The notes beneath the pieces were generated by a model. It searched no databases, was not told the origin of the DNA, and worked only from the letters and a program-made list of their open reading frames with translations. A stretch of 64,000 bases of DNA, from NCBI RefSeq assembly GCF_003086295.3, contig NC_092054.1, positions 34,750,393 through 34,814,392 of the forward strand. The letters run 5' to 3'. The translations under genes were made by a program, and so were the position numbers. The DNA comes from Arachis hypogaea (Eukaryota; Streptophyta; Magnoliopsida; Fabales; Fabaceae). Positions 1 through 64,000 of the stretch are shown in pieces (position 1 is the stretch's first letter; each line of letters opens with the position of its first letter).

Positions 1-970
1 ACTATCCAAATAGATCGGGCAAATCAAGAAATCAGCTCAGACAAATATGGATACAACTCATACAACAGCGAAAGGAGACCCCAGGACTCGCACCAAGGTC
101 CAGAAACATCCCTTGGAGGCAGTAACAGAGTAAGGATTCAGGAAAAATCTACAAGTCTATGTCTCGACATCTCCCAGACAAAAAAGAAAAACCTTTTCAA
201 AGACACTTCGAAAAAAGAAAATAAACCACAAAATGTCATCAAAGTTACCATCTTTTTACAAACCTATCAGCAAAATCAAACACGTGAAGTGAAAATCTTC
301 AAAGACGCAATCTTTTTCAGGATCAAACAGTTCATTAATCCAAAAGATTCAAAATCAAAAATGGTAACAACATGCCAAGCCCTAAAAGCATCAACTATCA
401 GGAAACGCAAAAAGGATCATACAAAGTCGAAGAAACTCCCAGAGCACACATTGCAGCAATAATCAGGCATAGCAAAAGCAGAAATATTCAAACTTTTTCC
501 AAGAAAGATCAAAACTTTCTCAGAGACGAAAAGAACGACGTGGAAAAGAAAAAGAGAGAGGAAGAAGACCAACCTGTAATAAGGAGGAGACAATAAACAT
601 TGGGAGATTGAAACAATAACAAAGCCGCACCAGACGATCACCTTTCGAACAAGAGAACGAAGCACTAACAGTGAAAGAAGAGAAGTGAAAAGAGGAAAAA
701 TGAAACAAAGCTTTGAAATTTCAAATGAAGACATGAAGAAGGAAGTAAAAAAGGAAACAGCAAAGAATTAATGAGTATTTAACCTTCACACGTTCCCTAG
801 GAAAAGTGCAACGCACGACGCAATTTAAAAGGAGTAAAGGAAAACGCTTCACATTCAAGAAGCCTCAGTGGAATCAACCGAAGTGCTCGAGCCCGGGCTC
901 TCCAAAGAAGGATCGAAATCCTAAAAAAGGACTCGACCTCAAAAGGAAGACCACGCTCAAGCAGGGGCAC
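1..970 (+). mobile_element. 3' internal end of a Ty3/gypsy-like LTR retrotransposon (truncated by window edge)
   Basis: This AG-rich stretch precedes an LTR and carries no long open frame or recognisable gag, pol or integrase motif. It ends in a short purine-rich run (GCAGGGGCAC) directly before the LTR, where a polypurine tract is expected. Lys/Arg-rich small frames here look like chance products of the base composition. The 5' part of the element lies outside the window, so its lineage is not settled. Confidence 0.5.
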
Positions 971-1446
971 TGTTCATGCCCTGGGTCGAGCTGTATGACC
1001 CGGGCTGATAGATGACAAGTCGACCGACCTCTTCTTAAAGAGTTTGGCCAAATCACCAAGGAGAAGCCCAAAAAGGGCCCAAATGGAGGAACATGACCCA
1101 AATCCAAAGGCAGCCCAAACCTAGAGAGATAAGGGCGGTTCCCTTAAAGATAAGATGACTTCACTCAAAGATAAGATAAGATAAACTATCTTATCCCCAA
1201 AAAGGTCACTCCACACCATTATAAATACACTGGAGTACTCATGTATAACTCATACTCTGATTCTACTAAAAACCTGCTTAATACCCTTGCTAACTTAAGC
1301 ATCGGAGTCCCTTGCAGGTACCACCACCCTCCGGTGACGAAGGATCAGCGTCACCAACAAGTCCAACAAGTCGGACGTAACAACTCCGACCAGTACAGAA
1401 GATCTCGTCCGAGATTGACCTACAGTTTCTGGTAACCCTCGGAACA
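971..1446 (+). mobile_element. 3' LTR, 476 bp, Ty3/gypsy-like
   Basis: It begins TGTTC and ends GAACA, a perfect terminal inverted pair. It has a TATA box in the middle and a downstream segment (about 1256-1330) of the TTCTACTAAAA...CTTAAGCATCGGAGT kind that I know from plant gypsy LTR R regions. The second LTR and the target duplication are outside the window, so this is one end of an element. Confidence 0.65.
1220..1227 (+). promoter_or_regulatory. TATA box of the 971-1446 LTR
   Basis: TATAAATA, placed as expected for an LTR promoter upstream of the transcribed repeat region. Confidence 0.55.
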
Positions 1447-2638
1447 AAACCCATGGAATAATTTGGTAGGTAACTCACTATTCTCTTCTCAGCTAGCTTC
1501 CCCCAATTTCGAAAATTTATGAGCAATTACGTTGAAAATTGTTCAATTTCGGTGTTCAGGATCAAATTAACTTGGTAGACATGCCGGGTCTTGTCCCAAT
1601 TTCCCATTGGTAAGGTGAGAATCCTATAACTCTAGTTAATTCATTAATTTGGTGTTTTGGGTATTGAATTTTGGGAATATGCTTGTGATAATTATGTTAG
1701 GTGCATGTAAATATGTAATATGAGACAATTGGACATGTTGGAAGGTTAATTGGAAGCTTGGTGAGAGTTCTAGTTGCTGGATTTTTGGTGGGTGAGGCTT
1801 ACAACTTTGCCTTGTGGGTTACCTTGGATAAATACGCGGAAAATCGGCCAAGGTATAGTTTAGGTTTCGCGTATTTAATATGTAATGCCCTGTGAAAACT
1901 TAGGCTAGACGACCCTAGGATAAGTAGAAATGTGTAATTATGTTGATGTTTGGTAACTTTGATGGATTTATTAAATGATATGAAGAATGAGAAGTGATTG
2001 ATGATTTTGTTGCAAGTGTGGTGTTGGTGCTTGATGATGAATTTAATTGAGTTTGATAGAGGTTGACTTAGCATATCTGATATTAATTAGCAAATTCTTG
2101 ATGTAAGAGTTGAGCCATTCATGAGAGTAGTGTGGAGCATTTATTGTGGGTAATTATTGAATAAAAGGGTTAAATGTACAGGTTGATATGTGTGACAAGG
2201 GAACTATGTATAAACATGAGTATAATTGTTATTGTCTTGAATTTGAAATTGTGGAGATGTATGTGAATATGTAAGGAGTTATTAAATGATTGAGAATGTT
2301 AGGTGTGGTGTGTTGTAAAATGTATGGAAGGAGTGGGGTTGAGTATTGGTATGCCTTGGTTGTGAAATATTTTGGTATGAAATGAGGTTTTGGTAAAAGT
2401 AGGGGTTTGGTAAATTTTGGTAAAAATTGATTTTTGATGAACTTCGGTAGTCCATAACTTGATTCTCATATTTTGGATGAAAATGAGATTTGTTTCAAAT
2501 TGAAGAGGGTTTTATAAGCTTCAGAATGATATAAATTTTGCGAAAAACCAAATTCTGTAGAGGAAGTTATGGATGCCGGAAATTTGGTGCGAAAAATTGG
2601 AAATTTTTAAAATGCAGCAGAACCAGAGTTTCTGGTGT

Positions 2639-2823
2639 GTGCATATGCACGCCTTTGTGCGCACGCACACCTGGTGTTTTTCAAAAAGTGTGTGTACGCA
2701 CGCCATTGTGTGAACGCACACACTAGGATATGCTTTTTGTTGGTGGCGCTCGCATAGGTGAGGCGCATGCACACCAAGTAGTTCCTGGTTGGTATGCGCA
2801 CGCACACCTGTGTGCGTCCACAC
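2639..2823 (+). repeat. Four pairs of 12-bp GC-rich palindromes inside the Tekay-like LTR
   Basis: Words such as GTGCATATGCAC (2639), GTGCGCACGCAC (2657), GTGTGTACGCAC (2690) and GTGTGAACGCAC (2708) come in pairs offset by 18 bp. Further pairs start at 2743/2761 and 2794/2812. Successive pairs start 51, 53 and 51 bp apart. The surrounding LTR is AT-rich. Confidence 0.75.
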
Positions 2824-3164
2824 GTACTCTGTTTTTCCAGCACCTGTATTTTTATTATTCAAACATGGTTTCAAACCTCTATTTTTTATCCTTTTAACCT
2901 TAGATCTTATTAGTAAGCTTAATGATCAATTGAAGCTAGGAAATTGAGGTAACTTAGGGATGAAGAAAAGAGGAAACATGATGAATTATAAGAGAATGAT
3001 GTGAAAGTTAAATGAATATATGTTGCTATGGCTATAAAGAACGAATGTAAGGAAATGATGATGATAAATGATGAGATTTGGGGATGACTGTGTGTGGCCG
3101 AAATGGTCGATATGGCAAGTTGAGGATGGAAGTTTCCTCTCTTGTCGTGATGTAGATGTGGGGA

Positions 3165-3303
3165 AGGTGGAAAGGCACTCTCCTTTGTATTGATTCCCCC
3201 ACATTCTTCTCTGGTTGCAAGGTGGAAAAGCACACTCCTTCGATGTGGAAAGGCACTCTCCTTCGTGAAACCTCTAGGAGAAGGTGGAAAGGCACTCTCC
3301 TTC
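3165..3303 (+). repeat. Imperfect 20-bp repeat, four copies
   Basis: The unit GGTGGAAAGGCACTCTCCTT occurs at about 3166, 3221, 3245 and 3283 with small changes. It lies inside the Tekay-like LTR. Function unknown. Confidence 0.7.
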
Positions 3304-4333
3304 ATTTAAGATCCTCCTGGGGATGCGCAACCTAGAGACCAATGTCTGGGTTAGCTACCAGATATGTCAGGTTCTGGCAAAGTAACGACACGTGAGCTCA
3401 CGGCCAGTAGGATAGACATTCATCATATGCATTTTGTTTGCTTGTTTTCTATGCCTTATTTAGGATTGCCTAACTGAATATATTATGATACTTGTGATAA
3501 TTGCTACTTGCACTACTTATTTCCTACTTGTACTTGCAATTGCCTGTTTGTCTGTATTTGTAAAACCACTGGAGATGGAGGAATGGAGGAAAGGTGGACA
3601 GATTGGGTGTTAAGATAAAGTTTAAGTTGAGTTAAGAATTCTCTAGACACCTACCCCTTTTATGGTTTCTGTTCAGTAGTTTTAAGTTTTATAATCTGAG
3701 GGTTGGCATTCTAGGATTGCCTCTGGCATTCCCAGGACCTTATATATTATGTGCGTGGCACCTTGACCATGCTGAGAACCTCCGGTTCTCAATCCCATAT
3801 TGTGTTGTTGTTTTCAGATGCAGGTCGAGAGGATCCTCGCTAGGCGTCTGGACTTCTGAAGCGAAGTAGTCTCTGGGTTTTATTTTGATGTACAGTCTTG
3901 AATGTTTATGTACTTAGTTTCCTCTCCAAGAAACTTGTTAACTTTGTTCCTCTTAGAGGTTTAAGGAGAGTTAGGGTTTTCATTTATGTATTTTGGGTTT
4001 TTGGCATATGTATATATGTATATAAATATTCTCCGGCCAGCCTTGGCTTCGTAGGCTGAGTTAGGAGCTAGTTATTTTGTATCATTGGTTCTCTATTCTC
4101 ACTTTCTGTTTATTCTATACTTCTAAACCTTAGTTTTCTTCACACGCAGGTAATCCATATTTCTGAGCGTTGCGCTTTTTATTTTGCGATTTTGTTTTAC
4201 CCCTTTTTCAAGGCTCCTTATATATTACTCTTTTCAATACCATTATATATATTATTACTTTTAGAGGTCGTAATACCTTGCCACCTTAGCTTTATGAGTT
4301 AAGCATAAGACTCTGTGTGGGTAGGGTGTTACA

Positions 4334-5229
4334 TAAGTACTCTTCAATTTCCTCTTTAATTACACTACTTTTGCTACATCTTCTTCTAGTTCAAGTTACT
4401 TTGTTAATATATGCCATTTTGATTTCTTGAGTTTTTGGTTGATGAATTTGATATTTTATGATTTCTATATGCTTGATTGAGTTTCTATTGTTGATATTGT
4501 GCATAGTTTGGTTATATTTTTCATTATCTTTTACAATTTGCCATGTTTTGTTATTTTGCCCACCAAGTATTTGTGAAAATGCCACTTAGAAATTTTGAAC
4601 AGATTTTCACTCATTGACTTGGGAAATGAGTCCCTAGGATACTAGAGTCATAATGTCCGACATTTAATGGTAATTCTTAGGTTGTTAGTTGACTCTTGTT
4701 TCCACTAACACTAGATTTTTACTAAGTTAATTAGTAAGTTAGCTAGGATTTTTGGATTAAGGTCAATTATGCTTGCTTGACTTACTCGTCGATATTAGGG
4801 GTTGACAAAGTGAGATTAACTCATCAGAATTGCCATAGTTGTGGTTATGACAATGATAGAATTCCTTAATTCTCATTTCCAAGTCAAAGCTCTTTTATGC
4901 ATTCATCACATTTTCACTATTTTTGACCTTATCTTCTTCTAATTTGCATTAATAGTCTTTTGATCCATTGCTAGTTCATTTATTCTTTAGTTCTTTTAAA
5001 TTTCCGTTATATGATTGATAACCCCGGTATTTCACAACCAAGAGTGTGTACACCTAATTTGCATAGTCCGAGGGAGACGATTCGGGATTTAAAACTCCCA
5101 GTTTATATTTGTTTTGGATTGTGACAATCTTATATTTTAAACTTTGATTGAGATGATCGATTTCCGGTTTGGACTCAACGGAAGTTATTTTGTCTAAATT
5201 TCGGAACCAAAAAGATTCCTCTTCGTCAC
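4334..5229 (+). mobile_element. Degraded LTR fragment of an Athila/Tat-like element
   Basis: Non-coding. The stretch around 4790-4910 (GGGGTTGACAAAGTG, then a repeated 'ATTCCTTAATTCTCATTTCC' type block) resembles the middle of the TGATAAACC-type LTRs at 44197, 49470 and 58184. The stretch 5080-5110 (GAGGGAGACGATTCGGGAT) resembles the 3' region of such LTRs. Both borders are uncertain; the left one is set by the neighbouring LTR end at 4333. Confidence 0.4.
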
Positions 5230-6225
5230 TTGTCTTATCATAAAATGAGTTTAAAGTAAATAAATGAATTATTATGAACGAAAAAGAATTGAGTCTAAGT
5301 TACAAGGAATAAATAAATCTTCTGAAAAGTGGTGGTAATCAAGCTGTGGATATGATTTGTAATAAGCGGTGAATTGTGAAGAATAAGGAGTGATATAATG
5401 ATTCTTTGGAACATAGGCTTAGATTTAGACTTGTGAGACTTTGAAAATAAAAATATCCTTGACATTGAATTCACAAAAAAAGAAGAGAAGTGTCAAAAAT
5501 AGAGAAAAGGAAAAGACTAAATAACAAAGTTCTAGGCATCAATGACCAAAGATCTAGCTATGTGTCTGTGGTGGTTATGTTCAAGGAGAAGCTTGGATAA
5601 GTAAATCCGAGGGGTGCTTCATCACCTGGTAACTTGAGTTAACTATCTCGGGATTATCGATTGAAAATCCATAATAAAGAGCTACCTTGTGACAAAATAT
5701 TTAGCAATCCAACGAGGTTCTAGACACCAATACCTAGAAGTGATTCTTAGTTATATGCCTGTGGTGTAAATGTGTTAAGGAGAGAGGCTTGAGCAAGTAG
5801 ATCCTAAGGGGTGTTTCAACACCTAATACCTTAAATCAACTGGTTTGGGAGTGTTGATTGAAAGCTTATCTTAAAAATCGCCTTAAGACAGAGCACTTAA
5901 AATTGAATAAATTGAAAGATCCTTCCAAAAAGAAATAAAATATGAGACTGTGGGTCAAAGACTATGCAATGATAATCAAATCTCACAATGTCAATCAAGT
6001 TTAGGTTTAAGTAAACATTCTATCCTAGAAACTTCAAGGCTTAGAGTTCACCCAAAAAGAACAATGAATCATAATCAGTATGCTTGATGAGCCCCATTGA
6101 TTAGGATGAATATGCACTTTCAAATAATGACTCAACTTTTGATCAATCATTTCAATTCTTCTGGTGTCCCTACTCTCAAATTCTTCTTTTGCTTGAGGAC
6201 AAGTAACATTTTAAGTTTGGTGTTG
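5230..6225 (+). mobile_element. 3' untranslated internal region of Athila-like element G
   Basis: There is no coding frame. Two related modules, around 5540-5640 and 5720-5830, each carry an ATGTGTCTGTGGTGG / ATATGCCTGTGGTGT core, then an AAGGAGA...GCTTG.A.AAGTA block and a 'GGGGTG.TTCA.CACCT' tail. The same kind of duplicated module occurs in the 3' regions of A (about 19575 and 19735), B and D. The region ends in the hairpin and polypurine-like tract before the LTR. The rest of G, upstream, is missing or replaced. Confidence 0.5.
6189..6223 (+). promoter_or_regulatory. Hairpin plus polypurine-like tract before the 3' LTR of G
   Basis: TTGCTT-GAGGAC-AAGTAA forms a 6-bp stem (one G-U pair) with a 6-nt loop. 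It is followed at 6212-6223 by TAAGTTTGGTGT, three bases before the LTR. The same arrangement with different stem bases occurs before the LTRs of A, B, D, E and F. Confidence 0.7.
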
Positions 6226-8881
6226 TGATGCATGTGCATCTTAGCTAGTTTAGCTGGCTAGTTTAGTTAGTTTATAGTTTATTTTCATGCATTTTAGCTA
6301 ATAAACAAGTGACTTTATGGATTATCTTTGCATATAGTAAATCATTAATTTATGATTATTTCATGAATATACAAGTTAAGTTTGATGCAATAGGGGATAC
6401 TAAGTGAATTTATAATCATGAGAATTATTGTTGCACTTAGTATAATTGTTTATTTTTTCTTGATTCATGGAATGATACATCAAGTTTTGGTGCACTCTAT
6501 TTAATGATTGATAGGAAATAAATGAAAGAAGTGGTGGTGAACATGCATGAGTGGACGTGGAACAAATGAAGAAGGAATGCTTGAGGCTGGCATTGATAAC
6601 ACCCAGGAAAGAAGCGCCCTGATGAAGAAGCTGGCGTTGGTAACACCCAGGAAGGAAAGTGTCCCCTTGGAGGGCACTAGTTATGTCACAAGTAACCCTG
6701 GGAGTCACACATGGGCGTTGGTAATGCCATTAAGGAAGCGCCCCCTTGAGCGGGCGCTGGCAATGAAACTGGACCAAGTGAAGCTCTACACTTGGGCGTT
6801 GTTAACGCCGAGAAAAGAAGTGTCATCTTGAAGCAACGCCAAGGTCACAAGAGCTATCCCTAGAGCATGAAATATTGGCGTCGTCAATGCCAAAGAACAA
6901 GGGCGCCTAGTTGAAACAACGCCCAAGTCACCCCTAGGTTTGTCAACATGGCATTGGTAATGCCAGGCATAGAGGGCGCCACTTCACAAGGGCGCTGGTA
7001 AGGAAGAATTGAAGCAAAAATAGGGCGTTGTTAATGCCCATTGTTGAAGCGACTGAGTATGATAACACCCATGCCTTGATCTTGGAAGTGTACTAGCTGA
7101 GAAAAGAAGTGCCCCTTTTGAAAGGGCGCTAGCAATGAACATGATGTTCATGAAGCATGCAAGTAATTTATGCATGAGGAGATAATATAATGAAGTGAAA
7201 TCATGCATGAGGTGAATCAATGAAGCTATATGAGCAATGCATGCATAAGGAGTATTGAAGCCCATGACAAAATGTGGCAATGAATGAAGACAAATCAAGG
7301 GAAGAATGGCATTATTAACGCCAAGTATAGAGAGCACCCCCTCAAGGTAACGCCAGAGCACCACAAGTGATCTTGGAAGTTGGCGTTGCCAATGCCAATT
7401 ATAGAAGGCAACCCTCAAGGTAACGCCAGAGAACCATAAGTGATCCTAGAAATTGGTGTTGTTAATGCCAACTACTGGCGCCCGTTGCAAGTAACGCCTG
7501 CGATAGTTGGGGGTGCAAATTTTAGCGTTTACGCGTATGCGTGACAAAGAATTTTGCGCGTACGCATGGACTGAGTGTATGCGTGGCCAGCGTTAATAAC
7601 GCCCATGATAGAAAACGCCCGGTTCAAACAATGCCTACGATTAAATTATTGGCGTTGGTAACGCCACAACTAAAGGACACAAGCTTCAAATAACGCCCAG
7701 TTGAAAGGAGTGCTTCGGATTCAAGCCAAGTTAAACCCAAAAGCCAAACAAGACCCAACTTGGAAGCAAACTTCAAAAGAAAATAAAAGCAGAAGTAGTA
7801 TAAATAGAGGGGATTGGAACCAGAGATTCTGGGTTCGGAACTTTGGGACTTTTAGCTTTTACTTCTTCTTAGCTTCTAGTTTTGATTTTCATTTTTAGAG
7901 AATTCTGGATTGTTAGTCATGAGTCACTAAATCTCCCCATCCTTAGGGAGAGGAGCTCTTTTGAATTGAAATGAATTGATGTTCATTTTCTTCTCTTCTT
8001 GATTCTATCTTTGTTTATCTAAGAGAGACTTTCCAATCTTCACAGATCCAATTCCATTGGAAGAGGAATTGGATCTATTAGAATTCTATGTGTACCTTAA
8101 AAAAGGGATAATAGTGATTCATTTTGAAACTCTTCTCTCATAATGATTTTTATTTTTGATTTAGAACTTGGTATGTGACATTTAATCAATCTGAATTGAG
8201 ATCTTAAGAGTTGTATGGCTTGGGATTAGAATTCATATTTCACCTCTTTTCATGAGCATTGGATTAAGGAATTGACATTTGATCATGTTTAGGGAAATTA
8301 AATTACCAAGGAATTGGAATTGAGTTACTTATGATCTGCCAGAGATCTAACATTGCATGAATAAGAGGAAAGAGAAGTTCATTAATTCAGGAAGATTTGA
8401 CATCTCAAATCCTTAATGATTTAAATTCATAAGCACTTCCTTAATTGTTTCCACTTTCCTTTTATTATAAGTCTTTGATTCAATTATTTCTAGTTTCTTT
8501 AATTCCAGTTTGCTTTACTTGCTGTTCAATTGAATGTTGGCAATTCATTGTTCATTACTTTCCAGTTCTTAATTTCTTGCAATTTAAGATTCTGCTCTTT
8601 ACTCTCCAGCAATTTACTTTTCTTACCATTTACTCTTTTGCAATTACATTATTGCATTTTAAATTCTCAGTTAGTTATTTTTCCACTCTTTAGTTTTCGT
8701 CATTTACTTCACTACCAAGTTATCAAGATCTTGATCAAATCTCATCAAATTGATTGTTTAACTAGAATAGCCAATTGATTAAAGTTTCTTGATCTATTAA
8801 TTTGCATGGGATCGACCTCACTCTTAGTGAATTATTACTTGATTACGACCCAGTGTATTTGTCGGTGGAATTTGTTTATCA
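6226..8881 (+). mobile_element. 3' LTR of Athila-like element G, about 2656 bp
   Basis: It starts TGATGCATGTGCATC directly after the polypurine-like tract and ends TTTGTTTATCA. The right border is supported because the next base starts a readable transposase fragment. Non-coding. It contains the GGCGTT/AACGCC palindromic array (6578-7690) and AT-rich flanks. The matching 5' LTR is not in the window, so the target duplication cannot be tested. Confidence 0.6.
6578..7690 (+). repeat. Array of GGCGTT...AACGCC and AGCGCCC...GGGCGCT palindromes in the LTR of G
   Basis: At least a dozen imperfect palindromes of the form GGCGTTGGTAACGCC or GGCGTTGTTAATGCC alternate with a second type whose arms are AGCGCCC and GGGCGCT (for example around 7107-7131). 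Near 7531-7584 a third vocabulary appears, ACGCGTATGCGT and GCGTACGCAT, the same words that fill elements E and F. Spacing here is less regular than in A and B. Confidence 0.7.
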
Positions 8882-10940
8882 AAATCCCTATCAAGGGTAG
8901 TCAAAGAAGTTATGCCAAATGCATATCATAGGAACTGCATATTGCATATGTGGAAGAATTAACTAAGATTTAGGGATAAACAAGTGAATTGGTGTGTTTG
9001 GGAAGCTGCAAGAAGCGCTACTCCAGTTCAATTCAAGGCTACCATGGATAGGTTGAAAAGTGTGAGTAATGGAGTATGAGAATATATGAGTAAGTTTGAT
9101 CCTAAGGTATGGTGTAGGGCATTTTTTAGTCACTACCCTAAGAATACTACTGTGACAAATAATGTGTGAGAGTTGGAATGCGATTATAGTGGAGGCTAAG
9201 GAGAAGCCGATTCTGACATTGTGTGAGGAGCTAAGGGTCTATATTATGAAAAAAATGGCCACACATAAGAGGATTCTAGGAGAATACAAAGAAAAATTGG
9301 CACCAGTGTAGCAAATGAAGTTGGATAAATGGATTAAGTCAAGAAGTCACAAGTGGAATACTCAGTGATGTCGTGACAATGACAAGGTTATGTTTGGAGT
9401 CTCCAGAAATTCATACAAGCTTGGGGTTAATCTGAAAAATCACACCTACACCTGTAATATGTGATAGCTCATAGGTTAGGTGTACAATTAGCAAATTATG
9501 ATTATATATTACGTTTGACTTGTACAGATATGAAATTTCAATTATATGTCCTATTTGCAAATCTATTATAACATTTATATTAGCTATTCTATGGTAGCAA
9601 CATGTAAGATGGTTTAGATATACTATTTGCATCAGTTATGAAATTTAGATAGTCTATTTTGGATATTCTGTTCTGTAGGTGTATCTTCTGTTCATACTGT
9701 TGCAACAATATCAAGAGTGAGAGCAAAATCAGCTGAGAATTTTGTGTCTCCATTCCTCACCATGGAAGCCATAAGGAAGATTTATGATATCTGTATCAAC
9801 CTTGTAATTAGTGAGGAGTTCTGAGAACCAACTAACCAATTGAAGCCTGATCCACCCAGAATTGTAAGCCCTACTGGTAGACCAACTAAAAGGAGAAAGG
9901 AAGCAATTCAACCTCCTACACCAGTCAATGGCCACAAGATTAGAAGGACTTTCAGGTTACCTGTAGCAAATGTAGAGAAAAGGGCACTATGTCAAAACAT
10001 GAAGGGAACCCCTAAAAATCCTAACTGACATCCATAAAGAAAGAAACAGAAGAAGGTATGTTTGGAAGTTACACTAGTTAATCAAGATAGAAACAAAAAT
10101 GAGACTACTGCTCCATCTACTGATCCTGCACTAGTGGCTGCTCCTCCAATCCAAGTTAACTAGAATATAGAATAGTACCTATTCAATATTCATCCATGAA
10201 ATTCTAAGTTAATGGTGACCTACTTCTTTTTAATGTTGCACGGTGGATCCTCTGGTCAGACTCACACCAACCCAAAGTCTTGGAATCTTTCTTCAAAAGA
10301 AATTAGGGTTAGAAAAGTAAAATGGCCTTGGTTGTGGTTTTTATTTTTTTTGTGTTTTGGACTATTTTCTTGGTTGTTTATGTTGTGACATGTGATTGGA
10401 ATTCCATAGTTATCCACTATTTTTTTGCATACTCTTTTTTTGCAAATAGAACAGGCTAAGTCTAAGAAGAATAAGAAAAAGATGCTAAAGAGGCCACATG
10501 CCCGACAAGATGGACAGGAGAAAATCCAAAAACACTCAGTCTGCTCTTCCAATGATAAATTCTCCTCTCCATTTCTTTTGGCCTACTGCATTATTGTTCA
10601 CCTTATTTTATTGTGAACTAACAAAATCTTCTATATATTGTTGCATAGCAATTCCAAAATGAACCTACACCACCAGTCCAGCTAACTTCCGACTTCAAGC
10701 CCAAGCAGAGGACCTTTAGGCCACCAGCTCCTCTGAATCCACAACAATCAAACGTCGATGGACCCACTTAGCCTGCACTAACTTAAGCTCCTTCAGACCA
10801 GCCTACCACTACACCAAAAAATCCTGAGGCAATCTCCAAAGAAACAGTGGCTGTAGCTAGTGGAGGAACTTCTTCAAGACTATTCAAGTTCATTCCAACA
10901 CCAAATTTTAGGCCACCCAAGCAAACTTAGTTATTTAGGA
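8882..10940 (+). pseudogene. Decayed Mutator-like (MULE/MuDR) transposase, C-terminal part
   Basis: Read in shifting frames, the segment encodes recognisable pieces of a plant MULE transposase in order. First is a VVKEVMPNAYHRNC-like block (8900-8950). Next is ESWNA...EAKEKPILTLCEELR (about 9165-9240), then a KLDKWIK...SHKWN block (9320-9365) before the SWIM zinc-finger region. A C-terminal PTNQLKPDPPRIV...GRPTKRRKE section follows (9830-9900), with a decayed zinc knuckle (9945-10020). Low-complexity tails at about 10450-10540 and 10680-10930 resemble MULE C-termini. Multiple stops and frameshifts make it non-functional. The N-terminal half is missing: the LTR of G abuts the frame at 8881/8882. 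Family assignment is from remembered motifs; the catalytic DDE residues are not in this part. Confidence 0.7.
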
Positions 10941-11691
10941 TGGTCATATCATAAGACATCGCATATTAGTTATTTATTTTTTAGCTGTTTTTGTTTTTCT
11001 TTTGTTGGTAATCTTGTGTTTGGGAAACTAGTAATTGGTTTAGACATGTCTTGTAATACATTTTGCACAATGTCAAAAATATGGTTGTTGTGATTGAATT
11101 TTGGAAACTTTGTCTGATAGTGTTTGTGAGATACATTGTGGAAACATTTGCCTCATAGGGTTTGTTAGTTACATTTTGGAAGTTTTGCTATTGTGAAATG
11201 AGAATATCTCATCTTTGTGTAACTATGCATTGTGATTATGTTTTCTACTTCCTCAAATCAGGATTGTCTGTTTCAATTATGCATAAGTTCTGAAATGTAG
11301 ATAACAAGGATAAATGAATACACAATGTCTATTATTCCAAGATCATAATTTACTACAATTTCAATATTTAATTTGCCTGCATACTCAATATTTACCCACT
11401 TGCAAAACATTAAATTTGCACACAAAAAATCACACTACCAGTATACAGTTGTAACAACACTAAACCCCTTTTCTATTACAATGCCCAACAAAATCAAGCC
11501 AAACAATTTTCACTTGCTAAAAGCACCATTGTCCTTCTCAATATTTTTGTATTCAACCAACTTTTTTTTCTATCTCTGCAATCCTTTCTTCTTCTTCTTT
11601 ATCTCTGCAATCTTTTCTTCCATCTTCTTCGTTGTGTCTGCAACTCTATTTTGTACCACTTCATTAATAGAAAAAGAGGTAATATACTCAT
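10941..11691. other. AT-rich intergenic sequence left of element A
   Basis: I see no gene, RNA or clear repeat here. Short hydrophobic frames (for example 11373-11705) arise from T-rich sequence. The last five bases, CTCAT (11687-11691), are the left target-site duplication of element A. Confidence 0.6.
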
Positions 11692-12066
11692 TGATAAGCG
11701 GATAATTTATACGCTTTTTGGCATTGTTTTTACATAGTTTTTAGTATGATTTAGTTAGTTTTTAGTATATTTTTATTAGTTTTTAAATAAAAATCACATT
11801 TCTGGACTTTACTATGAGTTTGTGTATTTTTCTGTGATTTCAAGTATTTTCTGGCTGAAATTGAGGAACTTCAGCAAAAATCATATTCAGAGGTTGAAGA
11901 AGGACTGCAGATGCTGTTGGATTCTGACCTTCCTGCACTCAAAGTGGATTTTCTGGAGCTACAGAACTCCAAATGGCACACTCTCAATTGCGTTGGAAAG
12001 TAGACATCCAGGGCTTTCCAGAAATATATAATAGTCCATACTTTGCCCGAGTTTAGACGACGCAAA

Positions 12067-12176
12067 CTGGCATTCAACGCCAGTTCCATGTTGCATTCTG
12101 GAGTTAAACGCTAGAAACAGGTTGCAAAGTGGAGTTAAACGCCAGAAACAGGTTACAAACTGGCGTTCAACTCCAA
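12067..12176 (+). repeat. Four palindromic words with a 31-bp period in the LTR of A
   Basis: Words start at 12067, 12098, 12129 and 12160, exactly 31 bp apart. The first is CTGGCATTCAACGCCAG; the others have one weakened arm (GAGTTAAACGCC, GGCGTTCAACTCC). The 3' LTR repeats the arrangement at 20456-20565. Confidence 0.85.
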
Positions 12177-12292
12177 GAGAAGCCTCTACACGTGTAAAGC
12201 TCAATGCTCAGCCCAAGCACACACCAAGTGGGCCCCGGAAGTGGATTTCTGCAACATTTACTCATTTCTGTAAACCCTAGTAACTAGTTTAG

Positions 12293-12300
12293 TATAAATA
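12293..12300 (+). promoter_or_regulatory. TATA box of the element A LTR
   Basis: TATAAATA, conserved at 20682 in the 3' LTR and, on the minus strand, at 31523 and 39259 in element B. Confidence 0.6.
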
Positions 12301-13327
12301 GGACTTTTTATTATTGTATTCAAAGTCTTGGTGACTCCGGTTCCCCTCTGGGGCCGAGACCAATGAACTCCATTATCACTTATGTATTTTCAACGGTATA
12401 GTTTCTACAGACCATAGATTAAGGCGTGGAGCTCTGCTGTTCCTCATGAATTAATACAAAGTACTATTGTTTTTCTATTCAATTCAAGCTTATTCCGATT
12501 CTAATATATTTATTCGCACTTCAATATGAATGTGATGATTGTGACAGTCATCATCATTCCCAACCTATGAACACGTGCCTGACAACCACTTCCGTTCTAC
12601 CTTAGATTGAATGAGTATCTCTGGGATTCCTTAATCAGAATCTTCGTGGTATAAGTTAGAATCCATGGACGGCCATTCTTGAGATCCGGAAAGTCTAAAC
12701 CTTGTCTGTGGTATCCCGAGTAGGATCTGGGAAGGGATGGCTACGACGAGCTTCAAACTCGCGAGTGCTGGGCGTAGTGACAGACGCAAAAGGATCAATG
12801 GATCCTATTCCAGTATGATCGAGAATCGACAGATGATTAGCCATGCAGTGACAGCGCATTGGACCATTTTCACTGAGAGGACAGGATGTAGCCATTGACA
12901 ACGGTAATGCCTAACATACAGCTTGCCATAGAAAGGAGTATGAATGATTGGATGAAGACAATAGGAAAGCAGAGGTTCAGGAGGAACGAACGCATCTCTA
13001 TACCCTTATCTGAAATTCTCACCAATGAACTACATAAGTATCACTATCTTTATTTTACATTTTATTTATCTTTTAATTATTAAATATCTATAATCAATTG
13101 AATCCGCCTGATTGAGATTTACAAGGTGACCATAGCTTGCTTCAAGCCGACAATCTCCGTGAGATCGACCCTTACTCACGTAAGGTTTATTACTTGGACG
13201 ACCCAATGCACTTGCTGGTTAGTTGTGCGAAGTTGTGACAAAGAACTAAGATCATGAACGTGCGTATTAAGTTTTTAGCACCGTTACCAAGGAATGGAAC
13301 CGTCACAATTTCTGCGCACCAAGTTTT

Positions 13328-13346
13328 TGGCGCCGTTGCCGGGGAT
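13328..13346 (+). other. Primer-binding site of element A (tRNA-Asp)
   Basis: TGGCGCCGTTGCCGGGGAT begins six bases after the LTR. It is complementary to the 3' end of plant tRNA-Asp (from memory, ...CCCCGGCAACGGCGCCA). tRNA-Asp priming is typical of the Athila lineage. Confidence 0.85.
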
Positions 13347-14933
13347 TGTTCGAGTTTGGACAACTGACGGTTCATCTTGTTGCTCAGATTAGGTAATTTT
13401 ATTTTATTTTTAAGCTCTTTTATATCTTATTTTCGAAAAATTCAAAAAAAAATTTCTTCTTTTTCGTTTTTCCCAAAATAATTTTCGAAAAAACCAAAAA
13501 AAAAAATTCTAATAAAATCATAAAACCAAAAAATAATTTTGTGTTTCTTGTTTGAGTCTTGTGTCAAAATTGTAAGTTTGGTGTCAATTGAATGCTTTTA
13601 TAAATTTCTCTAATTTTCGAAAAACTCATGCATAGTGTTCTTCATGATCTTCAAGTTGTTCTTGATGATTTTCCTTATTTGATTTTTGCATTTTTATGTT
13701 TTGTGTCTTTTCTTGTTTTTCATATGCATTTTCAATTTGTTAGTGTCTAAAAATTAGAAATTTCTAAGTTTGGTGTCTTGCATGTTTTCTTTTCTTAAAA
13801 TTTTCAAAAATAAGTCTTGATGTTCATCTTGACATTCAAAGTGTTCTTGGTGTTCATCTTGACATTCATAGTGTTCTTGCATGCATCATTTGTTTTGATT
13901 CATAATTTTCATACATTGAGTCTTTTTGATGTTTTTCTCTTTCCTCATTAAAAATTCAAAAATCAAAAAAAAAATATCTTTCCTTTTTTCTCTCATAAAT
14001 TTTTGAAAATTTGAGTTGACTTTTTCAAAACTTTTTAAAATTTAGTTGTTTCTTATGAGTCAAGTCAAAATTTCAATTTAAAAATTTTATCTTTTTCAAA
14101 TCTTTTTCAAAAGTCAAATCTTTTTCATTTTTCTTTTATGATTTTCGAAAATTTCAAATTGATTTTCAAAAATCTTTTTCTTATTTTGTTTCATATTTTC
14201 GAAATTAATGCTAACAATTAATGTTATTGATTCAAAAATTTTAAGTTTGTTACTTGCCTCTTAAGAAAGGTTCAATCTTTAAATTTTAAATCACATCTTT
14301 TTGTTTCTTGCTAGTCAAGTAATCAACTTTAATTTTCAAAATCAAATCTTTTTTTTAAATTACTTTTTCAAATCTTTTTCAAAATAAGTTTCAATCACAT
14401 CTTTTCAAAATCAATTTCAAAATCTTTTCTAACTTCTTTTCTAACCTCTTATCTTTTCAAAAATTGATTTTCAAATCTTTTTCAAACTAATCCTATCTTT
14501 TTGTTTGATTCTTATCTTTTTTCAAAACTACCTAACTAATTCTCTCTCTCTCTCTAATTTTCGAAAATCACCTTCCCCTTTTTTCTAAAATTTCCTTTTT
14601 AATTAACTATTAGTTTTAAATTTAATTTAATTTGATTTAATTTTCCTTGCTTAAATTTTGAATTTTTAATTTCAATTTTTAATTTTTAATTTAAAAACAA
14701 AAATACTTTTATTTTATTTTATCTAATTTTCGAAAATTCTTCTCCCTCACCACCTTCTATTTATTTATTCATCTACTAACATCCCATTTTCACCCAAGAA
14801 TTCGAACCTACTCCTCACCCTTGTGTTTGGATTCTCCTTCTTCTATTTATATCTTCATCTACTCACATAAAGGAATCTCTATACTGTGACATAGAGGATT
14901 CCATATTTTCTTTTCTGTTTTCTTCTTTTCCAT
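13347..14933 (+). other. AT-rich untranslated leader of element A
   Basis: About 1.6 kb rich in TTTTCAAAATC and AATTTTCGAAAA runs, with no coding frame. It contains two perfect copies of the polypurine-like word TAAGTTTGGTGT (13573 and 13765) and a doubled 'GTTCATCTTGACATTCA' unit (about 13820-13880). The homologous leader of B is 36306-38166 on the other strand. Confidence 0.75.
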
Positions 14934-17198
14934 ATGAGCAGGAACAAGGATAAGAACATTCTTATTGAGGCTGATCCTGAACCTGAAAGGACTTTGAAGA
15001 GGAAGCTAAGGGAAGCTAAAGCACAACTCTCTGGAGAAAATCTGACAGAAATTTTTGAAAAAGAAGGAGGCATGGCCGAAAATAATAACAATGCAAGGAA
15101 GATGCTTGGTGACTTTACTGCACCTAATTCCAATTTACATGGAAGAAGCATCTCAATCCCTGCTATTGGAGCAAACAATTTTGAGCTGAAACCTCAACTA
15201 TTTTCTCTGATTCAACAGAATTGCAAGTTTTATGGACTTCCATCCGAAGATCCCTTTCAGTTCTTAACTGAATTCTTGCAGATCTGTGATACTGTTAAGA
15301 CCAATGGGGTTTATCCCGAGGTCTACAGGCTTATGCTTTTCCCATTTGCTGTAAGAGACAGAGCTAGAATATGGTTGGACTCTCAACTTAAAGACAGCCT
15401 GAACTCTTAGGATAAGCTGGTCACGGCTTTCTTAGCCAAGTTCTTTCCTCCTCAAAAGCTTAGCAAGCTTAGAGTGGATGTTTAAACCTTCAGACAAAAG
15501 AAAGGTGAATCCCTCTATGAAGCTTGGGAGAGATACAAGGAACTGACCAAAAAGTGTCCTTCTGACATGCTTTCAGAATGGACCGTCCTGGATATATTCT
15601 ATGATGGTCTGTCTGAATTATCAAAGATGTCATTGGACCATTCTGCAGGTGGATCCGTTCACCTAAAGAAAACGCCTGCAGAAGCTCAAGAACTCATTGA
15701 CATGGTTGCAAATAACCAGTTCATGTACACTTCTAAAAGGAATCCTGTGAGTAATGAGACGCCTCAGAGGAAGGAAGTTCTTGAAATTGATACTCTGAAT
15801 GCCATATTGGCTCAGAATAAAATATTGACTCAGCAAGTCAATATGATCTCTCAGAGTCTGAATGGATTGAAGGAATCATCCAACAGTACTAAAGAGGCAT
15901 CTTCTGAAGAAGAAGCTTATGATCCTGAGAACCCTGCAATAGCAGAGGTGACTTACATGGGTGAACCCTATGGAAACACCTATAATCCCTGATGGAGAAA
16001 TTATCCAAATTTCTCATGGAAGGATCAACAAAAGCCTCAACAAGGCTTTAATAATGGTGGAAGAAACAGGCTTAGCAATAACAAGCCTTTTCCATTATCC
16101 ACTCAGCAACAGACAGAGAATTCTGAGCAGAATCCATCTAGCTTAGCAAATATAGTCTCTGATCTATCTAAAGCCACTGTGAGTTTCATGAATGAAACAA
16201 GGTCCTCCATTAGAAATTTGGAGGCACAAGTGGGCCAGTTGAGTAAAAGAGTCACTGAAACCCCTCCTAGTACTCTCCCAAGCAATACAGAAGAGAATCC
16301 AAAAAGAGAGTGCAAGGCCATAACCTTACTTGGTGTGGCCGAACCCAGAGAGGAGGAGAAGGACGTGAATCCTAGTGAGGAAGACCTCCTGGGACGTCCA
16401 GTGACCAATAAGGAGTATCCCTTTGAGGAACCAAAGGAATCTGAGGCTCATCTAGAGACCATATAGATTCCATTGAACCTCCTTCTGCCCTTCATGAGCT
16501 CTGATGAGTATTCTTCCTCTGAAGAGGATAAAGACATTACTGAAGAGCAAGTTGCTAAATACCTTGGTGCAATCATGAAGCTGAATGCCAAACTATTTGG
16601 TAATGAGACTTGGGAAGATGAACCTCCCTTGCTCACCAATGAACTAAATGCATTGGATAGGCAGAAATTACCTCAAAAGAAACAGGATCCAGGCAAATTC
16701 TTAATACCCTGTACCATAGGCACCATGACCTTTGAAAAGGCTCTGTGTGACCTGGGGTCAGGAATAAACTTAATGCCACTCTCTATAATGGAGAAACTAG
16801 GGATCTTTGAGGTGCAAGCTGCAAGAATCTCATTAGAGATGGCAGACAACTCAAGAAAACAGGCTTATGGACAAGTAGAGGACGTGTTAGTAAAGGTTAA
16901 AGGCCTTTACATCCTTGCTGATTTCATAATCCTATAGACTCGGAAGGAAGAGGATGAATCTATCATCCTTGGAAGACCCTTCCTAGCCACAGCAAGAGCT
17001 GTGATTGATGTGGATAGAGGAGAGTTAGTCCTTCAACTGAATGAGGACAACCTTGTATTTAAGACTCAAGGATCTCCTTCCGTAACCATAGAGAGGAAGC
17101 ATGAAAAGCTTCTCTCACTGCAGAGTCAACCAAAGCCCCCACAGTCAAACTCTAAGTTTGGTGTTGGGAGGTTCCAACCTTGCTCTGGTTATCTGTGA
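14934..17198 (+). pseudogene. gag-protease polyprotein of element A, five in-frame stops
   Basis: One frame runs from ATG 14934 to TGA 17196 (755 codons with the stop) without frameshifts. It is broken by stops at 15408, 15483, 15990, 16464 and 16935. The N-terminal third carries the plant retrotransposon gag domain: GLPSEDP, then FLQICD, then LFPFAVRDRARIWL, AFLAKFFPP, and GESLYEAWERYK. Around residue 606 is an aspartic-protease-like motif, ALCDLGSGINLMPLS, normally DLGAS, followed by the SIILGRPFLATA block. Sister element B reads sense codons at the stop positions. After the final TGA the frame continues with an in-frame ALVGRQPN peptide. The pattern is Athila gag; a product from this copy is unlikely. 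Confidence 0.88.
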
Positions 17199-17247
17199 GG
17201 CTCCATGAGAGCTCACTATCAAGCTATTGACATTAAAGAAGCGCTTG

Positions 17248-17263
17248 TTGGGAGGCAACCCAA
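17248..17263 (+). other. Hairpin 49 nt after the ORF1 stop of A
   Basis: TTGGG-AGGCAA-CCCAA. It also encodes part of an in-frame LVGRQPN peptide that resembles the C-terminal end of plant gypsy polyproteins. Equivalent hairpins sit at the same distance in B, E and F. Confidence 0.65.
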
Positions 17264-17410
17264 TGTTATTTAATCATATTTATTTTATTTTCTTTTTGTT
17301 ATTTCGTGTTTTATTAGGTTAATGATCATGTGAAGTCACAAAAACTACTGAAAAATCAAAAACATAATGAAAAACAGCATTGAAAATAGCACACCTTGAA
17401 GGAGTACAGT

Positions 17411-17583
17411 CTGGCATTTAAACGCCAGAAATAAGCATCTGTCTGGCGTTTAACGCCAGAAACAGGCACCAAGATGGCGTTTAACGCCAGAAACAAGCAT
17501 CTTCCTGGCGTTAAACGCCAGAAACAAGCTATATTTGGGCGTTTAACGCCAGAAACAGGCAGCAGTCTGGCGTTAAACGCCAG
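17411..17583 (+). repeat. Six palindromic words, 31-bp period, internal array of A
   Basis: CTGGCGTTTAACGCCAG-type words start at 17411 (18 bp, one extra A), 17443, 17474, 17505, 17536 and 17567. The spacer is about 14 bp and mostly of the form AAACARGCANC. The word is a near-perfect palindrome and far more GC-rich than its surroundings. Confidence 0.92.
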
Positions 17584-18008
17584 GATTGCACAGCAAGGGT
17601 GTTTTACACGCCTAATTGGAGCAGGGATGTTAAGTCCTTGACCCCACTTGATCTGTGGACCCCACAGGATCCCCACTTTTTCTTCTCTCTTCTTCACACC
17701 TTTTCATAACTCTCTTCCCCAAATACCCTTCACCAATCACCTCAATCACTCTTTCCCATCACCTCTTCACCACTCACATCCATCCTCTCTTCCCCACAAA
17801 CCCCACCTACCTTCAAAATTCAAACTATTTTCCCTCCCAAACCCAACCCTAATGGCCGAACCCTAACCCTCCCCACTCTCCTATGTAAACCCCTCATTCC
17901 TTCTTCATTTTCACACAACACAACCCTCTCTTCTTCCCCTTGGCCGACTACACCCCTCTCTCTCTCTCTCATCCATTTCTCTTCTTCTTGTCCTTCTTTC
18001 TTTCTTCT
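17584..18008 (+). other. Pyrimidine-rich stretch of A before ORF2
   Basis: A CT-dominated, non-coding stretch (TTCTCTCTTCTTCAC, CCCTCTCTCTCTCTC and similar). It runs straight into TTTGCTCAG at 18009-18017, making a good plant 3' splice-site context upstream of the ORF2 start. E has a comparable pyrimidine tract before its small ORF. Confidence 0.5.
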
Positions 18009-18045
18009 TTTGCTCAGGGACGAGCAAACATTTTAAGTTTGGTGT
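18009..18045 (+). promoter_or_regulatory. Internal copy of the hairpin and polypurine-like tract in A
   Basis: TTTGCTC-AGGGAC-GAGCAAA is a perfect 7-bp stem, followed by TAAGTTTGGTGT at 18034-18045, 37 bases before the ORF2 start codon. The same module precedes the 3' LTR at 20043-20078 with a different stem (GTTGCTT/AAGCAAC). Confidence 0.8.
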
Positions 18046-18082
18046 GGTAAAAGCATAGCTTTTTGTTTTTCCATAACCATTT

Positions 18083-18935
18083 ATGGTACCTAAGGCCAGA
18101 GAAACCTCTAGAAAGAGGAAAGGAAAGGCAATTGCTTCCACCTCTGAGTCATGGGAGATGGAGAGATTCATCTCAAAGGTCCATCAAGACCACTTCTATG
18201 AAGTTGTGGCCAAGAAGAAAGTGATCCCTGAGGTTCCTTTCAAGCTCAAAAAGAATGAGTATCCGGAGATCCGACATGAGATTCGAAGAAGAGGTTGGGA
18301 AGTTCTCACCAACCCCATTCAACAAGTCGGGATCCTAATGGTTCAAGAGTTCTATGCAAACGCATGGATCACTAGGAACCATGATCAAAGTGTGAACCCG
18401 AATCCAAAGCATTGGCTTACCATGGTTCGGGGGAAATACTTAGATTTCAGTCCGAAAAATGTAAGGCTGGCATTCAACTTGCCAATGATGGAAGAGAACG
18501 CACGCCCCTACACAAGAAGGGTCAAATTTGATCAAAGGTTGGACCAAGTCCTCATAGACATATGTGAGGAAGGAGCTCAATGGAGAATTGACTCAAGAAG
18601 ACAAGCCCATCACTAAGAAAAGGATGGAGCAAATAAGAGATCATGGACCTCAACATGAACATAAGGAAATTCCTCACCATGAAATCCCTGAGATGCCTCA
18701 AGGGATGCACTTTCCTCCACAAAACTATTGGGAGCAAATCAACACCTCCCTAGGAGAATTAAGTTCCAATATGGGACAACTAAGGGTGGAGCACCAAGAG
18801 CACTCCATCATCCTCCATGAGATTAGAGAAGATCAAAGAACCGTGAGGGAGGAGCAACAAAGGCAAGGAAGAGACATAGAGGAGCTCAAAAGCACCATTG
18901 GTTCTTCAAGAAGAGGAAGACGCCACCCTCACTAA
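18083..18935 (+). pseudogene. ORF2 of element A, putative plant transposon protein domain, internally deleted
   Basis: The first part (18083-18616, 177 residues) opens with a basic MVPKARETSRKRKGKA stretch. It continues with MERFISKVHQDHFYEVV, then EIRRRGWEVL, FYANAW and a VRGKYLDFSP block. This matches the 'putative plant transposon protein' domain found in extra ORFs of Athila/Ogre elements (I believe Pfam PF20167). Near 18580 the frame switches to a second one (18564-18935) ending in a Glu/Gln/Arg-rich coiled-coil-like tail and GSSRRGRRHPH. In element D a middle portion of roughly 100 residues is still present (57303-57584 region), so A has lost it with a frame change. No function is established for this protein. 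Confidence 0.7.
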
Positions 18936-20042
18936 GGTGGACTCATTCCTTAATCTCCTTGTCTATTTATTTTACTGTTTTTCGATTTTTGAGCTTTATA
19001 TTTTATTTATGTTTGTGTCTTTACTATATGATCAGTAGTGTCTAAGTGTCTATGCCTTAAAGTTATGAATGTCCTATGAATCCATCACCTCTCTTAAATA
19101 AAAAAATGTTCTAAAAACAAAAGAACAAGAAGTACATGGTTTCGAATTCATCCTTGAAACTAGTTTAATTATTTTGATGTGGTGACAATACTTTTTGTTT
19201 TCTGAATGAATGCTTGAACAGTGCATATGTCTTTTGAATTTGATGTTTATGAATGTTAAATATGTTGGCTCTTGAAGAATAAGGAAAAAGGAGAAATGTT
19301 ATTTGATAATCTGAAAAATCATAAAATTGATTCTTGAAGCAAGAAAAAGCAGTGAAGAACAAAGCTTGCAGAAAAAAAATTGCGAAAAAAAAAGGAAAAA
19401 GAAAAAAGAAGCAGAAAAAGCCAAAAGCTCTTTAAACCAAGAGGCAAGAGCAAAAAGCCAATAGCCCTTAAAACCAAAAGGCAAGAGTAAAAAGGATCCA
19501 AGGCTTTGAGCATCAGTGGATAGGAGGGCCTAAAGGAATAAAATCCTGGCCTAAGCGGCTAAACCAAGCTGTCCCTAACCATGTGCTTGTGGCGTGAAGG
19601 TGTCAAGTGAAAACTTGAGACTGAGCGGTTAGAGTCAAGGTCCAAAGCAAAAAAAAGAGTGTGCTTAAGAACCCTGGACACCTCTAATTGGGGATTTAGC
19701 AAAGCTGAGTCACAATCTGAAAAGGTTCACCCAGTTATGTGTCTGTGGCATTTATGTATCCGGTGGTAATACTGGAAAACAAAGTGCTTAGGGCCACGGC
19801 CAAGACTCATAAAGTAGCTGTGTTCAAGAATCAACATACTGAACTAGGAGAATCAATAACATTGTCTGAATTCTAAGTTCCTATAGATGCCAATCATTCT
19901 GAACTTCAAGGGATAAAGTGAGATGCCAAAACTATTCAAGAGGCAAAAAGCTACAAGTCCCGCTCATTTGATTGGAGCTAAGTTTCATTGATATTTTGGA
20001 ATTTATAGTATATTCTCTTCTTTTTATCCTATTTGATTTTCA
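18936..20042 (+). other. 3' untranslated region of element A
   Basis: Non-coding. It holds an A-rich tract that reads as poly-Lys/Phe in chance frames (19340-19430). It also has two modules with ATGTGCTTGTGGCGTGAAGGTGT (about 19580) and ATGTGTCTGTGGCATTTATGT (about 19737) cores. The same order is preserved in B (32430-32660) and D (48340-48600). Confidence 0.65.
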
Positions 20043-20080
20043 GTTGCTTGGGGACAAGCAACAATTTAAGTTTGGTGTTG
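20043..20080 (+). promoter_or_regulatory. Hairpin and polypurine-like tract before the 3' LTR of A
   Basis: GTTGCTT-GGGGAC-AAGCAAC, perfect 7-bp stem, then TAAGTTTGGTGT (20067-20078) and two bases before TGATGAGCGG. Position marks it as the plus-strand priming site, although it is richer in T than a classical polypurine tract. Confidence 0.75.
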
Positions 20081-21710
20081 TGATGAGCGGATAATTTATA
20101 CGCTTTTTGGCATTGTTTTTACATAGTTTTTAGTATGATTTAGTTAGTTTTTAGTATATTTTTATTAGTTTTTAAATAAAAATCACATTTCTGGACTTTA
20201 CTATGAGTTTGTGTATTTTTCTGTGATTTCAGGTATTTTCTGGCTGAAATTAAGGGACTTGAGCAAAAATCAGATTCAGAGGTTGAAGAAGGACTGCAGA
20301 TGCTGTTGGATTCTGACCTTCCTGCACTCAAAGTGGATTTTCTGGAGCTACAGAATTCCAAATGGCACGCTCTCAATTGCGTTGGAAAGTAGACATCCAG
20401 GACTTTCCATCAATATATAATAGTCCATACTTTGCCCGAGTTTAGATGACACAAACTGGCGTTCAACGCCAGTTCCATGTTGCATTCTGGAGTTAAACGC
20501 CAGAAATAGGTTGCAAAGTGGAGTTAAACACCAGAAACAGGTTACAAACTGGCGTTAAACTCCAAGAGAAGCCTCTACACGTGTAAAGCTCAATGCTCAA
20601 CCCAAGCACACACCAAGTGGGCCCCGGAAGTGGATTTCTGCATCATTTACTCATTTCTGTAAACCCTAGTAACTAGTTTAGTATAAATAGGACTTTTTAT
20701 TATTGTATTCAAAGTCTTGGTGACTCCGGTTCCCCTCTGGGGCCGAGACCAATGAACTCCATTATCACTTATGTATTTTCAACGGTAGAGTTTCTACACA
20801 CCATAGATTAAGGCGTGGAGCTCTACTATTCCTCATGAATTAATACAAAGTACTATTGTTTTTCTATTCAATTCAAGCTTATTCCGATTCTAAGATATTT
20901 ATTCGCACTTCAATATGAATGTGATGATCGTGACAGTCATCATCATTCCCAACCTATGAACGCGTGCCTGGCAACCACTTCCGTTCTACCTTAGATTGAA
21001 TGAGTATCTCTGGGATTCCTTAATCAGAATCTTCGTGGTATAAGTTAGAATCCATGGACGGCCATTCTTGAGATCCGGAAAGTCTAAACCTTGTCTGTGG
21101 TATTCCGAGTAGGATCTGGGAAGGGATGGCTGCGACGAGCTTCAAACTCGCGAGTGCTGGGCGTAGTGACAGACGCAAAAGGATCAATGGATCCTATTCC
21201 AGTATGATCGAGAACCGACAGATGATTAGCCATGCAGTGACAGCGCATTGGACCATTTTCACTGAGAGGACAGGATGTACCCATTGACAACGGTGATGCC
21301 TAACATACAGCTTGCCATAGAAAGGAGTATGAATGATTGGATGAAGACAATAGGAAAGCAGAGGTTCAGGAGGAACGAACGCATCTCTATACCCTTATCT
21401 GAAATTCTCACCAATGAACTACATAAGTATCACTATCTTTATTTTACATTTTATTTATCTTTTAATTATTAAATCTCTATAATCAATTGAATCCGCCTGA
21501 CTGATATTTACAAGGTGACCATAGCTTGCTTCAAGCCGACAATCTCCGTGGGATCGACCCTTACTCACGTAAGGTTTATTACTTGGACGACCCAGTGCAC
21601 TTGCTGGTTAGTTGTGCGAAGTTGTGACAAAGAACTAAGATCATGAACGTGCGTATTGAGTTTTTAGCGCCGTTACCAAGGAATGGAACCGTCACGATTT
21701 CTGCGCACCA
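20081..21710 (+). mobile_element. 3' LTR of element A
   Basis: 1630 bp, TGATGAGCGG...GCGCACCA, followed by the CTCAT target duplication (21711-21715). It differs from the 5' LTR at about 41 sites by eye. Confidence 0.93.
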
Positions 21711-23171
21711 CTCATCTAGCCAAGCAAAGTACTTGCAATGTCGTGCGTTGTTCTATAACAAAGATAACTAGTGTTAAACTCCAAAAATCACCAAATAACT
21801 CAGCACACTAAACTAGACCCTAAATATAAAACTTACTTTAAAATAAGAATAACCAAAGAAAAGCTTCCTTAGATTCGAATAAAATTTCACATTGGATAAA
21901 CAAATTTCTTCTTCCTCATCCTCGATACTCTTTCTAGACTGCTTCTATCAGCACTCATTCTATTGCTCCAAATCTCGTCATACCCACCGCATCGTTTTTT
22001 CACAACTGTATGACGAACCAGAATTTGGAATATCCATGGCCACTGTTGCGGAGTCTTCTCACATCGATGCAAGATGAAAACCACCACCCTTTCAATCCTT
22101 CAACGAAGGGGATTTATGGGAGTGCCAAGCAACGACGACGTTTCACTTGCAATGAGGGGGTAATTTGTCCCTGAAACGATTCCAATTGACACGTGACACG
22201 TGGCACTTGGCATAGACAGCTCAGCCTCCACCTTACACGTCATACTGGCAACCCTTTGGCAACTGGTTACAGGGGTCGAATGGTTAGGTTATATAGATGG
22301 GTGAGGACCTGCTTGAGGTTTAGTGATGATTAATGGGCAATTCGTCCCACGGAAAAATGGTTAGGGGCCGGAAAGGGTATTTACCCAAATATATTATATA
22401 GTATAATTAATTTACCTCCCTACATATAGCACGGGTCTTATTCTAGTGTGTTAGTCTTCTTGTAAGTTATAACACTTCTCAAGTTTCTTTTTGTACAAAA
22501 CTCCAAATCCTAATAATCAATTATCAACGCTCCGAAATTAAAAAAAAAAATTTTTATATTAGTGATCATTGGTGGATTAATTTTATTTACATACTGAAAT
22601 CGAATGCTATTGACTTTTCAATTATGTGAATTATTTATGTCAAATTTAATTATGGGACAACATTAAACCCGCTTCAAACTTTTTTGGGATTGAAATAGGA
22701 CGTTCAAAACGTTAAGAACCAAATTAGCATTCGGCCCAAACGTTGAAGACCAAAATAATACTTTGTCCTAAATATATTATACAATTTTACCAATATATTG
22801 AAATGAGAAAAAAATATTTTTAAGTGATGTATTTTTATATGTTAATTAAATTATTAAAAATTTAATTAATATACTTAAATTTTAGATATCAAAATATATT
22901 CATATTAATTTTTTTTTATTATTTTCGTACGCTATGTTTTTTTTTCCTCACTAGTGGCTACTGAAATTTTCGCCATCCCTCACTGCTACCTCTTGTTTGA
23001 TTCCGATGTCTCCACTCTCCACTCTCCAGCAACGCTAGTACAATACTACTGGCTATGGTAGCAACTAGCAATGACTTTTTATCTATAAATAAAATAGTAA
23101 AAAAAAATTAATAAAAAAGTTAGAACATTATTAGAGTGAGTGACTGCTTAATTATTATATATTAATATGAC
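21711..23171. other. Intergenic sequence between element A and tRNA-Pro
   Basis: I see no gene. Around 22150-22390 two short related phrases (GGTAATTTGTCCCTG and GGGCAATTCGTCCCACGG) and around 22680-22770 a 'GTTCAAAACGTTAAGAACC' / 'AACGTTGAAGACC' phrase hint at old dispersed repeats, but no borders could be set. The rest is AT-rich. Confidence 0.5.
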
Positions 23172-23179
23172 AAAAAAAA
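23172..23179 (-). terminator. Pol III terminator of tRNA-Pro
   Basis: A run of eight T on the minus strand starts three bases after the tRNA 3' end. Confidence 0.8.
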
Positions 23180-23182
23180 CCT

Positions 23183-23254
23183 GGGGCATTCCGAGAATTG
23201 AACTCGGGACCTCTCGCACCCTAAGCGAGAATCATACCACTAGACCAAATGCCC
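23183..23254 (-). tRNA. tRNA-Pro (anticodon AGG)
   Basis: The 72-nt minus-strand sequence folds as a full cloverleaf. The acceptor stem is GGGCATT/AATGCCC with discriminator C, and the D arm contains GGTCTAGTGGTATGA. The anticodon stem is CTCGC/GCGAG with loop TTAGGGT, giving AGG at 23220-23222. The T arm is GTCCCGAG-TTCAATT-CTCGG and contains the B-box. There is no intron. It matches the common plant nuclear tRNA-Pro(AGG) and is probably functional given the intact arms and terminator. Confidence 0.95.
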
Positions 23255-24177
23255 TTCATGTCATGAACTTCGAAAAGCAAAATAATTATCGATATATCAT
23301 GACTGTATTTAAATAAAACAACCAGAAAAGGTTGTTCCTACCTTCCCACTCTATTTAATATTTGACTTTACGAATGACTGTAACAATGAGAAAAGATAAA
23401 TAAAAAAGTCTAAATACAAAATATATAAAATATCTATATGTATAATTAGGCTGAATGCTATAATCAATGAACCCCACTTTGAGACCGTTAAATAGGGAGG
23501 TATTTTGTTGGAGAACCAACAAACGAGATAAGAAACTATGTATAATGTTTTGACATTTGACAGTTGATAATTAAAAAAAATGTTAGCACCAAACTATTTT
23601 TCTGCTACTCAAACCAAACTAGAAAGACACAAAAAAACAACGAAAAAACGCCCATTCGGGGAAACATCAGGGAAAACAAAGATTTCAATGTTTTCTTGTA
23701 ACTATAATGAAGGACAGACATAATATTTAGCATATTACAAAGGAAAGACCACAAGACTGAACATCAATTCTATGATGATGATTACTTGGCAGAATGAACC
23801 CGTAAGTGCAATCTAAAGTGGCAAAAAAAACCATGCCACAACTCATCTGACACCATGTGATATGTAAAACCAGCCACTGCGAAAACCAAAGCTGGGTTCA
23901 GCAATCCTCTTATTTACCAAGGATGGACCTTATAGGATGCACACAATGACAGCATTAACTTTACCCCAATTGTTGTCCTGTGGTACTGGACGACTTTAAG
24001 CCAGCCAAAATTCCTGCAGTTGACAAACTTCTGAATAATGTCTTGAATATTAAAGAAAACAAGCCACAAACAAATCACCAATATCAATTCTACGGAATAT
24101 TCAAGGATTTACAGAAATAGGAATGAGGGGAAGATCAACATAATTGTTACCCAAGAAAAAGCATGAATATCTTCTAA
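23255..24177. other. tRNA upstream region and 3' flank of the importin-alpha gene
   Basis: No other gene is visible. The right part (roughly 23700-24177) should hold the 3' untranslated region of importin alpha on the minus strand. I could not fix a polyadenylation site. Confidence 0.5.
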
Positions 24178-27100
24178 TTAAAAGTTGAATCCACCGGGTG
24201 GCACAGCAGGACCATCAGAGCCACCAAAGTTAAACCCTGGTTGTGAACCATCCCCTGGAGGCATAGTCTCGTCATCTCCCTCCAACCAGTATGTTTCAAG
24301 AATCTTCACTGCCTTTTCATAAATCTCTGTGTTATCATGACTCTGAAGGTTCTCAATTTTCTCCAAACCCTCCGCATCGTCAATCATTTGGGCATATAGA
24401 TTCACATCACCAATAGTGCCCATATTTTTATTAGTTTCTCCCACCTTCAAGATGTTTTCCAGTCCTTCCAGACAAACTGTCACAATTCTAGGATCAGGAC
24501 AGATGAGAAGATCGCACAAGGGCTTGATACACCCTTGGCTTACCAAGTACCTGTCAAGCACAATAAATAATCATAACTTGATACTAAAAGTATCATAAGA
24601 ATGCTATAACATCCAGGGGATATTGCAAACAAAAGCTACTCTCCATACTTGATTTGTTCATGAGATCCACCAGATGTAGCATTTGATATAGCCCAAGCAG
24701 CCTCTTTCTTGATGTCAAACTCAGCATTTTGAAGCAGGCTGACCAAATGACCAATTATATTAGACTCAATTACAGCCTGTAATTGAAAAACACAAGATCA
24801 TTCAGAATTAGAAGAGAATATTATGAAGTTTAATGGGATGGCAAAAAAAAAAAAACGTCATAATGGGTACCCACAGGATTACCAGGGAGCTAAATGGAGA
24901 TCCGCAAAACCACCACAGGGATGGGGATCCATCTTCGGGAATAAATGGGGACGCAGGGGGAAGAGGCACTCCCCTCATGGAGACCCATGAAATCCCCGGA
25001 AAATGTGAATTACTAAATGCCCCTTAACTTACATTAATTGAATGCTTTGATTTTGGAATGGCATGGATGTAAATGGAGTTTTATGTTATTTTGTTTCAAA
25101 GCATATTAATTTTTATAATGAATTTTATCAATTTTTAGTGTGTACGTTGGATTATGTTGAATTGTGTTGTTATGTTGGATTGATTTATGTTCTGATCATT
25201 ATGTTTGTATTTTTTTAGATTTTCTTTAAAAAAAATTCTTCGATTAATGTCCATGAATACCAGTGGATATCTGCCATCCCCCCAGAGACCCGTATGGATG
25301 GGGATGGGGGCTGGGGCAGGGTCTCCACCCCCATGGATCCCCACTGTCATCCCTAAATTTTAATTATCAAAACACACAAGTACAACAAAAATAAAGAGAG
25401 GGGAGCATGCTATACCTGAATCTGCTGTTTATTACCAGCTGTGATGTTCGATATGGTCCAACAAGCTTCCTTCTTGATGCTTTTTTTAAAATTATTAGAC
25501 AACAGATTAAGAAGGCAAGGAAGAGCTTGATGGTTGATGATAACCTATGGAGAAAAGAATCGCACTTAAAAAAACCCGAATAAGTATTGACAAGAACATT
25601 TAATTACTGTAACACCAAGTTTAATTAGGCAATTATCGTCAGAAACATGTTTAGATTGAACATGGCAATGTAGTAAGTTGAAAGAAAAATTACGAAACCC
25701 ATTATCTTTCAATGTACTGAATTATACTTTATATAATCGCCAAATCTATCTGAAGAAAAATTTGGAATTCAACTCCAGCAATAACATTACAGTTTGATGC
25801 CTGTGGCACATCTGTAGATGAATCAGAAAGAGAGCAAAGCAAGCAGTGACTAGACAAACCAATAAATATTTGATGATCTACGAAGCACATAATTGATAAT
25901 CAACTGATAAGTCGAATACTTGACCAAAACATTCAAATTCAAATTTGAAAGGGAAAAAAAAAGGATAAAAGGTCAATTTTAAAGTGCTCAAGCTCAACAA
26001 CAACAACAATAACAGAGGGGAAGAGGTGAAATGTTATACGACAGAAATAGTAATGTGGAAAAACATTGGAAGGGAAAAGAAGGGCATCACAATCAATTGA
26101 GAAAGGCATGCTGTGTCTATGTCCCTCAATACAGAAAGGCACAGTGAGAATGTGAGGTACTGATCACAACAAAGGAACTGTGATATATTCTGGAACTTAA
26201 TACCTGAGTTTGCATATCATCTCCAGTGACAATATTTCCAACTGTACGAAGAGCAGGAATTAGAACTGAAGGGGATGGGTGCCTGGACAAGAGTTTTTAA
26301 AACCCAAAAAGAGAGAAAATAAAAGTCAGGATTTGACAAAAAAATGAGATTGGGTCATTAGGACACCAGCCATATGTTTAATACTCACATTAAAAGCTCA
26401 ACTAGCCGGGGACAGACACCAGCTTCAATTACAGCTTGAATTTTGTCATTTGTACCATCAGAAAGATATGAAAGTGCCCAACAAGCATCTGTCAAGACTT
26501 CTTCATCATTTGAATGGATAAGACTAGCAAGGGCAGGAAGAGCAGGTTTCACCTGTTTAAAAGGAAAGTAACTTCAATTAAGTAGAAGAGAGAAATGTTG
26601 AAAAACAGAAAATGGATAAACCAATGATGTAGCAAATGGAAACCTCGCAAATAAATTATTTCTGTAGCTGTTACTTAGCCACTAAGACATTTAGTACAAG
26701 TGCAATGAAATTAAATATTTGATGATCCGTAACAACTATTAACAAAGAAGAATGCTGGCACATACTAGGCACATTATGATAGAATTGCAATGAATTGATT
26801 TTTTAGAGAAAGGAGAAAAAGCTAAGGGACATTGCTCATCAGATCACAAAACCAACTCTAACAAGTAATTAAGTATGCTAAAAAATACAAGAACATTCTA
26901 ATCAATAGGGTACAAACATGTACATATAGAACTCATTGTGATAAAGGACTGTACTACAACATTTAAAAAGGAAAGTAAAGATATGTTCCGAACTTTGATT
27001 TCGATGGGGAAGGGAGAGAAGAGAAGGGTTTAAAGTATAACACAGACTTAGCTTTACACTTCAAGACCTCCCTTTCCCTCCATTCTCTCCAAAACAAAAA

Positions 27101-29079
27101 CTTGCAAACACATCTAACGACCAGACAATCAATTTTCCAAGACTGAATTATTCAGACAGATTAAGGCACTAAATAAACTCTTTTTTCCACCTGATCAAAA
27201 GGAGGCTGTGGCTTCCCCCTGCAGAAGTTTGAAAGTGTCCAGGTAGCATTCGTAAGCATGGAAAGTTTGGCATGTTCATTCAATTGTGCCAACAGAGGAA
27301 GCAGTGCACCATGACTAAGTACAAGATCACGGCATCTAGGAGAATCCCCAGCAACATTTCCTAAGGCCCACACTGCCTGGAAACCAAAAACAAGTGGTTA
27401 AATCAGAACTTTTAACAAAAGATGCCACGGACAGTTTACATACAAGGTATTGCAGTATTGTCTACTACATATTAATACTAAATAGTAATGTTCAGCACAT
27501 TCATTAAGATCCCTCCCCCTTTCTTTGTAGGCATGAGCACATACATAACAACATTGTACCCACAACAAGTATCTTATCAAAATCCAGAGTGCAAGAGAAA
27601 CAACTGCATTTCATAATCATGATCCATATTTTTAATTTCACAAACATAACAAAAACAATAATTATACGCATGCAACAAGTATATGTTCCCCAAAAAGTAA
27701 AGGATGCAACAGCACAAAAAAAGATACCTGTTCACGGACATCATCACTGGGAGAAGCAAGGAGCCTTACAAAAATAGGGACAGCTCCATGATCAATGACC
27801 ACTTTGGTGTTTTCAGATGTTCCAGAAGCTATATTTGTCAAAGCCCAGGCTGCCTCAAACTAACAACATGCAATGAACATAGTCAATAGAATACATTAGA
27901 AGTTAGAAAACATGTCTAGCCAATTGTTTCTACATGTCCATGCTAGATCTTATATGGCACACTAATGATACATTTCACAATTCACATATACGACTGAGGG
28001 AAATTTTACTTAAGAAAAGGAATGACATGCAAATTTTGAGTTTATTCATATTTTTAAATAATTTTTAATATTGAATGAAGAAAACAAGACATGAGTGATG
28101 GATACATATATGATATTATCAAAATTAAAAGATGAATTATCTTATATAAATTTTCAATTTTTTAATTACATATGCCATCTCTGAATCTTGTAATTTTCAA
28201 ACTTTAAAGTATCCCATCTGTTCTGCGTCCGTATACCCTACCTATACTTTCAAGTTATTAGACTAATCAAACAAAACAAGTTACATGTAGACAACAAACC
28301 TGCAACTGCGGAAAGTCATCCCTCGAAAGAAATTCAACAAACCTAGAAACCACACCAGCCTGTATAACCTCCTCAATCGGCGGACAACGCTCTGGAACAC
28401 AAAAAACATCCAATTAAGTGAACTTATCTCCAAAAAGGGCCCAATAAAACCGCCAGAGATAAATGAGGTAGTAGCATAAACTATAAAGACCAAATATCTA
28501 ACCGATCGAAAGCAACTTCCGGAACTGAGTTGTTGCTTCCAGCTGCAGGCTATTATCATCAGAATAAACACCTGCAACCATCGTAGGTAGGTGTTCCAAC
28601 TGCACCACCATAAATGTTCAGTGTAAACAAAGTAACACAACTGCTATCAACATTCTTATTAAAACTACTAAAGTCTCTACAGAAAATATAAATATAACAA
28701 AATCAGAAGATCAAAACAATTAGATAATCATGAGTGAACAGTTCAACCAAGGTCGCATCCAAGTAAACTAACGATCCTGATTTTCCAGGGATAAAAACGG
28801 GAGAAAATTATTATAATGAGATAAAAAAAAGAGAGTATAGATTGTGGAAAATTGAGAATTGACCTTCTTCTCTAGCACAGTGGATTGTGCGGAAGCGGGA
28901 ATCTGCTGTGCTTGGAGACCCTCGCGCCGCTTCTTCTGCAAGCTCTCTTCCCTTCGGTTCTTCCTGATCTCCACCATGGTGTCTTCTCGACGCCGGCGAC
29001 CCTCCTCGGCGTCCACAGCCACCTTATAGCGGCTCCGGCGGACATCGGTCCTTGAATTTCCGGTTGGGCGATACGACAT
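24178..29079 (-). CDS. Importin subunit alpha (karyopherin alpha), ten exons
   Basis: Coding exons in transcript order: 28864-29079, 28503-28599, 28300-28391, 27728-27859, 27191-27376, 26389-26552, 26204-26282, 25416-25544, 24649-24776, 24178-24550. All nine introns are GT-AG and the joined frame is 531 residues, the usual plant size. The protein recognises classical nuclear localisation signals and, with importin beta, carries cargo through nuclear pores. Residues 1 to about 72 form the importin-beta-binding domain, with clusters GRRRRED and QKKRRE. Armadillo repeats follow. The Trp/Asn ladder that grips cargo is visible at W140/N144, W182/N186 and W225/N229 (major site) and W351/N355 and W393/N397 (minor site); the fourth repeat has W266/Y270. 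The C-terminus is acidic, then Gly/Phe-rich, ending FNF. No defect is seen. Start chosen at the first Met before the basic cluster. Confidence 0.96.
24834..25355. mobile_element. Non-autonomous hAT-like MITE in importin-alpha intron 8, 522 bp
   Basis: The ends are TGGGATGGCA on the left and, as reverse complement of the right, TAGGGATGACAGTGGGG, the form of hAT terminal repeats beginning TAGGG(A/G)TG. The flanks AAGTTTAA (24826-24833) and AATTTTAA (25356-25363) match at 7 of 8 bases, the right length for a hAT target duplication. G/C-rich arms (24880-24995 and 25260-25350) surround an AT-rich centre. There is no coding capacity. Confidence 0.7.
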
Positions 29080-29310
29080 CGTTTGGGAACAAGCAAGAGA
29101 AGACTGAACTGAAGCGTACGGCTTCTTGGAGAATAAATAAATAAATAAATAGAATCGAAGAGATTTTGGGTTTATGAATTAAGCAATGGAACTTGGAATT
29201 CTTGAAAAATAGGGTTTTCGCTGTTAAACAAATGGCAGGAAGCGGGAGCAGGTGTTTAGAAACAGGTACGACTTAAGTTAGGGTGCAGTTTGTAATTTGC
29301 AAGATTATAA

Positions 29311-29912
29311 GACCATCTCTAATATGAAAAATTTAAAATATTTTTTTTATTAGCAGGAATTAACTTTTCAATTTCTGTTATGATTTTATTCAATTAATTA
29401 ATTAAAATTAATATAATTATTATTTTTTTATAATAATATTATTTAAATTTATAAATTAAAAAATAATTCACTATTAAAAAATATTAATATTCAAAAAATA
29501 ATTTATATATAACAATAATACATAATAATGGGTTAATTTTACGATAGTTAATATTATAACGATTATTTTTTAATATAGTAAGCATTTTAAATTTTATAAA
29601 TAAAAATAAACAATTCAACAAAAATTATTTTGTAATGTGTAAAAATTAAATTTATTATTTTATATAAAGAAATTTAATTAATTATAATTTAATATTGATT
29701 AAATATAATTATTTATATTAATAAATTATTAGTCACACGTGTTTAACTTTGGTTGGCTTTTTTTTAAACAAGTTTAGTTCTTCTGAGCAAGGTTTCATTT
29801 GCTTCAAAAAATGTGAAGAAATTCAACTTCATTTTCTTTCAATGCTCGGTCTCCACTTTTTGTCAGAGAAATAGTGAATGTGACCTTCATTTTATCACCA
29901 TTGGACATGCTC
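29311..29912. mobile_element. Possible AT-rich MITE
   Basis: The left end GACCATCTCTAATATG and the reverse complement of the right end GAGCATGTCCAATGG are similar, of the GAGCATCTCCAATGG type often seen at plant MITE ends. The interior is AT-rich and non-coding. No convincing target duplication was found, so this is tentative. Confidence 0.35.
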
Positions 29913-30114
29913 TAGGAACCCAACCGGTGATCCAACCCTTTTTATTTTTATTGTTAAAATTTTAATGGTGTTTTTTAATAATGTAGAGAGCTAATGTGTG
30001 TGTTTTTTCTATATAGATGCTCATATTTTAGAATTTATTTTTCATATGAAATACTCATAGGTATTTTTGCTCAATATTGGAAATGGAGTGTTTTGCGGGT
30101 GTGTGGATGTAGGG

Positions 30115-30243
30115 ACACGCAGGGGGCATGGTGACAGGGTGCGTCAGCAGGTGGCAGTTCTCCGACAACACGCGGGAGACGTGGTGATGTGGCGGGATCA
30201 GACAGGTGGCAGTACCCTGGCAACACGCAGGGGGCGTGTTGCC
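30115..30243. repeat. GC-rich palindromic block with a 10-bp-stem hairpin
   Basis: Three ACACGC-initiated units start at 30115, 30168 and 30223, 53 and 55 bp apart. The last one is a perfect 10-bp inverted repeat, GGCAACACGC-AGGGG-GCGTGTTGCC (30219-30243). The block stands out against AT-rich flanks. It is probably the palindromic array of another decayed retroelement. Confidence 0.6.
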
Positions 30244-30455
30244 TCGGAATCCTTGAAGCGTTGCAGGGTTTTCGCGCGTTTCCGAGGAACCTGCAGCAAC
30301 ATGGGAGCATGTTACAAGCAGTCTGCAGACTCAACAAGTTTAAAAGAGGCTATAGATTCAACCTCCTTCTCTGAGCCATCGAGAACCTTCATTTTATTTT
30401 ATTATTTTAAATTAGTTAACTGTTAAAAAATTTTTCTAAAATTTTTGTCGGTTTC

Positions 30456-32131
30456 TGGTATGCAAAATCGTGATCGTTCATTCCTTGGTAACGGCGTCAA
30501 AAACTTTATACACACGTTCATAATCTTAATTCTTTGTCACAATTTCGCACAACTAACCAGCAAGTGCACTGGGTCGTCCAAGTAATAAACCTTATGTGAG
30601 TAAGGGTCGATCCCACGGAGATTGTCGGCTTGAAGCAAGCTATGGTCACCTTGTAAATCTCAGTCAGAGGGATTCAAATGGTTATGGAGATTTGATAATT
30701 AAAATATAATTAAAATATAAAATAGGATAGAAATACTTATGTAATTCGTTGGTGAGAACTTCAGATAAGCGTATGGAGATACTTTTGTTCCTTCTGAAAC
30801 TCTGCTTTCCTACTGTCTTCATCAAATCCTTCATACTCCTTTCAATGGCAAGCTTTATGTAGGGCATCACCGTTGTCAATGGCTACTTCCCGTCCTCTCA
30901 GTGAAAATGGTCCAAAATGCGCTGTCACCGCACGGCTAATCATCTGTCGGTTCTCGATCATACTGGAATAGGATTCAGTAATCCTTTTGCGTCTGTCACT
31001 ACGCCCAGCACTCGCGAGTTTGAAGCTCGTCACAGCCATACCATCCCAGATCCTACTCGGAATACCACAGACAAGGTTTAGACTTTCCGGATCTCAAGAA
31101 TGGCCGCCAATAATTCTAGCCTATACCACGAAGACTCTGATCGTAGATCAGGAGGGTAAGAGATATGCATTCAAGCTTGTTTGTATGTAGAACGGAAGTG
31201 TTTGTCAGGCACACGTTCATAAATGAGAATGATGATGAGCATCACATAATCATTACATTCATCATGTTCTTGGGTGCGAATGGATATCTTAGAGAAGAAA
31301 TAGGCTTGAATTGAATAGAAAAACAATAGTACTTTGCATTAATTCATGAGGAACAGCAGAGCTCCACACCTTAATCTATGGTGTGTAGAAACTCTACCGT
31401 TGAAAATACATAAGTGATAATGGTCCAGGCATGGCCGAATGGCCAGCCTCCTAAACGTGATCAAATGATCAAAAGATAATCCAAAGATGATCCGAAGATG
31501 TAAATACAATAGTAAAAAGTCCTATTTATACTAAACTAGTTACTAGAGTTTACAGAAATGAGTAAATGATGCAAAAATCCACTTCCGGGGCCCACTTGGT
31601 GTCTGCTTGGGCTGAGCATTGAAGCTTTCACGTGTAGAGGTCTTCCTTGGAGTTGAACGCCAGTTTGTAACCTGTTTCTGGCGTTTAACTCTACTTTGCA
31701 ACCTGTTTCTGGCGTTTAACTCCAGAATAGGGCAGAGAGCTGGCGTTGAACACCGGTTTGCGTCATCTAAACTCGGACAAAGTATGGACTATTATATATT
31801 GCTGGAAAGCCCTGTATGTCTACTTTCTAACGCAATTGAGAGTGTGCCATTTGGACTTCTGTAGCTCCAGAAAATCCACTTTGAGTGCAGGGAGGTCAGA
31901 ATCCAATAGCATCTGCAGTCCTTCTTCAACCTCCGAATCTGATTTTTGCTCAAGTCCCTCAATTTCAGCCAGAAAATACCTGAAATCACAGATAAACATA
32001 CAAACTCATAGTAAAGTCCAGAAATGTGAATTTTATTTAAAAACTAATAAAAATATACTAAAAACTAACTAAATCATACTAAAAACTATGTAAAAATAAT
32101 GCCAAAAAGCGTATAAATTATCCGTTCATCA
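30456..32131 (-). mobile_element. 3' LTR of element B
   Basis: 1676 bp; on the plus strand it reads TGGTATGCAAAATCG...CCGTTCATCA. TATA box at 31523-31530 (minus strand). Confidence 0.9.
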
Positions 32132-32133
32132 CA

Positions 32134-32169
32134 ACACCAAACTTAAATTGTTGCTTGTCCCCAAGCAAC
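32134..32169 (-). promoter_or_regulatory. Hairpin and polypurine-like tract before the 3' LTR of B
   Basis: On the minus strand, GTTGCTT-GGGGAC-AAGCAAC then TAAGTTTGGTGT (32134-32145), two bases before the LTR, as in A. Confidence 0.75.
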
Positions 32170-33188
32170 TGAAAATCAAATAGGATAAAAAGAAGAGAAT
32201 ATACTATAAATTCTAAAATATCAATGAAACTTAGTTCCAATCAGATGAGCGGGACTAGTAGCTTTTGCCTCTTAAATAGTTTTGGCATCTCACTTTAATC
32301 ATTGAAGTTCAGAATGAATAGCATCTATAGAAACTTAGAATTTAGATAGTGTTATTGATTCTCCTAGTTCAGTATGTTGATTCTTGAACACAGCTACTTT
32401 ATGAGTCTTGGCCGTGGCCCTAAGCACTTTGTTTTCCAATATTACCACCGGATACATAAATGCCACAGACACATAACTGGGTGAACCTTTTCAGATTGTG
32501 ACTCAGCTTTGCTAAAGTCCCCAATTAGAGGTGTCCAGGGTTCTTAAGCACACTCTTCTTTTTTTGCTTTGGATTTTGACTTTAACTGCTCAGTCTCAAG
32601 TTTTCACTTGACACCTTCACTTCACAAGCACATGGTTAGGGACAGCTTGGTTTAGCTGCTTAGGCCAGGATTTTATTCCTTTAGGCCCTCCTATCCACTG
32701 ATGCTCAAAGCCTTGGATCCTTTTTATTACCCTTGCCTTTTGGTTTTAAGGGTTATTGGCTTTTTGCTCTTGCCTTTTGGGTTAAAGAGCTCTTGGCTTT
32801 TTCTGCTTGCTTTTTCTTTTTCTTTCTTTTTTTTTGCCATTTTTCTTGTCTCTATTTTTTTTCGCAAGCTTTTGTATTCACTGCTTTTTCTTGCTTCAAG
32901 AATTATTTTTATGATTTTTCAGATTATCAAATAACATTTCTCCTTTTTCATCATTCTTTCAAGAGCCAACATATTTAACATTCATAAACAACAATATCAA
33001 AAGACATATGCAATGTTCAAGCATTCATTCAAAAAACAAAAAAGTATTGTCACCACATTAAAATAATTAAACTAGTTTCAAGGATGAATTCGAAACCATG
33101 TACTTCTTGTTCTTTTGTTTTTAGAACAGTTTTCAATTAAGAGAGGTGATGGATTCATAGGACATTCATAGCTTTAAGACATGGACAC

Positions 33189-33560
33189 TTAAACACTAAT
33201 GATCATATAGTAAAGACACAAACATAAATGAACATAAAGCATAGTAAACGAAAAATAGAAAAATAAGAACAAGGAGATTAAGGAACGGGCCCACCTTAGT
33301 GAGGGTGGCGTCTTCCTCTTCTTGAAGAACCAATGGTTTTCTTGAGCTCCTCTATGTCTCTTTCTTGTCTTTGTTGCTCCTCCCTTAGTTGCTCCAATAG
33401 TTATGGGGAGGAGAATGTATCCCTTGAGGCATCTCAGGGATTTCTTGATGAGGGAATTCCTCATGCTCTTGTTGAGGTCCATGAGTGGGCTCTCTTGATG
33501 TGCAGTCAAATGTTCTACTACAGATCCAGTGAGGACAAGGACTTAGCATCCCTGCTCCAA
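33189..33560 (-). pseudogene. Remnant of ORF2 in element B
   Basis: Only the C-terminal coiled-coil-like tail survives, ending in KKTIGSSRRGRRHPH as in A but spread over two frames. Between the palindromic array and this tail B has about 50 bp of unrelated sequence (around 33480-33550), where A has about 1 kb including the whole conserved N-terminal domain. B therefore cannot make the ORF2 protein. Confidence 0.6.
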
Positions 33561-33592
33561 TTAGGCGTGTAAAACGCCCTTAGAGTGCATGT

Positions 33593-33765
33593 CTGGCGTT
33601 AAACGCCAGCTTGCTGCTTGTTTCTGGCGTTTAACGCCACTTCCTTGCTCTGTTCTGGCATTAAATGCCAGTCTGGTGCTTGTTTCTGGCGTTTAACGCC
33701 AGCTTGATACTTCTTTCTGGCGTTAAATGCTAGTTTGCTGCTTCTTACTGGCGTTTAAACGCCAG
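33593..33765 (-). repeat. Six palindromic words, 31-bp period, internal array of B
   Basis: Words start at 33593, 33624, 33655, 33686, 33717 and 33748, always 31 bp apart. The third is CTGGCATTAAATGCCAG, in which both arms changed symmetrically so the palindrome is kept. The fifth has a broken arm (AAATGCTAG). Confidence 0.92.
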
Positions 33766-33909
33766 TAAGTTCTTCCTCCAGGGTGAGCTGTTTTTAATGC
33801 TGTTTTTCATTCTGTTTTTGATTTTTCAGTAGTTTTTGTGACTTCACATGATCATCAACCTAAAAAAATAAAATAGAAATGGAAAATAATTAAATATAGT
33901 TAAATAACA

Positions 33910-33925
33910 TTGGGTTGCCTCCCAA
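33910..33925 (-). other. Hairpin 49 nt after the ORF1 stop of B
   Basis: TTGGG-AGGCAA-CCCAA on the minus strand, identical to A and encoding the same in-frame LVGRQPN peptide after the stop. Confidence 0.65.
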
Positions 33926-33974
33926 CAAGCGCTTCTCTAATGTCAATAGCTTGACAGTGAGCTCTCATGGAGCT

Positions 33975-36305
33975 TCACAGATATTCAGAGCATTGTTGGG
34001 ACCTCCCAACACCAAAATTAGAGTTTGAATGTGGGGGTTCAACACTAAACTTAGAGTTTGGTTGTGGCCTCCCAACACCAAACTTAAAGTTTGAATGTGG
34101 GGGCTTTGGTTGACTCTGCAGTGAGAGAAGCTTTTCATGCTTACTCTCCATGGTTACAGAAGGAGATCCTTGAGTTTTAAACACAAGGTTGTCCTCATTT
34201 AGTTGCAGGACCAACTCTCCTCTGTCCACATCAATCACAACTTTTGCTGTGGCTAGGAAGGGTCTTCCAAGGATGATGGATTCATCCTCATCCTTCCCAG
34301 TGTCTAGGATTATAAAATCAGCAAGGATGTAAAGGCCTTCAACCTTTACTAACACGTCCTCTACTAGTCTATAAGCCTGTTTCATGGATTTGTCTACCAT
34401 TTCTAATGAGAATTTGGCAGCTTGTACCTCAAAGATTCCCAGTTTCTCCATTATAGAGAGTGACATTAAGTTTATTCCTGACCCCAGGTCACACAGAGCC
34501 TTCTCAAAGGTCATGGTGCCTATGTTACAGGGTATTAAGAATTTACCAGGATCCTGTTTCTTTTGAGGTAGAGTTTGTTGAACCAAGGCATTTAGTTCCT
34601 TGATGAGCAATGGAGGTTCATCCTTCCAAGTCTCATTGCCAAATAATTTGGCATTCAGCTTCATGATTGCTCCTAAATATTGAGCAACTTGCTCTTCAGC
34701 AATGTCTTCATCTTCTTCAGAAGATGAATAGTCATCAGAGCTCATGAATGGTAAAAGGAGGTTCAATAGAATCTCTATGGTCTCTAGATGAGCCTCAGAT
34801 TCCTTTGGTTCCTCAAAGGGAAACTCCTTATTGGTCACTGAACGTCCCAGGAGGTCTTCCTCACTAGGATTCACGTCCTCCTCCTCCTCTCTGGGTTCGG
34901 CCACACCAAGGAAGGTAATGGCCTTGCACTCTCTTTTTGGATTCTCTTCTGTATTGCTTGAGAGAGTACTAGGAGGAGTTTCAGTGACTCTTTTACTCAG
35001 CTGGCCCACTTGTGCCTCCAAATTTCTAATGGAGGACCTTGTTTTATTCATAAAACTTAAAGTGGCCTTAGATAGATCAGAGACTATATTTGCTAAGCTA
35101 GATGAATTTTGCTCAGAATTCTCTGTCTGTTGCTGAGAGGATGATGGAAAAGGCTTGCTATTGCTAAACCTGTTTCTTCCACCATTATTAAAGCCTTGTT
35201 GAGGCTTTTATTGATCCTTCCATGAGAAATTTGGGTGATTTCTCCATGAGGGATTATAGGTGTTTTCATAGGGTTCACCCATGTAATTCACCTCTGCTAT
35301 TGCAGGGTTCTCAGGATCATAAGCTTCTTCTTCAGAAGATGCCTCTTTAGTACTGTTGGATGCAGCTTGCAATCCATTCAGACTCTGAGAAATTATATTG
35401 ACTTGCTGAGTCAATATTTTGTTCTGAGCCAATATGGCATTCAGAGCATCAATTTCAAGAACTCCCTTCCTCTGAGGCGTCCCATTACTCACAGGATTCC
35501 TTTCAGAAGTGTACATGAACTGGTTATTTGCAACCATGTCAATGAGTTCCTGAGCTTCTGCAGGCATTTTCTTTAGGTGAATGGATCCACCTGCAGAATG
35601 GTCCAACAACATCTTAGATAATTCAGACAGACCATCATAGAATATATCCAGGATGGTCCATTCTGAAAGCATGTCAGAAGGACACTTTTTGGTCAGTTAC
35701 TTGTATCTCTCCCAAGCTTCATAGAGGGATTCACCTTCTTTCTGTTTGAAGGTTTGAACATCCACTCTAAGCTTGCTAAGCTTTTGAGGAGGAAAGAACT
35801 TGGCTAAGAAAGCCGTGACCAGCTTATCCCAAGAGTTCAGGCTATCTTTAGGTTGAGAGTCCAACCATATTCTAGCTCTGTCTCTTACAGCAAACGGGAA
35901 AAGCATAAGCCTGTAGACCTCGGAGTCAACCCCATTGGTCTTAATAGTATCACAGATCTGCAAGAATTCAGTTAAGAACTGAAAATGATCTTCTGATGGA
36001 AGTCCTTGAAACTTGTAGTTCTGTTGCATCAGAGAAACTAATTGAGGCTTTAGCTCAAAATTGTTTGCTCCAATGGCAGGGATTGAGATGCTTCTTCCAT
36101 GTAAATTGGAATTTGGTGCAGTAAAGTCACCAAGTATCTTCCTTGCATTGTTATTATTTTCGGCCATGTCTCCTTCTTTTTCGACAATTTCTGTCAGATT
36201 TTCTCCAGAGAGTTGTGCTTTAGCTTTCCTTAGCTTCCTCTTCAGAGTCCTTTCAGGTTCAGGATCAGCTTCAATAAGAATATTCTTATCCTTGTTCCTG
36301 CTCAT
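33975..36305 (-). pseudogene. gag-protease polyprotein of element B, two in-frame stops
   Basis: One frame of 777 codons runs from ATG 36305 down to TGA 33975. It is broken by stops at 35697-35699 (GAA to TAA relative to A) and 35208-35210 (CAA to TAA). The gag domain is complete: GLPSEDH, FLQICD, LFPFAVRDRARIWL, AFLAKFFPP, GESLYEAWERYK. The protease-like part has ALCDLGSGINLM and ESIILGRPFLATA. The C-terminus contains a local tandem duplication of a PPHSNSKFGVG-like unit, which at DNA level repeats the polypurine-like word. It is less damaged than the copy in A. No zinc knuckle and no reverse transcriptase follow. Confidence 0.88.
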
Positions 36306-38166
36306 ATGAAAAAGAAGAAAACAGAAAAGAAGAGGAATCCTCTATGTCACAGTATAGAGATTCCTTTATGTGAGTAGAAGAAGAAAAAAAATTCGAACAC
36401 AGAAGGAAGGAGAGGGTTCAAATTTTTAAGAAGAAGAGAAGTGTTAGTAGATAAATAAATAATTAGAAGGAGATGAGAGAGGGAAGAATTCGAAAATAAT
36501 TGAAAAGAAAAGAAAAATATTTTTGTTTTTAATTTAAAATTAAAATTAAAATTCAAAAATCTAAAAAAAGAAAAATTAAATTAAATTAAAAGTTAAAACA
36601 ATTAGTTAATTAAAAAGGAATTTTGAAAAAGAGGAAGGTGATTTTCGAAAATTAGAGAGAGAATTAGTTAGGTAGTTTTGAAAAAAAGATATGATTGAAA
36701 TAGTAAACTTTTAAAATCAAACAAAAAGTCAAGTAGTTAATTGAAAAAGATTTGAAAATCAATTTTTAAAAAGATAAGAAGTTAGAAAAGATTTTGAAAT
36801 TGATTTTGAAAAAGATGTGATTGAAACTTATTTTGAAAAAGATTTGAAAAAGAAATTTAAAAAGATTTGATTTTGAAACAAAAAGATATGATTTTAAAAT
36901 TTAAAGATTGAACCTTTCTTAATAGGCAAGTAACAAACTTTAAAATTTTTGAATCAATCACATTAGTTGTTAGTATTGATTTCGAAAATATGAAATGTAA
37001 AATAAGAAAAAGATTTTGAACATCAAAATTTAAAATTTTCAAAAATATGAAAGAAAAAATGAAAAAGATTTGATTTTTGAAAAAGATAGTATTTTTAAAT
37101 TGAAAATTTGATTTGACTCATAAGAAACAACTAAATTTTAAACTTTTTTTGAAAAAGTCAACTCAAATTTTCGAATTTTATGAGAAGAAAAAGGAAAGAT
37201 ATTTTTTTGATTTTTGAATTTTTTATGAGGAGAGAGAAAAACATCAAAAGACTCAATATATGAAAATTTTGGATCAAAACAAATGATGCATGCAAGAACA
37301 CTTATGAATGTCAAGATGAACACCAAGAACACTTTGAATGTCAAGATGAATACCAAGAACTTATTTTTGAAAATTTTTAAGAAAAGAAAAACATGCAAGA
37401 CACCAAACTTAAAAATTTTTCATGTATAGACACTAACAAATTGAAAATACATATGAAAAACAAGAAAAAACACAAAACAAAAAAATATGAAGATCAAACA
37501 AGGAGGTTCATCAAGAACAACTTGAAGATCATGAAAAACAAGAAATAAACTCAATGCATGTGTTCGTCGAAGATTTAAAGAAAAATTAAAAATATGCGAT
37601 TGCCACCAAACTTAAAAATTGACACTAGATTCAAACAAGAAGCACAATATTTTTGGTTTTTTTTTATTTTATTAAATTTTTTTTGAATTTTTTGAAAATT
37701 AATTGGAAAAAAGAAAAATAAAGATTTCAAAATTTTTAATGAGAATTCCAGGAATCATGCAATGTTAGTCTAAAGCTACGGTCCAGGAATTAGACATGGC
37801 TCACTAGCCAGCCAAGCTTTCAGTGAAAGCTCCGGTCCAAAATACTAGACATGGCCAATGGCCAGCCAAGCTTCAGTAGATACAAATCAGGCATACAACA
37901 GCTGATTAGATGAGAGTCCAAGGACTCTTGCCATGATAAGTGGAAGCCTCAGTCCAAAAATTTAGACATGGCTTGACAGCCAGCCAAGTTTCAACAAATC
38001 ATGAAGAAACTCTAGAATTCATCCTTAAAAATTCTGATGCCATAGAATAATTTATTTTTAAATTTTTTTTCGAAAATAAGAATAATAAAAACAAAAAGAT
38101 TAAAATTAAAATAAAATTACCTAAAATGAGCAAAAAGATGAACCGTCAGTTGTCCAAACTCGAACA
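36306..38166 (-). other. AT-rich leader of element B
   Basis: Homologue of the leader of A: A/T-rich runs, no coding frame, one perfect copy of the polypurine-like word at 37400-37411 (minus strand). A stretch at about 37745-38000 carries three to four related phrases (TAGACATGGC...CAGCCAAGCTT), an insertion not seen in A. Confidence 0.65.
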
Positions 38167-38185
38167 ATCCTCGGCAACGGCGCCA
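38167..38185 (-). other. Primer-binding site of element B (tRNA-Asp)
   Basis: On the minus strand TGGCGCCGTTGCCGAGGAT, one mismatch to the site in A and to tRNA-Asp, six bases inside the LTR. Confidence 0.8.
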
Positions 38186-38191
38186 AAAACT

Positions 38192-39867
38192 TGGTATGCA
38201 AAATCGTGATCGTTCATTCCTTGGTAACGGCGTCAAAAACTTTATACGCACGTTCATAATCTTAATTCTTTGTCACAACTTTGCACAACTAACCAGCAAG
38301 TGCACTGGGTCGTCCAAATAATAAACCTTACGTGAGTAAGGGTCGATCCCACGGAGATTGTCGGCTTGAAGCAAGCTATGGTCACCTTGTAAATCTCAGT
38401 CAGGCAGATTCAAATGGTTATGGAGATTTGATAATTAAAATATAATTAAAATATAAAATAGGATAGAAATACTTATGTAATTCATTAGTGAGAATTTCAG
38501 ATAAGCGTATGGAGATGCTTTTGTTCCTTTTGAACTTCTGCTTTCCTACTGTCTTCATCCAATCCTTCATACTCCTTTCCATGGCAAGCTTTATGTAGGG
38601 CATCACCGTTGTCAATGGCTACTTCCCGTCCTCTCAGTGAAAATGGTCCAAAATGCGCTGTCACCGCACGGCTAATCATCTGTCGGTTCTCGATCATACT
38701 GGAATAGGATTCAATAATCCTTTTGCGCTTGTCACTACGCCCAGCACTCGCGAGTTTGAAGCTCGTCACAGCCATCCCTTCCCAGATCCTACTCGGAATA
38801 CCACAGACAAGGTTTAGACTTTCCGGATCTCAAGAATGGCCGCCAATAATTCTAGCCTATACCACAAAGACTCTGATCGTAGATCAGGAGGGTAAGAGAT
38901 ATGCATTCAAGCTTGTTTGCATGTAGAACGGAAGTGTTTGTCAGGCACGCGTTCATAAGTGAGAATGATGATGAGCATCACATAATCATCACATTCATCA
39001 TGTTCTTGGGTGCGAATGGATATATTTGAGAAGAAATAGGCTTGAATTGAATAGAAAAACAATAGTACTTTGCATTAATTCATGAGGAACAGCAGAGCTC
39101 CACACCTTAATCTATGGTGTGTAGAAACTCTACCGTTGAAAATACATAAGTGATTATTGTCCAGGCATGGCCGAATGGTCAGCCTCCTAAACGTGATCAA
39201 AGGATCAAAAGATAATCCAAAGATGATCCGAAGATGTAAATACAATAGTAAAAAGTCATATTTATACTAAACTAGTTACTAGGGTTTACAGAAATGAGTA
39301 AATGATGCAGAAATCCACTTCCGGGACCCACTTGGTGTGTGCTTGGGCTGAGCATTGAAGCTTTCACGTGTAGAGGTCTTCCTTGGAGTTGAACGCCTGT
39401 TTGTTACCTATTTCTGGCATTTAACTCTGCTTTGGAACCTGTTTCTAGCGTTTAACTCCAGAATAGGGCAGAGAGCTGGCGTTGAACGCCAGTTTACGTC
39501 GTCTAAACTCGGAAAAAGTATAGACTATTATATATTGCTGGAAAGCCCTGGATGTCTACTTTCCAACGCAATTGAGAGCTCACCATTTGGACTATTGTAA
39601 CTCCAGAAAATCCACTTTGAGTATAGGAAGGTCAGAATCCAACAACATCTGCAGTCCTTCTTCAACCTCTGAATCTGATGTTTGCTCAAGTCCCTCAATT
39701 TCTGCCAGAAAATACCTGAAATCACAAAAAAATACACAAACTCATAGTAAAGTCTAGAAATGTGAATTTTATTTGAAAACTAATAAAAATATACTAAAAA
39801 CTAACTAAATTATACTAAAAACTATGTAAAAACAATGACAAAAAGCGTATAAATTATCCGCTCATCA
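38192..39867 (-). mobile_element. 5' LTR of element B
   Basis: 1676 bp, same length as the 3' LTR. TATA box at 39259-39266 (minus strand). Followed by the target duplication GTTTC (39868-39872). Confidence 0.9.
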
Positions 39868-39872
39868 GTTTC

Positions 39873-40706
39873 TCATCAAATCAATAGACTTCAAGAGCAA
39901 CTAGCTTCTAAAATATTCTTAAAATTTTTTTTTGTGATATTGTTGTTTGCAGGCTAATGCTCCTCAAATCGTTCAAAGTATCAACCCCTTTGAAAACCTC
40001 ACCTTTCAATTTTACGAACAAATCAAGGAAATTTAGTCCACTCAAACGCCAAACCGTGATAGGAATAGAACACAAAAATTGAACTTATTAAAAGACATGT
40101 CAAATTGTCAATGGAAGCATCAACAGAACAAGATTCCAAACTAGAAAGAGGAACAACATCCGACCTGCATACAAGGAAAATCTCGGATCGGTGTCGTAGG
40201 AAAAATCTCCAATCGACTTTTCCACCGGAAGTGTGGTGGGTACACTGTCACTAAAATCGCTGTGAATATATCGTTTTAGTGCTTCTTGATCTTTTGCTTC
40301 TGTCTCCATTTTTGTAGCTTCTTGTTAAACATTGAAGCCTTAATTTCTCCAACTCTTCTTTGTCAGAATTGCTCTCCTTCTTTAACAACAATTTCCCTAA
40401 CTCTTTCTTTAATCATATTCACCAACTTCCTTGTTGGATCTAGGGTTGCACCTCACACCAACACAACCAGTAGAATGAGTCAAAGAAGAGAGTAATTTCG
40501 TTGTTGTCTTCTTGTTTTCTCTAGTGTCGTTCCTCAAGACCCTAATTTCATTGTCTTCTTGCTTTCCCTTAAGATATTGTATGTCAGCATCTGGTGAGGG
40601 TGGAAAACCAGTAGAATGAGTCAAAGAAGATAGTGCAGAAGAAAGGAAGAAGACAAGGATCTAGTGAGGGTAAATAGGTAATCTCCAAAGCCACTTATGC
40701 ATAAAG
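39873..40706. other. Unclassified sequence between B and the hAT-like element
   Basis: A short frame at 39952-40036 reads like an exon after a TTGTTTGCAG acceptor (ANAPQIVQSINPFENLTF) but ends in a stop and has no partner exons. I cannot assign it. The rest is not gene-like. Confidence 0.35.
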
Positions 40707-40714
40707 TTTGTCAC

Positions 40715-43639
40715 TAGGGTATCCACAGGGAGGTTTGGTTCGGTTATTTAAAAAAGAATCATCCAATCCAAGTGTATATTAATTTTTTTATTCAGTTTGG
40801 TTTGATTTTTTTTCGAGACCAACCAAACCACACTAAACCTATTGAAATCGTTTTGGTTTGGTTTAGTTTTTCAGTCTTTCAATTTTAAAAATATATCATG
40901 TTTTAATCATATCTAGTGTACTAAATCAATTATCAGAATAGGAAAAAAATCACAACAGAATCAAAACCCTAAATCAAAAATAAAAATATAAAACAAATAA
41001 ACATAAAAAAATCATGATAAAAAATCCGAATAGAACATACAAGTAGAATAAGAAGAAATAATCAGATCCAAAACCCTAAGCAAAAACTCATGACCAAGAG
41101 AAAATAACCATAACCAAAAAACAAAATAACAAATCAGAATATAAACTAGTATTAGATCAAAACCAAAATACAAAACTAATAACAAATAGTCAGATCTAAA
41201 AAATAATTTAAAACTGCGAATCATAGAGATACAAAGACGAAGTATTGCGAACTTTGAAGACGACAACGCTACAAACTGCAAAAGAAGGAGAAGGTGTTAC
41301 AATTTGAGAAAACGATGGTTGAACGGCTAAACGTTGACGACAAAGAGGAATAGAGGACTGTGAGTCTGTGACTAAGAGGGGAGAGCGCAGCTATGAGACC
41401 GTGATCGTGAGTGAGAGAGCACAAAGTAGTTTTTGTGATTTGGGCGTGAGTGATAGTGAGAGAGGTGGTGTGCGGCCTGGGTAAAAGGGACAAAGTGAGG
41501 AAGGGGGCCACTCCGAGAAGAGGGAAGTTGGTGCACGAAATTGTGATCACATTTTTCACAACTCCGGTACAACTAACCAGCAAGTGCACCGGATCGTCCA
41601 AGTAATAAAACCTTACGCGAGTAAGGGTCGATCCCACAGAGATTGTCGGCTTAAAGCAAGTTATGGTCATCCTGTAGATCTTAGTCAGGCGGATTCATTG
41701 GTGGGAATTTCAGATAAGCGTTTGGAGATGCTTTGTTGCTTCTGAACCTCTGCTTTCCTATTGTCTTCATCCAATCATGCGTGCTCTCTTCCATGGCAAG
41801 CTGTATGTTGGTGGATCACCGTTGTCAATGGCTACCATCCGTCCTCTCAGTGAAAATGGTCCAGGTACAGTTTCTGCACGGCTAATCAACTGTCGGATCT
41901 CTCGTCTCGGATGAAAAATACCAGGCACAGCTACCGCACAGCTAATCATCTGTCGGTTCTCACTTGTGTCGGAATAGGATCCCTCTATCCTTTTGCACAC
42001 TGTCACTGCGCCCAACATTCGTGATTTTGAAGCTCATCACAGTCATCCCGTCCCAGATCCTACTCAGAATACCACAGACAAGGTTTAGACTTTCCGGATC
42101 TCAGAAATGCTGCCAATTGGTTCTAGCCTCTACCACGAAGGTTCTAATCTCACGGATTCGAATGCTCTGTTGTTAGGAGAGGCAAGGCAAATCCGTGGAT
42201 CAGAGACCTAAGAGATTATACTCCAACTGTCGTCCAATGACTACGTTGAACATCATGTAGACCGCTTGTGGTTGTCAGGCACGCGAATCTTGGCTAAGCG
42301 AGTAATGAAGATAGTGGGTGATTGTCACGGGTCACCCCTTCATTCTGACTTAACTGAATTAAGTACGAGAGTATATCTTGGAGAAGAAGTAAGCGTGAAT
42401 TGAAAGAGAAACAATAGTACTTGTATTAATTCATGAAGAACAGCAGAGCTCCGCACCTTAATCTAAGAGGTGTAGAAACTCCACCGTAGAAAATACATAA
42501 GAGAAAAAGGTCTAGGCATGGCCGTGTGGCCAGCCTCCAAATGTGAACAATGGCATAATCTTCAAAGTCCAAAGATTATTTAAAACAATAGGAAAGACTA
42601 GTATTTATAGTAAACTAGTTACTAAGGATTACAGAAATTGAGTAACTAAGTGCAGAGAGTGCAGAAATCCACTTCCGGGGCCCACTTGGTGTGTGCTTGG
42701 GCTGAGCATTAAGCTTTACACATGCATAGGCCTTTTCTAGAGTTAAACGCCAGCTTGGATGCCAGTTTGGGCGTTTAACTCCAGTTCTGGTGCCAGTTCC
42801 TGTGTTTTACGCCAGAAAAGGGTCTTTGGCTAGCGTTTAAACGCTAGTTTGGGCCATCAAATCTCGGGCAAAGTATGGACTATTATACATTACTAGAAAT
42901 CCCAAGATGTCTACTTTCCAATGCAATTGAGAGCGCGCCAATTGGGCTTCTATAGCTCCAGAAAATCTACTTAGAGTGCAGGAGGGTAAGAATCCAACAG
43001 CATTTGCAATCCTTTCTCAGCATCTGAATCAGACTTTTGCTCAGGTCCCTCAATTTCAGCCAGAAAATACCTGAAATTATAGAAAAACACACAAACTCAT
43101 AGTAAAGTCCAGAAATATAATTTTTCATAAAAACTAATAAAAATATAATAAAAAATAACTAAAACATACTAAAAAATATGTAAAAATAATACCAAAAAGC
43201 GTATAAATCATCCGCTCATCAGAAGTGCAACGAGAAAGGGATGGAGAGAAAGGGGCGTACCTACGCAACGGTGTTGTTCGGTGGTGTCAGGGGATGAGAG
43301 GATGACGACGCTATGGAATGTGGGAGAAGAAGTTTTGGGCCAGAGGATTCGAGAGTGGAGAGGATAGTGGAGAGCGTCACTGCATTAGGGTTATAATGGC
43401 GGCTAGGGTTGGGTGATCCTCGTTTGGGCTTGGGCCTTGAGGGTTGGTTTATTTAGGATTTTTAAGAATTTTGGTTTAGTTCGGTTAGAAGTTTTCTACC
43501 AGAATCAAAAATTGAACTGAACCGTTAAAAAAATAGCAAAATATTATTTTTTTAGTTATTTATTTTCGGTTGTTCGATTTTTTATTTTTTCGAATTGGTT
43601 ACTCAATTTTGTTTGATTTGGATTGATTTTGAAACCCTA
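40715..43639. mobile_element. Non-autonomous hAT-like element, 2925 bp including a nested solo LTR
   Basis: It begins TAGGGTATCCA and ends with the complement of TAGGGTTTCAA. The 8-bp flanks TTTGTCAC (40707-40714) and GTTGTCAC (43640-43647) differ at one base. The subterminal regions are rich in GGTTTGGTTCGGTT and its complement, typical of small hAT elements. No transposase is present. Without the solo LTR and its duplicate it would be about 1.23 kb. Confidence 0.75.
41529..43221 (-). mobile_element. Solo LTR C, 1693 bp, same superfamily as A/B LTRs
   Basis: On the plus strand TGGTGCACGAAATTG...CCGCTCATCA, flanked by perfect 5-bp duplications GAAGT (41524-41528 and 43222-43226). It aligns along its length with the B LTR (the lead-in CTTACGCGAGTAAGGGTCGA, the TCTGTCGG phrases, and AAAAAGCGTATAAATCATCCG at the end). 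No internal region remains, so it arose by LTR-LTR recombination. Confidence 0.9.
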
Positions 43640-43647
43640 GTTGTCAC

Positions 43648-44196
43648 ATAGCAGTTTCGTTTGTAACACTACCCATTCTCGTTAAAGGAAAAAACCTTTC
43701 TTCATGGATACACACTTTTTTTTTTAATGTTTTTAAAATTTATTAAGAGTGTCTTGTCATTGAAAAAAATGGTTAGCGCTAAGAAATTTCGATGGTGTTT
43801 TTTGTGGTTTAGCCTAGATCCTAATAATAATTAAAAAAGTCACTATCTATGTCCCAAAAAAAAATCATCACCATGAAAAAAATTCATGTGTGATTATGTA
43901 TGGAGTAACAAGATTTTTTTTATTTAAATTAATTAAATATAATAATTACAGAAATGTGTAAAATGTAGAGTATTTACCTTTATCCATAATTGCTCATATT
44001 TCGGGTATAGTGAGATAACTCACGTTACACAAGCATCCCGAGTACAATGTACCCTAGATGTGAAAGAACCACGCCAATCACATCCTAGGTGCTATCGGGA
44101 TACGACCAAAGTTTGGTCGGGATACGTACATTGCAGAAAAACTGGGCATAGTGCCCAAGATAGATAGAAATTCTATAAAAAGGGGTTGTAGACGAG
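43648..44196. other. Intergenic, nothing recognised
   Basis: AT-rich left part, mixed right part. I see no gene, RNA or repeat border. Confidence 0.5.
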
Positions 44197-45610
44197 TGAT
44201 AAACCCAAATTTTAGGGTTTATTTTATGTTGAATTTAGTGGATTTTATCAACTTATCTCACATTTATTCAATGAAATAGCATGTTTTATGAATTTTTTCT
44301 AATTTGTGCTTAAGAGTGAAAACATACTTTTTAAGCCCTTAATTTGCTAAATTTAATTCACTTTGATTCCATTCGATGGCTTGATGTGTTTGTTTAGTGA
44401 TTTCAGGCTTAAGAGGCAAGGATTGGATCAAAGAAGTGAAGGAAAAGCATGCAAAGTGGAGAATTCATGAAAAAATGGGAATTTGGTGGAAATCATGGCC
44501 ACGCGTACGCATGACTCACGCGTCGTGTGAGTGAGAGTATCGTCAAGCAATGCGTACGCGTGATACTCGTCACATGACTTCATTAAAGAAAAAATGGCTG
44601 GCGATTTCTAAGTTCATCCAAGCCCAAATCTAACTCATTTCTGAAGTATTTGAAGCCAAATCCAAGAAGGACCAAAGGGAAGAGCAATTAGTGTAGCTTA
44701 GAAACATGTTTTAGGGTAGTTTTCTAGAATTATGGTAGATTTAGGTTAAACTCTCTTAGATTCAAGTTTTAATTCTTGTTTTCATCTAGTTTCTTTTACC
44801 TTTCCTTGTTCTTTTGCCTTAATTTCCTTTGTTTATCTTGTTAATTTCTCATTTTGGTCATTTTTATATTTATGAACTATTGTTAATTTTTATTTTCTTT
44901 AATGCAATTGATGCCTTTTTATGTTTCTTATTATTTACTTGAATTGTTATTGTTACTTTCTTGCATTTGGTAATTTTAGATTTCATTATTTTTGCAATTT
45001 AATATGCTTTTCTTTTTATGCACACCAAATGTTTGATAAAATGCTTGGCTTAGTTTTATAATAGATTTTGAGCATTCTTGGCTTGAAAAGAGAAACTTGG
45101 TAATCTTGAGTCATTAATACCCAACTTGGATTGGTGATCTAGAGTTGTTAGTTAATGTTGTTTCCATTGACACTACTTATGGGTTGGGATTAACAAGGCC
45201 TAATTGATCTTCTCCCGATGTGGAAATAACGTAATAGGCTTAACTCTTGATAATTATTGTGTTATGATTAATGACTAGGATATAAAATCTTGATTTTCAA
45301 GTCTTGCCATGAATGGCTCTTTAGCATTTGTTATCTTTAGTTGTTTGATTTATTTTATTGTCATTTAGATTTTTGTCTTCTTATTTGCAAACTGCCCCTT
45401 GAACCTCATAACTGATAACACACATACCTTACTGCAATTTCTTTGAGAGACGACGCGAGATCTAATACTCTCGGTATTTTTATTGGTTTGCACTTGTGAC
45501 AAACAAAATTAAACTCTGATGCGAGTCAATTGTTAGTTTGGAACTATACTTGCAACGAAGCGACTATTTTATTGAGAAGAAAATTCCTAACTGACGATTG
45601 CCTCCCATCA
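44197..45610 (+). mobile_element. Probable solo LTR of the TGATAAACC family, 1414 bp
   Basis: It starts TGATAAACCC, ends CCTCCCATCA and resembles the E and F LTRs in layout: a mirror-like TTTTAGGGTTTATTTTATG start, a pair of GCGTACGC palindromes at 44501-44530, and 'GAGAGACGACGCGAGATC' near the end. The 5-bp flanks (ACGAG and CTGAG) match at three bases only, so the right border or the duplication has decayed. Confidence 0.6.
44501..44562 (+). repeat. Palindrome pairs in the 44197-45610 LTR
   Basis: ACGCGTACGCAT (44501) with a second word at 44518, 17 bp on; the next word ATGCGTACGCGT starts at 44550, 49 bp after the first. Confidence 0.65.
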
Positions 45611-46344
45611 CTGAGATCTGTTTGCTCCATTTGCCATTTTTTGAGTTTTTGAAAGTTTCACAACATTCATGGCTAGAAGAGGAGGTTACGTCCGATCGAA
45701 CAACATTAAAGCTGAATGCAACCTGGCATGTGGCCGGAGCACTGAATTTTGAGGTCAATTTTTATTTCTATTATTTTTAATATTTAATTGTTTAATATAT
45801 TTTGATTTATTTAGTTTTTTATTGATACCACCCTTATACGTTAATTAGATATTTAGTGTTTACTTAGATGAGACTTGTTGGAAGAGTAGAACGTTAGAAT
45901 TTGATTAGGTATTTATAAAATAATTTTATATGTCATGTTAGTTTATTGTAAAATAATTATATTTTTTATTTGTTATTCTTAATTAAATAATATATTATCT
46001 TATGAATTAAATCAGTTAATGAGTCATGCTTAAATTTAAGGTATACATGACATACATTTATCTGTCGTGTTAGTTTATTATGAAATAATTATACTTTGTA
46101 TTTGTTATTTTTAATTAAATAATATATTATCTTATGAATTAAATCAGTTAATGAGTCATGCTTAAATTTAATTAAATGATATTATATTATTTAGTAAATA
46201 ATGCATTCTCTTATGTGTATATGCATTAAATTATTTAATGTGTCACGCTTAAAATGAATTAAGTTATATATGTAATTATTTTATTATAAAGCAATAATGC
46301 AGTAGGCAATTAGTTTAAGAAGACTAATGAATAGTAGTTGTACA
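45611..46344. other. AT-rich intergenic DNA with a 132-bp tandem duplication
   Basis: The segment containing TTAATTAAATAATATATTAT and CAGTTAATGAGTCATGC occurs at about 45931-46062 and again at 46063-46180, with a third degenerate partial copy to about 46260. No coding content. Confidence 0.6.
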
Positions 46345-46587
46345 GTTACTTTGGTATCTCTTGGCACGTCGTGTGACTTTGGCGATCCCGCCGCCTGAGG
46401 TTTTACTACCTTATATCAGGGAGGCTGGCTTCGGACATGTAGTAGAGCTAACGGATTTCATCTTCGACAATATTCTTTCCTCTGCATTTGTGGAGCAGTA
46501 GAGACCAGAGACCCATACTTTTCACCTTCTGTGGGACGAGGTCTCCATCGCACTCTAGGATGTGGCATACCATACTGGGTTGTGCAC
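46345..46587 (+). pseudogene. Plant mobile domain (MAIN-like) fragment, interrupted by element D
   Basis: The frame around 46394-46583 reads PPEVLLPYIREAGFGHVV, then LSSAFVEQ-stop-RPETHTF, then VSIAL-stop-DVAYHTGL. This is the start of the plant mobile domain found in MAIN/MAIL proteins and in Mutator-type elements, where the conserved form has SAFVERWRPETHTFH and DVAYQLGL. Two stops (46498 and 46555 region) mark it as dead. It stops at the border of element D, so the rest of the domain should lie on the far side of D, outside the window. Confidence 0.7.
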
Positions 46588-48076
46588 TAGTGCACGAATC
46601 CCTACACTTTCGTACAACTGTACCAGCAAGTGCACTGGGTCGTCCAAGTAATACCTGAGCGAGTCAGGGTGATTCCACGAGGATTGTTGGTTTAAAGCAA
46701 GGTATAGTTATCTTGCAGGTCTTAGTCAGGCAAAATTAGAAGGTTGTTGGATATAGAATTGTATTAGGATTATTGGAATTGGTAATAGAAAAATAGTTGA
46801 GGATTGGAGTTGCTTTGTCTTTCTGAATTAACTCTGGTAGTACTGTCTTCTCTACTTGTGAGTGATCTCTTCAATGGCAAGCTATAAATAATTGGCACCT
46901 TTTTTGAGAGGTCGTCAATACTGCTCCAGATCTGAACCCCAGGGTTAGTGCGGATCCATCTCTGCTTGAGGGTGAAGCTCGTACAGTCCATTCTCCTTAA
47001 TGATCCTACTCAAAGAGCCACAGACAAGGTTGAATCTTCCAGATCGTAGGAATGATGCGCCTTTGGTTCTAGCCTTTACCACAGAGACCCTAATCTCCCC
47101 GTAAATCGGATGAACTGATGTCTCGAGAAGTCCCCAACGAAGTCGTGGATTAGTCATCTGAGAGACGTATATTCAAGCTGGTGGTTCATCATTGTCCGAT
47201 GAAAGACGCAATCTGAACCCATGTACAATGTGATAACCTTATGCTAGTTCAACGCATTCATATTGATGAAGAATGAATATAGATCTTAGAATTAATCAAA
47301 TACGGATCGAAGAAGAAACAAGTAATACTTTTATTAATTCATAAGTCTTGGTAGGGCTCCTCCCCTCAACCTAGGAGGTTTAAAAACTCATACTGAAAGG
47401 AAAATACAATGTAAAACTCAAAATAATGGTAAATGATAGGCGTCTCTCTTTTGAGAGATGTAAAATAAGTCTTAAATACTAAACAGATGATTAGTAAGGG
47501 TAAAACAGTCTATTTAGTGCTAAAATTCACTTCTAGGGCCCACTTGGTGAGTGTTTGGGCTGAGCTTTGGTGAGATATACGTGCTATGAGGTTCCTAGGG
47601 TGTTGAACGCTGGCTAGGGGGTCCTCTCTGGGCGTTTGGACGCTGGGCTCTGCTTTTTGGGCGCTGGACGCCTGGAAGGGGACAGGAAGCTGGCATTGGA
47701 CGCCAGTTTTGGGCCTTCTAATCTGAAGCAATATGGACTATTATACATTGTTGGAAAACTCTAGAAGTCAGCTTTCCATAGCCATTGAGAACGCTCCATT
47801 TGAACTTTTGTAGCTCCAGAAAAGATTTTCCAAGTGCAAGGAGATCAGTTCCAGACATCTGCAGTGCTTTCTCTGTCTTTGAATCAGACTTTTGCTCCAG
47901 CTCCTCAATTTTAGCCAGAAATTACCTAAAATTGCTCAAAAACACAAAAACTCATAGTAGAATCCAAAAATGTGAATTTAACACTAAAACCTATAAAAAC
48001 TTAATAAAAACTAAACAAAACATACTAAAAACTATATGAAACTATGCCAAAAAGCGTATAAAATATCCACTCATCA
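46588..48076 (-). mobile_element. 3' LTR of element D, about 1489 bp
   Basis: On the plus strand it begins TAGTGCACGAA (canonical TGG changed to TAG; the border may be off by three bases) and ends ATCCACTCATCA. It aligns with the B and C LTRs. It carries GGGCGTTTGGACGC, GGGCGCTGGACGCC and TGGCATTGGACGCC words at 47630, 47659 and 47691, about 30 bp apart. Confidence 0.8.
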
Positions 48077-48078
48077 CA

Positions 48079-48113
48079 ACACCAAACTTAAACTGTTGCT
48101 TGTCCCCAAGCAA
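48079..48113 (-). promoter_or_regulatory. Hairpin and polypurine-like tract before the 3' LTR of D
   Basis: On the minus strand TTGCTT-GGGGAC-AAGCAA then TAAGTTTGGTGT (48079-48090), as in A and B. Confidence 0.72.
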
Positions 48114-49206
48114 TTAAAACCACAGTAGGATAAAAAAAGAAAATTAAGATACAAATAAATTTCCAATGAAGCTTAGTTACAATTAGATGAGCGGGACTTA
48201 GTAGCTTTTTGCTTCTAAATAGTTTTGACATCTCACTATCCATTGAAACTTAGAATGGTTGGCATTCTTTAGGAACTTAAAATCCAGATGATATTATTGA
48301 CTCTCCTAGTTCAATTTTTTTTATTCTTGAACACAGCTTTCAGAGTCTTGGCCGTGACCCTAAGCACCTTGTTTTCCAGTATTACCACTGGATACAATAA
48401 TGCCACAGGCACTTTAACTGGGTGAACCTTTTCAAATTGTGACTCAGCTTTGCTAGAGTCCCCAGATAGAGGTGTAAAGAGTTCTTAAGCACACTCTTTT
48501 TGCTTCGGATCATGACTATAACCGCTCAGTCTCAAACTTTTCACTTGACACCTTCACGCCCCAAGCACATGGTTAGGGACAGCTGTAGTTGAGCCGCTTA
48601 GGCCAGGATTTTATTCCTGTAGGCCCTCCTATCCATTAATGCTCAAAGCCTTGGATCCTTTTACCCTTGCCTTTTGATTTAAAGGGTTATTGGCTTTTTG
48701 CTCTTGCCTTTTGGTTTAAAGAGCTCTTGGCTTTTTCTGAATTTCTTTTTTTTCTATTTATTTTTCACCACTTTTTTTTTCTTTTTTTTTTCACATGCAA
48801 GCTTTTTCTTTTTCTTTTTGCTGCTTTTTTTTTGCTTCAAGAATCAATTTTTAAATTTTTCAGATTACCAATAATACTTTTCCTTTTTCCTTATTCTTTC
48901 AAGAGCCAACATTCTAAAATTCCAACTTCAAATATGCACTGTTTATTCATACATTCAGAAAACAAAAGCAATGCCACCACATCAACATAATTAAACTATT
49001 CTTATTATAAACTTGAAATTCATGCATCTCTCAATTCTTTTCAAATAAAATTTTCTTTTAAGCAAGGTGAGAGATATATGGAACATTTTACAACTCTAAG
49101 GCATAAATGAAAATGATCATGCAACAGGAACAAAAGAACAGATAAAACATAACAGAAAACAGAAAAATAATAAAAGGAAAGGAGGTAAAAGAGAACGAAT
49201 CCACCT
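48114..49206 (-). other. 3' untranslated region of element D
   Basis: Homologue of the A and B 3' regions, including the doubled module (48350-48420 and 48540-48590) and the T-rich tract at 48740-48840. No coding frame. Confidence 0.6.
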
Positions 49207-49464
49207 TTAATAGTGGCGGCTAGTGCTCCTCCTTGAGGATCTAATGTGATACTTGATCTCTTCAATGTCACTCATTTGCCTTTGCTGTTCTTCCCTCATA
49301 GCCCTTTGGTCTTTCCTTATGGCTCTTTGATCTTCTCTTATTTCATTGAGGATGATGGGGTGCTCTTGATGCTCCACCCTCAATTGCTCCATGTTAGTGC
49401 TCAGTTCTCCAAGAAAAGTCTGCTATTGATCCCAATAGCTATGAGGAGGAAAATACATCCCTTG
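49207..49464 (-). pseudogene. C-terminal part of element D ORF2, downstream of the E insertion
   Basis: The tail (49207-49392) reads MEQLRVEHQEHPIILNEIRE, then repeated RAIRKDQ/RAMREEQ units, and ends SSRRSTSRHY. It matches the coiled-coil-like end of the A ORF2. Codons just before it match the MPQGM(H/Y)FPP block up to the AGGCA duplication where E entered, with a stop between. Confidence 0.65.
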
Positions 49465-49469
49465 AGGCA

Positions 49470-50901
49470 TGATAAACCACTATTTTATGGTTTATCTTGT
49501 ACTCAATTGAGTGGATTTTATCAACTCTTTACCCACTTATTCATACTATTTGCATGGTTTTACATTTGCCTTCCTAACTATGTGCTTTGATTGAAAACAT
49601 GCTTCTTTGGCCTTAAGTTCCCTATGTTTAAATCCTCTCTTATTACCATTAGATGCCTTGATATGTGTGTTAAGTGATTTTAGAGATTACAGGGCAGGAA
49701 TGGCTCAAAGGATTGAAAGGAAGCATGCAAAAGTGGAAGGAATACAAGAAGTTGGAGAAATTGCTAAGCTATCCAGCCTGACCTCTTTGCACTCAAACAG
49801 CTATAACTTTAGCTACAGAGGTCCAAACGACGCGGTTCCAGTTGCGTTGGAAAGCTAACATCTAGGGCTTCGATTTGATATATAATATGCCATAGTTGCC
49901 CTGACGCTAGGTGACGCGACCGCGTGCTCCATGCGGCCGCATCGCAGTGATGAAAATCAGCGTGTTTGAATTCGCAACCAGCGAATTCTGGGCTGTTTCT
50001 GACCCAGTTTGTGGCCCAGAAAACACAGATTAGAGGCTATAAAGTGGGGAAATACATCCATTCATAAAAGAAGCTTTCACATTCACAATTTTAGGAGTAG
50101 ATGTAGTTTTTAGAGAGAGAGGTTCTCTCCTCTCTCTTAGGATTAGGATTAGGATTTCTCTTAGTTTTAGGAGTGACTCTCGATCCCAGGTTCAATGTTC
50201 TTTTTATTATTTTCCCAATTTTATGAATTCTTCTATGTTATAGATTACTCTTTGAATTAATGTTATTTGAGGTATTTCAGAATTACGATTGCTCTCTTTA
50301 ATTTATGTATAGAAATTATTTTCATTTAAGTAGATTCTCTTCCCTTTTGGCTTTGGTTGAGTCATTGGAGATACTTGAGTTATCAAACTCATTGTTGACT
50401 GAAAATTAGAATTTTTCAAGAATTAATTCAAGTTCCAATAACTCTAGCCTTTCCCAAGGAAGGACTAGGATCTAAGGAATCAAAATTAATCATTCACTTA
50501 ACTTACCTTCATAGTTAGAGGTTAACAAAGTGGGAGAAAAATCCAATTCTCATTACAATTGATAAGGATAACCAGGATAGAACTTCCAGTTCTCATACCT
50601 TGCCAAGAGTTTATTTTACAATTATTTATTTATTTTTATTGCTTTGAAAATATACCTGTGCCCATTGCCCAAACTCCAAAACCCCAATTTACAACTCATA
50701 ATCAATAATAAGAACATACCTCCCTGCAATTCCTTGAGAAGACGACCCGAGGTTTGAATACTTCGGTTTTCAATTTATTAAGGGGTTTGTTACTTGTGAC
50801 AACCAAAAACTTTTGTAAGAAAGGTTGATTGCTTGGTTTAGTAACTATACTTACAACGAGAGTTTACTATAACCTCTAAACCATCAATCTTCAGTTCTTC
50901 A
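49470..50901 (+). mobile_element. 5' LTR of element E
   Basis: 1432 bp, TGATAAACCACTATTTTATGG...TTCAGTTCTTCA, TATA box at 50038-50044, one palindrome pair at 49914 and 49931. Confidence 0.92.
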
Positions 50902-50904
50902 AAA

Positions 50905-50921
50905 TGGCGCCGTTGCCGGGA
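50905..50921 (+). other. Primer-binding site of element E (tRNA-Asp)
   Basis: TGGCGCCGTTGCCGGGA, three bases after the LTR; complementary to the 3' end of tRNA-Asp over 16 bases. Confidence 0.82.
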
Positions 50922-51164
50922 AATTGCAAACATGTGCCTTATTATTGGTTATTATAAATATTTGCTTTTTGATTTGTTTATTTTTATTTTTTTTCTTTTT
51001 TGTAAATTAAGAGGTTATTGGTTTTTATTTTAAAATTTTTTATCTTATCTTATCTTATTTCAAAAATCAAAATTTCAAAATTTAATTTTCAAATTCAAAA
51101 TTTAAATAACCTTTTAATTTCAAATTTGCTTTTATTTTTGTTTTTAAATTTTTATTAACTAACT

Positions 51165-52634
51165 ATGAGTTCTCATCCCTCTCGCTTCAAGTTTGATTCC
51201 AACGTTATTGTTAGGAATGGAAACTATAATGGGAACAGGCATCAAGGTTGGAAGAATCAAAGATGGGAGGAGCCACAAGGATTTAATCAACCCTCATTGC
51301 AACAACCACCTCCAATGGACTATCAACAACCATTCTGTGATGCATATCAAGGCAATGGCTATGGTGAGTGCCTTTTTAATTATCAACAACCACCACCATA
51401 TGCCTATGAACCCTTTCCTCAACATGACTCTGGACCACCATACTCGCAAGCCCCTTACCACCATTCACCTTCATATGATCCTAACCCTCAACCACCATAC
51501 CAACCACCTTATGAGCCATATGAACCATATATAGAACCACCCCAATTTCAACCCAATTACTCCCAAGAACCACCACCTCAATATCTGCCATCTCCATATC
51601 CATCAATCCAAGAGCCTTATGATAGCAGAGCGCAACAAGAATCAACGGATCGTCTCACGGAAACATGTGCAAAACTTCAAACAACCATTCATCAACTGGA
51701 GCAAGCAACGAGTCAATTACTTGCCAGACGTTTGAACATTCAAGGACTTCCCACAACACCATGTGGACAATCTAATGAAGAACGTAGTATGAAGGAGATA
51801 TTAGAAACTCTAGTGAATAGTGAACAACACGATTTTATATTGAAACAATTGGAAGAAGCTACGCCTGCCATAGAGGAGGAAGAAGTGGTTGAAGACTTAG
51901 GAGATGCTGAACCTCCATTGGAAAGTCCATTCATAAATCCTCCTTCCAAGATGTTTGAAATTGATGTTGAAGAGGGTGTACAACCTCCAAGGCATGTCAT
52001 GGTTAAGGACTTGGAAGAGGTCGATCAAGAGATGGAGATTCAAGAAGAAGAAGCACAACCTCCCATGCCCTTGGAAAGCAATGAAGAGGAAATTGAATTG
52101 GAAGAAAGCTACCAAGAAGAAGAGGTTGGTATTGAAGAAACTTGCAAAGAGGTGGAAGTTGTCAGAGAAGAGCACAAGGGAGTGGAGCTTGCAATCTCAT
52201 TAGAAATACCTCCCCCTAAGTTGTCATCATCCTTCACAACATTCAAGTGGGTAAAATTCATATCCCTTAGCTTTCTAATCCCACTTGAATATGGGCTACT
52301 GGAGACGGATGGTCAACTTAGAGCTCTTTGTGGCATTAAGAGTAAAAGGAAGATGGCCAGTAGTAAGAATTGTCATGCAAGGTTCATTATGGTTGGAAGC
52401 TTTAAGTTTAAACGCAAAGGTTGGTATAGAGCTCAACTGAATGGGTCTAGGAAGTTGTTTGGCCGCTTTAGTGAGAATTCAGATTGCTTGCTACCCGGAT
52501 GGAATCATGATGATCAACACAAAGACGGGTGCAAAAGCAAGATTTGGGACCCCGGAATTCAGTCTAGAAATCAACACTCTTGGGGCCTTGTCACTTGCTT
52601 TAACTTGCTTGAAGGCTTTCTGCGCCTAGTTTAG
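51165..52634 (+). CDS. ORF1 of element E: Pro/Gln/Tyr-rich, acidic protein with a conserved C-terminal domain, unassigned
   Basis: 489 residues from ATG 51165. A TAG at 52632 replaces the TGG seen in F, and the original frame seems to run to TAA at 52704. Residues about 25-150 are a low-complexity region rich in P, Q, Y and H (QQPPPMDYQQPF, PPYEPYEPYIEPP). Residues about 165-185 look helical. 230-345 are strongly acidic (EEEEVVEDLGDAEPP). The last 120 residues are the best conserved with F: FKWVKFISLSF, PLEYGLLETDGQLRALC, KLFGRFSENSD, then W.HDDQHKDGCKSKIWDP and HSWGLVTCFNLLEGF. No gag, protease, zinc knuckle or polymerase motif is visible and I do not recognise the family. It could be a greatly altered gag or a captured gene. 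Confidence 0.75.
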   Translation: MSSHPSRFKFDSNVIVRNGNYNGNRHQGWKNQRWEEPQGFNQPSLQQPPPMDYQQPFCDAYQGNGYGECLFNYQQPPPYAYEPFPQHDSGPPYSQAPYHHSPSYDPNPQPPYQPPYEPYEPYIEPPQFQPNYSQEPPPQYLPSPYPSIQEPYDSRAQQESTDRLTETCAKLQTTIHQLEQATSQLLARRLNIQGLPTTPCGQSNEERSMKEILETLVNSEQHDFILKQLEEATPAIEEEEVVEDLGDAEPPLESPFINPPSKMFEIDVEEGVQPPRHVMVKDLEEVDQEMEIQEEEAQPPMPLESNEEEIELEESYQEEEVGIEETCKEVEVVREEHKGVELAISLEIPPPKLSSSFTTFKWVKFISLSFLIPLEYGLLETDGQLRALCGIKSKRKMASSKNCHARFIMVGSFKFKRKGWYRAQLNGSRKLFGRFSENSDCLLPGWNHDDQHKDGCKSKIWDPGIQSRNQHSWGLVTCFNLLEGFLRLV

Positions 52635-52755
52635 GATCCCGGAGGCCATTAGAATTACAAACATTGGTGGAGATTTCTGGATGAGTTCAAGCATAAGCCA
52701 CCATAACAGGAAGCTCATCAAATGTCCAACTTAAGGACTTTAACTAAAAGTGCTA

Positions 52756-52773
52756 GGTGGGAGACAACCCACC
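52756..52773 (+). other. Hairpin 49 nt after the ORF1 stop of E
   Basis: GGTGGG-AGACAA-CCCACC, a perfect 6-bp stem starting 49 nt after the TAA at 52704-52706. Both arms differ from the A/B hairpin in a way that keeps pairing. Confidence 0.7.
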
Positions 52774-52913
52774 ATGGTATGATCATTCTTTTTTTTTTTC
52801 ATTTTTATTTAATTTTATTTGTTTTCGAGTTCTATTTTATTTTATTGAACCTGGAGTTTTGCATAACATTCATATTAGCATTGCATTCTGCATTAAAAAA
52901 AAATTTTTATGCG

Positions 52914-53437
52914 ACGCGACTGCATCATCGACGCGTCCGCGTTGCAAGGAGATGGGAGAAATAATAAACGAACAGAAAGTTACGCAGGAACATGGCTGGA
53001 GGCATGCCAATGGCACAAATCGTCCCACGCGACCGCGTCGCTGACGCCACCGCGTCATATGAGAATCATGGCCTCCCACGCGACCGCGTGCCCCACGCGG
53101 CCGCGTGACCAGGATTTCGACGTCAAAGTGGTGCACGACCGAAAGTTGTGCGAAAGTGGTGCTGGATTGGTGCTGAACGCATAATCCTTCCCACGCGGCC
53201 GCATGACCCACGCGATCGCGTCATATCCTTCTAAAGCCCACTCATGCGATCGCATGCCCCACGCGATCGCGTCACTTAAAATTTGGTACTAATATAATTT
53301 TGAACAGAGAGTTGTGCGAGTGTGAGGCTACCCTCGCGTCATTAGCCTAAAACGGGTCACGCGACCGCGTGACCGACGCGACCGCGTCATTCAGTTTAAG
53401 CGCAAGTCGCGCGACCACGTGCCTCACGCGACCGCGT
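52914..53437 (+). repeat. Seven pairs of 12-bp palindromes in element E, 166-bp higher-order unit
   Basis: Words such as ACGCGACCGCGT and ACGCGATCGCGT come in pairs starting at 52914/52931, 53027/53044, 53078/53095, 53193/53210, 53244/53261, 53359/53376 and 53409/53426. The within-pair offset is always 17 bp. Pairs alternate 51 and 115 bp apart, giving a 165-166 bp higher-order repeat. Non-coding. Confidence 0.93.
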
Positions 53438-54177
53438 CGCTTGCGCCGCACATCTTATCTAAATTAGCCAAAAATATCTTATCTTTTCTTCCCCAAATCC
53501 TAATTTTTTTCTTCTTCTCTCTTCTTTCTTCTTTCTTTCTCTCCTTCTTCCCCTCTACTCTTCTATCCCTTTAATTTAATGCATTTATTTGTTCTTTCCT
53601 TTTTCTTTTTCAATACTTTTTCATGCATTTTTATGTTGGTGTTGGAGTTTTATTTGGATAAGTGCCTTAATTTATTTGAGCATGTGGCTATTCTGAGGAG
53701 AGATTTGACAATTGACATTTATTCATGGCTCTCATATACATTTGGATTACATTATTTTCATCCTATTTTAACTTGCACACCCAGTGTTTGTGAAAAAGCT
53801 TTTATGGCATTTTGAATCTTATTTTATTTTACTCTTTCACTTGCATGCCTCTTTTTCACAACACTTGTGCTCCACATGTATTTGGGATTATCATTCACAA
53901 TTGTCATCATTACACATGCTCTTTAATTTGGCACATTTATTATTTGATGCTTCAGCTACGCTTCTCATGCCTATTATTTGCATGTTTTTATCCTCTTGCA
54001 TCTTATTATTTTGAATTGCCCCTTTTTGATCTTTATTGTTGTCTTTCCTACATGTTGTAGCTACCATGTAGTTGGGCTATCATCTTTCCTTTGGCATTCC
54101 TTATCACTTGGAATTTTCTCCCTTCCAGTCTTAGTTTTCTATATTTTACACTCTTCCTTTTTTCTTCTTCCTTAGGC
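53438..54177 (+). other. Pyrimidine-rich, non-coding stretch of element E
   Basis: CT-rich runs (53505-53560) are followed by T-rich sequence. It ends in TTTTTTCTTCTTCCTTAG (54158-54175), a strong plant 3' splice-site context two bases before the next ATG. Confidence 0.5.
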
Positions 54178-54309
54178 ATGGGTACCAAGAAAGAAAAAGA
54201 GAAGGCCACTGACAAGACACCAGCAAGGAAAGGAACCAAGAGACCTCCAACTAAGGCACCTCCATCTACAAGCGTCAGTTGGAGCAACCCGTCCACCTGC
54301 ACATCTTAG
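54178..54309 (+). CDS. Small basic ORF of element E
   Basis: 43 residues, MGTKKEKEKATDK...SNPSTCTS, very Lys/Thr/Pro-rich. It starts two bases after a good splice acceptor (AG at 54174-54175) and its stop codon is one base before the hairpin of the internal polypurine module. The position corresponds to ORF2 of A, which also opens with a basic stretch, but no homology is evident. It may be the residue of a lost ORF2 or a chance frame. Confidence 0.4.
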   Translation: MGTKKEKEKATDKTPARKGTKRPPTKAPPSTSVSWSNPSTCTS

Positions 54310-54310
54310 C

Positions 54311-54349
54311 ATGCACCGAGGATGGTGCAATCTTTAAGTGTGGGGAGGT
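54311..54349 (+). promoter_or_regulatory. Internal hairpin and polypurine tract of element E
   Basis: TGCACCG-AGGA-TGGTGCA (54312-54329; closing pair G-U) is followed by AAGTGTGGGGAGGT (54336-54349). That 14-mer is identical to the one before the 3' LTR (55798-55811). Confidence 0.82.
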
Positions 54350-55772
54350 CGATACCGATCTCCATGGGTTAGTTACTCCTCTATCTCAACACCAATGATT
54401 TATTTTCCTTATTCATTGTTGCATTTGCATATTTGATTGCATGTTTATTTGATTTTTTGCATATTTTACCACTTGGTTGAAGTAATATTTTCTTTTTCAA
54501 GAAAATTTTTAGAGAATTTTACTAATTTGAATAAAATTTAATGTTACACTTGTTTGAAGAGATATTATACTGGAACATGGTTTAGAACTTGAACACACAA
54601 AATCTGTGAGATTTTTGAGCCTATTTGAATTGGTTGCATTTTATCAACCAAAAATTTTGTTTTAGTATGTATTTTTCTCTCTAAAATTGTGATCTTTGTC
54701 TTGCTTAATTCTATATTTCCATTATTTGATGTATGCATGCACCTATATGATTGAGGCCTTTGTTTCACTTAGCTTACATACCCATATGGCATTAACCTTT
54801 TCATTATCCATTGCAAACCAATTTTGAGCCTATTTTACCCCTTTGTTCTTTACTTTATCACATCATTAACTCTAAGCGAAAAACAATAATGTCCTTAATG
54901 TGAATCCTTGGTTAGCTTAGACTAGTGAGAGTACTCATAAATTAAGTATGGGGAAATTGGGATTGAAAACATTTGGTTTGAGAATTGAGTATGTTAGAAT
55001 TTTCTGAAAATGTGAAAGAAATGTTTAGAACATGTTCATGCATTCAATAATTTAATCATATGCATTGAAAAAAAAATAAAAGAAAAAAATTATATATATA
55101 ATATAAGAAAAAAAAAGAAGAAAAAGAGAAAAAGAAGAGAAAAAGAGCAAATAAGTAAAAGGGGACAAAATACTCCAAAGTAAGTGGTGAAAGCAATGCA
55201 TATGTACTGTACTTAAAATTAGAATGCATGAATATGTGGAAAACATGGTTAATGGATAGTTAGATGTTTTATTATGATTACATGGATTGTTTAAGTTAGG
55301 TGGAAAGTTTAAGTTAATTAAGGATTCAGATTTTAGTCCACTTGGCCAAATAAAATCCTACCTTGACCCTAACCCCATTACAACCCTTAAAAGACCTCTT
55401 GATATGTGTATCTGTACATTAAATTTATGTTGATTGTTAGATGAAGAGCAAGCCTTAGAAAGCAAGGATAGTAGGGAATTGAGAGAATCGAACCTTAAAC
55501 ACATGAGTGATTAGAGTGTATACACTTCCAGTGAGGGTTCGATGCTCGATTCTTTGTTCTCGGCTTTCATGAGCTATTTTCTTCTTGCAAGTCTATTTGT
55601 ACTTCATTTTTGTGATTTGAATTAGTGAAATCCAGTTCATATTTGTTCTTAAAAGATTTGTTTACTTTTAACCAAGTAGGTAGAAACATTCTGCATATAG
55701 TTGCATTCATACAGATAGGTTGCATTTCATGCATTCTACCATTCCTCTTCATCCTTATAGCTTCTCTTGAGC
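54350..55772 (+). other. 3' untranslated region of element E
   Basis: AT-rich with no coding frame. An A/G-rich low-complexity tract with TATATATA lies at 55065-55160. Confidence 0.6.
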
Positions 55773-55811
55773 TTAGCATGAGGACATGCTAATGTTTAAG
55801 TGTGGGGAGGT
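55773..55811 (+). promoter_or_regulatory. Hairpin and polypurine tract before the 3' LTR of E
   Basis: TTAGCATG-AGGA-CATGCTAA, a perfect 8-bp stem with a 4-nt loop, then AAGTGTGGGGAGGT touching the LTR. Confidence 0.85.
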
Positions 55812-57242
55812 TGATAAACCACTATTTTATGATTTATCTTGTGCTCAATTGAGTGGATTTTATCAACTCTTTACCCACTTATTCATACTATTTGCATGGT
55901 TTTACATTTGCCTTCCTAACTATGTGCTTTGATTGAAAACATGCTTCTTTGGCCTTAAGTTCCCTATGTTTAAATCCTCTCTTATTACCATTAGATGCCT
56001 TGATATGTGTGTTAAGTAATTTCAGAGATTACAGGGCAGGAATGGCTCAGAGGATAGAAAGGAAGCATGCAAAAGTGGAAGGAATACAAGAAGTTGGAGA
56101 AATTGCTAAGCTATCCAGCCTGACCTCTTCGCACTCAAATGGCTATAACTTTAGCTATAGAGGTCCAAACGACGCGGTTCCAGTTATGTTGGAAAGCTAA
56201 CGTCTGGGGCTTCGAGTTGATATATAATATGGCAAAGTTTCCCTGACGCTAGGTGACGCAAATGTGTGCTCCATGCGGCCACGTCGTAGTGACAAAAATC
56301 AGCGTGTTTGAATTTGCAACCAGCGAATTCTGGGCTATTTCTGACCCAGTTTGCGGCCCAGAAAACACAGATTAGAGGCTATAAAGTAGGAGAATGTATC
56401 CATTCATAAAAGAAGCTTTCACATTCACAATTTTTGGAGTAGATGTAGTTTTTAGAGAGAGAGGTTCTCTCCTCTCTCTTAGGATTAGGATTAGGATTTC
56501 TCTTAGTTTTAGGAGTGACTCTCGATCCCAGGTTCAATGTTCTTTTTATTATTTTCCCAATTTTATGAATTCTTCTATGTTACAGATTACTCTTTGAATT
56601 AATGTTATTTGAGGTATTTTAGAATTACGATTGCTCTCTTTAATTTATGTATTCAAATTATTTTCATTCAAGTAGATTCTCTTCCCTTTTGGCTTTGGTT
56701 GAGTCATTGGAGACACTTGAGTTATCAAACTCATTGTTGACTGAAAATTGGAATTTTTCAAGAATAAATTCAAGTTTCAATAACTCTAGCCTTTCCCAAG
56801 GAAGGACTAGGATCTGAGGAATCAAAATTAATCATTCACTTAACTTACCTTCATAGTTAGAGGTTAACAAAGTGGGAGAAAAATCCAATTCTCATTACAA
56901 TTGATAAGGATAACCAGGATAGAACTTCCAGTTCTCATACCTTGCCAAGAGTTTATTTTACAGTTATTTATTTATTTTTATTGCTTTGAAAATATACCTG
57001 TGCCCATTGCCCAAACTCCAAAATCCTAATTTACAACTCATAATCAATAATAAGAACATACCTCCCTGCAATTCCTTGAGAAGACGACCCGAGGTTTGAA
57101 TACTTCAGTTATCAATTTATTAAGGGGTTTGTTACTTGTGACAACCAAAACTTTTGTACGAAAGGTTGATTGCTTGGTTTAGTAACTATACTTACAACGA
57201 GAGTTTACTATAACCTCTAAACCATCAATCTTCAGTTCTTCA
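55812..57242 (+). mobile_element. 3' LTR of element E
   Basis: 1431 bp, TGATAAACCACTATTTTATGA...TTCAGTTCTTCA, then the AGGCA duplication. Its palindrome pair (near 56254-56283) has decayed relative to the 5' LTR. Confidence 0.92.
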
Positions 57243-57302
57243 AGGCATCTCAGGGATCTCATACTGAGGTGGCTGTATAGGCTCTTGTACATACTCTCTA
57301 GT

Positions 57303-58150
57303 TTACTCCATCCTTTTCTTGGTGATGGGCTTGTCCTCCTCAATGGAGATATCTCCTTCTATGATAATTCCTACTGAATTGCATAGATGACAGATGAGGT
57401 GTGGGATTGCCAACCTTGCATTAGTGGAAGGCTTCTCAGCTTTCTTGTACAATTCTTGAGGAATCACCTCATGTACTTCCACCTCACTTCCAATCATGAT
57501 GCAATGGATCATGATGGCTCTGTCAATGGTCACTTCTGACCGATTGCTAGTAGGGATGATGGAACGTCGAATGAATTCCAACAATCCTCTAGCTATGGAC
57601 TTTAGGTCAACCCTTCTTATTTGAATGGGCTTGCCTTGGAAATCCCTTTTTCATTGTGCTCCTTCCACAAAGATATCTGAGAGTACTTGATCCAATCTCT
57701 GATCAAAGTTGACTCTCCTAGTGTAAGGATGAGGATCTCCTTGCATTAAAGGCAAGTTGAACGCCAACCTCACACTTTCCGGGCTAAAATCTAAGATCTC
57801 CCTCGGACTATGGTGATCCAATTCCTTGGATTTGGGTTCACACTAGTGTCATGGTTTTTAGTAACCCATGCATTAGCATAGAACTTTTGCACCATTAGAA
57901 TCCCAACATCCTGAATGGGAGTGGTTACGACTTCCCAACCTCTTCTCCGGATCTCTCTTCGGATTTCCAGATACTCATTCTTCTTGAGCATGAAAGGGAC
58001 CTTAGGGATCACTTTCTTCTCTGCCACTACTTCATAGAAGTGGTCTTGGTGGGCTTTGGTAATGAATCTTTCCATCTTCCAAGATTCAGAAGAGGTGGCT
58101 ACTGCCTTCCCTTTCTTCTTTCTAGAGGGGTCTCCAACCTTGGGTGCCAT
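57303..58150 (-). pseudogene. N-terminal and middle part of element D ORF2
   Basis: ATG at 58150 (minus) opens MAPKVGDPSRKKKGKA, then MERFITKAHQDHFYEVV, EIRRRGWEVV, FYANAW and VRG, matching the A ORF2. A frameshift near 57790 breaks it. A further block (57303-57584) reads EFIRRSIIPTS...IMIHCIMIG...IPHLICHLCNSVG and ends ITKKRME, a section that A has lost. It is interrupted further downstream by E. It shows what the complete domain looked like in this family; no product is expected. Confidence 0.7.
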
Positions 58151-58183
58151 GAATGGGAATGGAAAGAAAAAAGTTATGCTTTT

Positions 58184-59688
58184 TGATGAACGGATTTTTG
58201 CTAGTAAAGAATTCACAATAAATCCTCGTTTCTAGTATAGTTTCTAAACCAACAAAGAATCCTTTCATACAAAAATTTGTTTGTCACTTAAGCAAACCCA
58301 ATAAAATTAAACCGAAGTATTCAAACCTCGGGTCGTCTCTCAAGGAATCGCAGGGAGGTGTGTTACTTATAATTGGTTATGAGATGGTATCTTTTTGAGT
58401 TTTTGAAAGGTCGAACAAGGAATGTAAATGATAAGAAAATAAACTAATAATTAAGAAAACGCTTGGCAAGGTATGAAAATTAGAAGTCCTATCCTAGTTA
58501 TCCTTATCAATTGTGATGAGAATTATCCGTTGCTCCCACTTAGTTAACCTCTAACTGTGGAGAAAAGTCAAGTAGACTAATCAATTTGATTTCTCAAGTC
58601 CTAGTCAACTCCTAAGGAAAGACTAGCTTTAGAGGGATCCAAATCAACTAGCAACCTTCAATTAACAATCAACAAGGGAGTTTGATAACTCAAGAGTCTC
58701 CAATTACTCAACCAAAGCCAAGAATATAAAAACCTAACTTAAAACCCTCCCAAGAATTTTGTCAAACACTTGGAAGGCATAACATAGAAACACAGAAAAC
58801 TAACAAGGAATATGAAATCCAAATAACCAATTTCGAACATCAATGACTAACAAATAATAGAAGAAACTATAAATATGAAATACCTCAAATTGCCTTAATT
58901 GGAAAAATCAAATCTAACATGAAGAGTTCATAAATTCGACTGGAAAGATAAATAAACTAGAATGCTAAGACAATTAAAAGTAGAAGAGGAACTAAATTGA
59001 AGGAACATTGAACCTGGAATTGAGAAGAAAAAACCTAAAACTAAGAGAAATCCTAAAACCTAGAGAGAGGAGAGAGCCTCTCTCTAGAAACTACATCTAA
59101 AACCTAGAATTATGTGAATGAATTGATCAAAAATTCCCCAATGATTTCCCCACTCTACAGCCTCTATTCTGTGTTCTCGGGCTTGGAATTGGGCAAAAAA
59201 GGAGCCCAGAAATAGCTCCCAACGCTTTCTGCAAGTTTCTGCACGTGGCGCATGTCACGCGTACGCGTAGGTCACGCGTGCGCGTCATTTGGAAAAATTC
59301 CTTGTCACGCATACGCGTCAATCACGCGTACCCGTCGCCTATCTTCTGCGCTAGGCACGTGTACGCGTCACCCATGCGTGCGCGTCGCTGCCAGCTTCTT
59401 AAAACTTCATTTTCTCACGTTCCTTCCACTTTTGCAAGTTTTCTTTCCATCCTCTAAGCCATTCCTGCCCTATATAGCCTGAAAATACCTAACACACAGA
59501 TCACGACATTGAATGGTATAAGGGGGATTAAAATACGCAATTTAAAGGCCCAGGAAACAAGTTTTCAATTATCTCACAGAATTAGGAAGGATTTGTAAAA
59601 CTATGCAAATTATATGAATAAGTGAGCAAAGAATTGATAAAAACCACTTAATTGAGCACAAGATAAACCATAAAATAGTGGTTTATCA
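58184..59688 (-). mobile_element. 3' LTR of element F, about 1505 bp
   Basis: On the plus strand it begins TGATGAACGGATTTTTG and ends AGTGGTTTATCA. It aligns with the E LTR but is clearly a different subfamily. The left border is set by TG and by the return of D sequence. Confidence 0.8.
59257..59385 (-). repeat. Three palindrome pairs in the LTR of F
   Basis: ACGCGTACGCGT-type words start at 59257/59274, 59307/59324 and 59357/59374. The within-pair offset is 17 bp, the pair-to-pair period exactly 50 bp. Confidence 0.92.
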
Positions 59689-59727
59689 ATCTCTCCACAC
59701 TTAATCATTAGCATGTCCTCATGCTAA
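59689..59727 (-). promoter_or_regulatory. Hairpin and polypurine tract before the 3' LTR of F
   Basis: On the minus strand TTAGCATG-AGGA-CATGCTAA (59708-59727) then AAGTGTGGAGAGAT (59689-59702) touching the LTR. Confidence 0.83.
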
Positions 59728-61431
59728 GCTCAAGAGAACCAAAAGAGTGAAGGCAGAATGGTGGAACTTATACAATGCAACCTATCTAAATGCAAGCTAC
59801 CTACATGCATCATGCTATTCTAATTACTATCTATCTATATATATAAGTATACATGTGGTCTAATTGAGTCAACTTTCCAAGAAATCATATATGCGCAATC
59901 AAGGACTAGATCATATCAAAACACATTCACAATTGAATTGAGTTAATCAAAAGAGTTCACAAACTTGCAAGACAAGCAATGATCAAATATGGACATATTG
60001 AAATGAGCAATCGAACCTTCACTGGAATTGTATATGCACTCTAATCACTCAGTGTTTGGGGTTAAAACACTCAAATCTCCTCAAATCATGCTTTCTAAAA
60101 CTTTGTTCTTCATCTAACCAATCAACAATTATCAAGTGTACAAATGCAAACATCATGAGGTCTTTTCAAGGTTATAATAGGGCCAAGGTAAAAGTGAGGA
60201 TATATGTATGGCCAAGTGAGCTATAATATGAATCTTTGACTAACCTAAGTTCTCACCTAACATACACACACTCTATGTAATTCTAAAATCATGCCTAGCT
60301 CCCAAAAATTCCCACTTTTTGCATCACATACTCATGTATTAAATTTTTCTTTAATTTCACTACATATGCATTGGTCTTTTATGAAACTTAACATTGGGGT
60401 AATTTTGTCCCCTATGTATTTATTTACTTATGCTAATTATATTTTTTTAACATGAAAATAAACATAACATATTAATGCATATGGTCTTTCTGGTCTCACC
60501 TGAGTATGCACCCTAATTTCCAATATCTTGTCAATATAATTCAACACTTTCTTATCAACCCAAGTTCCCACAATTCCCTACACTTGATTGATACACAATC
60601 TCTATCTTAAGCTAACAAAAGATTCAATTGGGGTAATTAATTGTTTTTCTGCTTAAGGCTAGTGATGTGGTAAAATATAAAACAAAGGGGGATTACAAGG
60701 CTTAAAATGGCAAACAAGGTTGATTGAAATGGTAGGCTATCTAGGATAAGTGAGCTAATAACAAATGATGGCCTCAATCACATATAAGCATGAACATATA
60801 CTAAATAATGGACATATAGAATGGAACAAAATATAGATTGCAATCATAGAGAAGAAAACACACAAGAATAAAATATTATGGTTAAATAGTATAACCATGC
60901 AATTAGGCTAAAAAACTCACGGGTTGTGTATTCTTAGCTCAAAAACTATATTCCAATTATATATATCATGCAAGTTACCAAAAGGTTTTAACTCAGATCA
61001 ATGTGAATCATAAATGCCTTTCCTGAAAATAAATACATCCCTTGAAAATTTTATCAATTAACCAACGTTTATTATATATATACTAGATGAAATGTTGTGA
61101 TTATGAAAATTAAAAGTTTTTAGTTTACTTCCTATTTTCAATCAAATCAATTTCTCATATGCTAAAAGGGTAAACTAAGCTCAATAATCCATATTTTTCC
61201 ATATCACAACTAATATACTAAAAGTGCAACTCAAGCTAAATATCTAAGATATATACAAGCCCAAAGTGCAAAGTGCAACAAAGTAGAAATAAACAAAAGT
61301 ATAATAAAATAGAAATGTGCAAGTATTAAAAGAAATAAAATAAAATAAAATAAAGCAAAATACAGAATAGAGCAAAATAGGATAAAAAGTCTGAATATGG
61401 TTCACCAAAATAGAATCTACCAGAGATGGTG
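59728..61431 (-). other. 3' untranslated region of element F
   Basis: AT-rich, no coding frame seen. Homologous in part to 54350-55772 of E. Confidence 0.6.
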
Positions 61432-61470
61432 ACCTCCCCACACTTATATCACAGCATCGTCCTCGATGCT
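61432..61470 (-). promoter_or_regulatory. Internal hairpin and polypurine tract of element F
   Basis: On the minus strand AGCATCG-AGGA-CGATGCT (61453-61470), a perfect 7-bp stem, then AAGTGTGGGGAGGT (61432-61445), the same 14-mer as both tracts of E. Confidence 0.83.
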
Positions 61471-61808
61471 CTAGTCAAGCCAGGTGTGAAGGGTCATCGC
61501 CTATTGAAGGGTGTGCTGCTGGCTCTGTGGGCTCTGGCTATGTAGGGGATGTCCGCGGCGGTCTTGGTGAAGGCAGGGCGATGGCGAAAGGGGGAAGAAG
61601 GAGAAGAAGAGAAGAAGAAAGGAGGGAAAGGGGGGTTGGTCGGCGGTGTCGGCGGTGGTTTGGGGTCGCCGGCGGTGGGAGGGTAATGGTGGTGAGTGAT
61701 GGTAAGGGTTGCAGTGGAAGAGAGGCAGACGTTGGAGGGAAGAGAGGAGAAAAGGGCCACGCGAGGGGGGCTAGGGGTCTCGCGTCAGGGGTTAATGAAA
61801 TCAAATCC
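61471..61808 (-). other. Pyrimidine-rich, GC-rich stretch of element F (minus)
   Basis: It reads CCTTTCTTCTTCTCTTCTTC-like on the minus strand and gives arginine- or proline-rich frames on both strands that have no recognisable domain. Its position equals the pyrimidine stretch of E, so I treat it as non-coding. Confidence 0.45.
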
Positions 61809-62212
61809 ACGCGTACGCGTGGGTCACGCTTGCGCGTGGACGAGGCAAAAATGCATCGACACAGACGCGTCGTAGACGCGCGTGAAAAGGGATAAATGAA
61901 GATGACGCGTACGCGTGAAGCACACGTACGCGTTGGCCGAAATTGTGCTAAACGCACGATTCCAGCGTCATTTTGGCGCAACTCTCTGTTCAGATTGAAG
62001 GGGTAAAGTTTTACATGCGACGTATGCGCGTCGCGCACGCCCATGCGTGGTGTGCCAAAAATGGAATTGACGCGTACGCATCAAGGACGCATACGCATGG
62101 CTCGAATTATGCCCCTAGCACACCAGCCGCACGATTCCATCACAACTTTCTGGTCGTTGGATGGAAGCGCCGAATTGGTATCGACGCCCATGCGTGGCCT
62201 ATGCGCACGTGT
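61809..62212 (-). repeat. Palindrome pairs, internal array of element F
   Basis: Clear pairs start at 61809/61826, 61905/61922, 62020/62037, 62070/62087 and 62184/62201, all 17 bp apart. Another around 61851-61883 is degenerate. Equivalent pairs recur at about 164-165 bp (61905 to 62070, 62020 to 62184), as in E. Confidence 0.9.
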
Positions 62213-62333
62213 GGTGTGGCCTTTTTTTTTTATGCAAAATGCAGAATACAGATGCTAATGCAGACATTATGAATGGATACTAGTAAAAATAGAATAAAAT
62301 AAAACTAAGGATAAAAATAAAAGATCATACCAT

Positions 62334-62351
62334 GGTGGGTTGTCTCCCACC
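62334..62351 (-). other. Hairpin 49 nt after the ORF1 stop of F
   Basis: GGTGGG-AGACAA-CCCACC on the minus strand, same sequence and same distance as in E. Confidence 0.7.
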
Positions 62352-62400
62352 TAACACTTTTAGTTAAAGTCCTTAAGTTGGACATTTGGTGGGCTCCTTG

Positions 62401-64000
62401 TCATGGTGGCTTGTGCTTGAACTCATCTAGAAAATTCCACCAATGTTTGCAATTCCAATAGCCTTCGGGGTCCCAAACTAGGCACATAAAGCCTTCAAGC
62501 AAGTTAAAGCAAGTGACAAGGCCCCAGGAGTGTTGATTGGTAGAATGAATTCTGGGGTCCCAAACCTTGCTTTTGCACCCGTCTTCGCATTGATCATCAT
62601 TGTCCCAACCGGGTGGCACGTAATCTGAATTCCCACTAAGGTAGCCAAACAACTTCTGAGAACCAATCAATCGAGCTCTACACCAATCCTTGTACTTTAA
62701 TTTGAAGTATGCAATCATATTGAACCTTGTATGCCAACTCCTACCACTAACCATCTCCCTCTTACTCTTAAAATCACAAAGAGCTCTAAGTTGACCATCC
62801 GTCTCAAGTAAACCATATTCGAGTGGGAAAGTAAAGGTGAAGGATAAGGATTTTACCCACTTGAATGTTGTATTGGGTGGTAATGACTTTGGGAGAGGTC
62901 TTTCCAATGGTCTTGCAGGCTCTGCTCTTTTGTGCTCTTCTGTGAATTCTTCCACCTCCTTGCAAACTTCTTCAACTTCAACCGCGCCTTGATCAAAATC
63001 TTCTAATACTTCCCCATCACTCAATTCATAAGTTGGAGGTTGAGAAAAGTCTACCTCCACGTCATCTTCAAATTTACTTGGAGAAATTTCTTCAAACTCA
63101 AGGGGTTCAATTGCGGATTCAAGTTCACCACCAGGAGGGCTTGATTCATGATCATCATCACCAAAGGAACTTGCTTCTTGATCTATTCCGTCCAATTCTT
63201 CATAAGGAACATGCCTTGGAGGTTGTGCACTATCCTCCTCAACATCAATTTCAAACTTTTTGGCAGAATTCTCTATAGCTCTCAATTCCTATGGAGGTTC
63301 AGCATCTCCTAGGTCTTCAACCACTTCTTCTTCTTCGATAATTATGGCTTCCTCCAATTGCTCTAAGATAAAATCGAACTCCTCCTTGATGTCTTCCCTC
63401 ACTAGTTCTTCAACTACTCCTGCATCTGCAAGCTGATCCCTTCTCTCTTGTTCCGTGTCAATAACATTATTGGGATCATGTTGCTCTTGGATTGATGCAT
63501 CCACACGGGATATAAGAATTTGGAGAGTAGAGGTAAGACTAGTGAGAGTAGAGGTAAGTGTGGTTTGAAGCTGTATTTGCCCTTGGCGAATAACACAAAG
63601 GGTGTTGCTATCCATTGGAGGTTCATAGTAGGAAGGTGGTTCTGGAGAGTAATTATTTTGGAATTAGAGTGGTTCAATGTATGGTTCGTATGGTGGTTGG
63701 AATGATGGATAATGGTTAGGGTCATATGGAGGTGAATGGTGAAAAGGGGCTTGTGAGTATGATGGGTTAAAGTTATGTTGAGGAGGGGGTTCATAGGTAT
63801 ATTGTGGTGGGTGTTGATTGTCACGAAGAGGTCCACCACAACCATTGTCTTGGTAAGCATCATAGAATGGTTGTTGATAATACCTTGGAGGTGGTTGTTG
63901 CCAATAGGGTTTATCAGATCCTTGTGGCTCCTCCCATCTTTGATTGTCCCATCCTTGATTCAAGCTCTCATTGTAATCTCCTCTTCCTACAACTTGATTG
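62401..64000 (-). pseudogene. ORF1 of element F, sister of the E protein, partial and with two stops
   Basis: One frame enters from the window edge and ends at TGA 62401-62403, with stops at 63664-63666 and 63289-63291. Order as in E: a P/Q/Y/H-rich repeat-like region (EPQGSDKPYWQQPPP, PPYEPYIEPL), an acidic region (EEEEVVEDLGDAEPP), and a conserved end. The end has FKWVKSLSF, PLEYGLLETDGQLRALC, QKLFGYLSGNSD and HSWGLVTCFNLLEGF, then NCKHWWNFLDEFKHKPP. The last block shows that the E frame is prematurely stopped. Best conservation is in the C-terminal 120 residues, suggesting past selection there. No known domain recognised. Confidence 0.75.

What the first reader, a model, noticed from the sequence alone, without database searches (positions are those of the whole stretch)
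20043..20080. Covarying hairpin directly upstream of the polypurine tract in nine places
Before the plus-strand priming tract there is always a stem-loop with a purine loop (GGGGAC, GAGGAC, AGGGAC or AGGA). Stems: TTGCTT/AAGTAA (G), TTTGCTC/GAGCAAA and GTTGCTT/AAGCAAC (A), GTTGCTT (B), TTGCTT (D), TTAGCATG/CATGCTAA (E, F), TGCACCG/TGGTGCA (E internal), AGCATCG/CGATGCT (F internal). Stem bases change while pairing stays, a strong sign that the fold matters, perhaps for RNase H cleavage, packaging or RNA processing.
Basis: partly seen in the sequence, partly recalled or inferred. Interest (0 to 1): 0.9.

Follow-up and report, generated by a model that had tools for sequence, protein, structure and literature searches.

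The report
Hairpin fused to retrotransposon priming tract
In this plant genome several families of LTR retrotransposons carry a small hairpin a few bases before the tract that abuts the 3' LTR, and before an internal copy of that tract; its letters differ between families while its pairing is kept, so the fold itself probably helps the element copy itself.

Summary
Confirmed and extended. All nine sites exist: a 7-8 bp stem with a four-base purine loop, 6-7 nt before AAGT(T/G)TGG. A covariance model built without window sequences ranks these nine first (21.5-27.7 bits; next 14.8). They represent six stem types. In the host genome the two tracts occur 39,209 and 146,700 times (reversed controls 17 and 194). 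Of 165 distinct sites sampled by tract alone, 132 carry the hairpin, 107 with 7/7 pairs. Over 46 distinct hairpins 90.2% of cells pair (shuffled 56.4%), covariation score 0.874 (shuffled 0.262; best slid control 0.186). Stem base to LTR-like start is 19-20 nt in 71 of 75 terminal-type sites. Leader and coding copies of the tract in the window lack it. Best reading: a cis module for plus-strand priming, with a terminal and an internal copy. Which strand folds is undecided (wobble 691, mismatch 654); the pausing mechanism is inference. One genome only; other species untested. New variant of a known kind.

The parts
20043..20080 (+). A3: hairpin 20043-20062 (loop GGGA 20051-20054) and tract 20068-20080 abutting the 3' LTR of element A
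   Evidence: model hit 26.0 bits
18009..18047 (+). A-int: internal hairpin 18009-18028 (loop AGGGAC, 6 of 7 pairs in the RGGA register) and tract 18035-18047
   Evidence: 23.8 bits
6188..6225 (+). G3: hairpin 6189-6206 and tract 6213-6225 before an LTR-like start at 6226
   Evidence: 23.5 bits
32132..32169 (-). B3: hairpin 32150-32169 and tract 32144-32132 before the 3' LTR of element B (32131)
   Evidence: 26.0 bits
48077..48114 (-). D3: hairpin 48095-48114 (outermost pair broken) and tract 48089-48077 before D's LTR start (48076)
   Evidence: 22.1 bits
54311..54349 (+). E-int: internal hairpin 54311-54330 and tract 54336-54349
   Evidence: 24.7 bits
55773..55811 (+). E3: hairpin 55773-55792 and tract 55798-55811 before the 3' LTR of element E (55812)
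   Evidence: 27.7 bits
59689..59727 (-). F3: hairpin 59708-59727 and tract 59702-59689 before F's LTR start (59688)
   Evidence: 27.7 bits
61432..61471 (-). F-int: internal hairpin 61452-61471 and tract 61445-61432
   Evidence: 21.5 bits
11692..21710 (+). Element A: LTRs 11692-13321 and 20081-21710 (97.5% identical), flanking CTCAT on both sides, candidate PBS 13328-13345
30456..39867 (-). Element B: LTRs 39867-38192 and 32131-30456 (95.3%), flanking GAAAC on both sides
49470..57242 (+). Element E: LTRs 49470-50901 and 55812-57242 (96.3%), flanking AGGCA on both sides, inserted in D

Best explanation
The hairpin and the tract behind it are one cis-acting module of Ty3/gypsy-type plant retrotransposons: a pyrimidine-rich stretch, a 7-8 bp hairpin with an RGGA loop, 5-7 nt, an AAGT(T/G)TGG(T/G)G tract, then the LTR start (3' copy) or internal sequence (second copy). 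Shown: the anatomy, the narrow register, compensatory change between families, two copies in some elements, and absence of the hairpin at leader and coding copies of the tract in the window. Inferred: the module helps define the RNA primer for plus-strand DNA synthesis. Most likely route (inferred): the reverse transcriptase copying the RNA slows at the base of the hairpin just after copying the tract; in that pause its RNase H site, about 18 bp behind the polymerase site in HIV-1 RT, lies near the tract/LTR boundary, favouring the cut that makes the primer's 3' end. The internal copy would seed a second plus strand.
For: Covariation and held-out model. Tract-anchored sampling: 132 of 165 distinct sites have the hairpin; in the pairing-blind register 75 of 96 RGGA sites have 7/7 pairs. 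Stem base to LTR-like start 19-20 nt in 71 of 75 terminal-type sites. The unit recurs internally with the same spacing. Window tract copies in leader and coding sequence lack it. The site is a conserved block: A against D 0.956 identity at the site, 0.738 overall; E against F 0.933 and 0.584 (1.9% and 3.8% of windows are as high). A and L242 show gag, and L242 a weak protease match, but no RT in the pieces scanned, so the module is kept in copies that look non-autonomous. HIV-1 RNase H cuts 18 bp from the polymerase site, and RT pausing has been proposed to allow the PPT/U3 cut (PMC3185654, passages).
Against: No biochemical evidence. Ty3 RT, the nearer relative, is reported at about 13 bp (PMC5371799, passages), which would put the cut inside the tract. 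The tract-to-LTR length is itself nearly fixed, so the spacing does not prove a ruler. Single-change forms by wobble (T-G 691) and by mismatch (C-A 654) are equally common, and G-U against A-C cells are 16 and 10 in 35 distinct arm sets: no clear sign that the RNA strand is what folds. G3's best RNA fold lacks the hairpin. The internal tract has no LTR start behind it. For A against B the site is not unusually conserved (29.6% of windows as high).
Confidence: 0.5

Rival explanations
1. Genomic RNA packaging, dimer or localisation signal: Gag/nucleocapsid binds the purine loop on its stem, and proximity to the tract is historical.
For: Loop letters are the most constant part (AGGA 102, GGGA 20, AAGA 5, AGGG 5 of 132) while the stem is free to change, as for a protein-read loop. 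Kept in gag-bearing copies without detected RT.
Against: Does not explain the 5-7 nt coupling to the tract at both places or the 19-20 nt to the LTR-like start.
Confidence: 0.18
2. DNA-level role: the fold forms in single-stranded minus- or plus-strand DNA during strand displacement (for example stopping an arriving plus strand at the next tract), or a protein reads the dyad in duplex DNA.
For: Covariation is strand-neutral; wobble and mismatch single forms are equal. An arriving plus strand would have to copy the hairpin just before meeting a primed strand at the tract.
Against: A constant asymmetric loop on variable arms is unusual for a duplex binding site. A slight G-U excess over A-C (16 to 10 distinct) leans to the plus strand but is weak.
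Confidence: 0.15
3. mRNA-level element: controls splicing, translation or 3' processing of the ORF downstream of the internal copy.
For: The upstream stretch is pyrimidine-rich. An ORF starts 48 nt after the internal AAGT in L200, L206, L214 and L220, and an L196 ORF with Transposase_32 spans the site.
Against: No ATG-started ORF above 34 codons follows the internal site in the 19 GTGTGGGGA-type loci examined; the terminal copy precedes an LTR, not an ORF; no single frame is open across all sites.
Confidence: 0.1
4. Shared ancestry and ascertainment only: a few families descend from one hairpin sequence and the apparent covariation is relatedness.
For: Most sampled sites are copies of a few families; 34-35 distinct arm sets, several differing by decay.
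Against: Different fully paired stems in one register; slid controls, which keep relatedness, reach 0.186 at most against 0.874; 2 of 720 over the six window types.
Confidence: 0.05

Closest known systems
Sirevirus (Ty1/copia) inverted repeat at the PPT/3'LTR junction (PMC2829016; abstract, passages and sections 17-18 seen)
   Same: A precisely placed dyad at the terminal PPT, proposed by its authors to help RNase H form the primer; several PPT copies per element.
   Different: There the arms (about 28 bp) surround the PPT and LTR start, with the PPT in the loop, and upstream PPTs lack the repeat. Here a 7-8 bp tetraloop hairpin lies wholly upstream and is present at the internal tract too. 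Ty1/copia, not Ty3/gypsy.
Extra PPT in the linker of Athila4 and Calypso (stated in PMC2829016 section 17; the original paper was not seen)
   Same: A second tract between pol and the 3' LTR in env-type Ty3/gypsy elements, as for the internal tract here.
   Different: No hairpin is mentioned in the passages seen.
HIV-1 central PPT and Ty1 internal PPT (named in PMC2829016 section 17)
   Same: A second internal plus-strand origin.
   Different: No covarying upstream hairpin is described in the passages seen; use of the internal tract here is untested.
FIDEL-type elements of peanut (name recalled; no call compared a reference)
   Same: A, B and D look like this group (recalled LTR look, genome size).
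   Different: Not compared with a named reference sequence.

Membership tests
LTR retrotransposon | Paired LTRs with target-site duplications | tested here: met
   A, B, E: LTR pairs 97.5, 95.3, 96.3%, 5-bp flanks CTCAT, GAAAC, AGGCA. Not tested for D, F, G, whose other ends are outside the window or broken.
Ty3/gypsy (Metaviridae) order of pol | RNase H before integrase | tested here: met
   One related locus only: L217 ORF has RT_RNaseH (1-45) then Integrase_H2C2 (147-204), ending 819 nt before an internal module. In the window no RT or integrase match in the 19 ORF pieces scanned.
Athila lineage | RT/RH/INT phylogeny within Athila | not tested
   No complete pol domains were collected.
Athila lineage | PBS complementary to tRNA-Asp, as stated for Calypso and Diaspora (PMC1142308, passages) | tested here: inconclusive
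   Candidate PBS 13328-13345, 6 nt after the LTR; its assignment to tRNA-Asp is recalled, not aligned to a tRNA.
Sirevirus-type PPT inverted repeat | Arms flank the PPT, with the PPT in the loop | tested here: not met
   The RGGA hairpin ends 5-7 nt upstream of AAGT. A separate dyad often follows the tract.
Rfam families | Gathering-score match at the hairpin | tested here: not met
   Three matches in the window, none at the nine sites.
Functional plus-strand origin (PPT) | Plus strands start at the tract | not testable with these tools
   Position beside the LTR only.

The most novel reading that the evidence does not exclude
A pause-and-cut ruler: an RNA hairpin read only as a fold with an RGGA loop sets where RNase H makes the plus-strand primer, and elements carry two such rulers, one terminal and one internal, so that plus-strand DNA starts twice. 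Fold-defined rather than tract-defined priming would explain why a tract with only 7 of 13 purines can stand in for a polypurine one.
Probability: 0.25. Interest if true: 0.82.

Novelty: new variant of a known kind. Interest (0 to 1): 0.62.

Why it matters
How a reverse transcriptase picks one short RNA primer out of a whole genome is usually explained by the PPT's own geometry. A covarying hairpin attached to tracts that occur tens of thousands of times in one genome gives a natural mutant library (paired, mismatched, compensated stems) to test whether upstream structure sets that choice. It also gives a signature for finding 3' ends and internal second tracts of decayed or non-autonomous plant elements.

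Tried and rejected
Pairing of the upstream pyrimidine stretch with the tract: not above shuffles (25 representatives, mean p 0.57). Strand test by G-U against A-C: inconclusive (16 to 10 distinct arm cells, 21 to 11 over sites; 691 to 654 genome-wide); the T-A count did not complete. Mixed tract TTTAAGTTTGGGG: hardly enriched (505 against 306 control). E-int against F-int conservation: the alignment did not bring the sites together, so nothing follows from it. E's longest ORF (489 aa, no Pfam match) found nothing there. GTDB contigs: none with one pattern. Upstream ORFs of ten sampled sites: 3 Transposase_32, 1 weak protease, 1 RNase H + integrase, 1 Pol_BBD (L159; I take this to be a Ty1/copia domain, recalled, and a neighbouring element, not followed), 4 nothing. 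A genome-wide integrase search gave no link to these elements (150 scored of 46,748 candidates). Papers: ten searches; no listing or passage that I saw reports this hairpin, but only open-licence papers are held. A sequence-only model found nothing in the window (default filters, so not the same setting). A common reading frame through the module: no frame is open in all sites. In one search I set the LTR starts of B3 and D3 3 nt too far upstream; the stems are unaffected, the printed distances for those two are 3 too small.

Full report
What is there. The window lies on contig C19 of a 2.56 Gb genome and holds nested LTR elements. A (11692-21710, +), B (30456-39867, -) and E (49470-57242, +) have LTR pairs 97.5, 95.3 and 96.3% identical with 5-bp duplicated flanks. 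D (-) is split by E: its pieces match A on either side. F (-) ends at 58181 next to D's remaining piece. G is seen by its 3' end only. C is an LTR copy with no hairpin before it, as are the 5' LTRs of A and B; the 5' LTR of E has an unrelated 7-bp stem 30 nt upstream. The tools did not name the species; peanut and FIDEL-type are recollection.

The nine sites. Anchored on the loop they fall in one register: 7-bp stem, RGGA loop, 7-nt arm, 6 nt (7 in A-int and F-int), AAGT(T/G)TGG. Of 20 AAGT(G/T)TGG words in the window, eight have 7/7 pairs with an RGGA loop and A-int has 6/7; the other eleven have at most 6/7 in the best of six registers and no RGGA loop. Of 1020 RGGA loops 10 have 7/7 pairs, 8 of them claimed sites. 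A 20-position covariance model from 42 hairpins outside the window (other copies of the same or related families) ranks the nine first, 21.5-27.7 bits, next 14.8.

Weak points. A3 = B3 and E3 = F3 in hairpin letters, so there are six stem types; permuting arms reaches the observed 41 of 42 pairs in 2 of 720 orders. Stems of 8 or more occur in 5.5% of 50-nt windows. Fold z-scores run from -0.07 (G3), -0.09 (D3) and -0.64 (A-int) to -3.70 (E3), and G3's best RNA fold lacks the hairpin.

Beyond the window. TTTAAGTGTGGGGA occurs 39,209 times and TTTAAGTTTGGTGT 146,700 times, against 17 and 194 for the patterns read backwards. By eye, many listed places form same-strand pairs about 1.4-1.5 or 2.0-2.1 kb apart, like the internal/terminal spacing of E and A. 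From the first listed places, all on contig C1, I took 165 distinct sites by tract alone: 83 of 91 GTGTGGGGA and 49 of 74 GTTTGGTGT sites have the hairpin (loop R-R-G-R and at least 5 of 7 pairs, best of six registers); 107 have 7/7, 22 have 6/7, 3 have 5/7. The 33 without are 16 of leader type by their letters (AAGTTTGGTGTC), 2 coding repeats and 15 others, some by eye damaged hairpins. In an earlier set of 144 sites, window included, with the register set by loop letters and blind to pairing, 96 have RGGA at spacer 4-8, and 75, 19 and 2 of them have 7, 6 and 5 pairs; 48 have no such loop.

Covariation. For the 46 distinct 20-nt hairpins among those 96 sites, 90.2% of cells pair (shuffled 56.4), 131 cells have changes on both sides (shuffled 49.3) and the score is 0.874 (shuffled 0.262; 0 of 500). 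Controls with the partner slid by 1-3 columns, which keep relatedness, reach at most 0.186. Two measures do not exceed shuffles: pairs with a change on both sides (7 against 7.4) and further pair types (22 against 20.4). Pairs 2-7 from the loop each show two or more Watson-Crick types; the closing pair is G-C 34, G-U 6, unpaired 6; the outermost (8th) is unpaired in 18 of 46. For pair 2 of one stem the C-G form occurs 13,785 times genome-wide, the single-change forms 654 (C-A) and 691 (T-G). The T-A count did not complete; in the sample that arm set is the commonest (28 of 132 sites, either loop).

Anatomy. In 75 terminal-type sites (TGAT or TGAC within 6 nt after the tract) the distance from the 7-bp stem base to TG is 18 (1), 19 (45), 20 (26), 21 (2), 24 (1) nt. 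The up to 20 nt before the stem are pyrimidine-rich (0.74 terminal, 0.80 internal; window 0.50) but not specifically complementary to the tract. Dyads often follow the tract, for example GATAAACCC...GGGTTTATC (59 contexts, mean stem 4.08 against 3.49 shuffled). The internal module follows RNase H and integrase sequence in L217 and gag sequence with a weak protease match in L242. In FIDEL-like copies an ORF with Transposase_32 follows or spans it (window 18083-18613, below the Pfam cut-off; L196; starts 48 nt after AAGT in L200, L206, L214, L220).

Mechanism. Coupling to the tract, recurrence as a unit at two places and absence from other tract copies point to plus-strand priming. HIV-1 RT cuts 18 bp from its polymerase site and pausing has been proposed to allow the PPT/U3 cut (PMC3185654, passages); 19-20 nt fit that, while Ty3's reported ~13 bp does not (PMC5371799, passages). 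I put 0.5 on a priming module and 0.25 on the pause-and-cut form; the strand that folds is open.

Known or new. An extra PPT in Athila4 and Calypso linkers and a PPT-associated inverted repeat in Sireviruses are in print (PMC2829016); that repeat has another geometry and is absent from upstream PPTs. The RGGA hairpin on both tracts was not seen in the ten searches named in Tried and rejected; the original Athila4/Calypso paper was not seen. Athila membership is untested.

Noticed in passing
15465-15572 (-) and 35667-35774 (+): Rfam snoR71 (RF00097) matches above gathering score at corresponding, antisense places of the gag region of A and B; no match in L242, L243, L217 or L213.
   Followed up: partly
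13574, 13766 (+); 37604, 37401 (-); 17154 (+); 34076 (-): Extra AAGTTTGGTG words without the hairpin: two between LTR and gag and one near the end of the gag-region ORFs in both A and B; in related loci the latter recur every 33 nt.
   Followed up: partly
12073-12176, 17387-17614, 20462-20565, 33599-33764: Repeats spaced 31 nt around TTTAACGCCAG in LTRs and in the region after gag.
   Followed up: no
58181-58183: F's LTR ends within a few bases of where D's internal tract should be (D sequence resumes at A's 18049), so F inserted right at an internal module; its other flank is outside the window.
   Followed up: no
L134:1478-1530: A FIDEL-like LTR start (TGATGAGCGGATA) behind a GTGTGGGGA-type tract, suggesting modules are exchanged between families.
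   Followed up: no
LTR starts and post-tract sequence in related loci: A second, variable dyad often lies just after the tract.
   Followed up: partly
23183-23254 (-): tRNA-Pro (AGG) gene.
   Followed up: no
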